From NCBI RefSeq assembly GCF_018143015.1, contig NC_054743.1:42550922-42614921 (forward strand): a stretch of DNA of 64,000 nt. Reading direction: 5' to 3'. The position numbers and the translations under genes were made by a program. Under the pieces are notes generated by a model, which did not search any database, was not told where the DNA came from, and saw nothing but the letters and a program-made list of their open reading frames with translations. Below, one piece after another: positions 1 through 64,000 of the stretch. Source of the DNA: Lytechinus variegatus. Its lineage: Eukaryota; Echinodermata; Echinoidea; Temnopleuroida; Toxopneustidae. Positions within the stretch are counted from its first letter, which is position 1. Every line of letters starts with the position of its first letter.

Positions 1-150
1 ACAAATATATTTTTTATTGTAATTAAAATATATATCAATTAATAACATGTTAGTTCTCTGTGTAGAGATAGTGGATAATTGCAATTGAATGAATTATGTA
101 TATTTCTCATCCGAAAAATCTCTCACATGGATTTTACTTTGATCTTCAAG

Positions 151-426
151 ACGAAACATGTACTCTTGGATGGGAAAGCATAGGACCAGGTTGTTACAGG
201 CTTCCACCGTCTCTTCTAAATAACTATGCCTCTGCAATTACGATATGTAACTCGATAGGAGGTCATCTATTCGTTCCGAATAGCTACGACGAGATTACAG
301 TTGCCGGTTCCTCTTACGTGCGACAATGGCAGAAGTCGGGGTCCGAATTTAATACCTGGATTGGGTGCAAATACGAGAAAGAAGATGAATCATTCGTTTG
401 TACAGATGGATCGCGGCTGAACACCG
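151..426 (+). CDS. Lectin-like gene exon: N-terminal two thirds of the C-type lectin-like domain
   Basis: The acceptor is ...gatcttcaag before 151 and the donor is gtgagt at 427. The exon is phase 1 at both ends (276 nt). It carries the CYRL, GGHL and WIGCKY landmarks. Confidence 0.75.
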
Positions 427-3400
427 GTGAGTATCAACAATGATGATCAAGACCAAGAATAGAGGCATATGGAGTTTTTGTTCAGCAACCAACGGAGAAT
501 TCAAGAAAAAATATTGCAAAGCCTTTCATGACAAAAAATACACAAAAAAGATGACTAACGAAAACTGTGGTAAATCAAAACAGCAGTGTATTGGAAAACG
601 AATTATTTGCATTTTTTTGGGTGGGTTCCGAAAGTTTGGACGAAACTGTTTTTCCGGCTGGCGAATTTTCGACAAAACGTCCCGAGTTGTTTATTGTGAT
701 TTGCCTTGCATTTTCAATACTTTCACGGCTATCTTGAATCCTTCTTCATTGCAGTTGCGAGAACACCCATTGATCCACCCCCCAAAAAAAGACAATGCAG
801 CAAAGGGTAAGGGAAAGGAGGGGGAATGTGACAGGATTAGAAAAGAAAGTAAATAGGAAACGTGAAGGATTTAGCTAAACTATGAGTAGTTATTGGAAGG
901 GTGAGTGGGTATGTAATAAATTTTTCTAAAAAAAAATGAATAAGAGCAGAAGTTTTTTATTGTGATTTGCCTTGCATTTTCAATAATTTCACGGCTATCT
1001 TGAATCCTTCTTCATAGCAGTTGCGAGAACACCCATTGATCCACCCCCAAAAAATAAAAGAAGAAATTAAAGAAAATGCAGCAGAGGGTAAAAGAAAAGA
1101 GAGGGGAAATGTGACAGGATTAGAAAAGAAAGTAAATAGGAAACGTGAAGGATTTAGCTAAACTATGAGTAGTTATTGGAAGGGTGAGTGGGTATGTAGT
1201 AAACTTTTCTAAAAAAAAATGAATAAGAGCAGAAGTTTTTTATTGTGATTTGCCTTGCATTTTCAATAATTTCACGGCTATCTTGAATCCTTCTTCATAG
1301 CAGTTGCGAGAACACCCATTGATCCACCCCCAAAAAATAAAAGAAGAAATTAAAGAAAATGCAGCAGAGGGTAAAAGAAAAGAGAGGGGAAATGTGACAG
1401 GATTAGAAAAGAAAGTAAATAGGAAACGTGAAGAATTTATCTAAACTATGAATAGTTATTGAAAGAGTGAGAGGGTTTTTAGTAAGCTTTTCAAAAAAAT
1501 TGAATAAGAGCAGAAATAAAATGTTCCCAGCAGGGGTGATGTCCAATGTTATTCACCAAGGGGAGGGAGCTATAGTTACACAACGATTTTTTTTTCAGGT
1601 CAGATTATCATAAATTTCAGACTTTTTTCTAGCGAGTGGCAAGACTATTAAAGGCGAGTGACCAGACCCACTGTAAACATTCTGGCCACTCGCCATACTG
1701 TTTTTAGTTAGTTTCCGTAACTTTTTTCAAGCGAGTCCGGCTACTCGGTAAAAAAGTTTGACAATTTGACTGAGTCATGTTACCCCTTAGTAAATCATTT
1801 GACTTTACAAGACCACGTTTCGGGTCAGTGCAGTATCAATTTCAGATTCGGCGTCACACTTGCATTAAGTGTGTATACATAAACACTTAGTTCATGATAA
1901 AATATCCTCAGAATATTTGATTTTCAGTTCTAAATACATGAAATATAAAGCAACCTGTGCTTGAGCTTCTCCCACTCGCAGCATTTTAGACCTTTTGAAG
2001 TAATTCATATATTTTGTAACAATAAGGTTTAAGATCGGTGAACTTATATAAAGCTTTAATCATTGCTAGGACTGCCTCCATGAAGGCCTAAATAACATCG
2101 GCTTTTAGCGGCCGATCGGGGAAAATGTGTACGGTAGTATTTATCTATCGACGAAAGCTTGACACTCCCCTGGAGATACCCCTACCCCACCCTCCTAACT
2201 TTCCATCTGTGGTAACTGTCGGATAAAATATCCGAGAACTCGTTTCATGAAATGCTCCACAAGTAGTCAGTAGAAACACAACATAACCGTAAAATTGGGT
2301 ATGTGTGCTTTTTTTTTGCTCAAAGGGATAGCGTCTACTCCGAATTCGGAATGGTGTCATCTGGGCGCCCTTGATCATTTCTTGTTTTATATTGACGTCA
2401 TAAGCCATACATTAATAATAATCATGATAACTAACATATAAAAATAATACAAAATATTTTGTAGACAAATTATAATACCTAGTTTGGATAGAAGAAAAGT
2501 ATCTGTGGAAATGGGGGATTCACTAAAAAGCATAGCTTGTATCATGGACCTAATAGGTCCATGCTTGTATAATGTGAACCCCCTTAAGGAAGAGAAAAGA
2601 GGAGAGAGCGAGAAAGAGAGAGAGACGCAATGGTTGGTATTTGCATAAGGAGATTTACTAAATAGATTAAAAAGAACAGGATAACTCACAGAACAAGACA
2701 AAACGAAAACATAATATAATAAAATGAAAGAAACAAAACAGGACGACAAAAGGAGAAATAAACGTAAAATAGAATCAGGAAAAATTACGACCGAAAAGAG
2801 AGGATAAAACAAAATGATAAAGACTAAAAAAAAACTTGAAGTCTGAGAGGAGATGATAACGAGCGGGAAATAGTAATGAGGACCTCGGTAGGATTTAAGT
2901 AAGAAGTTTTTCAGTTTTCTTTTAAAAGAACGTATGGAAGGGCTGTTTTTTATGTTGTTGTCGAGGGAGTTCCAAAATCTAGGGCCATCGAACATAAATG
3001 TACTCTTTGCCAATAAAGTTCTATAACGGGGTAAATGAAATTCGTTAGATTGTCTAGTAGGGTAATTATGAAAAGACCGATTAAGAGGAAACATAGAATC
3101 AAATACACGTGGAAGTGTGTTTGTGTCAAATTCAAACATAAATTGTCCTAAATGAAATAAATATAGGTCGCTTATCTTCAGCAATTTGCTATAAAAAATA
3201 GTGGGTCAGTGTGTGAACGAAAAGCTGAATTATGAATAACACGAAGGGACTTCTTTTGCAGTAATAACAGACTATCTAAAATGGTTTGATGGGTGCTGCC
3301 CCAGGCAAGTATCCCATAATTCAAGTAAGGCAAATCAGGGAAGATTATACCATTGAAAGTGATGACGACGAAAAATGATATTTCAGTTGATTGATAATGC

Positions 3401-5954
3401 CAATATTTCGCGAAAAAATCTTACATATTCAATCTGTGTGGTATTTCCAGGAAAGCTTATTATCAACGGTATCACCGAGAAATTTAATGAATATGACACT
3501 TTCTAAATTAGTGTCATCTAAAACAATGTCCATGGGAAGTGTATCAATGGAATTTCTAAATAGCATATATTTAGTTTTAAGTAAATTAAGAGACAATTTG
3601 TTGGATCTTATCCATTGTGTGACTTTTAAAAGTTCATTATTAACAGTATTTACTAAGGTATATGGATTTTTATGGGAATAAAATTTATTAGAATCGTCTG
3701 CAAAAAAGAATGGCGAAAGGATATCAGATGATTTACAAAAGTCATTGATATAAATGACAAATAATAAAGGGCCTAACAGACTGCCTTGCGGGACTCCACA
3801 ATTAATCTATTGCATGTTGGATGCATGACCATTCAAAGATACAAGTTGACGTCTGTCGGACAAGTAGCTTCTGAACCACTCCAAGGCCTTCCCGCGCACA
3901 CCATGATGAGAAAGTCTATGTAAAAAGATATCATAACATGCTGCCGGGACTGAAGAGGGAAAAAAATCTTTGAAAAAAAAAAAGTAGAGGAATTTCCTAC
4001 CAAACTGATATTTCATAATCTTGAATTTGATACGAAACATGGCATGTTTATTTCTGTAAAATAGAAAAATCATGAATAACAAGAATGTATAAAATGCGCG
4101 TGTCTTATGGCGTAAATAGAAAAAAAATGCCAATGGGTGCCCAGATGGCATCCTTATGACTTTTTTAGAGATACCCTGTACTATCACTTTGAGCAATACA
4201 AATACATACAGAACCAACTTGACGGTGATTAGTCAGACTTTACGATCATTCAAATAATGTAATGTACTGATGACTGATTAGCGATGAACGTTTGAAATTA
4301 GTGGAGGTAATTTTTTTGCACCTATTCCTGGCATTTTGGCACCCCAACTGATAAACTACAACTGAATTCTTAGCAAATAAGTATTTTGTCTTCAATTATT
4401 TGCGTATGTGATATTACTGGGCTTTATCCTTGTTTGATCATATCCTGACAGACTTGTGGTATGATAACGTAAGAGTCGCGGAACCCGAAGAAAAACAGAT
4501 ATGTGCAACCCAGAATGTAATGAATAGGTTGATGGTGGTGACGTGTGAAGATGACAATTTGCTGACAATTTGCGAAGGTAAAATTATAATTATTACTCAT
4601 TCGATTACTATCATTTAGTTTGATTGTTATCATTCAGTGTAATGGTCATCATTTGGTTCAAATGGCCCTTTACATTTGAATTGTCATTATTACTGATTTC
4701 AAATCTATTCAATATTCATTGTCGTAGTTTATTCAAATGGTTATCGTTTATTCTAATTGAACATTCTCAGTACACTATTAGAAAAAATAAAATGTTATAT
4801 AAATATAAGAATTTACAGAAAAGGTAACCAAATAATTGTGTAAATTGTTACATGTACATGTATAGTATGACAGAATTTTAAAAACAACTATTTTACAGAA
4901 CAGGCCTGTTTTTAAAAAGGGAAGAAAAGAATCAGTAACAATTACAATAAATTTTTAAGGTTACATACACCAAATACGAAAATTATTTAATATTACACAA
5001 ATCAATAAGATATTACACTGTACAGTAAGATTGCAGGTGTTCTCTGGACTCTGTTGCATTAATTTTAAGAGTGTATGAATACCATCATTCATATCGTTAG
5101 TCATCTTTTTGTTTAGGTATCATTTTGGCTAATTGCATTAGATATTTCATTTTCACCATTAGGATCGAATGCATTTAGTAGGGCATCATTTCACAGCTAT
5201 CGCTCATTTTGATTGCCGTCATCAATTGTATAGTCCTTAATTTCATTTACATTGCCACCTGTGCTAACGAATCACAGCAGGACAGAAAAATATAAAAAAG
5301 CTTGTTTTTTTTATAACTAGCACGATACAAAAATAATTCCCACATAATATAAACATTAAGACTTGCGCAACTATGACGAAAGAGAATAGAAAAAGCAGCG
5401 GGAGTGCAGCTGCAGCCCCCCGAAAAACCTACATTTGTACCCATTTTTAAGCACAAGAACTGTTCACAAATTTCTTACATTTCACTTTACAGAAATGTAA
5501 AAGCGCCCAGATGAAAAACTCAGTCCCTCCGCTCCCTTGATTGTCAAGTTAAAAAAGAATGTCCTTACTTTGGTAAAAAGTGTATAAAAGATAAAAATAA
5601 AAAAAATGAAATAAAAATCTTCGTTTGCCCATGATGAAGGTAATATCATTAATAATGTAAGATCATTTTGTATAGGGTAAAAAAAAGGTTTGTAGGAATG
5701 CACTTGTGTTGTCGAATTCCGAGCCATTTCTGCAAATATTTCAAGTATTTGTTTTTAATAAATTTCTTGCAGCGGGAACTTTCCCCCGTCTTAAACAACA
5801 CAGAGTTGATTTCACACCAAGCATCTTTGCTCCAGATCCAGATCGCAAGAGACGTACTCTGATAAGTTACTGTCGCGAGGATCACGTGATTAAGCTAGCA
5901 CCAATGGGAGGCAAGCAACGTCATGCCTTAGTTTGCAAATATAAATGTTATTAG
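151..5954 (+). CDS. C-type lectin-like domain protein, 3' part of gene (3 exons, 5' end missing)
   Basis: Exons 151-426, 4452-4577 and 5773-5954 join in one frame through phase-1 introns and end at TAG 5952-5954. The first two exons form a C-type lectin-like domain. Visible landmarks are an early Cys pair typical of long-form domains (CTLGW, GPGCYR), the hydrophobic core GGHLFVP, the WIG motif, the ESFVC turn, and a closing VVTC...LLTICE. The Ca2+/sugar motifs EPN or QPD and WND are not seen (the region reads AEPEEKQ and NRLMVV), so calcium-dependent sugar binding is doubtful. The last exon encodes a basic tail, about 60 residues, with three cysteines and the end CKYKCY. No signal peptide or membrane segment is visible; the start must lie upstream of the window. 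AATAAA at 6314-6319 is a possible polyadenylation signal. The fold is confident; the ligand is unknown. Confidence 0.75.
691..1515. repeat. Tandem repeat, about 2.9 copies of a 266-283 bp unit
   Basis: The sequence beginning ttattgtgatttgccttgca recurs at 691, 957 and 1240, with the rest of each unit closely conserved (for example ggaaacgtgaaggatttagc). The third copy is more diverged and ends near 1515. It lies in the first visible intron of the lectin-like gene. Confidence 0.9.
1516..2150. other. Intron sequence with no recognised feature
   Basis: AT-rich sequence. I see no exon with domain content and no clear repeat. Confidence 0.5.
2210..2262. repeat. Fragment of a TGTCGGATAAA-type MITE family
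   Basis: The core ggtaactgtcggataaa followed by cgtttcatgaaatgctcc matches the fuller copies near 13.4, 48.2 and 63.0 kb. Confidence 0.6.
2410..4010 (-). mobile_element. Degenerate non-LTR (CR1/L2/Jockey-like) retrotransposon, 3' part
   Basis: Reading the minus strand from about 4010 down gives reverse transcriptase pieces in order: an upstream segment with WFRSYLSDRRQ (3807-3950), GVPQGSLLGPLLF with INDF, then FADDS at the catalytic position, then a segment with SWKYHTD. It ends with the family's C-terminal region, including YPTRQSNEF, GPRFWNSLDN and FKRKLKNFLL (about 2850-3135). Frameshifts and stops interrupt it, and the 5' part is absent. A hairpin (catggacctattaggtccatg, about 2548-2568) and an attattattaat tail near 2410 fit the 3' end of such elements. 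It is inactive. It sits in an intron of the lectin-like gene on the opposite strand. Confidence 0.85.
4452..4577 (+). CDS. Lectin-like gene exon: C-terminal third of the C-type lectin-like domain
   Basis: The acceptor is cctgacag and the donor gtaaaa (126 nt, phase 1 to 1). It supplies the last domain cysteines (KQIC, VVTC, TICE) missing from the previous exon, which is the main reason for joining them across a 4 kb intron. Confidence 0.7.
5773..5954 (+). CDS. Lectin-like gene terminal exon (basic, Cys-containing tail)
   Basis: The acceptor tttcttgcag precedes 5773, and phase 1 matches the previous exon. The frame runs to TAG at 5952. The tail is rich in Arg/Lys and ends CKYKCY. The segment HALVCKY resembles the end of a second lectin-like domain, so it could be a partial domain instead of a simple tail. 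Confidence 0.55.
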
Positions 5955-6313
5955 AAGAGAAAAGGGTGCTCTGCAATGACAACAGACCTTTTATTACATT
6001 TTTGACGAATACCTATAGGGCACCTCCTACTTCTCTTTTTTTATCGTTAAACCATAAAAGTAAATGTACAGGCTAGATAAACAGCCAAAAGAAGAGTATC
6101 ATCTTTATTATCAGCCATGGTCATATTGGCAGTGTTGTTTCTGTGTTTATATTTCGTAAATATTTCTGTCATTTTTGCAAGAAAATTTTATTCGTGTTTC
6201 ATTTTTTATCACAATTTCTTCTGCGTTTAATATGAGCCTTAGAGTTGACATGATTGAAGCAATTCATGAGCTATGTTTGAGGATCGGTAAAGTGAATCCG
6301 ACTTTTTCATTCA

Positions 6314-6319
6314 AATAAA
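6314..6319 (+). terminator. Candidate polyadenylation signal AATAAA of the lectin-like gene
   Basis: This is a canonical hexamer about 360 bp after the stop codon of the lectin-like gene. There is no cleavage-site evidence. Confidence 0.35.
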
Positions 6320-6905
6320 AGTTTTCTTCTATTTTGACAAAATACCATTTCTTAAATATCATCCACACACAATCATTTATCATCAATAAGTATAAATATA
6401 TTTGACTTTCTATTAATTAAAAAAATGTATACTAATATGTATTCTTATATCCCTTAATTATGTACATGTATGTATTTTTCGAATTTTAGGATATTCAATA
6501 CCCTATATCGGTTGTTATATGACCTACTTTGAAGGGGAAGTTCACCCTAAATAAAATTAGCTGTAGAAATATACACAACAAAAAAAGTAAGCCCCTTAAA
6601 TCAAATTGCTGTAACTTTAGAACGAAATTATCTTGAGATATGATATTTCGTTGGTGGTTTTTTATACCCATTAAGCAACTCCTGGGGAAAAACGAAACTG
6701 ATCGATTGAGTCATGCTTGAGCAATTAAAAATGATCATTTTTGAAAGTCACAAGAGTCGTTTTTCAGATTGCGAAAATACAAAGTTCGGCAAAAGTTGTT
6801 TTAAGTGAATTTTATGGTGTTATGTTGTTTTACTATCCATCATTTAGCCACTCCACACATAATTTTGATATTGTATGTTCATGGTTGAGTGAGCACAATT
6901 AATTT

Positions 6906-7078
6906 CAGGGGCCGCGGACACGGGGGGGGGGGCTTCAGGTCCCCTCTTTTTAAAAGCATTTACAAAAAAGTAAAAATGATCATAGGATTGTGATTTTTTG
7001 CACGGTCAGCCTCCCCACCCACTTTTGGCTCAGCCCCCCACCCCCGCCCCCACGTTGAAAATTGTTCCGCGGCCCCTG
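6906..7078. mobile_element. Short TIR element (caggggccgcgga family), copy 1
   Basis: It starts caggggccgcgga and ends with the reverse complement tccgcggcccctg. The interior has G and C tracts and no coding capacity. A second copy lies at 51660-51802. Confidence 0.75.
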
Positions 7079-7745
7079 TATAGTGACGTATCATCATAGG
7101 GGTTTATGGTAGTATCCTCTATAACTTGTTAGATCATGTTAAGAATTGAAAATGTTGGTGGCTCCCCAGATTATTGGCCCCTCCCCTATTTTAAAATTCT
7201 GGATCCACCACTGATTCATCCATAAATTCAACTGATCCCGAGAAATTGTTAGGGAAAGAATATATCCATGCAGTATAAAGAGTATTCATTCCCAAGTTTT
7301 CGAATGTGCTCGCTCAACCATGAAAATGTAAAAAAAGTTCGGAAAGTGTGTGGTGATATAACTGATGGATGATAAAAACAACAGCAATTAAAGTCACATT
7401 TGAAACCGAATTTGCCCCCAATATTCACTTTATTAACCTTTAAATGAGTCTGTGGCATTGAAAATACAATTTTTTCCACTTTGATGCGTGCTCACTCATC
7501 CATGAATGAACAAATCGATTTCATTTTTGCACAGAATTCTGCCCATAGGTTGATAAACATTACTGCCAAACGACATTGCTAAAGACAGCCTTGCAAAAAA
7601 GTTCCACCATATTGAATAAGGGGTTACGTATGCTTAAACATATGCACCCATAATGTACACAAGTTTATGGGAGAGGAAGTCAAAATTAAAACTTAATATG
7701 TGAAATGAGGGTTTGTTTCATCATGGAGTTACCACTCTGGTGCAT
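7079..7745. other. Intergenic DNA, nothing recognised
   Basis: No exon or repeat was recognised here. The open frames present have no domain content. Confidence 0.4.
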
Positions 7746-7960
7746 GCACAGAGCGAAAAGCGTGTTCTGATTTTGTTTTTGATACATAAAAACACAAATA
7801 CAAAATAAGAAATTATAAAGAGCCCAAAAGCGTTTCTGATTTCAATATTCTGTTTTTGATCAACAAAAACGAAATCACAGCACGTTTTTTCTCGCTGTGA
7901 TTTCGTTTTTCTGTTTTCAAAGACCGAACCACGATGCTGATTTCAGTTTTCGCTCTGCGC
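7746..7960. mobile_element. MITE with TIR gcacagagcgaaaa
   Basis: The left end gcacagagcgaaaagcg is mirrored by ...ttttcgctctgcgc at the right end. The interior is a run of diverged gatttcgtttttctg-like inverted subrepeats. Confidence 0.6.
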
Positions 7961-8000
7961 TGATCGGAAAGGAAAAACTAATTATCCATTAGTAACGCTC

Positions 8001-8750
8001 CTGGGGTGGTATTCTGGAACTCTGTCATAACTTTTGTCATAAATTTTGTCATTTCTCTCCGAGATGTGACACCGCTATGATTGTCACAAATCGGTATTCT
8101 GAACATTGTCTTTTCCCTGTCATATCTCTCAAAGTTCCCACCCATCTTTTCGGAAGCAAACCAATCAAAATCATCGTTAGTTCCCAGTTGGAGCCCTTCT
8201 AGCCAATAGGAAAGCCCCGTGGCAGGTATCCCCAAAACAGTTGCTGGCATCGCGCAACTACGCGTATATTGATGTGCTTAATTACAAAGAGAGACAGGGA
8301 GCTGTGAAGGATTTTAGAGAAGTAGAAAAGTAAGGAAAACAGAGAAAAAAGGAGGAATAAATATGTAGGGCCTAACTAATTGTAGCATGAAAAAATAATT
8401 TTGAAAATTGTCATGGAAGATGAGTGAAACTTATACCACAATCTAATCTAAATAATATAATTATTTGCTTGACATTCAGTCGGCAGGGTATCGGATATTT
8501 GGTACTAAAAGATATGACAAAATTTATGACTGCTACCCCCTGTCATAACTTTTGTCATATCTTTTGCTTGTATAAAAGGATTACGCGCATTTAAAGCCGC
8601 GTATTTTTGCTGCGCGCTAAAGAGAAAAGACAAAATTTATGACAATTTTTTGTGACAAAAGTTATGACATCCACCAGAATACCGATTTTGTCATATCTCT
8701 GAGATAACATAAAATATGGAGAAAAGACAATGTTCAGAATACCGCCCCAG
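8001..8750. mobile_element. 750 bp TIR element with tgacaaaa subrepeats
   Basis: The termini ctggggtggtattctg and cagaataccgccccag are inverted. Long stretches inside each arm repeat variants of tgtcataacttttgtcat in both orientations. It has no transposase frame, so it is non-autonomous. No clear target duplication is visible. Confidence 0.75.
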
Positions 8751-8759
8751 ATTACTGAA

Positions 8760-8995
8760 CAGCCGTGGTTGCAGGACGGAATCAGACGTGGTCGTGGTCG
8801 GTACTGAACAGACGTAGTTGCGGTACAGATTCAGACGTCAGTGGTTGCAGTACGGAATTGGACGTGCATGGTTGCTGTACTGAACAGACCTGGTTGCAAT
8901 ACAGAATCAGACGTGCATGGTTGCAGTACGGAATTCAGACGTGGTTGCAGTACGGAGCAGACGTGGTTGCTGTACTGAACTGACGTGGTAACTGG
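8760..8995. repeat. Minisatellite of cagacgtggttgcagtacgg-type units
   Basis: Imperfect 15-35 bp units built from cagacgtgg, ttgcagtacgg and tgtactgaa recur about ten times. Confidence 0.75.
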
Positions 8996-9009
8996 TCTAA
9001 AGCAGACTA

Positions 9010-9212
9010 CGGAGGAAGACCATGGGTATGGTCGTGGGAACACGACTACAGAGAAACCCATACCTATGGTCGAGAAAGCTTAACTACAGGAATCTGATGC
9101 ATATGGTCGTGAGAGCTTAACTACAGGAATCTGATGCATATGGTCGTAAGAGCTTAACTACAGGAATCAGATGCATATGGTCGAGAGAGCTTAACTACAC
9201 AAGCTAGATGCA
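9010..9212. repeat. Minisatellite, ~40 bp unit (gagcttaactacaggaatc)
   Basis: About five head-to-tail copies of a unit containing atatggtcg, gagcttaactacaggaatc and agatgc. The middle copies are almost identical. It adjoins the preceding minisatellite. Confidence 0.85.
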
Positions 9213-9426
9213 TTGATGAGATGTTGGTGCTGACAACAAAGCATGTAGCCGTCAGGAGGTTTTGCCTAGTGGTGGTACTGACAGGATCGAGGCGTGTGCA
9301 AGTGTCAACTGCGGCAGTATATCTCTGCCAAACGGATCCGCGACTAAAAGTTTGAAAATCGACATGCAAAACACTCGCCGGCTGCAGGCATCCTGACAAG
9401 AGCGAGCTGCCGGCGGACCGGACCAA

Positions 9427-10900
9427 CCCTCTCCGCCGCTGATTCCGTCATAATATTATACTATTTACTAGATATTTCTTGTAAACTCGTGGCAGGTGTG
9501 ATTCATAATATAAGCATATACTCCACAAATAGGAACTCGCATTTGAAACCCCACACTGCGCTTTGTGTAAAATAGTCATTCCTAATGTTTTGGGACAGAG
9601 AAACAAAATTCTGAAAGCATTTCCTGCAGACTTGCTGTCGGACAAGACAAGTTGTATGTATGGTATTTTCCTTGATTTTGATTCCAACTTCTTCTTGGAA
9701 TGTTTCCAATAATATCACCGATAGCATTATCACTACCATTACTAACACGGCCACCACTACCACCATCAACATCATCATCATCGTAACCCATTCCCTCATC
9801 ATCAATAACAACGAAAAATAAGATCACAATGAAGAAAATATCTTCCGATACATACTAATGGTTGAAATTCCACATGACTGCATCGTAGAGGAAATCAGGA
9901 CAATCAAGATAAATACCGCCGATATTCTCTAAATGAAATCATTTTGACAGCTGGTTCAATTGTTGTTCGAAAGAAGTAAGAGTAAATTACCTGACTATAG
10001 TGAAACAAAACAGAAAAAACATTCGTATTTAAATCACGTCACCCGAAGGAAGGGATGTAGGCACGATTTAATCCACGTGAGTAAGACGTGGGGCTCCTGG
10101 AGGGAAATTACAAACTAGTCGTCATTTGCTTTGCGTTTGAGCAAAACGACTGATCTACAAATAATATTGAGGCCTTTACGAAATGAAAAGAAAGTAAGAA
10201 GAATATGAGAAAATAATGAGAAAGATACGTCTAGAACCACAATAACATGGAAAATGCTTTACCATACACCCTTACAAAAAAAGCAAAAACAAATAAAAAA
10301 TAGTAATAATACCTAGTTGGATTTGGTGTACTTCTTCCCTGAATTTCGACAAGTATTGGATTGAATTATAACAGGTATTAATGTTCCGTTTTTGTATTTG
10401 AAAAATTGTGAAACTAATTTTTGCGATTGAAATAAAACAAGTGTAATGGATTTAAATATTCAGCGTACATAGTGTCATGATGTTTATGAAACGTGCAGTT
10501 GCATAACAACCGCCTTTTCCTTTTGTATAGAATGTGTGATTTCAACTTTATTCTTTTCATCATTAATCATCCGATTAGTTCAAATAAAAAAAGAAAAAAG
10601 GAACATATAAAAGTGCATTTCCCCTGGGCATCACCTTACAAAAAGTAAAGATGACTCTGATCAACCACAATTATGGAAAGCATGCAACGACAATATCTAA
10701 ATGCGTGTTTGTTTAAATTGCTGTGCAACTTTAGTGATTACTCATACATTCATATGCGTCTTAGTAATGCAGCGCCAGCGGGCCTCCATCATGTTGAACA
10801 TTGAGCGAATTTCTGGTAGGAAAAATTATGACAGTGATGCATTTCCATATGGTTGAGGTTGATCGAATCAATCGCAAATCTTTTTAAGACGGGGCCAATG
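9427..10900. other. Intergenic DNA, nothing recognised
   Basis: A run of accaccatcaacatcatcatc-type trinucleotides lies near 9740-9790. Otherwise this is AT-rich sequence with no domain-bearing frame. Confidence 0.45.
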
Positions 10901-10929
10901 TAGTATCAGTTTGTGCGATGATACAAGCA

Positions 10930-11200
10930 GCATAATAACAATAATAATAATAATTATACTTGCTTATATAGCGCTTAATACTTACTTTGTCAGAAGTCTA
11001 AGTGCTCTACAGTATATGCAGCACAATTACCCTGGCTTTAGCAGTGCAGCTGTTACGCGCACTGCGTTTCAAGGAATAAATTTCTGCCAGGTACCCTTTT
11101 ACCTCACCTGGGTTGAGTGCAGCAAATTGTGGATCAATTTCTTGCTGAAGGAAATTACGCCTCCAAAGTTTGCAACATTAATTGAAAAAAGTCCGTCTTT
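10930..11200. repeat. Dispersed retroposon-like repeat with (aat)n end
   Basis: An ataataataataattata run is followed by cttgcttatatagcgcttaa, then aagtctaagtgctctacag, and later cctcacctgggttgagtgc. These blocks resemble dispersed repeats known from marine invertebrate genomes. That is recognition from memory and needs a repeat-library check. Confidence 0.45.
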
Positions 11201-11329
11201 CTTGTTTAAATCTCTTGTAACATACACGTCTCTACATGCACATGTCTGTCTAAAAACAGAGTTATATTTCAAACGTTTATATTACATTCTACAGAACAAA
11301 TTAATTTGTGTTATATTTTGGTGGTAGTT

Positions 11330-12900
11330 ATCATCCTCTTGTGAATCGGCCCCCCATAAAGCACGCATATACCCACACACCCATGTGAATTAATAACTGA
11401 AGACTAAATGCTCTTGTCAGTTAAACAATATGTACGTGCATACTTTGAAAATAAGTAAACTATGCAAAATAAATTCCCAATGCATTTTATTGAAACACGC
11501 TTGTGTGATATAATATTTTATTTGACTAATACAGATCCACGCTATGACATGACTATTTTGTTTCATTAGCGATAACATAACACAATATTTACTTTAATGT
11601 CACAAGCTCTATGTACCTATCTTTTAAAAAATACTTTTGGGAAAATAACCACAAGGCCACAATAAAATAAAATATGTGCAATACAAAGTTCGTACATGAA
11701 TGACGTTTTATTGCTTTTCATTAAAGCCGACGCCTAGCATATTTATCTTTATTCTGTTCGTTTTTTCAATAAATAGTCCCAAAGATTAACTATTTCGGTA
11801 ATGAACAATATCATTATTATTATTATTTATACAGGCTACCTGAAAATTGACTCGTCATTAAAAGGGAGCAATACACTTTTTCTCATTTTTTATATTTAAA
11901 TCGTTTTGTTAATGTATCTATATTATATCGTTTCGATTCATATTTCATTTTGATAATTGTCTATTGTAGTGTTACTATATCCTTTGAATATACCTCAAAT
12001 TTGGTCAACTGTATGATTGTAAATTCGAAAAATTGAAAGTGGAAAATAAAACAATTGATTTGAAAATAATTAATGATAACCCCATTCCCGAAACAGTCAT
12101 CACGATTCTAACTTCTATAACAAAAAAATAAGGTGTCCAGTGGATTTCTTTAGGCGGTTCAGGTTTTCCCTCAAACTAAGAGGGGTTGTGGACTTGTTGA
12201 ACTGTTGAAGAAATGAAATGATGCATATGCCCATGCGCGACATTGATATGAAAATTAACCCCTTTATGGAAAATCTTATCATGGGTAATTTACGGCGCAC
12301 CATACATTAGTTGTTCTTTCTTGTATCTATTTCACGAGTTATTCTTGGAAATTCAACTCAAATGTCCTTCGGGATATCCGAAAAACGAAAATACTACATG
12401 GTTTTCTATCAAAAATAGTCAAATAATCTGCAGGGAAAATATCATTTTGTTAGAACAAAGGTACTTTGAATGAAAGAAAAAATAAGCAATTCTTTTTTTT
12501 ATATTTCTGTAAAAAGTACATTACTGTTTTTAATCCGACCTCTGTTCTGAAAAAGTAGAATCGATAATATTTCATATCCAATTATCTTTACTTATGTCGT
12601 ACAAATAAGGGACAAGCATGTCTATTTCTAAGGATATTTTAAAAGCATCCCGTTGAGCATGTTGTATGATATAGTTCATATATTTTCTAATTTCCTTGCT
12701 ATCATGGGTTTTGTCCCTAAAGTAACAATTTATCGATTACTATAGAATGCTTTAGGTGCACAAAAGGGCTGGTCTGCGGTCCTCATTACTTGCCCCCGCC
12801 CTCTCTCTCTCCATTTCTTTCTGCTTATTTATATTTTTTGTTTTCTGTCAATTTGTTTTTGGCTTTTGTCAATTGTATAAAAGAGATCATTATCATATGA
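11330..12900. other. Intergenic DNA, nothing recognised
   Basis: AT-rich sequence with many stops in all frames. No repeat structure was seen. Confidence 0.45.
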
Positions 12901-12913
12901 AATTCCATTGATT

Positions 12914-12919
12914 TTTATT
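12914..12919 (-). terminator. Candidate polyadenylation signal of the GST gene
   Basis: AATAAA on the minus strand, about 145 bp after the GST stop codon. Confidence 0.4.
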
Positions 12920-13063
12920 CCAAAATTTTCTACAAAGACTTCTGGGTTGTTCGTTGTCATGAAGGGCATTCGACAGTACATTTCCTATTTCGTGAATCCG
13001 TCCTGCGTTTAGGAAGCGAAAGCCTCATATCATGCATATCATGCATATTGTAAATCGTGCCAA

Positions 13064-13183
13064 TCACCAGTCAAGAACCAAGTTGACGACCCGTACATAC
13101 TCATCATCGGGAGGTGGGTGGCGTCGAGAGCTACAAAGGTATTCCTTGAGTCCCGGTTGGTTTGAGAAGTGGACAATGTACTT
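13064..13183 (-). CDS. GST exon 6 (C-terminus)
   Basis: It starts after tctccaacag and encodes KYIVHFSNQPGLKEYL, then a tail with RRHPPPDDEY, and stops at TGA. Confidence 0.8.
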   Translation of the reverse strand, partial: KYIVHFSNQPGLKEYLCSSRRHPPPDDEYVRVVNLVLDW

Positions 13184-16100
13184 CTGTTGGAGAACAAAAC
13201 AAAAGGAAAGAGAGAGAAAAAACAAAAACAGCAGGTGGAAATAGGCATGTTCATAACACATAACTCACATACATGTAAAGAGTAATAATCAGTTGAATCT
13301 CTTGGACTTCCTTTTGACGCTGTTAGCGTACACCTTAGGAAGCGTTTCATGAAGGGAGTCGACAGATATTTTTATCGGACAAAGCTTGTGTTATCCGATA
13401 GTTATGTACATGTACCATAGCAACAGTGCTGCTCGGCTAATCCAAATCAAGGAAAATTATCAGATCCGATATGTTGTTGGACAAAGCATGGGTCCTACTA
13501 ACCAATGGATAAAGAATGCTATCATGAACTTCACACTACATCTTCTTTCCCATCAATGGTGAATTCCACGGAGAACTATAACATACGTTCATCTATACCT
13601 CAAAGTATATAAGAAGGATATCCAAAATTTGTTACGATGGTTTATGGCAGGGTTATGGTAAATTGATGCAATTAGCTGCTATGCAACTGGGTCATCGGCA
13701 TTCATGGCACTCATGGGTAATAACAAATTCTGGGTGTCCTGGACAATTCCGCCACCCCCTGAAAAGGGACATTTTCATAAACTTAGTTTTGATTTGTTTG
13801 CCTTTGGATCCTTATGCTTTTTAGACCCAAGTAAAAAAACATTATTTTCTGTCTAGATCTACACAATATTAAGATAGACGCTTAGCTCTCGAAAAAACTC
13901 AAATATATATACTTCCCTTTGCAGTTTTGAAAAGAGATGTCTATGATGTCTCGGACAACTTCGTCAAGCTACTGAATGTCTCAATGAAAATATAAGTTTC
14001 TGACAACTTTTTTTGCCAAATACCGACTGTATCACAGGAAGGGGACTGCTTACTGTGTCAGATACTTCAATTTTTCTTGGGGAGGGATTAACAGTTACCT
14101 ACCTGGAGATTAGGGAAGTCATCTAGTAAGGGCTTGATTCTCGGGATCTCGTTCACGTAGCTCAGGCCATCGAAAAACATAAAGTCTGCCATGGTGAGAG
14201 AATCTCCGACAAGGAACCCTGATTTGCTTTCGCCAAGAATCTAAATGAAAGTCATGAAAAAAGGGGTAATAGCAGTATTTTTGTATCCAGTGTTTTATTA
14301 AACTGAGTCATTCCGGATTCATCGCACTGTGCTGATATTTATGAATACATATGGATGGGTGATAAGTTTTCTTTTTTTAAGCTTTAATAGTCGTGCGGTC
14401 CAGAGGTTAGATCATTGGACTCATAACTGCAAGGTCGTGAGTTCAAATCCTCACTCTCCCATTTTATATTGTCTCCACGTTTATCAAAAGGACCGAGGGT
14501 AATATCTGTCGTGTATAGCGTCAGACGCTGTGACTGAGAAGCCTAGACGTAAAATGTTTTATGGGTGATTGTTTATATACCAGCTTGGCGTTTATCAGCA
14601 AAAATGCAGTTTTTCCAGGTTCCTACGGGAGTTACTGTACCATAAACAAAAACAGAAGATGCAATTTGCACTTCATCATGTGGTTTGTCCCGGATTGGAA
14701 TACTAGTATTTTATTTGAAACACGAATTCAATGAGCTAGATTGGAGAAAAAATCAAGAGTAATGACAGACGGAGTAGACAAGTTGCTGCGATGGCCCATA
14801 TGATTTTTTCATTACATTTGCAATTTTCACAAATGTTTAATTTAATTCATTTGATGTTATTATATTACAATGTTTGTACATCCATGCCGACGTGCACAAT
14901 TTTCTGTAAATATCTGTGTTAAAGCCAGTGAAGGAAATGTTCCAATTTACATAGATTGAAACATTATTGAATTGATTTTTTCTCTTTACTTTAAAGTCTT
15001 CACACCTTATGTGGGTTTGCATGCAGTCCTCATATGTTTCATTTGCATATTTCATGGCCAAGATCAAATGATATGAGGGGGTTGGTCATTCTCATCGCTT
15101 TCTAATCGAACTTTATCCCCCGACCCTTCTCCTAACACCGCGATCTCTCTCACATCAACCCACACCCGCACAATCACCCTCAAACGCACACACACAAGCA
15201 CTCACAAGCACGAACGCATCCCTTTCATGACACGCTGTGAAGTAGGAGGCGAAATTGCCAATTCGCCTACTACCAACTCGTCCACCCACCATACAGCCTA
15301 CTTTCATTTAGTCTGATGCTACTCCGTCCAACATTTCGTCAACAACCATTTGGTCCATCCATCACTTCGTCTAATCACCATTTTGTATATTCTTTTCGTC
15401 TCATAACCACTTGGTCTAATATCCATTTCATTTTCATTCAGTTTACTCAATGAACACTTAGTCCAAAATGTCTACGGAATAAATGGCTTTTGGACGACCA
15501 ACTGGTTATTAGAAGAAATGATGAGTGGACGAACTGTCAACTAACCGAAGTGGATAGTGGACGAACCGACGGTAGATCGACTGATACTAGAAAAGTTGGC
15601 AATTGGACGAAATAGGAGAAGCCGAATTGGAAATGAACGGAATGATATTATGATTTACCTTTTCGAAGACGGGGAAGTATCTGTTCTTGCATTGTTTTAC
15701 AGCTCCTTGGAGCATTGTTTCCTGTTCTTCTCGAGTTTTCTGGAATTGGGCGGCAGAAAATCCCGATCTTAGCATATCTCTGGCTCCCATGGATAACATA
15801 TCAACTCTACAGAACATAATTGTAAAATGTAAATAAGTAGAAATGGAAGAAGGAAAGAGAGAAGCAAAGAAAGAGAGGGAGAGAGATTTGCAACATTAAT
15901 AGTGGCTGCTGATGATTAGGCCATATTCTTCAAAATTAAAAACAAAATAGTTCAATTTAAATTGCTAGAAAATGAATTCTATTATTTTTCTTCAACATCC
16001 TTTCTTTAAAGGTGCACTTAACCTAATATTCGCTAAATGTGGATTCCTTTGCATGTTCAGATCTTGGTACCGCATTTGTATAAGCATGGACCTACAAGAG

Positions 16101-19100
16101 AGTTCCATGGTGTGGGCAAAATTCACCTAGCTGGATGCTCTGTTCCTGGAACGCAGTATGCGGCGCTCTTCACATCTTAAACTTTTTCAAAACATTTCAT
16201 TACCTTTCGTAAGCAGAATCTTTGTCGTCACTAAATAACGCTCGTTTTTTATGTTGGCATTTTCATTTTTTGGGGAAGTACATGGATACAACACTTAATG
16301 GTTTAACTTACATATCACTTGAAAAAAACACAAAATGAAAATGATTACAAAGAAAACAAGTTTTTTTTTATTATATGTCACGTGATTGATGACTTTTTTA
16401 TCCCTCTACAGTGATACGTTCGAGGGAAGCCACTTCCTTTTCAAAGATGCACAACATGATTGTCCAAGAAAACTCGTAAAGCCGGTTTAACTTTCATCGT
16501 TGGGCAATATCTGTGCGTACACAATAATGGATGTCGCTATTATTATTGTGAGGGTGAATCATTGTCTCAAATAATGGTTTCTAATGAGATATATCGGAAT
16601 GTTGTGTAATGAAGGTGATAAATGCTGCATCTTTAAATTGAAAATGGCCACCATAGGCACTTATCGCATAGTATAAAATTTGGGTGGAGACAAATAATGT
16701 TTACAAAATGACAGCCATTCTTAATATTGAAATATATTTCATGATTTTCATGGGTGATTTGCATATTTTGGCGGCCATATTGGATTTTGCCAATTTGCAG
16801 AAAATGCTCAAGGTTACACGAGTGGCATCATCCAGATTCGTTATCATATCTATCGTTAATTGTTCCTTTTTTCATCTGCTTTCACATCCAACGTGGTAGT
16901 CTAATGGTGATCGGTAAAACCAAACAACAGTTGCTTTTACGACAAAAATAATTATTTGTAGATAAATCTTCAACTAAACTGCGCAAAATTAATGTTCAAT
17001 AAAAAATTAACAACATTTAGCAGTTCTAGACTTTCTACCAGCAATTTCTCCAAGATTTAAAGCAAACATTAGGTCTATTTGGTTAAATTTTGAATTCAAA
17101 TTTTCATTGTCGCAAAATTTACACTAGGTGAGAGGATGTATTCCCTGTATGGGCCATCCTCTCACCACCCAAATTTTTTCATCAACAACTCTCCTTTTTC
17201 CAGCCACCAAAAGTAAGAAACATAATAGTCTGAATAAGATCAAAACATTAACCAGTACATTACAATCCTGCCACTGTGCCTTCAACAAACAATTATGTAG
17301 TGAATCTAATTAATTTGTTAACATGTTGTTTTATTGTCATGTAGACAAACTCATTAGTAATTTCAATAAAACCATCATGTTTTCTCATTTTCCACATTAA
17401 TTAACTAATAACACAATGACCCATTGTTTTATAACAATTTCATTCTTTCCTATTCCAGATATCACCATGCTAGCCTACTACCTAGAGCTTCAAACCACTA
17501 CCCCTCTCTAAAAAACGGCCATTATCAACCACAATACAATCCATGAAATAAGCACAATTTCAACACAAAACAAAACCAAAAAGCCTGTGTATCCATTGGC
17601 ATCTTTTATGATTGATAAGATATCCACGCATAAAGGATTTGGACGTGTTCAAAACCATCACCCCCACCCCATGTGCGCCACAAATTCTACACTCTACACA
17701 TACTATAATAGCCCCCTTTCAGCTCACCAAACGCAACATATGTTATTCATATCTGGTTCCGAAATGCACTGGTTATGCCAATTCAAGCGTTAAACGAATA
17801 AGTTTTAATTTTATTTCATTAGACAAATGTCAGTCAAGCTCTTTATACATGTACCAATGTTACGTAATTGCGACCAGTTTACTCTTTTATTCAAATGAAC
17901 TTATCTTCTAATGCCTACATTTCTTCTCCCTCTTCTCCATCTACTGTATGTTTCTTTTATACTCTTAACTTTCTTATTTATATGCAATTTCATATGATGT
18001 CATTACAGTACGTAACTTGTTATTTATTTGCATCTGGCGACCCCAACTAAAGCTCTGCTTTTCGGGTTTTCGCCTCCTTCAATATTGTGTCGAAATATAT
18101 ACTGTATTCGTTACTATGTCAAATATTATTTTGTATCTGTTTGAAGGAAATAAACGTGATTTTCAATCAATGCGTCATACTCAGACGTGTCTTTTGTTTC
18201 TTCACATATTTGTTTCTTCTTCCATTGCGCTTTATAAATCATTTAATCTTAATTTAAGGTTAAGAAAATACTACACTGTTTTAGAGTGAAATAAAAACAT
18301 GGAAAAGGAAAAAAGGTGAATGTCAACGTGAATCAGAGGAAGTAACAACAGCTATTGTTTCAATCAAACTAGACGAGGAAACTGATTCACCTCGGTAAAC
18401 ATGTTGACATCTGGAACAGTGTGTGTTTCGTAGACAGAACATTATGTTAAGTTGCGAATGGTTTATTCATGAGTAAATGTGGATCTTAAACCATCATTTA
18501 TAAAAAAAGTGCATCTGTATGTATACTTCATTTGACTATAGGGGGTGCTGGTTTGAATGAAACAAATCGCTTCGCTACAAAATGAAAGTAATTACATGTA
18601 TTGATAAATTCATGATCATGATGATTTCCCCAGATTCCCAAGGGTGCTGCTTATGGTGAATAATACACGCAGCGTCCCCGCTTCCAAGGGGCCAAGAGGA
18701 CACATTGAAATTTGAACTTGTTGAATAAACATCTTTATTTCAAGATGATAACACTCAAAATGTTTAATATCCTGTGTACTTGACTATTCTTATTTCCACT
18801 TGGCGTTTATCGAATACCTTTCCTTTAATTTTGTCTTCTTTCAGAGAGAAAAAATACACTGCATACCGTACTATTATTATTTTACAAATGACAAATACTA
18901 TACAAACCGTTTCAACTGGTCTCTACATGCACTTCTTCCATTACTCTTTTGTTACATTATTGTCTGAATTATCTTTGATTCTAAAATGGTGGAGTCGTCC
19001 TAATACGTAAGTTAACATATAATTCATCAGTGTGATTATCATTTCTAACATCATCATTATCACCACCACATCCAGTAGCGGACCGTGAACCGGAGGAGAC

Positions 19101-22020
19101 AAAGCATGGGGGGCACTGCATTGTCTGTGAACAATGCTGTGCCCCCAATGCTTTGTCTCCTCCGGGTCAAGGTCCGCCACTGACCACATCATCATCGTCG
19201 TCGTCGTCATTACCATCAGCACGATCATCAGCACCTTCATCATCGTCATCACCGTCATAAACCACCACCGTCATCACCGTCATTACCATCATCACATGGA
19301 CCTGGCCACGGAGGATTATCTACTGTTACTTGGGGTGCTGTGACAATGCTCAGCACCCCCAGTAACAATATATTAATCCTCCGTGGACAGGTTCCTGCAT
19401 CATCACCACCATCATCAATCTTCTCCGTCATCTTTATCATCATCATCACCATCATCATCGTCCCTATCACCACCACCACCACTTCCACCAACGCCATTAC
19501 CATAACATGCTCATCATGGGAAAGTGGATGGCGTCGAGTGTAACAAATGCCTACTTGACTTGGTCCTCTGGGGATTTGGCTTTGAAGTTGTATTTCCTAC
19601 AGACATATCGGAGCACAGGTTCACTCCCTATAACGTTCTCTCCATCAATCTCTAGCAGGGGAACTTGCTTGAACATCAGTTTACCATCTGGACATGGATG
19701 ACATTAACAACGCCAAAGTCCAAATAATTAACGTGAAGTTCCTCATTTTATTACCAATGTAGTTTTCATAAACAAACAATCTCCCGGTGTATTGAGACTT
19801 ATGCAATGCGAGACTAAGGGTGGTGGGCTGTAGAGCCCTAATACCTTGGAAGCAAAAATGGAAATGTTACCATGGTTGTAATCCTTTATGGAATGGGTCC
19901 CTGTTAATTGGTCCATTAACGCCAATTCGTCTAATTATCAACTCGTTTACTATCATAAATCCTCAACTATCCGCACGGTCTCATTGTCATTTCGTCCACT
20001 CATCATTTCGTCTAAAAACCAGTTGGTCCAGTAGCAATTTAGTTCATTAATCATTTGGTCTAATTGGAAAAGTTTTAACTGGGCCAAATAAATGAAAAGA
20101 AAATGGGTAATAGACTAATTGGATATAAGGCGAAATTGCCATCGATGAACTGGTGATTAGTCGAAGTGATAATTGTACCAAAATGTTATCGGACCAAATA
20201 TGATTGTTACACGAAATGTTGATGGAATGGCATTAGCATAAATGAAGTTAGACCATGTGATGAGTGGACGAGTTGGCATTAGACGAATCGGCAGTTTACC
20301 TTGTTATTCTATTTTGTTTTACCTATCATTGGGAAAAAAATTATTTGATCTTATAACCCTACTTTGTATAGTTGAAGGTCGCTGTGTCGTGAGTGCTATA
20401 AGCCTATTCTTTATAACAATATAATCAAATGGAAAAAAATAAAACTTCAAAATAAAAGGAAACCCCCTCAAGACACAAGATGTTTATTTTGGATACTGGA
20501 ATAAAACTGATCAACATAACCTCTAATCAAATATGTTATTTTATCTGCAGTGTCATAGGAATGAGTGAAATGTGGCAGAACCTTTAGAGAAACAATTCAA
20601 ATTTTATTTTCAGTACCGTAAGTACGGCACCAATGGTCTCATAATTATGATCCATTAAAAATCATTTTTTTTTACCTGCAATGAGCTGTAGGAATTCTTC
20701 CCTGGTTTGTAAGTAGACTTCATCATACTAAATTAAAAAAAATACAGAAAGAAAATACGAATTTGGCACCTATTTTTGCATCATAAATAATGTATATCGG
20801 TGCACTTGATCATAATTATGAGGTAAGTTGTCTTATACATCACTTTATTTCCAATCTGCACATTAAAGAAATACAGTATACACCCAGGACACTTCGCTAT
20901 AATGAGAAAATGCAGGGCAATAAAATGTTCTCTAAGTTTTGGTAAATAAAAGATGATACATTTTAAAGACTGAAATCTAAATAAAATAAGATATCACAAA
21001 CACATTTTTTTTTACATGTTGGGGAAAAGCTTCCTTCAAAATGTATAAATTAAAGAAAAGAAGAACCATATCGAGCCTATTGAAATAGTCCAGTTCTGTT
21101 TTTTGATAGTGTTTTCTATGGTTATTTTTAAGTGTGTTCATTGAAGTATACCAAATATAAGATAACATATGCATTGACATATTAACGCACCTTGCCCATC
21201 CCATACTACGTATTGAAAGTGTTTTTACTCTCCTTTGGAAGCCCCCACCCCCAATTTTATTGCCGCCATTGGTTGCAGTGATCTGCAGTCTAATTCATGT
21301 ATACCAAATCTTTAAACTGGTTATAATGTGACCTTTCCCCTCAAAGCTTGCTCTCATATTATCTATATCACTTTCGTCATGCCTTCTATATCTCAGCTTG
21401 TAAACAAACACTCCCATCTACAAAAGCTGCAGTTATAATTTCAAATATACATGTATTAAAACCCGGGGGGTGTTTCACAAAGATTTAAGTATGACTTAGA
21501 GTCGCACTTGAATACCGACTTGCGCACGGTATGAAAGGCTTGACCGCATTGGTCAGATCGTGTCATGAGGACGCGCACTAATGCGTATCTATCAATAAGA
21601 TCGCGCGTTGCATATCATGTATGCGTCGGCATTTAAGTGCAACTCTAAGTCATACTTAAATCTTTGTGAAACACCCCCCAGGTCTCTAAAATTCAATCAA
21701 GACGATAATCATAAGACAGACAATTGATATTTTATTGACATGTTTGAGCACATAAATATTAAATAGAATTCTTGTACATTCATGCACCATATTCTAACTA
21801 CATTCCTCAATCATGAACGATTATGCATGCTCGCTTTGCACCGCGTATGCGGGTAAGGAGTGTTTAATGTAATTCCATCTGAAAATCAATCAAACGAAAT
21901 CGAATAAGAAAATAGAAAAAACAAACTTACTTCTATTCTTGCTGCATTCAAAGCAAGGCGAGTAACTTCGGCCAACCCTCGACCTGCCAAATAGGTAAAA
22001 CATGGCCTATCATTCGACAT
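13064..22020 (-). CDS. Glutathione S-transferase, sigma-class-like, complete 6-exon gene
   Basis: Exons in order: 22020-21931, 20727-20676, 19687-19555, 15806-15659, 14240-14103 and 13183-13064. All phases agree and give 226 aa with TGA at 13066-13064. Residues 1-80 form the thioredoxin-like half. CFTYLAGRGLAE places the catalytic Tyr at 10, KQVPLLEIDG holds the cis-proline (P57), and GSEPVLRYV is the glutathione-binding turn after it. The helical half follows with VDMLSMGARD and the buried GDSLTMADF motif. Sigma GSTs conjugate glutathione or isomerise prostaglandin H2 in the cytosol; the exact reaction here is not determined. The protein is about 20 residues longer than usual because of the tail starting SSRRHPPPDDEY. 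A CRE-type palindrome lies about 130 bp upstream of the ATG. Confidence 0.9.
13339..13490. mobile_element. MITE of the gcgtttcatgaa / TGTCGGATAAA family
   Basis: Compared with 48145-48300 and 62944-63110 it shares agcgtttcatgaa, ttatccgatagt, atagcaacagtgctgctcgg and ggaaaattatcaga. It has no coding capacity. It lies upstream of GST exon 6, within intron 5. Confidence 0.7.
14103..14240 (-). CDS. GST exon 5 (N-capping box / hydrophobic staple)
   Basis: Exactly 46 codons between tttcatttag and gtaggt. GDSLTMADFMFFDGL carries the conserved folding motif of the GST C-terminal domain. Confidence 0.9.
14390..14656 (+). mobile_element. tRNA-derived SINE, copy 1 (GST intron 4)
   Basis: The head folds like a tRNA: ggtccagaggttagatcatt (A-box region), the loop ctcataa with CAT at the anticodon position, and gagttcaaatcctc (B box). 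A shared tRNA-unrelated body follows (taatatctgtcgtgtatagc, taccagcttggcgtttatca). The same arrangement occurs at 42286-42551. It has a short A-rich end and is not a functional tRNA. Confidence 0.85.
15240..15630. repeat. Inverted-repeat element rich in cgtctaa / ttggtc motifs, copy 1
   Basis: The first half repeats short units such as catttcgtc, atttggtcc and cacttcgtctaat; the second half carries the complements (ggacgaac, gaccaactggttat). The region resembles 19890-20310. It ends within the antisense of GST intron 4, just outside exon 4. Confidence 0.6.
15659..15806 (-). CDS. GST exon 4
   Basis: The acceptor is ttctgtag and the donor gtaaat. It encodes VDMLSMGARDMLRSG through FPVFEK, helices of the C-terminal domain. 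Confidence 0.85.
16625..16850 (+). repeat. Detached end of the ggcggccat foldback family
   Basis: gattttcatgggtgatttgc, then attttggcggccatattgga and gcatcatccagattcg match one terminus of the large palindrome at about 38270-38375. Only one arm end is present. Confidence 0.75.
16880..19060. other. GST intron 3, mostly unassigned
   Basis: AT-rich with several chance frames. No domain content or clear repeat was recognised up to the small MITE at 19073. Confidence 0.4.
19073..19182. mobile_element. 110 bp MITE with 8-bp target duplication (hAT-like)
   Basis: The inverted ends cagtagcggaccgtgaaccg and the complement of ggtccgccactg form a near-complete hairpin sharing ggaggagacaaagcat. It is flanked on both sides by accacatc (19065-19072 and 19183-19190). 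An 8-bp duplication fits the hAT superfamily. Confidence 0.85.
19190..19500. repeat. cat/cac/cgt trinucleotide-rich tract with an 81 bp hairpin
   Basis: Imperfect catcatcgtcatcacc-type repeats cover most of the stretch. Within it, 19306-19386 is an inverted repeat (ccacggaggattat ... aatcctccgtgg, with a ggggtgctg/cagcacccc core), probably another very small MITE. Confidence 0.75.
19507..19550 (-). pseudogene. Relic of a GST last exon inside GST intron 3
   Basis: On the minus strand, ctcgacgccatccacttt and catgatgagcatgt align with exon 6 ctcgacgccacccacctc and gatgatgagtatgt, about 85% over 34 bp. It lies immediately downstream of the exon 3 donor. It is most simply the remnant of a duplicated GST copy. 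Confidence 0.6.
19555..19687 (-). CDS. GST exon 3 (glutathione site)
   Basis: It starts after catgtccag and encodes DGKLMFKQVPLLEIDG and SEPVLRYVCRKY. The donor gtaggc, not the gtcaag five bases earlier, keeps phase with exon 4 and gives SPEDQVKVDML. Confidence 0.85.
19890..20310. repeat. Inverted-repeat element rich in cgtctaa / ttggtc motifs, copy 2
   Basis: Short units (aattcgtctaattatc, catttcgtccactcatc, cagttggtcc) in the left half are complemented in the right half (gaactggtgattag, gagtggacgagttgg). It belongs to the same family as 15240-15630 and also lies in a GST intron. Confidence 0.6.
20320..21460. other. GST introns around exon 2, otherwise unassigned
   Basis: Apart from exon 2, I see no coding or repeat signal. 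Confidence 0.4.
20676..20727 (-). CDS. GST exon 2
   Basis: The acceptor is taatttag and the donor gtaaaa. It encodes YDEVYLQTREEFLQLIA, the stretch between the first strand pair and the glutathione site. Confidence 0.8.
21465..21679. mobile_element. 215 bp MITE, family A copy 1 (GST intron 1)
   Basis: The ends are ggggggtgtttcacaaagat and its complement atctttgtgaaacacccccc. The arms continue through ttaagtatgacttagagt. It is highly similar to 32149-32361. No open frame. Confidence 0.9.
21931..22020 (-). CDS. GST exon 1 (start codon, catalytic Tyr)
   Basis: ATG is at 22020-22018, with 30 codons ending AARIE before donor gtaagt (phase 0). Tyr10 in FTYLAGRG is the expected catalytic tyrosine. 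Confidence 0.85.
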
Positions 22021-22146
22021 GTTTCCTTTTTTTTGCGTTCCTCGTTTGACATTCAAATACGATCTTACCTTGTCAACTTGTGGTAGAGTACACGTGGGTT
22101 TTAATTTTGTCAAGGCATCGAAGCAACTCTCTCTCTCTCTCTCTGG

Positions 22147-22154
22147 TGACGTCA
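22147..22154. promoter_or_regulatory. CRE-type palindrome TGACGTCA upstream of the GST gene
   Basis: A perfect CREB/ATF core about 130 bp upstream of the GST start codon, next to a (ct)n / GAGA tract at 22127-22144. The position suits a promoter-proximal element, but function is inferred only. Confidence 0.4.
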
Positions 22155-22454
22155 CGACAGTCCAACCATCATCAGGATATTGACACCGATGCAATGTAAA
22201 TAGAGAATATCGACTTCGACCTATTCAATGTTTAACTTGCCTGCGAAGACCTAGGTCTACGTACCACCAGTCTCATATGATAAATGGTGGTTGGGGTTGG
22301 ACCGAGACGGGGGTTGGGGGAGGGGCTGCGTCCTTTTGTAAATTTGTGCAATTTCCCAATAGCCCTGGTCTGTGTATATTCCGAATCACTACTAGATTAC
22401 AGTCTTGGTTTTGTATGCCATAAACCCTTATGATCTAGAGGAAACCAAAAAAAG

Positions 22455-24256
22455 TTTATTTCGTTGGATAACATCTTACATCCCAATTATTTCTTTATTT
22501 CACATTTTAATATCAGGAGCCTCAACAAAAATTTTGACCTATTCGTCGACAAACTTGAATTCAGAGACGCTGTTATTGGTATTTGTAAAACATGGCTAAA
22601 CGACTCATCAACATTCCCTCTGTTTGATTCTTGTCATTCCGGGGGGGGGGGGGGTGGCATTATGGCCCCCCTTTAGATCTCAGCCTCGGATTGCGCGATC
22701 ATGACGAAAATTTGCAAGATGGTAGAGAATGACGTAATCTACGCAGTTGCATTGGTAAATTTCACTGAATTTATTTTTTTATTAAATATGAATTAATTAT
22801 GCTAATTTATTCATGAAATCATACTTTTTGCTCTGATTCACTATATATAGCTCCTAGAATGCTATTTTTTGGTGATAATATTCTTTAGAGCATTCCCAAC
22901 AATTGTGAATTAAAAAAATTATGGTAACAAGACCGATATCTTATGTATTTTATTGTTTTTTATGGATATCGTTCCAGACTAAATTCTGGTCATAAACAAG
23001 GCAAAATCAAGTTAATTATGTTTAATCAGTAAAAGTAGAAATAATGATACATTTATGATTTTTGGCTAAATACATAATTTGCATTGGATTTGTACAAGAA
23101 ATCACGTTTTTGAGCAATTTTGGGTCTGACATGCACTTAAATAATGTTCCGTTATGTCGTAACCGCGTACCAGGGCATCACAAAGTTGGTCTCAAAATAT
23201 GCAAGAGACTTGAAAGTAAAAAGTCAGCGAGCGGCGAGGTAAAAAAAAAATGCGCAGCGGACCTATCGCAAAAATTGTCGAGGGGGAGGGCATTATGGCC
23301 CCCCCCCCGGGAGAATTAGGGTTAACAACAAGCAGGTGTGTTATCACTAGACGAAATTAATGTAATATATAAAACAATTTAGTGTATGTTTATTGCAATC
23401 CAATAACCCAATAGAAGTAACATTATTACTGGTGAAATTTATAGACCACCTACATGACCTAGCACTGTTGAATTTTATGAATCAATTAAAGCTCTTCTTT
23501 CGAAAAGGAGCTTTGAAAATACGACGTGTATACTGTTATGAGGGATTTTAATCAACATTCTAAAACATGAATACCACAGCTGTTCATATTTTATTAACCG
23601 AATGCTATCAAACTCTTTACATCCCGCTTATTAGAAAATCAATTCATATGTCTGATGTCGCATCTACTCTGATTGATAATATTTTTCCTTCCGTGATCGC
23701 CTCTGGCATTTAGTATCGGATATATCTGACCATTACCCCCACTTACATGACTTACGCCCTCATTTCTTCATTCGTAGGTAATAATACTAATCGCCCTCAC
23801 TCTGTTAACTATATTCGTGTCATGTCAAAGTAATATGCAGATTTCATATCATTTCATCAATATATTCACAACAACTTTTAATTCAACAATCCCACTCCAT
23901 TCCCAACATCTTCCAATTGCAAACAAAATTCCAAGGAATTCCTGGATCTCCAAATTCCTTCTAAAATCTATAAATAAAAACAAATTATTCCATAAATATA
24001 AAAGATATCTTTATGGTTTAAACAGATCCAAGTATAATCGTTGCCGCAATATCCTCACATCAAGTTTGCGTATAGCTAAACAAATGTACTTGTCAGTTTT
24101 TTTTAAAAAATACGAATATGACATTAAGAGCACATGGAAGGTAGACGAAGTTTGAAATACTAATGTACTACTTAGTTTGTTCAATAGGATGGCAATAACA
24201 TTGACAATCCTTCTGAAATTGCCGAGTTGTTTAATGATTTGTTTTTTGTTAATATA
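22455..24256 (+). mobile_element. Non-LTR retrotransposon, 5' part: endonuclease and linker, interrupted
   Basis: A degenerate reading gives an APE-type endonuclease: SHFNIRSLNKNFD then GICKTWLND (about 22495-22610), EIYRPPT near 23440, and a decayed ILLMGDFN-like region near 23530. The pre-RT linker follows (NKLFHKYKRYLYGLNRSKYN and SVFFKKYEYD, 23960-24140). The element is cut by a small DNA transposon at 22641-23308 and by Tc1 at 24257. Multiple stops show it is dead. Confidence 0.8.
22641..23308. mobile_element. 668 bp TIR element with G-tract ends, inside the retrotransposon
   Basis: The left end is a G tract then ggcattatggcccccc; the right end is gggcattatggccc then a C tract. Each terminus is itself partly palindromic. 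It splits the endonuclease region of the host retrotransposon, whose reading resumes at about 23311. Confidence 0.65.
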
Positions 24257-24798
24257 CAGTTGGGGCAAGAAGTTTACATACGCCTGGTGAAAAAGATGTC
24301 GAATTATTTCATCATTGTTTGTCCCTCAACCAGTTGTATTGCCAAGATTAGAAGAATTATCCAAATACTTTATGCCCATTGTGTATATTTCATATAAAAT
24401 ACTCAGATATATATAACATGGTTTATAATATCTACATGTATATTTCTAAAAAATCAATGGGTCAAAAGTTTACATACAGTTGACTGTTGAAGTGAAAAAA
24501 TGCGTTAAAAAAGAGGCGCCATGGCTTTCTGGTGGACTTGATTTCCTTTTAATGACTTGAGGAATGTGATAATGCCTTAATGTCATTTGAATAATGACCG
24601 CAGAATTATTCATATCTCTTCCTATGACATTTGAAGCATGATTCACATTCCATCTATGTCAAGCAAAGCTAGATTTTGACCTGATGAATAGGATTTTGTC
24701 TTTTGAATAGACTAATGGTAAAAAATGTTGACCCGAAGTTCCTGCAGTGATTCAGTGTTGGTATCTATAAACATGATAAATGCTACCACCAATACCGT

Positions 24799-24805
24799 GT
24801 TCATC
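24799..24805 (+). repeat. Target-site duplication gttcatc (left)
   Basis: The 7-bp direct repeat flanks the foldback element and is identical to 26811-26817. Confidence 0.85.
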
Positions 24806-26810
24806 TATGGAAGCAGGAGACCGTCAAAAACACGGATATACGTCGTGTCGTAATTCAATTTACTACACGACGTAAATAATTACGTAGTGTAGTAATTCGA
24901 ATTACTACACGACGTAAATAATTACGTAGTGTAGTAATTCGAATTACTACACGACGCAATTCCGAATTACTGCCCAACGATTTAATGTCATGACGTTAAA
25001 TGAATTAGTGTCGCTACATCAAATAATTAAGGTCGTGTAGTAATTCGAATTACTACACGACGTAAATAATTACGTAGTGTAGTAATTCCAATTACTACAC
25101 TACCTAAATAATTACGTCGTGTAGCAAATAATTACTACACGACGTAATTCCGAATTACTGCTCAACGATTTAACGTCATGACGTTAAATCAACCAATGAG
25201 ACCGTTCGTTATATGAGCGCAATGCGAAGAGCTGAGACTACAGAGTATTGTACAGGAACGTACCGGCAGGAAGTTAGTTGGATGTCCTGACTAATCTCTT
25301 GGTGCCGCCAGTGGATAGAGTAAAAAAAAAACAAGGAGAGAGAGATTACATAATAGGAGAGAGAGAGAGAAGCGAAAGGGGGAGATTGGAAAGAAAAGAA
25401 GGGGGAACGGGAGAGAAAGAGAAGGGAAGTTAGTTGGATGTTCGATATTCGATATTCAAACTGTGAAGTTGGTTTGATATTCAGGTTCGATATGCAAACG
25501 CCTGTGAAGCTGGACCATTTTTTTTGGTGTGAAATCGCCATTTTGTTTCCGCTCAAGCGCGATCGCATCAATTGTATAGGTGTATACCCATCGTGTTCAT
25601 GATTACAAAAAGTGCTTAGAACGTCCAGATATCATCCCCGGATATCAAAGCTCTTCGGCTCGTGAGATATCATCTTCATGGACCAATTAATTATGCAAAC
25701 TGCTAGTCCTTAACAGGTCCCTTTTCAAGTCACTGATTAGAGACTACATTTAAAATAAAATTTAGCTTGCGCCCCACGCTCTGTTTTTTAAAAAAATGTG
25801 TGTCACCCTCCCCCTGGCCCCAAAATGTTACTTTGTCTCCTCCTAGGTTAAAAACCTTGGTGCCGTCACATGCCACGGACCCGATCCGCATAGCACTGCC
25901 CCCCCCAAAAAGTTCTACAACCGAGAATAGGAAATGATAATAGGAAAGAAAGGAAAGAAAGATGAAAGATACGTCATTTTATGCATACCGTGTCAAAATC
26001 AATCTCAAAGTTAAATTTTTTTTTCTCTCGCTGGCTCGAGACTTATTATTAAGCAAATTTTTGCTGCATATGCGCCATTGTGTGCCCCCTCTTTTTGTTC
26101 TTATAACGCACTGAGCTTGGGGCTTCGCCCTATTGCTCGGGGCACAATCATAAAACATCCTGTTCATACAATGATATGACCCCTCCGTTCTCCCTTCTCT
26201 TTCTCTCCCGTTCCCCCTCCTTTTCTTTCCAATCTCCCCCTTTCGCTTCTCTCTCTCCTATTATATATTCTCTCTTTCCTTGTTTTTTTTACTCTATCCA
26301 CTGGCGGCACCATGCAAGAGATTAGTCAGGACATCCAACTAACTTCCTGCCGGTACGTTCCTGTACAATACTCTGTAGTCTCAGCTCTTCGCATTGCGCT
26401 CATATAACGAACGGTCTCATTGGTTGATTTAACGTCATGACGTTAAATCGTTGAGCAGTAATTCGGAATTACGTCGTGTAGTAATTATTTGCTACACGAC
26501 GTAATTATTTAGGTAGTGTAGTAATTGGAATTACTACACTACGTAATTATTTACGTCGTGTAGTAATTCGAATTACTACACGACCTTAATTATTTGATGT
26601 AGCGACACTAATTCATTTAACGTCATGACATTAAATCGTTGGGCAGTAATTCGGAATTGCGTCGTGTAGTAATTCGAATTACTACACTACGTAATTATTT
26701 ACGTCGTGTAGTAATTCGAATTACTACACTACGTAATTATTTACGTCGTGTAGTAAATTGAATTACGACACGACGTATATCCGTGTTTTTGACGGTCTCC
26801 TGCTTCCATA
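24806..26810. mobile_element. 2.0 kb foldback element with ~620 bp inverted arms
   Basis: The arms 24806-~25430 and ~26186-26810 are near-perfect reverse complements from tatggaagcaggagaccgtc inward to gagagaaagagaaggg. The outer ~400 bp consist of short palindromic subrepeats (tacacgacgtaaataatt, gtagtaattcgaattac) and blocks around aacgtcatgacgttaaat. The ~755 bp middle has no transposase. It sits in the 5' part of the Tc1 element with a perfect 7-bp duplication. The superfamily is unassigned. Confidence 0.9.
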
Positions 26811-26817
26811 GTTCATC
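26811..26817 (+). repeat. Target-site duplication gttcatc (right)
   Basis: Identical to 24799-24805. Confidence 0.85.
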
Positions 26818-26837
26818 AGCACTGCAACATTAGCACC

Positions 26838-27658
26838 ATGGAGAAGTCAAAGCAATATACCGAAGACCGTAGGCAACGTGTTGTTGATTTACACAAGTCC
26901 GGTTCCTTTTTAGGAGTCATATCAAAGACTCTAATCATGCCTCGTGCTTCAGTGAAAACCATAATACGCAAGTATAACACTCTCGGCACAGTGCAGACTC
27001 TACAAAGATCAGGGAGACAGCGAAGAAAACTCAACCAGACAGCAGAACATAGACTTGTCCGTACAGTTCAGCTTAACCCTTGGATGACAAAAAAAGAGAT
27101 TTGCCAGGATCTGGAGGCTTCAGGAAGCAAGGTATCCCTCTCTACCATCAAGCGGTTCCTCCATGATCATGGACTGAGAGGCTGCAGAGCGAGGAAGAAG
27201 CCTTTACTCCAGGACCGACACCGTAAAGCCATACTGAAGTATGCTAATGAACACCTGGGCAGTGGCGGTGGCAGCATCATGTTGTGGGATGCTTTGCAGC
27301 AAGTGGTACTGGCTCACTCCTGAAGATTGATGGCACCATGAAGAGAGAGGACTACCTGAAAATTCTTCAGCTAAGCCTGAAAAGGTCCGCTAAGAACCTC
27401 AATCTTAGTCAGAATTGAGTTCCCACATGACAATGACCCGAAACACTCGAGTCCAGACCTGAACCCTATTGAGAACCTATGGACAGAACTCGAAAAGCAT
27501 GTTCGGTCAAGGAAACCAAGGAATGTGACTCAAGTGTATGCCATCTGCCAAGAGGAGTGGTAAAAAATCCCAGGGAAGGTCTGCAAGAAGCTAGTGTCTA
27601 GTTGTCCACGTCGACCGAAAGATGTGAAGACGAATGGAGGCAGTGCTACCAAGTATTA
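26838..27658 (+). pseudogene. Tc1 transposase pseudogene
   Basis: The frame opens MEKSKQYTEDRRQRVVDLHK and shows the paired helix-turn-helix DNA-binding region (SVKTIIRKYNTLGTVQ, SLSTIKRFLHDHGLRG). It then jumps from KYANEHL to GSGGGSIMLW, so the block with the first catalytic Asp is deleted. After a frameshift it continues through HDNDPKHSS directly into PDLNPIENLW, a second deletion. Two lesions in the DDE domain make an active enzyme impossible. Confidence 0.85.
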
Positions 27659-27890
27659 GGGCTGGTGTATGTAAACTTTTGACCGTCCAATAAACTGGAA
27701 ATATATCTATTATGAACCATATATATATGTCTCCATATGTATCTATTTTAAGTATATGCCAGATATATTTAGTAGAGACCATACTTGTCTGCATCCATGA
27801 AATCATATGTTGGCAGGAATGAGTGAAAGTGTAAACATTTTAGGATCACTGTTTGTCTACTAGGTGTATGTAAACTGTTGGCCCCAACTG

Positions 27891-28350
27891 GTCCTAATCT
27901 TGCCCAAAATATTCCCAACTCTGATTTTGAGTTTCATAATTTTCTCAAAGCTAGTAACCAACATTTTAAACCTCAAAACTAAAAATGGTTAAAGAAAGGG
28001 GTACGATGGTATCTCAAATTTTCTTTTAAAAAACGTTATTGATGAAATACTTTCCCCTCTTACATAATTATGATCTTGTCTTAGTCTCGTGGTAAAGTTC
28101 CACAACAAATGAAAATAGCTAGAGTAGTTCCCATTAAAAAAAGTAATAATATAGTTGATAACCTCAAACTTAAAAAGCTTATAACGAATACGATGGTATC
28201 TCAAATTTTCTTTTAAAAAACGTTATTGATGAAATGCTTTTCCCTCTTACATGTCTTACAGATATTCTTAACTAGTCTTTGTCTAGTGGTAAAAGTACCA
28301 CAAGAAATGAAAATAGCTAGAGTAGTTCCCATTAAAAAATGTAATAAAGA
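27891..28350 (+). mobile_element. Non-LTR retrotransposon, middle part with an internal tandem duplication
   Basis: The host element resumes as GPNLAQNIPNSDFEFHNF and enters the RT domain (KGYDGISNFLLKNVIDE, SSGKVPQQMKIARVVPI). The segment starting tacgatggtatctcaaattt at 28002 recurs at 28190, a direct duplication of roughly 170-190 bp. Confidence 0.75.
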
Positions 28351-28758
28351 TGTTGTCGTGAAGTGTAACTAAGAGTGATTTGACAGTAGACAGTACGCAA
28401 ACAAAAGACTCGGTGACGCAGACTTTCCAATTATCATCCGATGCATCAAGTATACCATCGAGCATACCATCGAGCATGTTCAATCTGTAGCATAAAATAT
28501 AAACAAACAATAATAAGCATCTGTATATATGCAGTTACATTTTACAATTATGTACTTGCATGAGATAAAATCAATAGTCTTATGTACTGCATAAATTAAT
28601 TGTAGCATTTGAATCTTGCATAAATCAATATTCTGGTTTCCTGCAACAAATTAACCTCATAAATTCTGTGTGTTCGAAGAACCTTGAATAAACTTTGCTA
28701 TATGTGGTTGAATAAAGAAAACCTTGACTTTGTCTCATTTGTTCTTTATATCAACTAG
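28351..28758. other. Unassigned insertion within the retrotransposon
   Basis: Retrotransposon reading stops at about 28350 and resumes near 30605, so 28351-30604 is inserted DNA. This first stretch has no coding signal. It ends with ttgaataaagaaaaccttga near 28715, reminiscent of a retroposon 3' end. Confidence 0.4.
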
Positions 28759-28759
28759 A

Positions 28760-29718
28760 CAGTGCGTATCAAAAACAAGTTTACACTTCGAAAAAATCCT
28801 TTAAAATCATACATTTGTAACATCCTGAAATTTTTCCACATTTTAACATTGGTACAGATCCATTTGAGCAAATGACGATATAACTGTCGGAAAATATTTC
28901 CGCTTGAGTGAGCACCACTTACTTTTGAAAAGTTAGTAAAAAAATGATTTGCGCAGAACTTTGAAATAGTTATGCGAACAAAGGTAGACCTTAATCATGA
29001 AGGACACTTGTAGTTTAGCTATTACAATTGATTTGAAGATATCTTTTACCTTTTTTTAACTTGTTCCTTGCCCAAAACACTTCGAAGAGTGCATTACGCC
29101 CCACCCCACTCCCCTACATAGAGGTGATCGTGACGATATTTGCTTTACACTGAGCTGTGATTTGCATGAAATGGCTTAGGCTTGATTTTCATTTTGTTAA
29201 TCATTGTCAAGCTTGGGAAAAGTGTGGAGAAAATGAAAAATGAACTGTAAACCCACTTTAAATGATAAAACAAAAAAATACTGGAGATGTCTGATATAAA
29301 CTTTTGTTCAGATTCAGTTATGTCATCGAATCCAGCTGGCACAAAAAGGGTAAAGGTTGTGCTTACTAAGTGTTGAAATTTTAATTTGGGTGGCAAACTC
29401 GTTACAAAATGCTTGAATGGTATCCGTTTATTTCAATTAACTAAATGTGCAAGGGAAATGTATGAGAAATGTTTCACAGGGTGAGTTTAATTTTGCCCTT
29501 TCCCTTTGACACAGCGTGAAAAAGAGCATTTCTAGGCAAACAGATTTCTACGAGCTTTAAAAAAACGGACAGTACTCACTCAAGTGTAACATTCTGTCAA
29601 AACTTTTGGATTGGATAGATGAGACCCAAACACACGATTATATGTGAAAAAAGCACATGTATATTTTTTTCATTCCCAGGGCTTTACCAAAGTGTAAACT
29701 TTTTTTTGATACGCACTG
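28760..29718. mobile_element. 959 bp TIR element (cagtgcgtatcaaaaa)
   Basis: The left end cagtgcgtatcaaaaacaag plus tttacactt is mirrored at the right by aagtgtaaac and ttttgatacgcactg. A TA follows the right end only. It carries no recognisable transposase and is probably a non-autonomous Tc1/mariner-type element. Confidence 0.75.
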
Positions 29719-30055
29719 TAGAAATCAAATATTTCCTTGCCGTTATACTGTCTTTATACTCTACAAGGCATTTCCGACTAGAAATAACTTTACTCAAACC
29801 GATGGTAACTAACTTTAGGCTTTCATTTAACCTATTTGTAATTCATCAATTATCACGGATTTAACATGCACTAAAACTGGATTTAATGCCTTATTTCGAA
29901 ACTTATACAAAACTGTATCTAATTTCAACAATTTAGAACCAAATTCAGCTAACAAAGCAACACTTTTTTCTTTGACATTCCATTCCGTTTAGAACTCGAA
30001 CGTGAATAACCTACACTGTACTATGAACTATGTGCGGGATTACTACACAGTAATA

Positions 30056-30212
30056 CCATGGTCACATTTGTTCTACGGCGGCCGTGCGGCGAGTCGAAAA
30101 CAGCCGTTTTAACAAATTTGATTCAAACCACCTTTATGTAGTTGGACAAAAAATGTTAAAACGGCTGTTTTCGACTCACCGTACGGCCGCCGTAGAACAA
30201 ATGTGACCATGG
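30056..30212. mobile_element. 157 bp hairpin MITE with ~60 bp near-perfect arms
   Basis: The arms run ccatggtcacatttgttcta, cggcggccg, gagtcgaaaacagccgtttt. The two arms differ at only a few positions around the gcggcg / acggtg block. No target duplication could be assigned. Confidence 0.9.
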
Positions 30213-30604
30213 CATAAGGTATGCTATTACGCGACACTCTTCACGAACACATCCAAGTAACTCTCAATGTCAATATACGTTTATCACACATGTATTCTAT
30301 ACATAAGCTCCCAATACTTTCAACAAAGTTATGAGCTAAATTAACAACAGATAAGTTATCGTCTTGAGTTAATTTTGGTTTAATATATTCAGTTAAACAT
30401 TACATAAGGAAATATGATGGTCCTTTTACTTACACACCATGGGCCTTGTACCGAGTATCTTGAATTGTAGGGCTGAATTTTAAATCCTGGTTGATCTTGG
30501 CATGGCGAATTTCCAACGCCCTCTATCGACCAAGATAACATGCCTGGCGTCATGTAAAATATTTCAAAGAAAAAATACACTTTCTCAATCTTACAATTGT
30601 TACA

Positions 30605-30910
30605 AATTATCATCCCATTTCCTTATTAACCTATATTTCAAAAATTGTTAAAAAGTTGGTTTACACGCGTACCATTGACATTCTTATCAAATAATATTTG
30701 TTTTTTTTATGAAACCAAACTGATTATCGGAAAAAAATCTTATATCATAAGATTCTATCCGATAATCAGTTTGATTTCAGAAAAAAAGAATCATAGTATA
30801 TCTTATGTTTTACTTTCCTATATTTATATAGCAGCTCACGCAATTGACAATGTATCTCATACTATTGGGGTCTGTATTGACTTTTCGAAAGGATCCAGGA
30901 TTTGATCAAG
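30605..30910 (+). mobile_element. Non-LTR retrotransposon, RT palm fragment
   Basis: The reading resumes with the degenerate equivalent of PISLLTYISKIVEK, then NHSISYVLLSYIYIAAHAID, and reaches VCIDFSK just before the first catalytic motif. The element is cut off at about 30905. An inverted duplication at 30713-30772 distorts the middle. Confidence 0.75.
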
Positions 30911-32010
30911 CGTGGAGCAATGAGAAAAAGTGACCCTATCTGTCGGGTTCAACTTCTTTCATCCGTGCGGTGGTCTTTGTGAAACGAACATTTAATTGAT
31001 AGGCGATAGAGTTCAAATAAGATCCATTTCTCATTATGCGCTACTCTGTATGCATTGTCGCGATTCCGTTTACACGGGGGCGAATCAACACAATAGCTAG
31101 CGAGTGAACAATCAGCTGGGCTCTGCCTTTGGAAAAAAAGGGGAGGCAGTTGGTGGATTCTGGAGTTGTTATTGTTCGGAAGCAGTCGGGGCTGTAGAGT
31201 CCCATGCGTTGTTGTGTTACATGTACGCGAGCATGATTAGTGTATGGTGTCTCGACTGGTACTGTAATTTAACACCACACCTCATAATCGCATATTTATG
31301 TCACCTTTTTCCTATAGGATGTCACCATGAGGAAATGGACAATCCCGGATACTGAACAGATTTATCTAGTCCTGACCGAACGTTCCTGGACAACCCGTAC
31401 AACCTTACGCCAGGAATTCATATCTTTGCTGTACAGAGAATCTGCTGGTGGTTACACGCGATAATTTTCGCACTCAGAATGATGAGGATAACCAAAAAAG
31501 TAACCATAACGAGTGGCGCATAAGTCGATGATACCCTGTATCTTTGAAGATCTCATTCAAGAAGAGGAAATGCGTTTCCTGTTGTGAGATAATGATAATG
31601 AATGTTGTAGCGACACACTGTTTTGTTATGTAAACGTCATTTTGGATCACAAAGGGCTTAAAAGGCAAAGCTAAGATGATTGATGTCTCTACCATTAAGC
31701 TTAAGTTTGATTCTTAATACACAGGATACAGTAACCTCTGGAGGTTTTGAAAGCTAATTGTCTGTTTAATACTGTCAGTCATACTTTACAGTGGTGAATA
31801 GTTTTTGTATATGCAAAATACGATACCATCACCATGTGAGACTGAGCTGTTGAATCTATGGTTTGAAGGCTATATATTCATGGTACTTACGCATCCATCT
31901 TTCACTTTCACCCTGTGAGGCTCAGAAAATAATTCACTTTTTTGTTGGAGGCACGATTATAATTTGCAACGAAGCTGAATCTGTTCAAGATCGTTGGATA
32001 CAACATAGCT
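30911..32010. other. Region upstream of the SRCR/WSC receptor start
   Basis: No exon was recognised. The promoter and any 5' UTR exon of the downstream receptor should lie here, but no TATA box or initiator could be assigned with confidence. Confidence 0.4.
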
Positions 32011-32014
32011 GAAT

Positions 32015-32093
32015 ATGGCACCAGTGGAAATCCAAGCAATACTTTTTGCTTCATGTATTTCATGGTTTTGTTTATCCACTGCGATAATTCTTG
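32015..32093 (+). CDS. Receptor exon 1: signal peptide
   Basis: ATG is at 32015. The hydrophobic stretch AILFASCISWFCLSTAIIL ends at donor gtaaga in phase 1, which matches the SRCR exon 7.5 kb away. The long intron makes this the least certain exon of the gene. Confidence 0.65.
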
Positions 32094-35000
32094 GTAAGAA
32101 CTACTCGATTACCTATTACCGGATGTACTACAAAAGTGCAGAGGTCTGGGGGGTGTTTCACAAAGATTTAAGTATGACTTAGAGTCGCACTTAAATGTCT
32201 AGTTGCGCGCAGTATAAAAGGCATGACAGCATTGGTCAGATCATGCCAAGAGGACGCGCACTTCTGCGTATTGATCAATAAGATTGCGCGTTGCATATCA
32301 TGTACGCGTCGACATTTAAGTGCGACCTAGGTCATACTTAAATCTTTGTGAAACACCCCCCTGCAGTCGGGTTTATGATGGGCCTATACGTCCAATTGAT
32401 CTATTTTAATGCATGTAATTTACGTTTAGGAAATCAAGACGAATTAAGATTTGGACTGACGTGAATGAATGAATGAATGAATGAATGAATGAATGAATGA
32501 ATGGACGGACGGAAGAAAAGGCAATACGATACGAATGGATGCGAATCGAGTGGTGATAGTTTCATTTGAGCACTTCGATTTTCTTTAATTACCTATTACA
32601 GGTATTAACGTGAGATATTTCGTACATCAGACAGTTCCAAACACTGGCAATAAAATATCTGAGCATTTCAGGTATAAATGTAGTACTATGGGAAAATCAG
32701 CAGTACACAGTACAAAACAAAGTTTATTGCGCATATTTCTAAAATCGATTAAGTAATCATTTTGACGTGTTAAATACATGTATTGTTCCAAGAAATGACC
32801 ACAATTAAGCAAACACTAAATAATATGCGGTTAGTCTATACACGCAACATAACATTACAGTCACATGCAGTTTCTTACCATTGGTGAGGTGATCACTTCC
32901 GGAATCCATTATCTACCGATTCAAATTGATAGTCATTTATCCCCAATGGAGTGATGCCTACATGTTATTACCATAACCCTAACCCAAACGTCACTACATT
33001 TATTATTTTTTTCTGCAGGAAAGTACTTTAAGAGATGGTCCAGGCTGAAGATATTCATATCTCAATGAACATGATGAATAGAGTAGAATTCACAGATCAA
33101 AATGCAGAAAATGTTATCAAAATTGAATATCAAATAACAAAGTTATTGAATATTAAAGAGTTGTATTATTCCTGTGAAACAGTTCTAGGCATGTCTTCAC
33201 GAATATTTAATGAGCAAAATGATAATGTCATATGGTCATTTCTTCTTTTGTATTTTATCATTGAAATTAGGTTTATTCAAAATTTTACTACCAAGAACCT
33301 AAACAGTTGGATTGACAACTTAATAAGTGTATTATTTATTTATTGGTGCAACTTATTTCATCATAATGGAGACAGATCATTCATACATGTATGAAAACAT
33401 GAAACAATTATGATTTCATGTAATAACATAAGAAAAGGATAAGTGGGGATGTGACGTCATCAGCCCACCCTAATGAATATTCATGATGACGTGCATATAA
33501 CTGTTTTCACAAAATATTGCTAAATATTAAGTTTTGATGACTCCGTTATTTGTTATCAGATTTTGATTGAATTTTCAGCATTTGCTTTGAGATTTTTAGA
33601 TAAAAATAAATTAAGCTCGAAGTATCCCTTCAAAAGCAAGAATAAAATGTTAAAGAAACAAAATTCTAGAGACATGAATTTCGTTTATTCCTAATGTTAA
33701 CACTCATGATTAAGGGGTGCATTTTTAGCACCACTGTACATTCAAATTATGCGCTCATTCCAGATAATAAATCCTTACTTGCCCTACTTGCTCCATTTTC
33801 CCAATTTCATACAAGTTTCCCATTGGTTGATAATCATGCGCTGAAAAGTGAACTTGATTGGATATGGCATGTTTCGATTGATTGTAAATCTCTGTATCGA
33901 TTTAATGATCTAGGTCAATAGTGATGGGTAAAACGACACTTTATCAAACGGCTAATGTTTACATATTTGACAGAAATGGGATTCCTCTTTATATCTTGTA
34001 TACTAAGTACGTTAAAAAGTTAAAGAAACTGATACCAATACACAACATTGCGAAAATCTAAAATGCCTTTAAATTTTAGTCTCCGAGACTCTAGCCCAGG
34101 GGGCGATTCCAGAGTATTTGATATAATAAGAATAGGGAGTGGTCTAAAGGTATATGTTTTCGGTTCACTCGAATGATAAGGTTCACCTCAAGATACATCT
34201 CCTTTCTCGACACTCTCTTCTTTTTTTATTTTCTCTTGTTATTTTTTTCATTTTCTGTTTTCTTACGATTCTTTTCATTATTTTCACCTCATGATCATGA
34301 CGATGAAGGGGGGGGGGGGGTGGTTGTTATTACCCCTTTCCCTGAAACGCTGCTCTTGATATTCAAACTTTTGAATAAGACAATTAGGTTAGTGTTATTA
34401 TAGCTACATATAGAAAGTAGATGAATTTCATTCATGTGTTACAATAAAAATGGTATATAACTCTAAATGATCGACAGATATTGTATCTTTTCAATGAACA
34501 TAATTACCAAAGACGTACATGTATATCAGAATTTTGATCTAGGCTATTTGGTGTACACTATATTTTATGGTACGGGGGGGGGGGGTGCTCCTGATAGGCT
34601 TTTGATAGTTTGAATGAAATAATTAAAGCATACTCCACCAATCTGGAAGTGAAATTCATTCATGACGTTAAAAACTTAAACTTAGAAAAGTTTCAAATTG
34701 TGATTTGAACCCATGACAGTTCATGGATTGACTACAGTGAACACATCCTATCACCGATACACATTTTAATATTCCTTGTTGACCTGCTAAGCTGACATTA
34801 CTTTGCTGTTTTCTTAAATCAATGCAAACACAATGGTTGCATACCACAGGTACAGATTAAAATTTGCCTAATTGAACTCTAAATCAACGTGTGTCCATGC
34901 ACATCGACTATACCAGGGTCATTTTCAACCACAAAGCAGTTCCGGTATCCGCCAAATAATCGCTAATACGGAAACAAGATTATTTGTAAGGCCTCTCTCA

Positions 35001-38000
35001 AAACGGTGAATGTATTATTTTTTTAAATAACAAACTATCTTGTATACACGTATTAGACTTACAGATCTATGGCAAAATTATTAGTAGAAATATCGATTTG
35101 CGGAGCCCGCTCGCTTTGCTCAGGCGGACATAATTTCAAAGTCGTTGAACATTATAAACACTCCACTTCTCCGGAATATACATTGCGTGTCAAAAAAAAG
35201 CCAACTATACACTTTTGAAATGGCTGCCAAACAAAAATATGTCACTTTTGGGGAAAAGACTGATATAACACGGAAAGCCGTTAACAAAAAAAAAACTTGA
35301 AAAAATGATTCATGCTTTAGTAAGCACTGCCCACTTAAACAAATGATATGGAAATCAGGCTGGCTAGGTGTAAGACTTCATTATCTTTCAGTTTTTAAGC
35401 GGCGATAGTCCCTTGGAACTTGGAAAGTTGAGGGTGTTGTGATGTATCAATGATCATATACATGTATATTGACTTTTGTTCTTCATACACACATGCATTT
35501 CAGTATGACCGTGTGTATGCCCTGCAGGTCGCCTGTGTGTTTCAACATATTTTCTTCATTTTTAAATACTTTTTCACTGTTTTTGTATTAATTATATGTA
35601 TTTATTCTGTTACTTGCATGCAGGGCCCCCAAGAACAACAGTGCTTTACACTGATGGGGTTACCCGGGGTAAACCAAACGAAATAAATAATAAATAAAAT
35701 CATGATCAATTTCGGTTGTGTAACAAAATTTCATGAATTGAAATTTAATGCATGAGTGAACACGAATTGCAATTTTTAGTGCAGCAATTTGACTTTTTTT
35801 CATGTGGATCTCAGCAGTGTGTTCATGGGATTTAGGAGAATAGGGGTGAAGCGGGTGAAGATGGTTGATGGGATAAATGTCGACATAAAATTTTAGCCCC
35901 CCCCCCTCTTGCGAAGTTAAGAGTATAATGCTAAATTGGTGATCTATTGAGATTGATTTTGGTTCCGTAAGCAAATTTCATGAGTTAATTAATTAATTGA
36001 CAATTAATGCATGAGTGAACATGAGTTATTATACAAGTGCAGCATTTTAAGTTTAAATCATATGGATCTTAGCAGTGTGTTCATAAGAGTCATAGTAGTC
36101 CAGGATAGAAGAAGCATAACCTTGTTTTTTAATATATACAATATTTTTTGATGGTTTCTTGTCAATTCGAGGGTGCTGATTCCGAATCTGAATGATGTCA
36201 CTCGTGTAACCTTGAGCATTTTTCGCAAATTGGCAAAATCCAATATGGCTGCCAAAATATGCACATTACCCATGAAAATCCTAAAATTGTCCACACATTG
36301 GCTATGAAATGCATAAAATTGTGTGGCAGGAGTGAAATACTCTCTGAAAAAAAATAACTTTTGACAAAATATTTATTTTTCTGATAATCAAAATGGCCGC
36401 CCAAGGCCTTTGTATACTCTATTATGTACAATATGAATAGGGAAAACTAATTTTCACAAAAATAAGCACTAAAGTGCAAAAAATCGCGATGTATGAACGA
36501 AGTAATATATGCGAATCATCATTACTTATGAGATATACTAGTATTATTTATTATGTCATATTTGGGAACATTTCTGTATTTTGATATCTAAAATAGCCGC
36601 CACTGGCCCAAACAGTATTGCGTACAATGGCAATAGGGGGCCAAAAAATTCACAAGAGTGATCAATAAAATGCATATTATTAAGATTAAACGAGTGGAAT
36701 ACTGACTTAAACATAATTGTTAACGAAACATATTAATAATATGCCATGTATGTGATGAATGTTTTATTTTGATATTCAAAATGGCTGCCAAAGGCCCTAA
36801 AAGTATTATGCACAATGAGAAAGAGGAGCAAAGAAATCACAAGAGAGTTCACTAAAATGCATATAAATGTGATGAATTAATGGGATACTGTCTAAAAACA
36901 TATTTTCTAACGAAATACATCATTCAGCTGTCAAGTTTGTGTTAAATACTGTATTTTGACTTTCAAAATGGCCGCCATAGACATTAACAGTAGTATGTAT
37001 AATGCAAAGTGGGAAACCAATATTCACAGGAGTGAGCACCATAAATGCACGTAATAGTGATCTATGAGTAAAATAGTGTCTGAAAGCAAAATTTCTATTA
37101 AGATTATCATTTATTCTGCCAGTTAGGTGATAAATACTCTTATTGGAAAGTCAAAATGGCCGCTACAGGCCCTTATGGTATTATGCACAATGTGAATGGG
37201 AACAAATTATTTCAACAGAATTTGGCTTTGCTTGGCCAAATGGTTATGTATGAGTGAAATGTTGTCTGAAAACAAGATTTATAACAGAATATATCATATC
37301 TTATGTAATTTAGGAAACTGTATTTCAGCATTCAAAATGGCTGCCATATGCCCATTTTGTGAACATTTTTTATCTCCACTCATATTGTATATTCTACGAT
37401 AAGGGCCTATGGTGGCCATTTTCAAATTAAAATGCAGCGTTTATCAATACACATGATATAATATATTTCGGTAGAAACCATGGTTTTAGACAATATTTCA
37501 CCCTTTCACAATTCACAATTATATGCAATATTTAGAGTCAAGCAAAGCCAAATTCTGTCAAAATATGTCCCATGTTACAATGTACACAATACTTTTAGGA
37601 CCTATGGCAGCCATTTTGGATTTCAAAGTACAGCATTATTACTTCCACGACCAATATGTGATGTATTTAGTTAGAAATAATGTTTAAGACAATATTTTTA
37701 CTGGAATCTCACAGTTATATGCATTTTATGATTCTCACTCTTGTGAAAATTAGTTCGTCCATTCTCATTGCATATATATGGCCTATGGCTGGCGGCCATT
37801 TTGAATGTCAAAATACAGCATTTATCACATAAATGGCATATTAATGGCAATGATGCTTTTAGTCAGCATTCCACTCGTTTATCTTAATAATATGCATTTT
37901 AGTGCTCACTCTTGTCATTTTTTTGGCCCCGGCCATTGCCATTGTACATACTCTTTGGGCCAGTGGCGGCTATTTTAGATATCAAAATACAGCAATATCC

Positions 38001-41000
38001 CCATATATGACATAATAAATGATATATCTCGTTAGTAATGATGATTTGCATATATTACTTAGTTCATACATCACGATTTTTGCGGTTTAGTGCTAATTTT
38101 TGTGAAAATTAGTTTTCCCTATTCATATTGTACATAATAGAGTATACAATGGCCTATGGCGGCCATTTTGAATATCAGGAAAATAAATATTTTGTCAAAA
38201 ACTATTTTTTCAGAGAGTATTTTACCCCTGCCACACGATTTCATGCATTTCATATCCAATGTGTGGACAATTTTAGGATTTTCATGGGTAATTTGCATAT
38301 TTTGGCGGCCATATTGGATTTTGCCAATTAGCGGAAAATGCTCAAGGTTACATGAGTGGCATCATCCAGATTCGGAATCAGCACCCTCGAATTGACAAGA
38401 AACCATCAAAAAATATTGTATATATAAAAAAACAAGGTTTGGTCAAGTTTCTATGGGGCCTATCCTGGACTATAGTAATATGTACCTGTTGCATGCAAGG
38501 GGGCATGGGGGGTGAGATAGGGTAAGACTTGATTAAAAGGGCATTCTTCTTCTTTGTGTTATTTTACAAATTACAATTAGTCATGGGCCCCCTCCTCTCT
38601 CTTTCTCCCGGATGATATTCTGGATGGTTGACTGCCAACTCACCAATAGTTTATGGGTCAGTTTATTTTTTTAATGATTACTAAGAAATTGGTAGTAATG
38701 ACGGTTTATGAGGTAATTCAATAAAAAAAAACCTGAATGTTTGCTTGACAGTTCGCTCTGGATTTCGTGCGTTTATGTAATATCAACAGTATCGATCTCA
38801 ATAGGAGATATTGGGAGAGGGGACTCAGGGAGGACCTGTAGGGGGAGGCTAATTTTTTTTTACCAGATGACCCTTATCCCATGAACCTTCTTCACCCACT
38901 CAACTCCTACCTCCCTCCTCTCCTGAGTCCCATAAACACACTGCTGAGATCCACATGACAAAGTGTGAAATGTTGCATTAAGAAATGTAACTAACGTTCA
39001 CCCATGCATTAAATTTAAATTTAGTAAGTCATGAAATTTGCCCCAAACTACCAAAATTGATCATTGTTGGTCATTAATTCATCACAGCACCCTCAACTTT
39101 GCAAGTTCCAAGGGACTCATTTCTCATAAACTGAAAGAAATTGAAAGTCTAATTCCAGGCCACCATAATTGTAATAACGTTGTTTAAGTTGGTAATACTC
39201 ACTCGAGCATGAATAACTTTTGGTGTCATTTTTTTTTTTGGGGGGGGGGGGGCATATCAAAAGTTTATTATTATTTTTTAGACGTACTGTAGTTGTCTGT
39301 ATCATGTGAACGAACTGACTAACCTCACTAGCATGGTCACGATTCGAATAGCTCAGTGAAAGAGAGTAGTCGACAATTTTCAGCCTCTGAATTCTTGCCA
39401 CGTAATTAAGATTGTCACCTTTAAGCACTTTTTGTAGGTAGTGTTCTACCGAAGACGGTGACGGTTGTGTGATCTTTCATGTGATAAATAGCGCGAATTT
39501 TAATTTCACAATAAAACCGGAATTAACGATTCTCTTGTCATCTTTTACACCTTCATAGATGTGAGGTTACAAGATGGCGATTCCCCAACAAACGGCAGAG
39601 TAGAGATCAACGTCGAGGGCATCGGATGGAATACAATTTGTGGGAGCTCGTGGGACATAAATGACGTCACAGTGACGTGTCGACAGCTTGGTTTCACCGG
39701 GGCACAGATGGAGCTCGTGAGGTCGGAGTTTGACTCGGGCACGGCACCAATATACAAGAAAACTATCCATTGCAAAGGAAGTAAGGACCGTTTACGTTTT
39801 TTTCTTAATTTTTTTCTGTTGTTATAAAAATGCTTTATTCATTGATACACCTGTAGCGATGATCCACACAAAATATTAAGACCACATTAGATCGACTGAA
39901 GGAATAATTGCTTTAAACCCATTTGATGGTCTTCAATGAATTAAATACGTCATGTACGATTCTGGCAAGTGTGGCCTGGCCTGCTGTCTTTGAGAAAATT
40001 TGTCTTCCATTTATTTGTTTCTTCATCAGTCTTTCATTGAACTTTTAAATGTATTAACTTTTTTTAGTAAATATTCTTACTCTACAGTCTTAATGCCTTG
40101 TGATTATCACTGAAAGAATGTGGAGGCTTCCTCGCAAGATAATTGAAAGACCAGTGCGAGTCAACGTAATAATTTTCAAACGATTTTTTTTATGAAAGAT
40201 ATTCAAGAGACCATCAAAATACAACAAAAATACCGGTGAAAAATCACGGTAGGACTTAAGTTTGCAAGGCAATGAGTATCATTGAGACTTTAAGAGTTCT
40301 ATGGTGGTTTCGGTCAGTCCTTTTGAGTTCTTTAAGTGGTCTCCGTCAGTCATGAGATTTTATATTTTATCTTTCTAAGATGTCTGGCTGTATAAGTATG
40401 CTAGGTAATCCATCGTTGATATATCTCAATAGCCTCGGTAAGCTTTCGGCTGTGTTCAAAGTTTTAAGGTGATTTTTCGAACTTTTATGACAATAATACA
40501 TGTGATTTATCTCCTTTCGTTAGATGAACAAAATTTGGACGATTGCCGGATGACGACACAAAACTGTTACGGCAGCTCAAACTCAGCCGGTGTAGTGTGT
40601 CAAGGTAAGCTCCTAACTTTTTTAATAAGTATGTTTGCCACCAGCAAAGCCTATCTATTTGATTGATGTACCTCGCATTTTTGAATACACTTGACGGTGG
40701 ACCTGGTGGGTGTTTCCTTCAGTTCTTAGCAAGTATTCCGAGCTACTTTACGAACAACTTGTGATCCTATCTTCTGGTAAATGATATACACCTAATTTTC
40801 AATGATACTATAAAATTTATAAAATTCGTTTGTAAAGTCGCTCGTAACTTACGGTCAGATTTATGGAACACCTACTTGAGAACCGATCCATAAACATGAT
40901 GCAGCTTTTCGTAAGCTATGAAGGACTTTACGCATAGCAAGTGATTATACTAAATTATTTAGCCAAAATTTCCCTGTTCACCACAGAGGAAGTGAATTTT

Positions 41001-44000
41001 CCGGAGCTCTAATTAAGCCTAGATAAAATAATTTGAAGAAAAACGGAAGTTCCGTTAACAACACTAACTTTATATTACATGGATCAGTTTAAATTTAACC
41101 TGATGGGAATCACGTACTGTGCAAATAACTCTTATTTCCATATGTCTTATAATCAGATCGTATAAGTAATAAAGAATTATGCAATAAATTTCATCAAGTA
41201 GAACGTCTGAGACGTCATCGAACATATCGATAAACTATTTGTTTTTGTTGATGTCTTATTTATTTGATCTTTTCTTAATCAATGGGTTCGACACCAGATT
41301 CATTGATATAATTTGAATCTCATTATACCACACAGGGCCATCTTATCTCGGCTGTTACGGAGACAACCCGCAAGCACGATTATTTACTGGAACATCATAC
41401 GTCGATTCAACTAGGATGACAATTAACGATTGCATTACTTTCTGTAGACTACGCGATTTTGCATACGCGGGACTGGAGCTGGGCTCTGAATGCTACTGCG
41501 GAGATGAGAATACAGATTTCGACCTGTACGGACTATTCAGCGACGCTGTCTGCAGACACACATGCAGTGGAAATCAGTTAGAAACCTGTGGGGGCATTGC
41601 GAAAATGGCAGTTCACAGAACAGGTAAAAAATGAAGAAAGACACCCCGGTTGACAGATTTGGGAATAGGATGCGGCTGCATCTCTAACATGTCTGGAGCA
41701 GACTTGTCGACCAGGGTCCATTCAAAAGAGTCCTGACCTCAGTAAGGCCTACTCCCATTAACCCAAATAACGCCAGTAGAATGACGGAAAATAACAGTCA
41801 AAGTACATGCGCACAAAAAACAAACCAGGAACCGAGTTTTCATAGATGATTGCATGATACCAACTCATTTCTTTGGTATGAAGGGGTTAGACAAAATTAT
41901 TAGGTCATTCAGTTATCGTCGTGTCACTTGTTTGCAGTCATGTAGAAGTGATTCAGCCTCGTTCTTCTTTGGATGATTATGCTGATGCAATACATGATTA
42001 TGAAAAAAATGATACATGAATGTATAAGTAAGGTATTTACTTTGGAACCATTGGGCTTAGCAGAACACAATATTTGAAATATTGATAAAGTTTAAGTAAT
42101 AATGCACACACCAGGTAAATTTTGAGCAGTCTAACGCACCCCAACCAAAAGCTAAGGGTCGTGATGTCTAGAATATTGTCAACGATATGCATGATGTTGA
42201 TGCTCAGATAACATTTTGCCAATTTCTAGTTGATGAAGATAAAAATGGATTTATTTTAATGGTACACCACCTATTTTTTACCAGATTGGGTGGTGTTGTC
42301 TAGTGGTTAGAGCATTGGCCTCATAATCGCAAGGTTGTGAGTTCGAATTCCCACTCTGCCACTGTCTCCACTTTGATAAAAAGGCCCGAGAGTAATATCT
42401 GTCGTCTATAAGGTCAGCCACTATGACTGATTAACCTAGACGTGAACATGTTTCCTGGGTAATGGGTTATATACCAGCTTGGCGTTTACCAGCAAAAATG
42501 CTGTCCTGCCGAGTTCATGGGAGTTACCATAAAGAGAAACAGAAAAACAGAAAGGAACACAATTATGTTCACATCTAACGTAGATATTAGTAATGGTTAC
42601 AATCGAGCCGTTATCATTTTCCTTGTGGGAGTTTCATAAAGCTGTTCTTAGAGTAACAAGCGATTTTAGTAAACGTCTTAGAGATGTTCCTACATGTTTA
42701 GATGTTAATTCAGTGACGAATTATCATGTAGCGCAGGAAAGAAGAGGCGAGGGAACGTCAGGCTCATACAATGAAAGTGGAGGGGTACCTATTCTTTGGC
42801 AGACAAAAGGTGCCCTTCCACTTTCTTCGTCCGAGCCTAATATTCCGCCGCCTCTGCAAGAAAGGATAACCAATCGTTCATAAAGTCACTCATACCTAAC
42901 AATCGGCCTCATGAAGCAGCCACCTAGGTAATTCCCTCAAGTATGTATAAGACCTTCCTAAAAGAGATCATTTCGAGGCTAACAAGGTTGTAATTATTAC
43001 AGATTATATTCAGTACAGTAAATAAACTGAAGATTTACACGGGAAATAAAAGTTGAACTTCCAGGAAAGATTATTTTTTTATAGAATCGCCCTCCTTATA
43101 TACAACCGTAGTTGTGCACAATATGGTAGGAAAAAATGAATGCAACTTCATTGCTTCGCTCTTCATAGATTGCCATTTGCGTTATAATTACTATCGGTTT
43201 CATCGTTTATGCTAATTCATGTATCGGCCTGATGACTTAACTTGGTAAAATAAATTGTTTTGTTTCGAAATTCCCTGACCCCCTTACATGCTTATCAAAT
43301 TAACGGTTATGAAGGTTTTGCCGTTAATGAGGATAACGTCATTGTGATTGAAATGACAATAATGACAACTATTAATCTTTCCAGCTATCCTGACGACAAC
43401 TCTCGTGCCAACAACTACCAATTATTCCTTGCCAAGAACACCCAGTCCCATAGAAATGACCAGCCCTGACCTGGACATCACCCTGGTCTCCACTACATCA
43501 GCAGCCTCAGAAGTGTCATCAACCAAAAGTTTGAAAGCTACTCAACGTTCTTTGTCAGGTAGGCCTATGTTCTGTTTGGTGTTATTATTCTACATTATAT
43601 TGTTAGGCCTGTACGAATGAACAGAATCAAGATGTAGCGGTAAAGTATGACTATCATCGCTGATTGAGGACGGACATCTTTATGACATAATGCTACCTCC
43701 ATGTACATGTACATCACAACACGACCCTTCCTTTATAGTAAAACAAGTAATCTAGTCTTTATTCGATTCAAACACTAGCATCTGTTTATTTCAAATCTAA
43801 CATACGATAAAATATGGTAATGGAATCAATACATTTCCAAACAAACCTGAACCATTTTAATTATAAAGTTGTGCTGTTCTAAATAAACATTCTGTTATAT
43901 CATGTATATGGTACCGCTTTAGAATTACTTCTAACCACTTCCTTTGATAATTCAGACTTCTTTACCAGAATCTTAACTTAAAGTTTGTCTGTTTCCATTT

Positions 44001-44972
44001 TGCTTTCCATTTGAAGATGGGACGATGATGATAATCGTGTACATCTTGGGGGCGCTGTTGTTCTTTTGCCTCGTTATAATTTTTGGCTGTCTCATCTGGA
44101 ACTGCAGACTGAGGTATGTAATCACAGTAATGATTTCAATTCATTCAGACTGATCGCCAATGCAAGTTTGCCCGGTGTATCAGTTTCCGGCCTGGTATCG
44201 AATCCCTTGCTTATGATTGCGAGAGCGCTTGAATACTGGTTGTATTGATTTATATCGTTTGCAAAGGATGTCTGACTTGTCACTTCATTGGCGAATCAAC
44301 GCGTTGTGTTATGAATTTCTGATAACACATTAATTTGCTATTTTCAAGAGAGGTTGATTTATTGTGCTCAATAAACTAGCGTGCTAGTCTCTAAGACAAA
44401 ATGTCGATTTTTATTTTCAAATTTTAACTTTATATTTTATTGCAATCGACTTTGACATGATTTTTTTTCATTGGCGTAATTATGACTTTTGAATAAAGTT
44501 TGATATGCGTAAGATATAATTTTCAAGCATTTTGTCATTAGTAAATACAGGCTTTAACAGTGTCGTGAAAACTGGTAATAACGTTGAATAGACATTCATT
44601 CGCGATATTTACGTAACGCATAATGACTTCTTTTTTTGCAGGTCTAGAACTACGTACGGAGTTTCTGATGATTATCACACACCTCCGCACAGCAATCAGA
44701 ATGTTAATGTGCGTCCTTACATGACCCTCAGTGAACGACGGCCCGACGGCAATGGTTACCAGAGCTTGAGTGTCCAGCGAAAGGAAGCACAGAGGGGCGC
44801 TATGCCGGAAGGACCATACGCAGACAGTTTAGGCGGCGAGCCGGTGTACCAGGAGCCCGGTGTATACTTGGAACCGGACAACCGTCTTTCGGTTGCATAC
44901 AAAGCCGGTGATCCGGATGCAGATGATTTGTTCTTAGGAGGGGGGAATGAATATGAAACGCTTGGTGTATAG
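32015..44972 (+). CDS. SRCR-WSC type I membrane receptor with ITAM-like tail, complete 7-exon gene
   Basis: Exons 32015-32093, 39559-39780, 40524-40604, 41336-41623, 43385-43558, 44017-44113 and 44642-44972 join without phase conflict into 423 aa. Order: signal peptide (1-25), SRCR domain (27-128; DVRLQDGDSPTNGRVEI, six cysteines and a two-exon split, both as in group A), WSC domain (129-222, eight cysteines), Ser/Thr/Pro-rich stalk (224-281), membrane span (about 285-307) and a tyrosine-rich cytoplasmic tail. The tail has Y340MTL, nine residues, Y353QSL (ITAM-like), then VYQEP, VYLEP and terminal YETLGV. SRCR modules bind proteins or microbial surfaces, and WSC modules are thought to bind carbohydrate. 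A pattern-recognition or adhesion receptor signalling through SH2 proteins is inferred. Introns 1-5 are phase 1, so the ectodomain modules are shuffling-competent. Confidence 0.85.
32149..32361. mobile_element. 213 bp MITE, family A copy 2 (receptor intron 1)
   Basis: It has the same ends and arms as 21465-21679, and its interior (gcattggtcagatcatgcc, gttgcatatcatgtacgcg) matches at roughly 85-90% by eye. Confidence 0.9.
32463..32503 (+). repeat. (gaat)n microsatellite
   Basis: About ten perfect gaat units, followed by two gacg units. Confidence 0.95.
32510..35290. other. Receptor intron 1, unassigned part
   Basis: AT-rich DNA with G tracts at about 34309-34321 and 34576-34586 that may mark decayed MITE ends. 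No exon was recognised. Confidence 0.4.
35590..35700 (+). repeat. Retroposon 3' tail within the left palindrome arm
   Basis: ttacccggggtaaaccaaac followed by an aaataaataataaataaaat tail looks like the end of a SINE or CR1-like copy. It coincides with the stretch absent from the opposite arm. Confidence 0.45.
36095..38478. mobile_element. Foldback element of ~188 bp repeats (ggcggccattttgaat)
   Basis: The ends tagtccaggatag and ctatcctggacta are inverted and flanked by tag on each side. In the left arm a unit beginning near tcaaaatggccgcc recurs at about 36385, 36578, 36768, 36952, 37142 and 37330, a spacing of 184-193 bp. The right arm carries the same units reversed. No transposase frame. 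A single arm end lies at 16625-16850, so it is a dispersed family. Confidence 0.85.
39559..39780 (+). CDS. Receptor exon 2: SRCR domain, first part
   Basis: The acceptor is cttcatag and the donor gtaagg. It encodes VRLQDGDSPTNGRVEI, WNTICGSSWD and VTCRQLGF, the core SRCR signature. The position after RQLG is Phe, where some SRCR groups have Cys. Confidence 0.95.
40524..40604 (+). CDS. Receptor exon 3: SRCR domain, last part
   Basis: 81 nt between tttcgttag and gtaagc. It supplies NEQNLDDC, NCYGSS and AGVVCQ, the closing cysteines of the SRCR fold. Confidence 0.9.
40700..40890. mobile_element. Degenerate MITE in receptor intron 3
   Basis: ggtgggtgtttcctt at the left and aggaacacc-like ggaacacctactt at the right are diverged inverted ends. 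The interior includes agctactttacgaacaactt and its diverged complement. Confidence 0.4.
41336..41623 (+). CDS. Receptor exon 4: WSC domain
   Basis: A single phase-1 exon holding the whole domain: YLGCYGDN, MTINDCITFC, FAYAGLELGSECYCG, VCRHTCSGN, ETCGG and MAVHR. All eight expected cysteines are present. Confidence 0.95.
42286..42551 (+). mobile_element. tRNA-derived SINE, copy 2 (receptor intron 4)
   Basis: gtctagtggttagagcattg (A box), the loop ctcataa, and gagttcgaattcccac (B box) are followed by the same body as the 14390 copy (taatatctgtcgtctataag, taccagcttggcgtttacc). It ends in gagaaacagaaaaacagaaa. Confidence 0.85.
43385..43558 (+). CDS. Receptor exon 5: Ser/Thr-rich stalk
   Basis: 58 codons, with roughly 40% Ser+Thr plus several prolines, no cysteine, and LTTTLVPTTTNYS near its start. 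It is probably O-glycosylated. Acceptor ctttccag, donor gtaggc. Confidence 0.85.
44017..44113 (+). CDS. Receptor exon 6: transmembrane segment
   Basis: It starts after tttgaag and encodes MIIVYILGALLFFCLVII then FGCLIWNCRLR, a clear membrane span with a basic cytosolic stop. The donor gtatgt is in phase 2. Confidence 0.9.
44642..44972 (+). CDS. Receptor exon 7: tyrosine-rich cytoplasmic tail
   Basis: The acceptor tttttttgcag is followed by 110 codons and TAG at 44970-44972. Ten tyrosines include three YxxL motifs (YMTL, YQSL, YETL) and two YxEP motifs. Confidence 0.9.
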
Positions 44973-46330
44973 AAATACTATCAAAGACAGTACTTTAAAA
45001 TATCATGTTATTGGTGCTCGAATTATCTATGTTGTCAAATTTCTGTTGCTGCTTCTATCGCCCAGTGCCTTATTTGCTTGTTTGAAATGTATATCACAAC
45101 TCAATTATTTGGCTGACGATACATAGTTCGCGCTTTTTGGTGGGACAAAGCTTACCACGTATAGGAATAGAACACACATGACACACATGAACTCTTTAGC
45201 AAGGTATACAGCATATATATCTACACGGACAAATGACCTTAACGACATACCAAACATCATAATAATTGGTTTGCTATTATGACTTAATCTTGTTCTGTCC
45301 CTCCTGTCTGGGTAATATCTTGCCTACACAGTTTAATATTCCTGCAGAATCTTGAGTAGCGAGTGTCCCTCAAGTTAGAAGCTCATGTGTCAAGTATATT
45401 GCAGGGCAAGTAGAACATGTCAGAATAGCCGCGATGTATCTTGCTGATACTGAATTTCGAAATTGGAAACTCTCTTACCTTTCCAGAACCCCGCCAGAAA
45501 TGATTAGAAACGGATCTTGAGTTCGATTTTGAAAGGATTGGTTGCATTGATAATGTTATACAATGAATGAGTCCTGAGAAATAATGTTATCTATACGATC
45601 AACCGATAAGTTTTGTTGAATTGGGCTTAGGTCTTTATCTGCGAGAGCTGAAAATTAGCGACATATATTGTCGTTGTTGATTCATCGCCAAATGATTATC
45701 CTCGATTACAAAACATTCATTAATCAACTGAATTTTACAAAAGCGGTGGTTTTATATACTCTTCCCATAATCAGATAGTTATTTGAATTTAACTTATCAT
45801 AAATTATTGAGACTTCCATTACTCCTGTGATATCTAATTTGTCGATTTATATAATGAGCCAGCAAGCCACGTGTCCTGTGTGAGGCAACAAGCGTATTAT
45901 TAATGTCTGTCACCATTATCACCGCCGGTTCTTACGATCAATCGGCGACCAATATCTTTTAAGTTCCAGCCCAATGAGTTTGCCTCCTTTTTTACATTTT
46001 GTCGGGAGCAGTAGCTCGGAAAAAGCCAGTTCGTAGTTCCTTTCTGCGCATGATCAAAATATTCTACGCATGATCAGAGGAAGGTCATTTGTACTAAAGT
46101 GACATGGAGGTTTAAAATCTAATGAGATAAGCACCAACTTTGATGTCTTGATTTTTCATATATTCTTTTGAATTGTGGTTTTCATTTACATCCACAAAAA
46201 CACAACAATTCGTCCACGAACGACTGGTATTTCACAGTTTGTCAAGTACATTGTGCAACATGCTATGATATGCATTCAAAGTAGGAATGCAACAAATGCC
46301 TTCATGAATTGTTCATTGCTCTGCTATTCT
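44973..46330. other. Receptor 3' flank and intergenic DNA
   Basis: The 3' UTR must begin here, but no canonical AATAAA close to the stop was identified. No other gene signal. Confidence 0.4.
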
Positions 46331-46334
46331 AGTC

Positions 46335-46492
46335 ACCAGGGCTCCGTAACACAAAGTTTTGCGATGAATTACAAATATGGAAGAACCGCACTGATTGGTC
46401 GCTGGCCAGTATTTCAAACCTAATGCGCGTGTAAATAATTGGTCAGTTCATTTAGCGACTGATCGCTAATCTTTGTGTTACGGAGCCCTGGT
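46335..46492. mobile_element. 158 bp MITE (accagggctccgtaacacaa)
   Basis: The left end accagggctccgtaacacaa and the right end ttgtgttacggagccctggt are perfect complements over 20 bp. The inner arms (gattggtcgctggccag against tcagttcatttagcgactgatcg) are diverged. Confidence 0.9.
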
Positions 46493-47316
46493 CTATTCAA
46501 TTTCTTCATCCTGCTATGTAAGGCAAGCTTACGTAATATCTTGCTTTGAAATCTGCCTATCATAATGAAAGAAATGAAAGGTCATTTAACCAAAATTGTC
46601 CATAAGTAACTACGAACTGGTCTATTCGCAGGTATTTCAGGTCTCCATCCAGTGATGTTCGTTTGTTTCACGGCTTGGATTCTTTCTCATTAAATTTACG
46701 TAAGGTACAATTATGACCAGTGCGCATGCCCATCCGCCGGCTAATTGCTCGGGTTCTACATTAAATTATATAAGATTTTATTTATACGTAATGATGCAAA
46801 GCATTTATTAGACAAAATAAGAGGCGGAGACAGTCATATTCAGGTTTTGAATTTACCCTTGCATATTGAAACGGAATTATGAAAACCATGAATGAAATGA
46901 ATTAATTACTTTGCCAATCCCTTATTTATCATCATTATTGTTTGTCTAAAAGCAGTTCTAACTTTTGAGATTAATCTGTCTTCATTACGATGGATATTTC
47001 TGAGAAAACAGTGAGACAGTGAGAAAGAAGGAACGTTGAGATATTATCAATGTTATGATGTGTCAACGAAGAAAGGGTATTGATAAAGATATCAACACAG
47101 GCCAAATGGTGGTGTAGCATCATTCTATACGTGAATGTTAATTTATTCAGTGAGTACGGCAGTACAATTTTTTTCCGTTATTGTTATTAAGTTCTCACTA
47201 TAGCCCGACGCGATTGGGTCGAAATACCATGCACAAGCACGATGTCGCACAGAGTGAACAGAGTTTGTTCACATACTGGACTATGTAAAAAAAATATCTA
47301 AAGTTTTAAAATGCGA

Positions 47317-47538
47317 AAGGCATGGTCACACCGCCCGAGCGTTGTTGGATAAGTCGTGGAGAGGTAGGGAAAGAGGGCCGAATTTCGCTCACAAAATTTG
47401 GGGAAAATCGAAAACATAAATCGAAAAAAAAACAACAATCGAAATCGAAAATGATGAACGGTAGCGAGCGGTGATGATTTTTTTTTCTCTCCGCTCCACA
47501 ACCGCTCCAACAACGCTCGTGCGGTTTGACCACGCCTT
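47317..47538. mobile_element. 222 bp MITE (aaggcatggtcacaccgc)
   Basis: The termini aaggcatggtcacaccgc and gcggtttgaccacgcctt are inverted, continuing through gagcgttgttgga / ccaacaacgctc. No open frame of note. Confidence 0.85.
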
Positions 47539-48144
47539 AAAATCCAACATTGCGAGGATATTTTCACATTGTTGACATCTCGACAGTGTGACTGTTCACA
47601 GCATGTTCACACGGTTGACTACCTATTTATGTTTCACACTGTTGAATGTAATTTCTATTTGTGTTCCAAACTGTGGGACACTGTGCTCTTACCAGTAAAA
47701 AAAAACGGTCTCTTCGTATTTCCTACAAATCGTATGGAAGAGAGACAGTTTAAATGACCTTTCACTGAAGTCTGTTGCTGTCCTTCTTTACTTCACTCGT
47801 CTTATTTCCCAAATCCAAACTAAAAAATAATAAATTGAACTGATAAAGGAGGAAACGAAACATATTATAGTATAATAGGATCATATGGAACTTATCGTGC
47901 CTTTTTCAAATCCCACACATAAAATACACACAAACAGTCACGCCCTCTTTCAACCTCGCATTTCAGACGTTTTATGTATACACAATGCTTGTCAAATTTC
48001 TGCATTTATTTCACAATCCTTCCTACATTGTATGTTTTCTTGTAAATTACTAACAATATAAAATAATCATAATCATGCAGTAATAGGGCCGACTATCTCC
48101 TTAATAATATGAGGTACTATAGGCATCAGGGGCAGTGGAACCGG

Positions 48145-48300
48145 GGGAGCGTTTTATGAAAGAACTTGTCGGACGTTTTATCCGACAAGTCCTTTTTTTA
48201 TCCGACAGTTACTCTAGTAACAGTGCTTCTCAACCAATCAGAATCCAGGAAAGTTGTCAGATGTGACAACTTGTCGGACGAAGATATTGATGAAACGCCC
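48145..48300. mobile_element. MITE of the TGTCGGATAAA family, fullest copy
   Basis: gggagcgttttatgaaagaa, ttgtcggacgttttatccga, agtaacagtgcttctcaacc and gatgaaacgcccc mark the ends and core. Related copies lie near 2.2, 13.4 and 63.0 kb. Confidence 0.75.
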
Positions 48301-48689
48301 CCCCCCCTCCGGTGAGCAAGGGGGGGGGGACTGCCCCCTCCCCTAAAAAAACGAATCCTCGGAGCAGAAATATTTGCTTTTTCAAAATGGAAAGTGCCGT
48401 TTTTCAAAATGAAATGCGCCCGTTTTGAAAATGAAATGCCTTTTTTGAAGTAAAATAAAGTATGTTTTAGGTAAAACAATGATGAAATATTGCTAAACTT
48501 AAAAATTTAATAACTTGGTTACTTGTCATCCAATTCTGATAAAATCTTCAGCATTTTACTCTGTAAATGTTACTCTATTACTTTAGAAATACATATCAGT
48601 ACCCCCCCCCCTTTAACTGATAGGAACGGAATCCTATATAATGAATGATGTTTAGAAACAGCTAAGGGAGAAGTTGATTTTATTACCGA

Positions 48690-49115
48690 ACTAAGGCTAC
48701 GGTTACAACCCCCAAAATGAGCCTGCTCGGCGACCTGGCGGCGAGTTTTTAGCCAAGTTTGCCCGGGCACCACTGGTAATTAGGAGCATAGCTCAGTCGC
48801 TGCTTAAGAGTGAAACTTCTGGCGGCGCCGGGCTGCTAGTGAATATAGGCGCCGCTTACGAGTTATAGCGGACTGAAACTTCTGGCGGCGCCTGCTCACT
48901 ATTCACTGGCAGCTTGGGCACCGTCGCGACGCGTCGCGACATAATCGAGCGGTCGCCAGTGAACGATTTAGGTAAAAAAAATGAGCTCGTTGGATCAAAG
49001 GCTATCGAGTGGTCACTGGCCGCTCAGAAATCGGTCGATGATCTCGTGGTGAATTCAAGATTGACAGGAACCAAAATGTATTCCCAGGAAGGTCCCGCTC
49101 AAATTCCAGCGGCGC
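48690..49115. repeat. GC-rich dispersed-repeat-like block
   Basis: aaacttctggcggcgcc occurs twice (about 48813 and 48879), and related ggcgcc motifs occur near 48850 and 49110. The base composition differs sharply from the AT-rich surroundings. No inverted ends could be matched well. Confidence 0.4.
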
Positions 49116-49119
49116 CATA

Positions 49120-49865
49120 GCAGGCTACTCTGAGTTGCGACTGATGCCTAACGCGACGTACATTAACACCCTAATTAAAGTCAATACTTAAGGTTCTACA
49201 GGGATATTGAAGGATTAGGGGTTAGGTAGACTTGCCCCTCCGAAAATTTAACAAATACTTTTTCCCCAACAGAGTATTGAAAATATGTTTGCATCAGATA
49301 CGATAAAACACATTAAGAGTAGAAGCCTTCATCTCTTCAAACAAACATGTACTTTTCAATTTCACATAATGCTGACACCTTTGATACATTCGCCTTTTTG
49401 CACTGAACAGTCTAGTCCAAAGTCTTAAAAAGCGAAGTCGAGGGTGGTGTTCTTGATATTTAACGACCTGTTAACTAGAACGATCAGTTTTACTGAAATT
49501 AACTCGCAAATTACGGAGTGAACAGGTTTTGAGCAAGATTCGTTCAGAAATGACATCAAAGTATGGAAAATACACTTATTTGAGTCTACAACGCAGGCGT
49601 CGTTAAAATTATTATTTAACTTTGTTCTGATTTAAAAAAAAATGTAATTTTGGTTCTTGAAAATTGGCTAAGTATCATACCTAGAGGAACGATTTAAAAA
49701 CTTAAAGAGATGTAATCCAAAATTTAAAATAATTGGGGGTTGGTTTCAATGACATGTGTATACAGCGAGTCTGTGCGCCGCAACACATAAACTCTAGATG
49801 AACGAAATGTGTAAATGGTACACAGAATGTTCGTGCAGTTTAGTGTGTGCATACTTAGGAGATGC
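49120..49865. other. Intergenic DNA, nothing recognised
   Basis: No exon or repeat signal. Confidence 0.4.
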
Positions 49866-49868
49866 ATA

Positions 49869-50708
49869 GGGGAAGGCGGGGTAAGTTGTGACACTTTTTG
49901 CATTTTGCATGTTAGAATCGATATGACTAGTAATATTGTAGAAATAAGTACCTTGCCTTTAAATTTGATTCTTGGGAAATGTTTTTCACCTACATATAAC
50001 TTTCTACCCCCACACTGAAAGTCATCGTGACCTTTGAAAAACCGATGTCAAATGGCTCAACTTGCCCCATATATGGGGTAAGTTGTGCCACCGTCTGGGG
50101 TAAGTTGAGCCACAAAAACTACGTACAAAATGTATGGGGGAGAACCAGCATGTCAATTTTTTTTTAAAGTCTTTTCACTTGCTAATTCTCTATAAATACT
50201 AACGTCCTTTAAAAGGAAAAGAGCAGTCATGTAAATTTGCTCCTTTCAGCCTGCATTTCAATCGATTTTTATGGTTTGTTTGTTTTTTAAGATACATTAC
50301 CATAAGAATTACCATGGCTCAACTTGCCCCATGCTGTTTGGCTCAACTTACCCCAGTCCGAACTTAGTGCGATAATTTTGTATCCACACATTTATTATGC
50401 ATCCATCATATAAAAGACTATAACAAGAATGAAGATCCATACCTGGACTAACAATGTTGTTATCATGTCTTTACTATATTTAAAGACGTGTGTGTGTATA
50501 AAGCACTTATCTATTTCACACTCTTTTTTACTTTTTTGGCTGAAATTCATACTTTTCCCTCTAAAAAACTACTTTTTGTTTCAAAGTCGAAAACAATGTG
50601 GTGGGGTTAAGTGCTATGTAATGGGTCATCAATACATGACACCACCACAATGTCTGACTCATTCACTATTGGCCTGGGGCTGGTGGCTCAACTTACCCCG
50701 CCTTCCCC
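49869..50708. mobile_element. 840 bp TIR element with TA target duplication
   Basis: The ends ggggaaggcggggtaagttg and caacttaccccgccttcccc are perfect complements flanked by TA (49867-49868, 50709-50710). The interior repeats ggggtaagttgagcca and its complement ggctcaacttgcccc several times. No transposase frame, so it is probably non-autonomous Tc1/mariner-type. Confidence 0.9.
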
Positions 50709-51259
50709 TACATAAGAAGGCAGTCAACACGGCCAACAGACATTTTGATGGGGGAAAATGGTCATATTAACTTAACCCGTCTAGCAGACGGGTTCTCAAA
50801 ATCAGGCTAATAAATTGCAGTTTGTATCTAATTAAGAGTTTTTCATCCAGTTTGTGGTCTGTTTCAGAGGACAACGACAGGCACACGTTTCATCTCAGTT
50901 TGGGAATTTTTCAGCTTCTCACAAAGTGAAACGATCCCTTTACGCCGGTGACACAACATTGCTCCTGTGGCGATTCCTCCCGGCGTTATTTTGTCTGAGA
51001 TGTAGCGTTGCATTGCAATAGTAAGTGTAGAGTAGGATATAGTGTTGCCTCCAGGGTTGAATTTAGCAATGCGATTAATGTGTGGAATTTATATTTAGCG
51101 GAGCAATTGTCGACGGAGCAAATATCATGAACCATATCAAGTCATTTTAGGAAAAAAGATGAAAATGAAAATCCGTATTTTATTGTCCGAAATAGACATG
51201 AAATTTAATACTCCGAAAATTTGCTTTGCCCAATCGATCGTGGGACCGGCAGCCGCTGT

Positions 51260-51548
51260 CAGGGGCGTCGATCCATTATTCAGATTGGGGCGGGGACAAA
51301 ATCATGAATCAACGTTCGAAAGTTGCTCGATCACACAAAACAAACTCTCTCTCACACACACACATAGGGCTACTCCCATTCTCATCAGTCACACACACAC
51401 ACAAACATATGTACATATATATATATATATATATATGTGAGGGTGGGTGTGGGTGGGTGGGTAAGCTTGTTTTGTGCGATCGAGCGCTTTTGAAACGTTG
51501 ATTCATGATTTTGCCCCCCCCCATCTGAAAAATGGATCGACGCCCCTG
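51260..51548. mobile_element. 289 bp MITE (caggggcgtcgatcca)
   Basis: caggggcgtcgatcca and tggatcgacgcccctg are perfect inverted ends. The arms share aatcatgaatcaacgtt. The loop contains (ca)n and (ta)n microsatellites at 51350-51436. Confidence 0.9.
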
Positions 51549-51659
51549 TCTCCATGACAAATAGCAACCAAGAAGTCTTTGTCGAAAATTGGTGTATCAA
51601 AGCAGCAGTTTCTTTCTGGACCCTGGGTAGCTCCAGAACTTAGGACGAAACTACTGTTC

Positions 51660-51802
51660 CAGGGGCCGCGGAACGGTTTTCAAAGTGGAGGGGGGGGGAG
51701 GGCTGACCTTGCAAAAAATCACAATCATACGGTAATTATTACGTTTTTGTACACGGTTTTGGAACCGTGTACACCCCCCCCCCCCCGTTTCCGCGGCCCT
51801 TG
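51660..51802. mobile_element. 143 bp TIR element (caggggccgcgga family), copy 2
   Basis: The ends caggggccgcgga and tccgcggcccttg are flanked by tgttc (51655-51659 and 51803-51807), a likely 5-bp target duplication. The interior holds an inverted acacggttttggaaccgtgt hairpin and C tract. Confidence 0.85.
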
Positions 51803-52406
51803 TGTTCCGGTTTGGTAAACTATCACAAAGACCTCCCAGCGGTACCATAACCCTTGATTGCAATACGCTTACTTTATTCTCGAATTCGTTCTGCGGCAAG
51901 GAAAGAAAACTCCCTATTAAGACTCCATGAGCAGAATTGCATGTGATATATCTTAGAAATACATCCATGGAATTAACACACTGGGCGACTTCAAGTCCAG
52001 TGTTGAACTTTTGATGTCGGTGCAAGGTTCATTTTTACACGAGTATAACACCAAGCATAAAATGAAGATAGTCCTGAAAAGTCGCTCACTGGTTGTTGAG
52101 ATGTGAATAATGTGATCTGGATCAGTTTTAAAACTCAGAATAGGTTTGGAGCTAGACATGCTAGAGGAAGCAATCCAATTTGCGTTTCTAACACTGAAAC
52201 CATCACCAACACCCGACTTGAAATCACCCAATGTTAGGCCATTTTAAATCAGTTCTTTACCAATTAATAGCTTGTTCCTTATGACTTTCAAACGTCACAA
52301 AATATTTTTGAAAGATGCGGAATATTCTATAATATAACCTCGCGAATGATTTAGGAAACTTAGATCAATCTGGTATTAGTAAGAAATTACATAAAGAAAT
52401 CTATGC

Positions 52407-52734
52407 TTAGAACTTGCACAGAAATGATATGATGATGTAAACACAGTATGCGACCGTAATTAAAAACAACGAATAGAACATTAGTTTATCTATGACGATT
52501 GCAGTTTCGCGCCAAATTTCTGCAATCATTTCCGGGTCACAATGCATGTGATTTGGACAGGTGTCACGGATATTGGCGTTCACGTTGTTTGCATGGAGCA
52601 GCGGATTGACTGTCCTATACTGAGGGTCGTCTTCTCGAATTTCTATTCTTGATGTGCCTGGCGAGTGGTGATCTATACAGGTCTGCGGAGTTTCCTCGGA
52701 TGTAATGTGGCTTCGTTGAGTTCTTCGGCGTCTT
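52407..52734 (-). CDS. Receptor subunit exon 8 (intracellular loop, TM4, stop)
   Basis: It begins with an RRRRTQRS segment. EIWRETAIVIDKLMF is the typical helix leading into TM4, and the protein ends FLCKF. The phase-2 junction with exon 7 fits. Confidence 0.9.
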
Positions 52735-55700
52735 CTAAAGAATACGGTAAAGACAATAGAACATTTTTTTATGCTAGATGTATTTCAGGGTCTTGTTCAG
52801 AAATTACCTTTGTACTTTACGGACTAAAAATAAGGCAGGGCCGGATCTAGCGTAGGTCTGTACTACAATGACGAAATTAAGTGATTGTAATGGCAAAACC
52901 ACATTAGGCTTGATACACGCAGGAACTTTTGCCGACTAGGCCTACATGAAAGGCGGTCGTACGCAAGGTTGTTTACAAGCTAGGACTGGTATTCTATATA
53001 CTGTATATCCATACGTACTAATTCACGAAGTATACCTTAAGTATCAGAATGTTGTGTCTTTTGATGAAAGAGTAACAAAAAATGATTCATTTCGATCAAG
53101 ACGTCATGTTCCAAAGACAAGGGACAATAGAATCACACATTTTCTAACGGTGAGATTGATATAACTTATCACGGTTATTCTGATAATCGTTTTGTGTCTG
53201 TGTCCCTAAATATGTTGTTCAGGGAGGAATTCATCTTTGTTTCTATCGACAATGAGGAGAAAATTAGAAGCTGTCATACTTTATATAATAAGATACAAAA
53301 GAAAGTGAGTGGATGACGTCATCCTTCTCTTCATTTGCATACCGACCAGGATATGCATACGTTTTGTGAAATTAAGCGAAACAAAATAAAGAAGCTTATT
53401 TTACACTCAATTTTGATGAAATTTTCAGTGTTTTGCTAGCTGAACTTCTCTCTATTTATTCATATCAACTTTATATCGGGTGGACTTGTCCTTTAAGATC
53501 TTGATATTGAAAAAAAGATATTAGGCTCATGCTTTGCCCTCGTATGAGGTCGATATATTTAAGGAGATGCCTATCATCTAGTGAGTTTCTGAAACGGTAT
53601 CTTGATGTATTTATTTTCTCAGGTCTGAATATCAATAATTCTCAGCCCGCGCTTCACGCTCGCAATAATAGTTTAGTTAGTTACATGTATACGCATATAT
53701 ATGACTACACACAACAAATAGAATGTTGCATCTTAACGTCTTACTATTGACGAATATTTACACTCGCATCGATTATGTTTTATTTTGACTGGTCATGTTC
53801 TTACTAAGAGTAGTAAATACATTTACACTTTGAAAGGGTTGCGGTGTTAGTACTTGCCCCTGGCACCGTTAGTCCTAGATACGCCATTGCTTGAGCATCA
53901 ATTCTGCAATCTTGTGGGTGCAGCCACATTTCTTTGTGTGTACATGTGGATACTTACTCATGATTTGCCTGTTGTGTTTTCAAGATCTCCTTGGTTCTCT
54001 TTCCATTGTAGAGGGAAAGAACGGGTCCATATAGCATCAATCTTCTAAGGAAATGTGGAAGCTCGGTCTGTCCACCCATGTGGTAGATACGCAGAACCGC
54101 GATGGCGCAAAAGACCTCAACTCCACACATAGCTATCATCGAGATGAAGAAATCCACTGAAGATGGCAAAGAAAAGGAGAGGCCGTCATGATTATGCGTT
54201 TTAAAGTGAGGGGCGTAATGTATTTTAGTCGAAGTTTTATCATTTAAAAACCAATTTTCAGACGAATCACAATATTCACAAAGGTTTAGATGCTCTGAAA
54301 AACAAAGGAAATCAGGGAAAAAATAAACGAGGCAGAATATAGGCAAAGCCTTGTATAGATGCACATGGGCAAGAACCTCGAAATAGAACTGCTATTCCGA
54401 GAAGCCAACCAAGACATATTCTTATCACAACGTAGAGGAGGGCGAGGGAGTGGGTGGGGTCTGACCTATTTACATTTAAGAACAGTTTTTTTTATGATAC
54501 AGCCCTGGGCTAATTGTATCCACGTAAATTAATGTATTCTTCCGTTACCAAGAATTGACGTAGTTTCCCCGCTCGGTGGCATCCTATCGGCTACGAGCTG
54601 CTGGAAGAGGATCAAAGCCAGTAGGTTACTGACAGCTAAGGTCACCTTCTCACCAGAGGCTGGATGAAGCCAACAGACAATGGTCATGAGCATTGTGAAG
54701 AGCAAGGCGGGCACCACCACCGTCTTAGTGTAGAACAGAGACATTCGTCGAATGGTAATCTGGTAAGTTAAGGCGCTCCAGGTACGATTATCACAACACA
54801 GTTCCTTGTCAAGGTTTTGGCCTACAGAGTGTTGCAAGACCCAGACATCGTTCTGATGGAAGAGGTCCATTGTGGTATCGGAATGCCGAGAAAGTCGAAA
54901 GTCAACCTGCGTCACGGAGAAGAATTTACGAAATTGACAAGATTATGGGGGTGAGGGGAGAGTGGCTGCTAAATCAGTTCTAGTCTTCTCAGGTGTCAAT
55001 ATAGTCCATAACAAGACTCCAGACAAGTATTATCAAGAGAAGATATGAACGTTTGGTTTATATAATTTACAAATACTTCTTTTTCGATTGCAGAAGCGTT
55101 TGTCTTGTCAGGAACTTATTGGTGGAGATCTCTGGTACCTTAAACAATAACAATAAATGTGAGGGGACACATCGATAGACGTAGATTACGAAATGTATTA
55201 TTGATAATGGAAAGTAAAAATGTAAGATGAAAAATGTTATAGAAAACTATGGTTGATAAATATTAAAAATTTTAGATTTATAATTTCACAGGAAATTATA
55301 CCTTCTTCTGAGTGGCTTGTTGATAAGATTGGCTTCGAGAGTTATTAGGGAGTTTGGGCCTCCACTACACACGTCGAATTAAAAAATAGAGAAAGAATAT
55401 TTTTACGTGCCCTTCATGACTATGAACAACCAAGATGTCCCTTTTTCAAAATTGGTGAATCAAATCAGCAGTTTCGTCCCGGACTCATTGCAATTTTTCG
55501 TCAGCTTCGAACTTTATCAATTTTTATCAATTTATCAATTTTCGATAAAGACCTCCCAGCGGTTCATAATCATTTCACATGCATTTTTAATATATTTACG
55601 GTGTTTTCGAATTTAGACGAACAATAATAGGACTTTAAAGCCACATTACATACCATCTGTTTCATGTACGACCAGGGACCGAACGTGACGTTACACCTTT

Positions 55701-58700
55701 GAACATCGTAAGGGAAGTATGTAATGTCTACTTTACACAGTGACGTCACAGTTGCAGGAAAGTACCAATCCATCTCGCCATTAGGAGACACCATAATGAA
55801 TGTTTCTTGAAAGTTGATGAATTCCTTCTGAGCGCTGAATGATGGAAATATATTGAACGATATGGGAATCAATTTAACTCTCATTGTCTTCTACATGATT
55901 GTTAGACAGTTCATTTCCATGATTGTGGCTGGCTGTGTTAGGTTGTGACCTTCACCTGATATTCCCACCTTATAGGTGAGTATGCAATACTTTATCCGCT
56001 TTATCTTGTTGTTGTTGTTTTTTTTTGAAAAATTACGATTGCATTTAGGTTACTTATGTCTTTTGGTCTTTCAATGGTCATTAACTTGTGATCGGCCTTG
56101 TATAAAAAGGCGATAAAGAATATACAATACTGCAGATCAGCATCCCCCCCTGCATTATGTTGGCGATGCTCGCTCAGTCCTAGCACCTCTCGTGATATTC
56201 CCTCTCGCAACTCTACCCCTCTTATCATGCCTATACTGACTGGTTTATGCCTTTTTATCATCTCGAGTTGGGTATAAATCAAAGACCGCCAAAACCCGTA
56301 ATATAACCGCTATTTTTGCTTCCTGTATCTACAACTAAATGATACTCCTTACTTTTCATAGAGGGAAATATCCGGAAGCCAGACGTCACTTGGTTTGACA
56401 GTTGTAATGTTTACTCCTCCATACTCACGAGGATCCCACGTTAGATTCTCATCAATCCACATCTAAAGAAGATCGATTGGACACAAACTTCATTAACTCC
56501 GAGTGATGAATTTGTTTCTCAATGTAGCAAAGATTAGCAATTAACAATGGATTTTATGTGAATTATAAAAAAAAATCAGCGTGATTATTTGATTCGTTAG
56601 ATTATGGTGCCGAATATTTCTGTCTTTGATTAACAAATACAGGGTATCTCTGTCAATATCACCTTGGTAAAAAAATACGGCTCTTTCCCCTTACTTGTTT
56701 TTCATTCTTCTTCTTATTAGCGGGATTTCGAAAACTGGCGTTTGCAATATTAAAATGAAATCTATATAAATGCGCAATGGATCATATAACGGTTGAATCC
56801 AGCCCTTTCTGATTAGCAAAAAAGGGATAACATCAAAGTTATAAAAGAAAAAAAAATCCAGTATTGGCGTAAAAGGGGTGGGTATGGACTGAATTTGGCC
56901 TCGAAAATTAGTAACCGATTTATCAAAATTCGCACCAGGGGGTTATTCAAGTCGTGAGGTATCCCACGTTCATTTCCTTATGCCACCTCATGCCTTGCGT
57001 CGTAATAATGATAGCAGAACTTTGTTAATTAGAATTCATGGCTTAATGAAGCAGTCTTCTGGGGAGCTTGTCATGAAACCAATACTCATTGTTTTTCACT
57101 GATCAGTTTGTTATAGGCTTCTACATTCGTCACTTCTACAAAATATGTCTTAAAGTGATTGGTTAACATTGGTTTGACTTTTAAAAAATCTGAGCTAGAA
57201 GGTCACACTTGTCACCTGTGTCTGTGATATGTTCCAAAAATGAAGTCCAGAAAAAATTGCATTCGAAAATGATTATTTAGTGCTTCAAAAATTGAAATAT
57301 AAAGTGACCGGAAACACCATCTTAATTTCATCCTATACACTTATGTGTACTATTTAGGTGTCTATAAGACGCCTATTTACAAAATCAGGGTTTGCCCCTT
57401 AGTTTTAGCTTTTCATTCTCAATAATGGTTGTTTTCAGGGTTTATTAGTTCTAATACATGCACTTGTACACATGTTTCTTCTTGGTTTGAGAATTTTTTA
57501 AATCGGCTGCTCACAAAGTTAAATAATACCTTTAAGCAACTTTGACAGTAAAAATCGCTGGCAAGATTTTTTGGGTGATTACCGTTTTGGGGGAGAGATT
57601 TCCGCCCATGCGCACATGAACGTTAAACCAAAACCAATCCTAATGCAAAAACGAAGTCTAGGCAATCATGCTAAATTTGAAAATGAATAATCATTATTAT
57701 TTTTCATGGCAATACTTAATTGATTGGTTGACGTCAAATATGACAGTCAATTAACATCTACTATTATAGATTTTATGCACTTACCATTCTCATAAAGTGG
57801 AGTACGGTGATCTGTTGTTTAGCTTCATCCTATTGTATAGATAGGGATATAAATAAATATATATTAGCAACCCAGATCAGGTTGCGCGTCATTCTATAAT
57901 TTGAAACTAGCATGCATGCTTCCAACTAAATTTACGAAAGGCGATTAAAGTACTCTTTCAGTCAGCATGGTTGCCTCAACCATCATCGCGAGAAAATGCA
58001 AATGAATATTTACCACGATAACAGACATCTTATTGATTTGAAAGTGAACTGCCAATTTCAAGCCGTTTCCCTCAATCCTCTTTTTTTTCTTGATATTGTG
58101 AATCAGATATCTTTTCATCGGCATTTGAGCATGTACACAACAAACCTCAATATCGAATGCGTTTGTTCACATACTAATAGATCTTAAGATTTTCTTGGAT
58201 GGCCATATTGCTTTGGCTGGTCATAACTTCTAATCGGAGACGATTTCTGGTGTATCATCAAACACAGTGGCGTAACTACGGGGGGGGCATGGGGGGCGTG
58301 CCCCCCCAATCGGCTGGCTAAAAAAAAAAAAAAAAAAAAAAAACGGGGAAAAGGAGAAAAAGAGGGATAAAAGAAGAGAAACGTAGTGGGGAAAGACGAA
58401 ATTATGTTCAATATAAATATTATATTATAATTATCTTGTATTACATAAGAAGTATTTTTCATAACTTTATGAAACATTATTTGCTGAGGGCCTAAGCATG
58501 CTAAGTCTTTATTGTTCCTGGTGCTCGCATAGACTGTTAACGAGATAATCCTGTTGTACTAAAATCTCCCGTTTTCAAATCAATATACTGTACACCAAAT
58601 AATTATATTTTCTCGCAATTCGAGTTATTATTTCATGTAGTGACATTTGCTTCTTTTTCATGACTACTTAAAGTGATTGCCCTATTCAAGGTCTTTATAT

Positions 58701-61700
58701 AAAACATTTCCTGTCCGTGCTAACGTTCGCATTAGTTGATTGGTGAGATGTCTGCTCTTCATGAATTCCTAAAATCAGTCCTTAAAATGTCAATTTTTCT
58801 GATCACAATGTAAAAAATTTTCAGCTCGCGCTTCGCGCTCGCATCATTTGGTTAGTGAAAAACGTACGATCTTAGTGAATTCCTGCAAACAAGCCTCAAA
58901 ATGCCCCTCTTCAGATCTAAATTTTCAGCTCACGAAAAATGCGTCTGATAATCATGATTACTATTTTTACAAACAGTGCTAAATGTGTTTAGATGTAATT
59001 CTAACAAAATCTGCAAAGGATGGTACTAGCATTAGATGAATATGCTGAAAATGTACTCTTAATCGATTCTTAAAATATATACCTGTTTGGGGTCAATATA
59101 TACAAAAATTTCAGCTCGCGCTTCGTGCTCTAGCGAGAAAGATACGTATCATGATTTTAAAAAATACTCATAATGTCCCTTTTTAGGTCTGAATATCAAA
59201 AATTTTCGGCTCGCGCTTCGCGCTCGCATTATTTAATCAGTGATCTACATATCCCAACACCCTGAACGTTTAATGGCACTGCATGTCCTTAAAAATGTCT
59301 CTATTAGGTCAGTATACCTACCAACTGAGCGTGCTTCGCTCGCTCAACAAGTGACTCGAAATTTTTTGCTGGTGCCCCCCCCAATGCCATGACCCACGGT
59401 ACGCCACTGATCAAACACATTGAAAGTATTAAATCAGGGGCGATCGCCACATGGCGTCCGAGGTAATTAATATTGAGGATCAAGAATAAGAATAAAGAAA
59501 GAAGAAAATTTAAGGCTGGCTAATGAAAATTTGGTCTGGCAGAATGGACAACACCTTTATCATTTCATAAAGGGGAACAAATATCCCCTTGTCGAAGGGA
59601 AACAAATATCCCCTTGTCGAAGGGAAACAAATATCCACTTGTCGTTACTTCCTTACGCTACCCACCGAAAGCACGAATCCGTCCCCTCCTCGTCCATGCA
59701 TCCCCCATATATTTCTCTTCTTATTTAACTCACGAATCTAATGAGTTCCTTGGGTAGTAGCCTGAAGTAGACAACTGATTGAGTTGACGAGTTCTTCACG
59801 GGTCTCACCGAGGTAGGACCATAGCTCGCCAGTAAGTTGTAGACCAGCCGCTTCTCGTGCCTGTCATCGAAAAGCGATGTCGCTATTGTCGAGGAGGGAA
59901 GATACGAAATAAACAACACAACACAAAAATAACCCGCAAACATGACCATACATGTACACACGATACAAACGCTAATATCATCGACGATCAAAAACATTGA
60001 TACCGTCAAAAGAAAAAAAAAGAAAAATACATTTCATTACAAAGGTGCAATTACTTAATTGGCCATAATGTGTTGACATTGTGTGAAAAATCCAATCCGA
60101 AGGGAATATACATTTTACCAGAAGAGCCTTATACTTTTTTGTCTAACCGTGGGAGGGAAGCAAAAGAGCCCATTTCTACCCGAGTCATTTTTAAATGCCT
60201 TTTTTCACCTCCGCATTCGTACATGCGTTAATTCTCCCTAGCGATTGACTGGTACTGAAAAGACATAGGGACTTACTCTATTTCAGTAAAATTATATGAA
60301 TGGTTGTGACCGGGGGTTGTGATTAATAAACTTGTTTTGGGCAATTCCACGCTAGACAAATTGCATATTCGTACATCATTTTTCAGCCTGCTCTCCCACT
60401 AATGGGGAACATCCATTTGTTCTGTGGTAATGATAAAGTGCTAGGCCTATATGAAAATGCGACAACCAACAAGTTTAAATTATCTTGTCCATATTTTTTG
60501 TTGGTTATCAGTTTTTCACATGATTACCAAGTAGAATTTAATTATTGACAAACAAGAAAATCTTATTGCTCAAGCATTCAGCTAAGAGACTAGAAATTGT
60601 TGTCGAATTGTCCTGTACGACATGTATGGATCGCCATTTTGCACCTTTTAAAATGATGAAGTATGAACCCCTACCTTTAACACGTTTAATAGATTATAAC
60701 CAAAATAAATTCATCCGACAGAACGATTGTCTATTTTCCTGAATTATCGAAAGTGTTATATATCTAAATCATGAAATAAAGAAAATGTAGTAGCTTTATT
60801 TTAATCATAATGTACAAGTTCCTGTAACAAAAAAGTAGAAATAAATGATTGCTTTGTCTGCGTAGTGTCTTAACCTCTTTAATTGACAACTGGAATGCCT
60901 GGCTATATAATTTTGGCGAGATGGATATAAAATTCAATAAGATGTTTTGTGTGGACGAAGCGTGATGATCTTTATTGGCGGTTACTTGACTGTTCGTGGA
61001 TGATGCCCCAGGACCGATATGTCTTCCAATATGAGCAGGGATTGGCGGTTGATAAAAGCAGGCCATTTCAGTACAGTGAATCATTCTCTCTATAAATCAT
61101 TCTTGGTCTGATGACATACAACCTTATTTTGATTTGATTTCCTCTTGAGGATATCATGATACCAAATGTGATTTTTTTTTATTATTTCGATAATTCCATT
61201 TATACACTCTTCATGCAAAGGAGATTATTTTGTCTCTAATGAGGGACCAGTCCTGAAGCAATGATATTTCAATCTTTCAAAAGTGATTATTTTACCTTTT
61301 CATGAGTGAGAGTGCATCCTTTGTCACTTTTACTACAAAACATGGGCGGAAATCCGGGGGGGGGGAGACGTGTCACCCCTACCAAAAATAGTATATAGGG
61401 GAGGACACATTATCAAATGTTCCCCCTACTTTTTTTCGTCTTGTATGATGGAAAAACAAATGTGAGTTAAATGTGATAATTCTATAGCATTTTGCCGTCA
61501 ATCTGATATAAATATTTCACTTTTTGAACTTGAGTTTTTGCTTAAATCTCCACAAAATATTTGGTCCGCGAATTAAGTTAGGTCACAATTTTTCAGAACG
61601 GTTTTTCAACACAGCTTGCATTCGCCAATCGGAATAGAATTTTGAGATCGCGATACCAGCGAAACCCCTTGACCTACTTTACATTTTCGACAAAGATTTT

Positions 61701-62599
61701 ATAGTTTTCGATCTCGCCGTCAATGTGGTAACTATTTCTTGAATTGGTTTTGTATAAATTGTGAATATTTTTTATGCCTAACGAATATTTTGAAAAGTCA
61801 GAAAAGTTTGGACACCCCATCATACTTGCTTAGAGGAATCCTCTTAATAGCAATGTTTGGATTTTTATATTATTTTGGTTAACGCAACAGGTTATACCCA
61901 CCACTAGCGTCCACATGGGGGAGGGAGGGGTTCACGACCAAAAAAGAGAAACGGAAAGAAATAAACCAAAGAGAACGGAAGACAACAAAATATGATTTCA
62001 TTTTCTGAATTGTTTATTGTATAAAATATTGTATATTGTATAAAAAGATAAATACGAAAAATGTGCCCAGCACTAGTATTTTCGATTTCTGCAATAATTT
62101 GTTTCACTTGCAAGGTGTAGGACTGACTACTGCTTTTAACTGTTACAACTGAATTTACTGGCTTTGTTTTTTTTTCATAATGGTAATTTTTCAAGGAATT
62201 GCATAACTACGGCTATGTATAAAATTGATTTCATGTTCAGAAAATCATATATTGGAGTGGCATCCTCAGTCGTTTTTTTTTTCGCTTTCCGCTTTAACCC
62301 TCTTTTTATATTGAGTGTTGATATTAATATAGCTGATATATAGGTTTGTCTCTTGTAGCAAATTCTGGGAATGGCATTTCTCAACGCAGCTGACCATGTC
62401 GACGTTTTCAATAATGCAATGGCATGTTCCAGCGAATTGTACGCCTAATAAATGTTAGTACTACAAGTTAATTTTCTTTCAGCATAACCCAGAATAATGT
62501 TGAATTGGATGGATAATCTAAATTGAGCATTTACTTACCGTCTGAGCTCGACGCTGTAATATGTAATAAGAGCACAAAATGTGAAACGAGCAGTTTCAT
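52407..62599 (-). CDS. Nicotinic acetylcholine receptor-like subunit, complete 8-exon gene
   Basis: Exons in order: 62599-62539, 59882-59734, 57829-57785, 56462-56353, 55834-55654, 54906-54549, 54156-53958 and 52734-52407. Phases agree and give 476 aa ending TAA. After a signal peptide (1-20) the ligand-binding domain shows HEKRLVYNLL, WLPDISLYE (loop A region), the Cys loop C155-C169 with exactly 13 residues between (KVDITYFPYDVQR), and FGPWSY. A vicinal pair C219-C220 marks an alpha-type subunit. TM1 follows YQITIRR. TM2 runs from GEKVTLAVSNLLAL, with Glu at -1', Thr 2', Leu 9' and Asp 20', as in cation channels. TM3 and TM4 (MFYSLFLITVAYCVYII) are present with a short Arg-rich loop. The tyrosine normally two residues before Cys-Cys is Glu here, so acetylcholine may not be the ligand. 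Confidence 0.9.
52735..53460. other. Last intron of the receptor subunit gene, unassigned part
   Basis: No coding or repeat signal was recognised. Confidence 0.4.
53470..53890. repeat. Decayed relative of the 58265-59409 element
   Basis: ctgaatatcaataattctca then gcccgcgcttcacgctcgca matches the internal subrepeats of the later element, and tagatacgccattgcttga resembles its end. Only part is recognisable. Confidence 0.55.
53958..54156 (-). CDS. Receptor subunit exon 7 (TM3)
   Basis: DFFISMIAMCGVEVFCAIAV is TM3, followed by LRIYHMGG and a basic stretch of the cytoplasmic loop. Donor gtaagt. Confidence 0.9.
54549..54906 (-). CDS. Receptor subunit exon 6 (loop C, TM1, TM2)
   Basis: It spans DKELCCDN, the TM1 pair VVVPALLFTMLM and the TM2 pore helix. 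It ends TSIL at donor gtaacg in phase 1. Confidence 0.95.
55654..55834 (-). CDS. Receptor subunit exon 5 (Cys loop)
   Basis: It contains the 15-residue Cys loop CKVDITYFPYDVQRC and FGPWSYMKQM. Acceptor atcattcag, donor gtatgt. Confidence 0.95.
56353..56462 (-). CDS. Receptor subunit exon 4 (loop A)
   Basis: 110 nt as in other nicotinic receptor genes: WIDENLTWDPREYGG and SDVWLPDISLYE. Donor gtaagg, phase 2. Confidence 0.9.
56470..57780. other. Intron 3 of the receptor subunit gene, nothing recognised
   Basis: AT-rich with no coding or repeat signal. Confidence 0.4.
57785..57829 (-). CDS. Receptor subunit exon 3 (45 bp)
   Basis: Fifteen codons, DEAKQQITVLHFMRM. The 45-bp size and the DExxQ motif match the conserved small third exon of nicotinic receptor genes. 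Confidence 0.85.
58265..59409. mobile_element. 1.15 kb hAT-like TIR element with 8-bp target duplication
   Basis: The inverted ends cagtggcgtaactacgg and ccgtgggtcatggc ... ggtacgccactg, with G/C tracts inside them, are flanked by atcaaaca on both sides (58257-58264 and 59410-59417). Four internal subrepeats around ttttcagctcgcgcttcgcg follow calls of ctgaatatc-type sequence. A poly-A run occupies 58320-58343. No transposase. It lies in intron 2 of the receptor subunit gene. Confidence 0.9.
59570..59645 (+). repeat. Short tandem repeat, 3 units of ~27 bp
   Basis: gggaaacaaatatccccttg followed by tcgaa recurs three times with few changes. Confidence 0.85.
59734..59882 (-). CDS. Receptor subunit exon 2
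   Basis: It encodes DDRHEKRLVYNLLASYG, RPVKNSS and LLPKELIRF, the N-terminal helix and first strand. Acceptor gacaatag, donor gtgagt. Confidence 0.85.
60010..62530. other. Intron 1 of the receptor subunit gene, unassigned part
   Basis: A G tract at about 61356-61366 beside agacgtgtcacccctacc may be a MITE remnant. No exon was seen. Confidence 0.4.
62539..62599 (-). CDS. Receptor subunit exon 1: signal peptide
   Basis: MKLLVSHFVLLLHITASSSD ends at donor gtaagt in phase 1. An in-frame ATG lies upstream (AMFLFGN), but this start gives a typical signal peptide. Confidence 0.75.
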
Positions 62600-62943
62600 A
62601 TTTCCGAACAAAAACATGGCGAGAAGAAAGACCGTGATTCCGAATCCAACACCTATGTTTGATGCACCTTCGTTTCCTTGAACCATATGAGGAGTGTTAC
62701 CTTCTTGGCAATAACACACCGAACATAATGAAGCAATTCTCATAACTTGGAGGCGCCGTCTGTATTTTCGTTCTTGTATTGCGTAGTTATATCGCTTATT
62801 CCTCATCACAGCAACATACAAGCAACAATCAGGGATTTCGACGCAAGCAAATGATACCCTCCGATCCCTTGGGAAATACATTTTGGAAATCAACGAATGT
62901 CGTCTTCTCAATACATGAATTGATTGGTAAAAACAGTAGTACA

Positions 62944-63110
62944 GGCGTTTTATCAACATTATCGTCCGTCAAGTAGTCAGATCTGACAACTTTCCTTGAT
63001 TTTGATTGGCTGAGAAACAATGTTGCTATGGTAACTGTCGGATAAAACAGGGCTTGTTGGATTAAATATCTGACAAATCGATTCATTAAACGCTCCTTTA
63101 TTTCGTCCTG
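62944..63110. mobile_element. MITE of the TGTCGGATAAA family upstream of the receptor subunit start
   Basis: It shares gtcagatctgacaactttcc, gattggctgagaaacaatgt, gctatggtaactgtcggata and cattaaacgctcc with the other copies. It lies about 350-510 bp upstream of the predicted start codon. Confidence 0.75.
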
Positions 63111-63114
63111 GACG

Positions 63115-64000
63115 AACGACATATTTGCACAGAACTGCTGGTCCGGTTTACCAAGGTTTGAGAAAAAAAAGACATCCCAGCTGTTCTTTGTCTTTTGACG
63201 GGCATTTTCAAAGCAATCTATTTCATTTCTGTATTATTTAGTCCATTCCCGTTGCAGTTGTGTAGACACCATATCAGAAGGGGGGGGGGATAAGTTTAAT
63301 GACATTTTTTACATGTATAATAATCCAATATGTTGACGCGAAGGAGAGTCTGTCGGGTGGTGGCTTTGACCTCATTTATTTTTTTTCAATAATGTTTGCC
63401 CCTCTTGACGAGGTTTTCCAGGTACGCCACTGAATAAAGTGGGGCGAAAACACCCCCATCCATAATACCAAAGTAGATGATTTGCTACTTGATATCACGA
63501 TTAGGATATTACTGTATCCTTTGTGTGATACAAAGATTGTAATTACGCCAGGCGATATTTGTTAACATATATCTCTCTAGTCTCCATGGTAACGGATGAC
63601 AAATTGAAATGTAGAATTAATGAGTATGTCAATTAGTTTCCTCCACAGTATGTTTTTTTTTCAATTGAAATCACCGTGTTTTGATCATGGCATTATACAC
63701 CTCCTTGTTGTTCTAAAGCTGTATTTGATCATTAGCACAAGTGTCAAAAGACAGTGCATTGAAGATTAATGGCGCTGTAAGAAGAGTAATAATTGATTAA
63801 TGAATCGCTCATGGCTCTAATTACAAATCAGCGAATGAAGTGATTACATGTAGCTACTTGTTACCGGTCATCGCTGATCACGTTACAGAGACTACAGAGA
63901 CTACACTAATGAAATGAATATTCGAAAAAGTAAAAAAGAGATCTCTCAATATTTTGGTGAAGAATACAAAATAATACAACACAGTAACAATATCACCATC
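63115..64000. other. 5' flank of the receptor subunit gene
   Basis: Contains a G tract at about 63279-63289 and ggtacgccactga at about 63421, probably one end of a TIR element like that at 58265. No gene signal up to the window edge. Confidence 0.4.

What the first reader, a model, noticed from the sequence alone, without database searches (positions are those of the whole stretch)
32015..44972. SRCR + WSC receptor with an ITAM-like cytoplasmic tail
Seen: a seven-exon gene whose phases all agree encodes signal peptide, SRCR, WSC, Ser/Thr stalk, one membrane span and a ~115-residue tail with YMTL, nine residues, YQSL, plus a third YxxL at the C-terminus. Known: ITAMs are paired YxxL/I motifs, usually 6-8 residues apart, that recruit tandem-SH2 kinases; WSC domains occur in yeast stress sensors and polycystin-1-type proteins. 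Inference: this may be a single-chain activating recognition receptor joining a scavenger-receptor module to a putative carbohydrate-binding module. I do not know this combination as a described receptor class. The 9-residue spacing is slightly long.
Basis: partly seen in the sequence, partly recalled or inferred. Interest (0 to 1): 0.72.

Follow-up and report, generated by a model that had tools for sequence, protein, structure and literature searches.

The report
Scavenger-type receptor with phosphotyrosine-docking tail
This animal gene encodes a one-chain cell-surface receptor that joins two recognition domains to a tail packed with tyrosine signalling motifs, and relatives in the same genome also have tyrosine-rich tails, which suggests how a large invertebrate recognition family might signal.

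Summary
Seven exons (32015-44972) with agreeing GT/AG sites and phases encode a 423-residue protein: signal-peptide-like start, group-A-type SRCR domain, WSC domain, Ser/Thr stalk, one membrane span and a 110-residue tail with YMTL-x9-YQSL, a C-terminal YETL and three YxxP motifs. A second copy on the same chromosome differs at 8 of 1272 coding bases, 7 of them silent, so the frame is under protein constraint. Exon 1 is the least certain.

SRCR plus WSC is not a new pairing: a published survey counts 36 WSC domains in the sea-urchin SRCR superfamily. Nine residues lies inside the published 6-12 ITAM range. Of 16 WSC genes examined (this one included), 9 gave a recognisable tail exon, and all 9 carry 7 or more tyrosines. 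The YxxL pair occurs in three: this gene, relative H with the identical gap of nine, and, weakly, K. The relative with the closest WSC domain lacks it. Another tail, with YDEI and YxxP motifs in the three copies read, occurs 11 times in an array.

Best reading: a phosphotyrosine-docking recognition receptor, perhaps ITAM-like. No phosphorylation, SH2 binding, transcript or orthologue could be tested.

The parts
32015..32093 (+). Exon 1: start codon and signal-peptide-like stretch (aa 1-27)
   Evidence: phase, donor GTAAGA; hydropathy; identical in second copy. Least certain exon: one of four candidate openings, and a stricter donor rule drops it.
39559..39780 (+). Exon 2: first part of SRCR domain (aa 27-101)
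   Evidence: 222/222 bases identical in second copy.
40524..40604 (+). Exon 3: end of SRCR domain (aa 101-128)
   Evidence: 81/81 identical in second copy.
41336..41623 (+). Exon 4: WSC domain (Pfam match 41344-41595)
   Evidence: five silent differences from second copy.
43385..43558 (+). Exon 5: Ser/Thr-rich stalk (aa 224-282)
   Evidence: one difference, R278G, in second copy.
44017..44113 (+). Exon 6: single transmembrane span (about aa 285-309)
   Evidence: relative H has the same exon phases and a similar end, WNFKLR against WNCRLR.
44642..44972 (+). Exon 7: cytoplasmic tail, 110 aa, and stop codon
   Evidence: protein identical and two silent changes in second copy; two matches in the genome search at E up to 10, this exon and its copy.
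44718..44729 (+). YMTL (Y340), first half of ITAM-like pair
44757..44768 (+). YQSL (Y353), second half; 9 residues between the two tetrads
44952..44963 (+). YETL (Y418) near the C-terminus
44673..44684 (+). YHTP (Y325), YxxP motif
44847..44876 (+). YQEP (Y383) and YLEP (Y389), YxxP motifs

Best explanation
A type I recognition receptor of the SRCR superfamily. The SRCR and WSC domains stand on a Ser/Thr-rich stalk and bind a surface ligand (microbe, dying cell or matrix; unknown). Clustering lets Src-family kinases phosphorylate the tyrosine-rich tail. The YMTL-x9-YQSL pair then docks a tandem-SH2 kinase (Syk or Shark type) as an ITAM would, and the YxxP sites dock adaptor SH2 domains, driving uptake or activation. 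Shown: the gene, its domains, topology by sequence, constraint on the coding frame, tyrosine-rich tails in relatives. Inferred: ligand binding, phosphorylation, docking and outcome. My estimates: phosphotyrosine docking about 0.7, ITAM-type docking of a tandem-SH2 kinase about 0.4.
For: Gene model and domains. Purifying constraint: 7 of 8 coding differences between two copies are silent, tail protein 110/110 identical with two silent changes. Tail tyrosine content 8.2%; six Yxx[LIP] in 0.05% of shuffles. Relative H (C17:22130585-22140091) keeps the exon phases found and the position of the tail intron and has YSDL-x9-YESL. All nine recognised family tails have 7 or more tyrosines, and one tail occurs in 11 uninterrupted copies at 75-100% identity, the query included; YDEI and YxxP were read in three of these (A, D, E). 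Two places in the genome show SH2, SH2, kinase in order on one strand. Known precedents: FcgammaRIIA YMTL-x12-YLTL (PMC6433993), Draper ITAM with Shark (PMC8092387), WC1 tail YEEL phosphorylation (PMC2906472).
Against: Only 3 of 9 recognised tails have the pair (ours, H, K), and K's is expected in 8% of shuffles of its long tail; the relative with the closest WSC domain (P) has no YxxL/I at all. Tails of ours and H show no alignable similarity beyond the motif (Smith-Waterman P 0.76), so the shared gap may be coincidence: with eight relatives' tails read, at least one exact-x9 pair is expected by chance 3.3% of the time. No acidic residue stands close before Y340. The second copy may be an allele, so it shows constraint only over a short time. 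One survey places Syk as a vertebrate innovation (passage of PMC8662651). No transcript, phosphorylation or binding data.
Confidence: 0.5

Rival explanations
1. The tail is a phosphotyrosine platform but not an ITAM: it works through single SH2 sites (YxxP for Crk/Nck-type adaptors, YDEI/YEEI for Src-family SH2 in relatives), and the YxxL pair is incidental or used singly.
For: YxxP is the motif shared most widely, in 7 of 9 recognised tails: A, D, E (four each), N (five), M and K (two each) and ours (three); 4 YxxP in A reached in 0.35% of shuffles; that tail occurs in 11 copies. Six of nine recognised tails lack the pair. The motif-to-adaptor assignments are recalled.
Against: The x9 pair recurs in H, the relative closest in overall layout of those modelled, whose tail has no YxxP.
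Confidence: 0.3
2. An endocytic scavenger receptor: YMTL, YQSL and YETL are Yxx-hydrophobic sorting signals read by clathrin adaptors without phosphorylation; no kinase signalling.
For: All three fit Yxx-phi (recalled motif); CD163A carries YREM and internalises ligand (PMC2906472 passages).
Against: Endocytosis needs one such motif; it does not explain the YxxP and YDEI sites, nor tyrosine-rich tails up to 532 residues.
Confidence: 0.2
3. An inhibitory or modulatory receptor whose YxxL sites recruit SH2 phosphatases.
For: YxxL is also the ITIM core (PMC6433993 passage); H's LVYSDL has the hydrophobic -2 residue of ITIMs (recalled).
Against: The three YxxL of this protein have R, N and N at -2, not the ITIM I/V/L/S (recalled).
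Confidence: 0.05
4. The gene model joins exons of different genes or takes a wrong first exon, so the receptor as written is not made.
For: Intron 1 is 7.5 kb with a 4.1-kb inverted-repeat insert; exon 1's donor is middling, and there are four candidate openings.
Against: Same order and phases in the second copy and, for exons 2, 3, 4, 6 and 7, in relative H. Only exon 1 (and H's first and stalk exons) stays open.
Confidence: 0.05

Closest known systems
SRCR superfamily of sea urchin, members with WSC domains (PMC10855680)
   Same: SRCR and WSC in one superfamily's proteins; many tandem members; here also a large WSC family, mostly on one chromosome.
   Different: The passages and two sections that I read do not discuss tail motifs; ITAM has 0 occurrences in its main text.
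WC1 / CD163c-alpha (group B SRCR co-receptors)
   Same: SRCR ectodomain, one span, conserved Y-(Q/E)-(D/C/E)-(I/L) tail motif; its phosphorylation is required for WC1's potentiation (PMC2906472 passages).
   Different: Group B with several SRCR domains; no WSC mentioned in the passages seen. Ours has six SRCR cysteines (group A count, PMC13228809 passage) in two exons, one SRCR domain, and a YxxL pair.
FcgammaRIIA (single-chain ITAM receptor)
   Same: ITAM-like pair on the ligand-binding chain itself; first half YMTL identical (PMC6433993 Table 2).
   Different: Ig ectodomain (recalled); 12-residue gap against 9; tested function.
MEGF10 / Draper / CED-1 engulfment receptors
   Same: Invertebrate and vertebrate single-pass recognition receptors with ITAM or YxxL tails; Syk or Shark reads MEGF10 and Draper (PMC8092387 passages).
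   Different: EMI/EGF-type ectodomain and NPxY motif; our tail has no NPxY.
Kremen1 (WSC structure)
   Same: WSC domain, E about 1e-16, all eight WSC cysteines aligned.
   Different: Kringle, WSC and CUB domains (PMC3927609 passage); no SRCR.

Membership tests
SRCR superfamily (group A) | SRCR domain over the curated cut-off | tested here: met
   73.4 bits against 26.1.
SRCR superfamily (group A) | Six cysteines rather than eight | tested here: met
   Counted by reading the translation: six in residues 32-127; criterion from PMC13228809 passage.
WSC domain proteins | WSC domain with its eight cysteines | tested here: met
   64.4 bits against 27.8; eight cysteines aligned to Kremen1, counted by eye.
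ITAM | Two YxxL/I separated by 6-12 residues in a cytoplasmic tail | tested here: met
   YMTL-x9-YQSL; range from PMC6433993, PMC9731471 and PMC3528668; cytoplasmic side is by prediction.
   Nine residues. FcgammaRIIA at 12 does not meet it either.
ITAM | Acidic residue a few positions before the first tyrosine (recalled) | tested here: not met
   NVNVRP precedes Y340.
ITAM | Conserved in relatives | tested here: inconclusive
   Kept in second copy and in H; K has x12; six other recognised tails lack it. No orthologue from another species could be reached.
ITAM | Phosphorylated by Src-family kinases and bound by tandem SH2 | not testable with these tools
   Bench work.
ITAM | A tandem-SH2 kinase exists in the genome | tested here: inconclusive
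   Two places with SH2, SH2, kinase in order; sequence not read, so two neighbouring genes are not excluded.
ITIM | I/V/L/S at -2 of YxxL (recalled) | tested here: not met
   R, N, N at -2 in this protein.
WC1/CD163 family | Group B SRCR array | tested here: not met
   One SRCR domain with the group A cysteine count.

The most novel reading that the evidence does not exclude
A lineage-expanded family of SRCR-WSC pattern-recognition receptors signals directly through phosphotyrosine tails of several classes: a single-chain ITAM class (this gene and relative H, gap of nine) and a YDEI/YxxP class multiplied in a tandem array. The array would then be a diversified set of ITAM- and adaptor-coupled immune or engulfment receptors that evolved apart from vertebrate Fc and antigen receptors.
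Probability: 0.3. Interest if true: 0.72.

Novelty: new variant of a known kind. Interest (0 to 1): 0.5.

Why it matters
The purple sea urchin has 357 SRCR genes by one survey (104 scattered and 253 in tandem; legend in PMC10855680), thought to recognise non-self, but how the membrane-bound ones would signal was not addressed in what I read. Tyrosine-docking tails, multiplied across an array and in one branch ITAM-like, turn that into a direct test: cross-link the receptor and ask which tyrosines are phosphorylated and which SH2 proteins bind.

Tried and rejected
Searched viral contigs with the whole protein: four pattern matches, no relative. Tested for homology between our tail and H's: none beyond the motif. 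Took a C2 locus as a possible tandem-SH2 kinase: by my reading of its SH2 exons it looks like PLC-gamma, so not counted. Looked for other SRCR/WSC exons in the window with the protein: none beyond two chance-level hits. Looked for a known domain in four tails (ours, K, M, A) and in H's ectodomain: no tail matched Pfam at E up to 0.1. Considered chance in a Tyr- and Leu-rich tail: the YxxL pair alone is only moderately unusual, the density of Yxx[LIP] is unusual. Did not run structure prediction, since the spliced protein is not a letter-for-letter stretch of the window and the domains are already clear by sequence. The genome-wide search with H's tail did not complete, so how many genes share its x9 pair is unknown. 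The SRCR-exon search of the genome also did not complete and not repeated. A note of mine gave 15 as the number of WSC genes examined; the right count is 16.
Full report
What is there. Pfam places an SRCR domain at 32-127 (E 2e-20) and a WSC domain at 131-214 (E 1.1e-17). By sequence the SRCR domain matches solved structures of CD163, CD6, LOXL2 and others, and the WSC domain matches Kremen1 at about 1e-16 with all eight cysteines aligned. I count six cysteines in the SRCR domain, the group A number (criterion in a passage of PMC13228809), split over two exons. A 58-residue Ser/Thr-rich exon, one strongly hydrophobic segment and a 110-residue tail follow.

Is the gene real? A search of the window's own genome (869.6 Mb in 33 contigs) with the tail exon gave two matches at E up to 10: this exon and an identical one at C4:28603824-28604153 on the other strand, 14 Mb away. 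The surrounding DNA is an inverted copy, about 93-99% identical in its long blocks. Across the coding sequence 8 of 1272 bases differ, 7 of them silent (dN 0.001, dS 0.024); the tail has two silent changes and no replacement. If about three quarters of random changes are non-silent, one or none of 8 has a chance near 0.0004. Whether the copy is an allele kept in the assembly or a recent duplication I cannot tell; similar paired loci occur elsewhere (for example C17:15998476 and C17:17728969). Exon 1 is less certain. A scan for ATG plus hydrophobic stretch plus phase-1 donor between 28.0 and 39.56 kb found nothing, exon 1 included, when 5 of 7 donor positions had to fit; with 4 of 7 it left four candidates at three start codons, this among them.

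Is the motif more than chance? The tail has 9 tyrosines and 8 leucines. Of 200,000 shuffles, 1.8% contain a YxxL/I pair 6-12 apart, 1.7% three or more YxxL/I, and 0.05% six or more Yxx[LIP]. So the pair alone is only moderately unusual; the density of SH2-type sites is the stronger signal. The spacing is not too long: Table 2 of PMC6433993 gives FcgammaRIIA as YMTL-x12-YLTL and the consensus as 6-12 (passage); PMC9731471 and PMC3528668 give the same range (passages). It misses the stricter 6-8 rule and the acidic residue before the first tyrosine, which is recalled.

Relatives in the same genome. The WSC profile gave 143 matches (150 of 171 candidates scored), most on C17. I fetched stretches around 15 other WSC loci. 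At least 4.5 kb upstream was fetched for nine of them: seven (A, B, G, H, I, J, P) show an SRCR match on the same strand, one (F) only an ambiguous extension, one (O) none; for the other six (C, D, E, K, M, N) little or no upstream DNA was fetched. A tail exon could be recognised in 8 of the 15, so 9 of 16 with ours: H, K, M, A, P, D, E, N. All nine have at least 7 tyrosines; N's exon start is not settled. In H, K, A and P the intron just after the membrane span is of phase 2, as in ours (read by eye). Relative H (C17:22130585-22140091) has SRCR about 53% and WSC about 43% identical, the same phases for exons 2, 3, 4, 6 and 7, and a tail with YSDL-x9-YESL. Its stalk and first exon were not identified. 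K has YLGL-x12-YASL in a 532-residue tail with 25 tyrosines, where 8% of shuffles give a pair. P, whose WSC is the closest (48%), has 7 tyrosines and no YxxL/I. A, D and E carry YDEI twice and YxxP four times; M and N carry YEEI and two and five YxxP. A search with A's tail found 11 uninterrupted matches (itself included) at 75-100% identity in C17:23.85-24.43 Mb, plus pieces at two more places and one weak match; I read the letters of three of the 11 (A, D, E). Tails of ours and H are not alignable beyond the motif (Smith-Waterman P 0.76), so the shared gap of nine is either a constrained remnant in a fast-changing tail or coincidence; chance gives at least one exact-x9 pair among eight relatives' tails 3.3% of the time (treating A, D and E as independent).

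Downstream machinery. SH2 and tyrosine-kinase profiles (68 and 151 matches; the kinase scan scored 142 of 788 candidates, so it is partial) show two places with SH2, SH2 and kinase in order on one strand: C16:15547749-15576268 and C11:34805248-34771767. A third, C17:1786798-1831884, has overlapping SH2 pieces before a kinase and is less clear. This is the layout of a Syk or Shark kinase, but I could not read the sequence, and two neighbouring genes are not excluded. Literature is divided: a sea-star egg survey lists Syk and HTK16 among its tyrosine kinases (PMC11593052 passage) and an oyster kinome lists Syk (PMC4883820 passage), whereas PMC8662651 lists Syk as having emerged in vertebrates (passage).

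How it most likely works. A ligand clusters the receptor through SRCR and WSC; Src-family kinases phosphorylate the tail; the YxxL pair may seat a tandem-SH2 kinase and the YxxP sites adaptors; uptake or activation follows. The gene, topology by sequence, constraint and family context are shown; ligand binding and every step after the membrane are inferred. Draper with Shark and MEGF10 with Syk are the working precedents (PMC8092387 passages); WC1 is the precedent for an SRCR receptor whose tail tyrosine must be phosphorylated (PMC2906472 passages). Proteomics of a starfish lists SRCR proteins among candidate coelomocyte surface markers, without mention of WSC (PMC13409769 passages).

Novelty. 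SRCR with WSC is already counted in print (PMC10855680, two sections read; passages). Full-text searches for WSC domain with SRCR (2 papers), WSC with SRCR as whole words (5 papers) and ITAM, SRCR, sea urchin, tyrosine (1 paper) showed, in listings and the passages opened, no description of ITAM-like or phosphotyrosine tails in SRCR-WSC proteins. Of the 5 papers I opened 3 (PMC10855680, PMC3927609, PMC8242945); the paper I saw only in the listing. The library lacks most papers of subscription journals; the 2006 sea-urchin immune gene survey (recalled) was not seen. Hence: a new variant of a known kind.

Noticed in passing
window about 35278-39413 (intron 1): About 4.1 kb present here but absent from the second copy at C4:28.6 Mb; it holds nested inverted repeats (arms 36118-36352 and 38205-38439, 94% complementary) and four 108-nt direct repeats at 187-188-nt spacing. 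Looks like a foldback-type mobile insert, or a deletion in the copy.
   Followed up: partly
G000 C4:28.59-28.62 Mb against window 23421-55194; C17 near 16.0-16.7 against 17.7-18.4 Mb: Near-identical paired stretches in the assembly, one inverted and 14 Mb apart (DNA compared), others about 1.73 Mb apart (seen only as equal-scoring WSC pairs): retained haplotypes or recent segmental duplications.
   Followed up: partly
G000 C17:23.85-24.52 Mb: Array with 30 WSC exon matches by my count; one Tyr-rich tail occurs in 11 uninterrupted copies there, and two more places match only in pieces with stops.
   Followed up: partly
window 54529-55890, - strand: Exons of a nicotinic-type ligand-gated ion channel (Neur_chan_LBD and Neur_chan_memb matches); the ORF at 52407-52784 may belong to it but matched nothing.
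   Followed up: no
window 93-440, + strand: C-type lectin exon (Lectin_C, E 1.4e-5), perhaps of another recognition gene.
   Followed up: no
window 26793-27323, + strand: Tc1/Sleeping-Beauty-type transposase fragment, beside a 190-bp tandem repeat at 26427-26774.
   Followed up: no
L037 (C2:10534000-10543999): PLC-gamma-like locus by my reading, with what look like alternative or duplicated N-SH2 exons.
   Followed up: no
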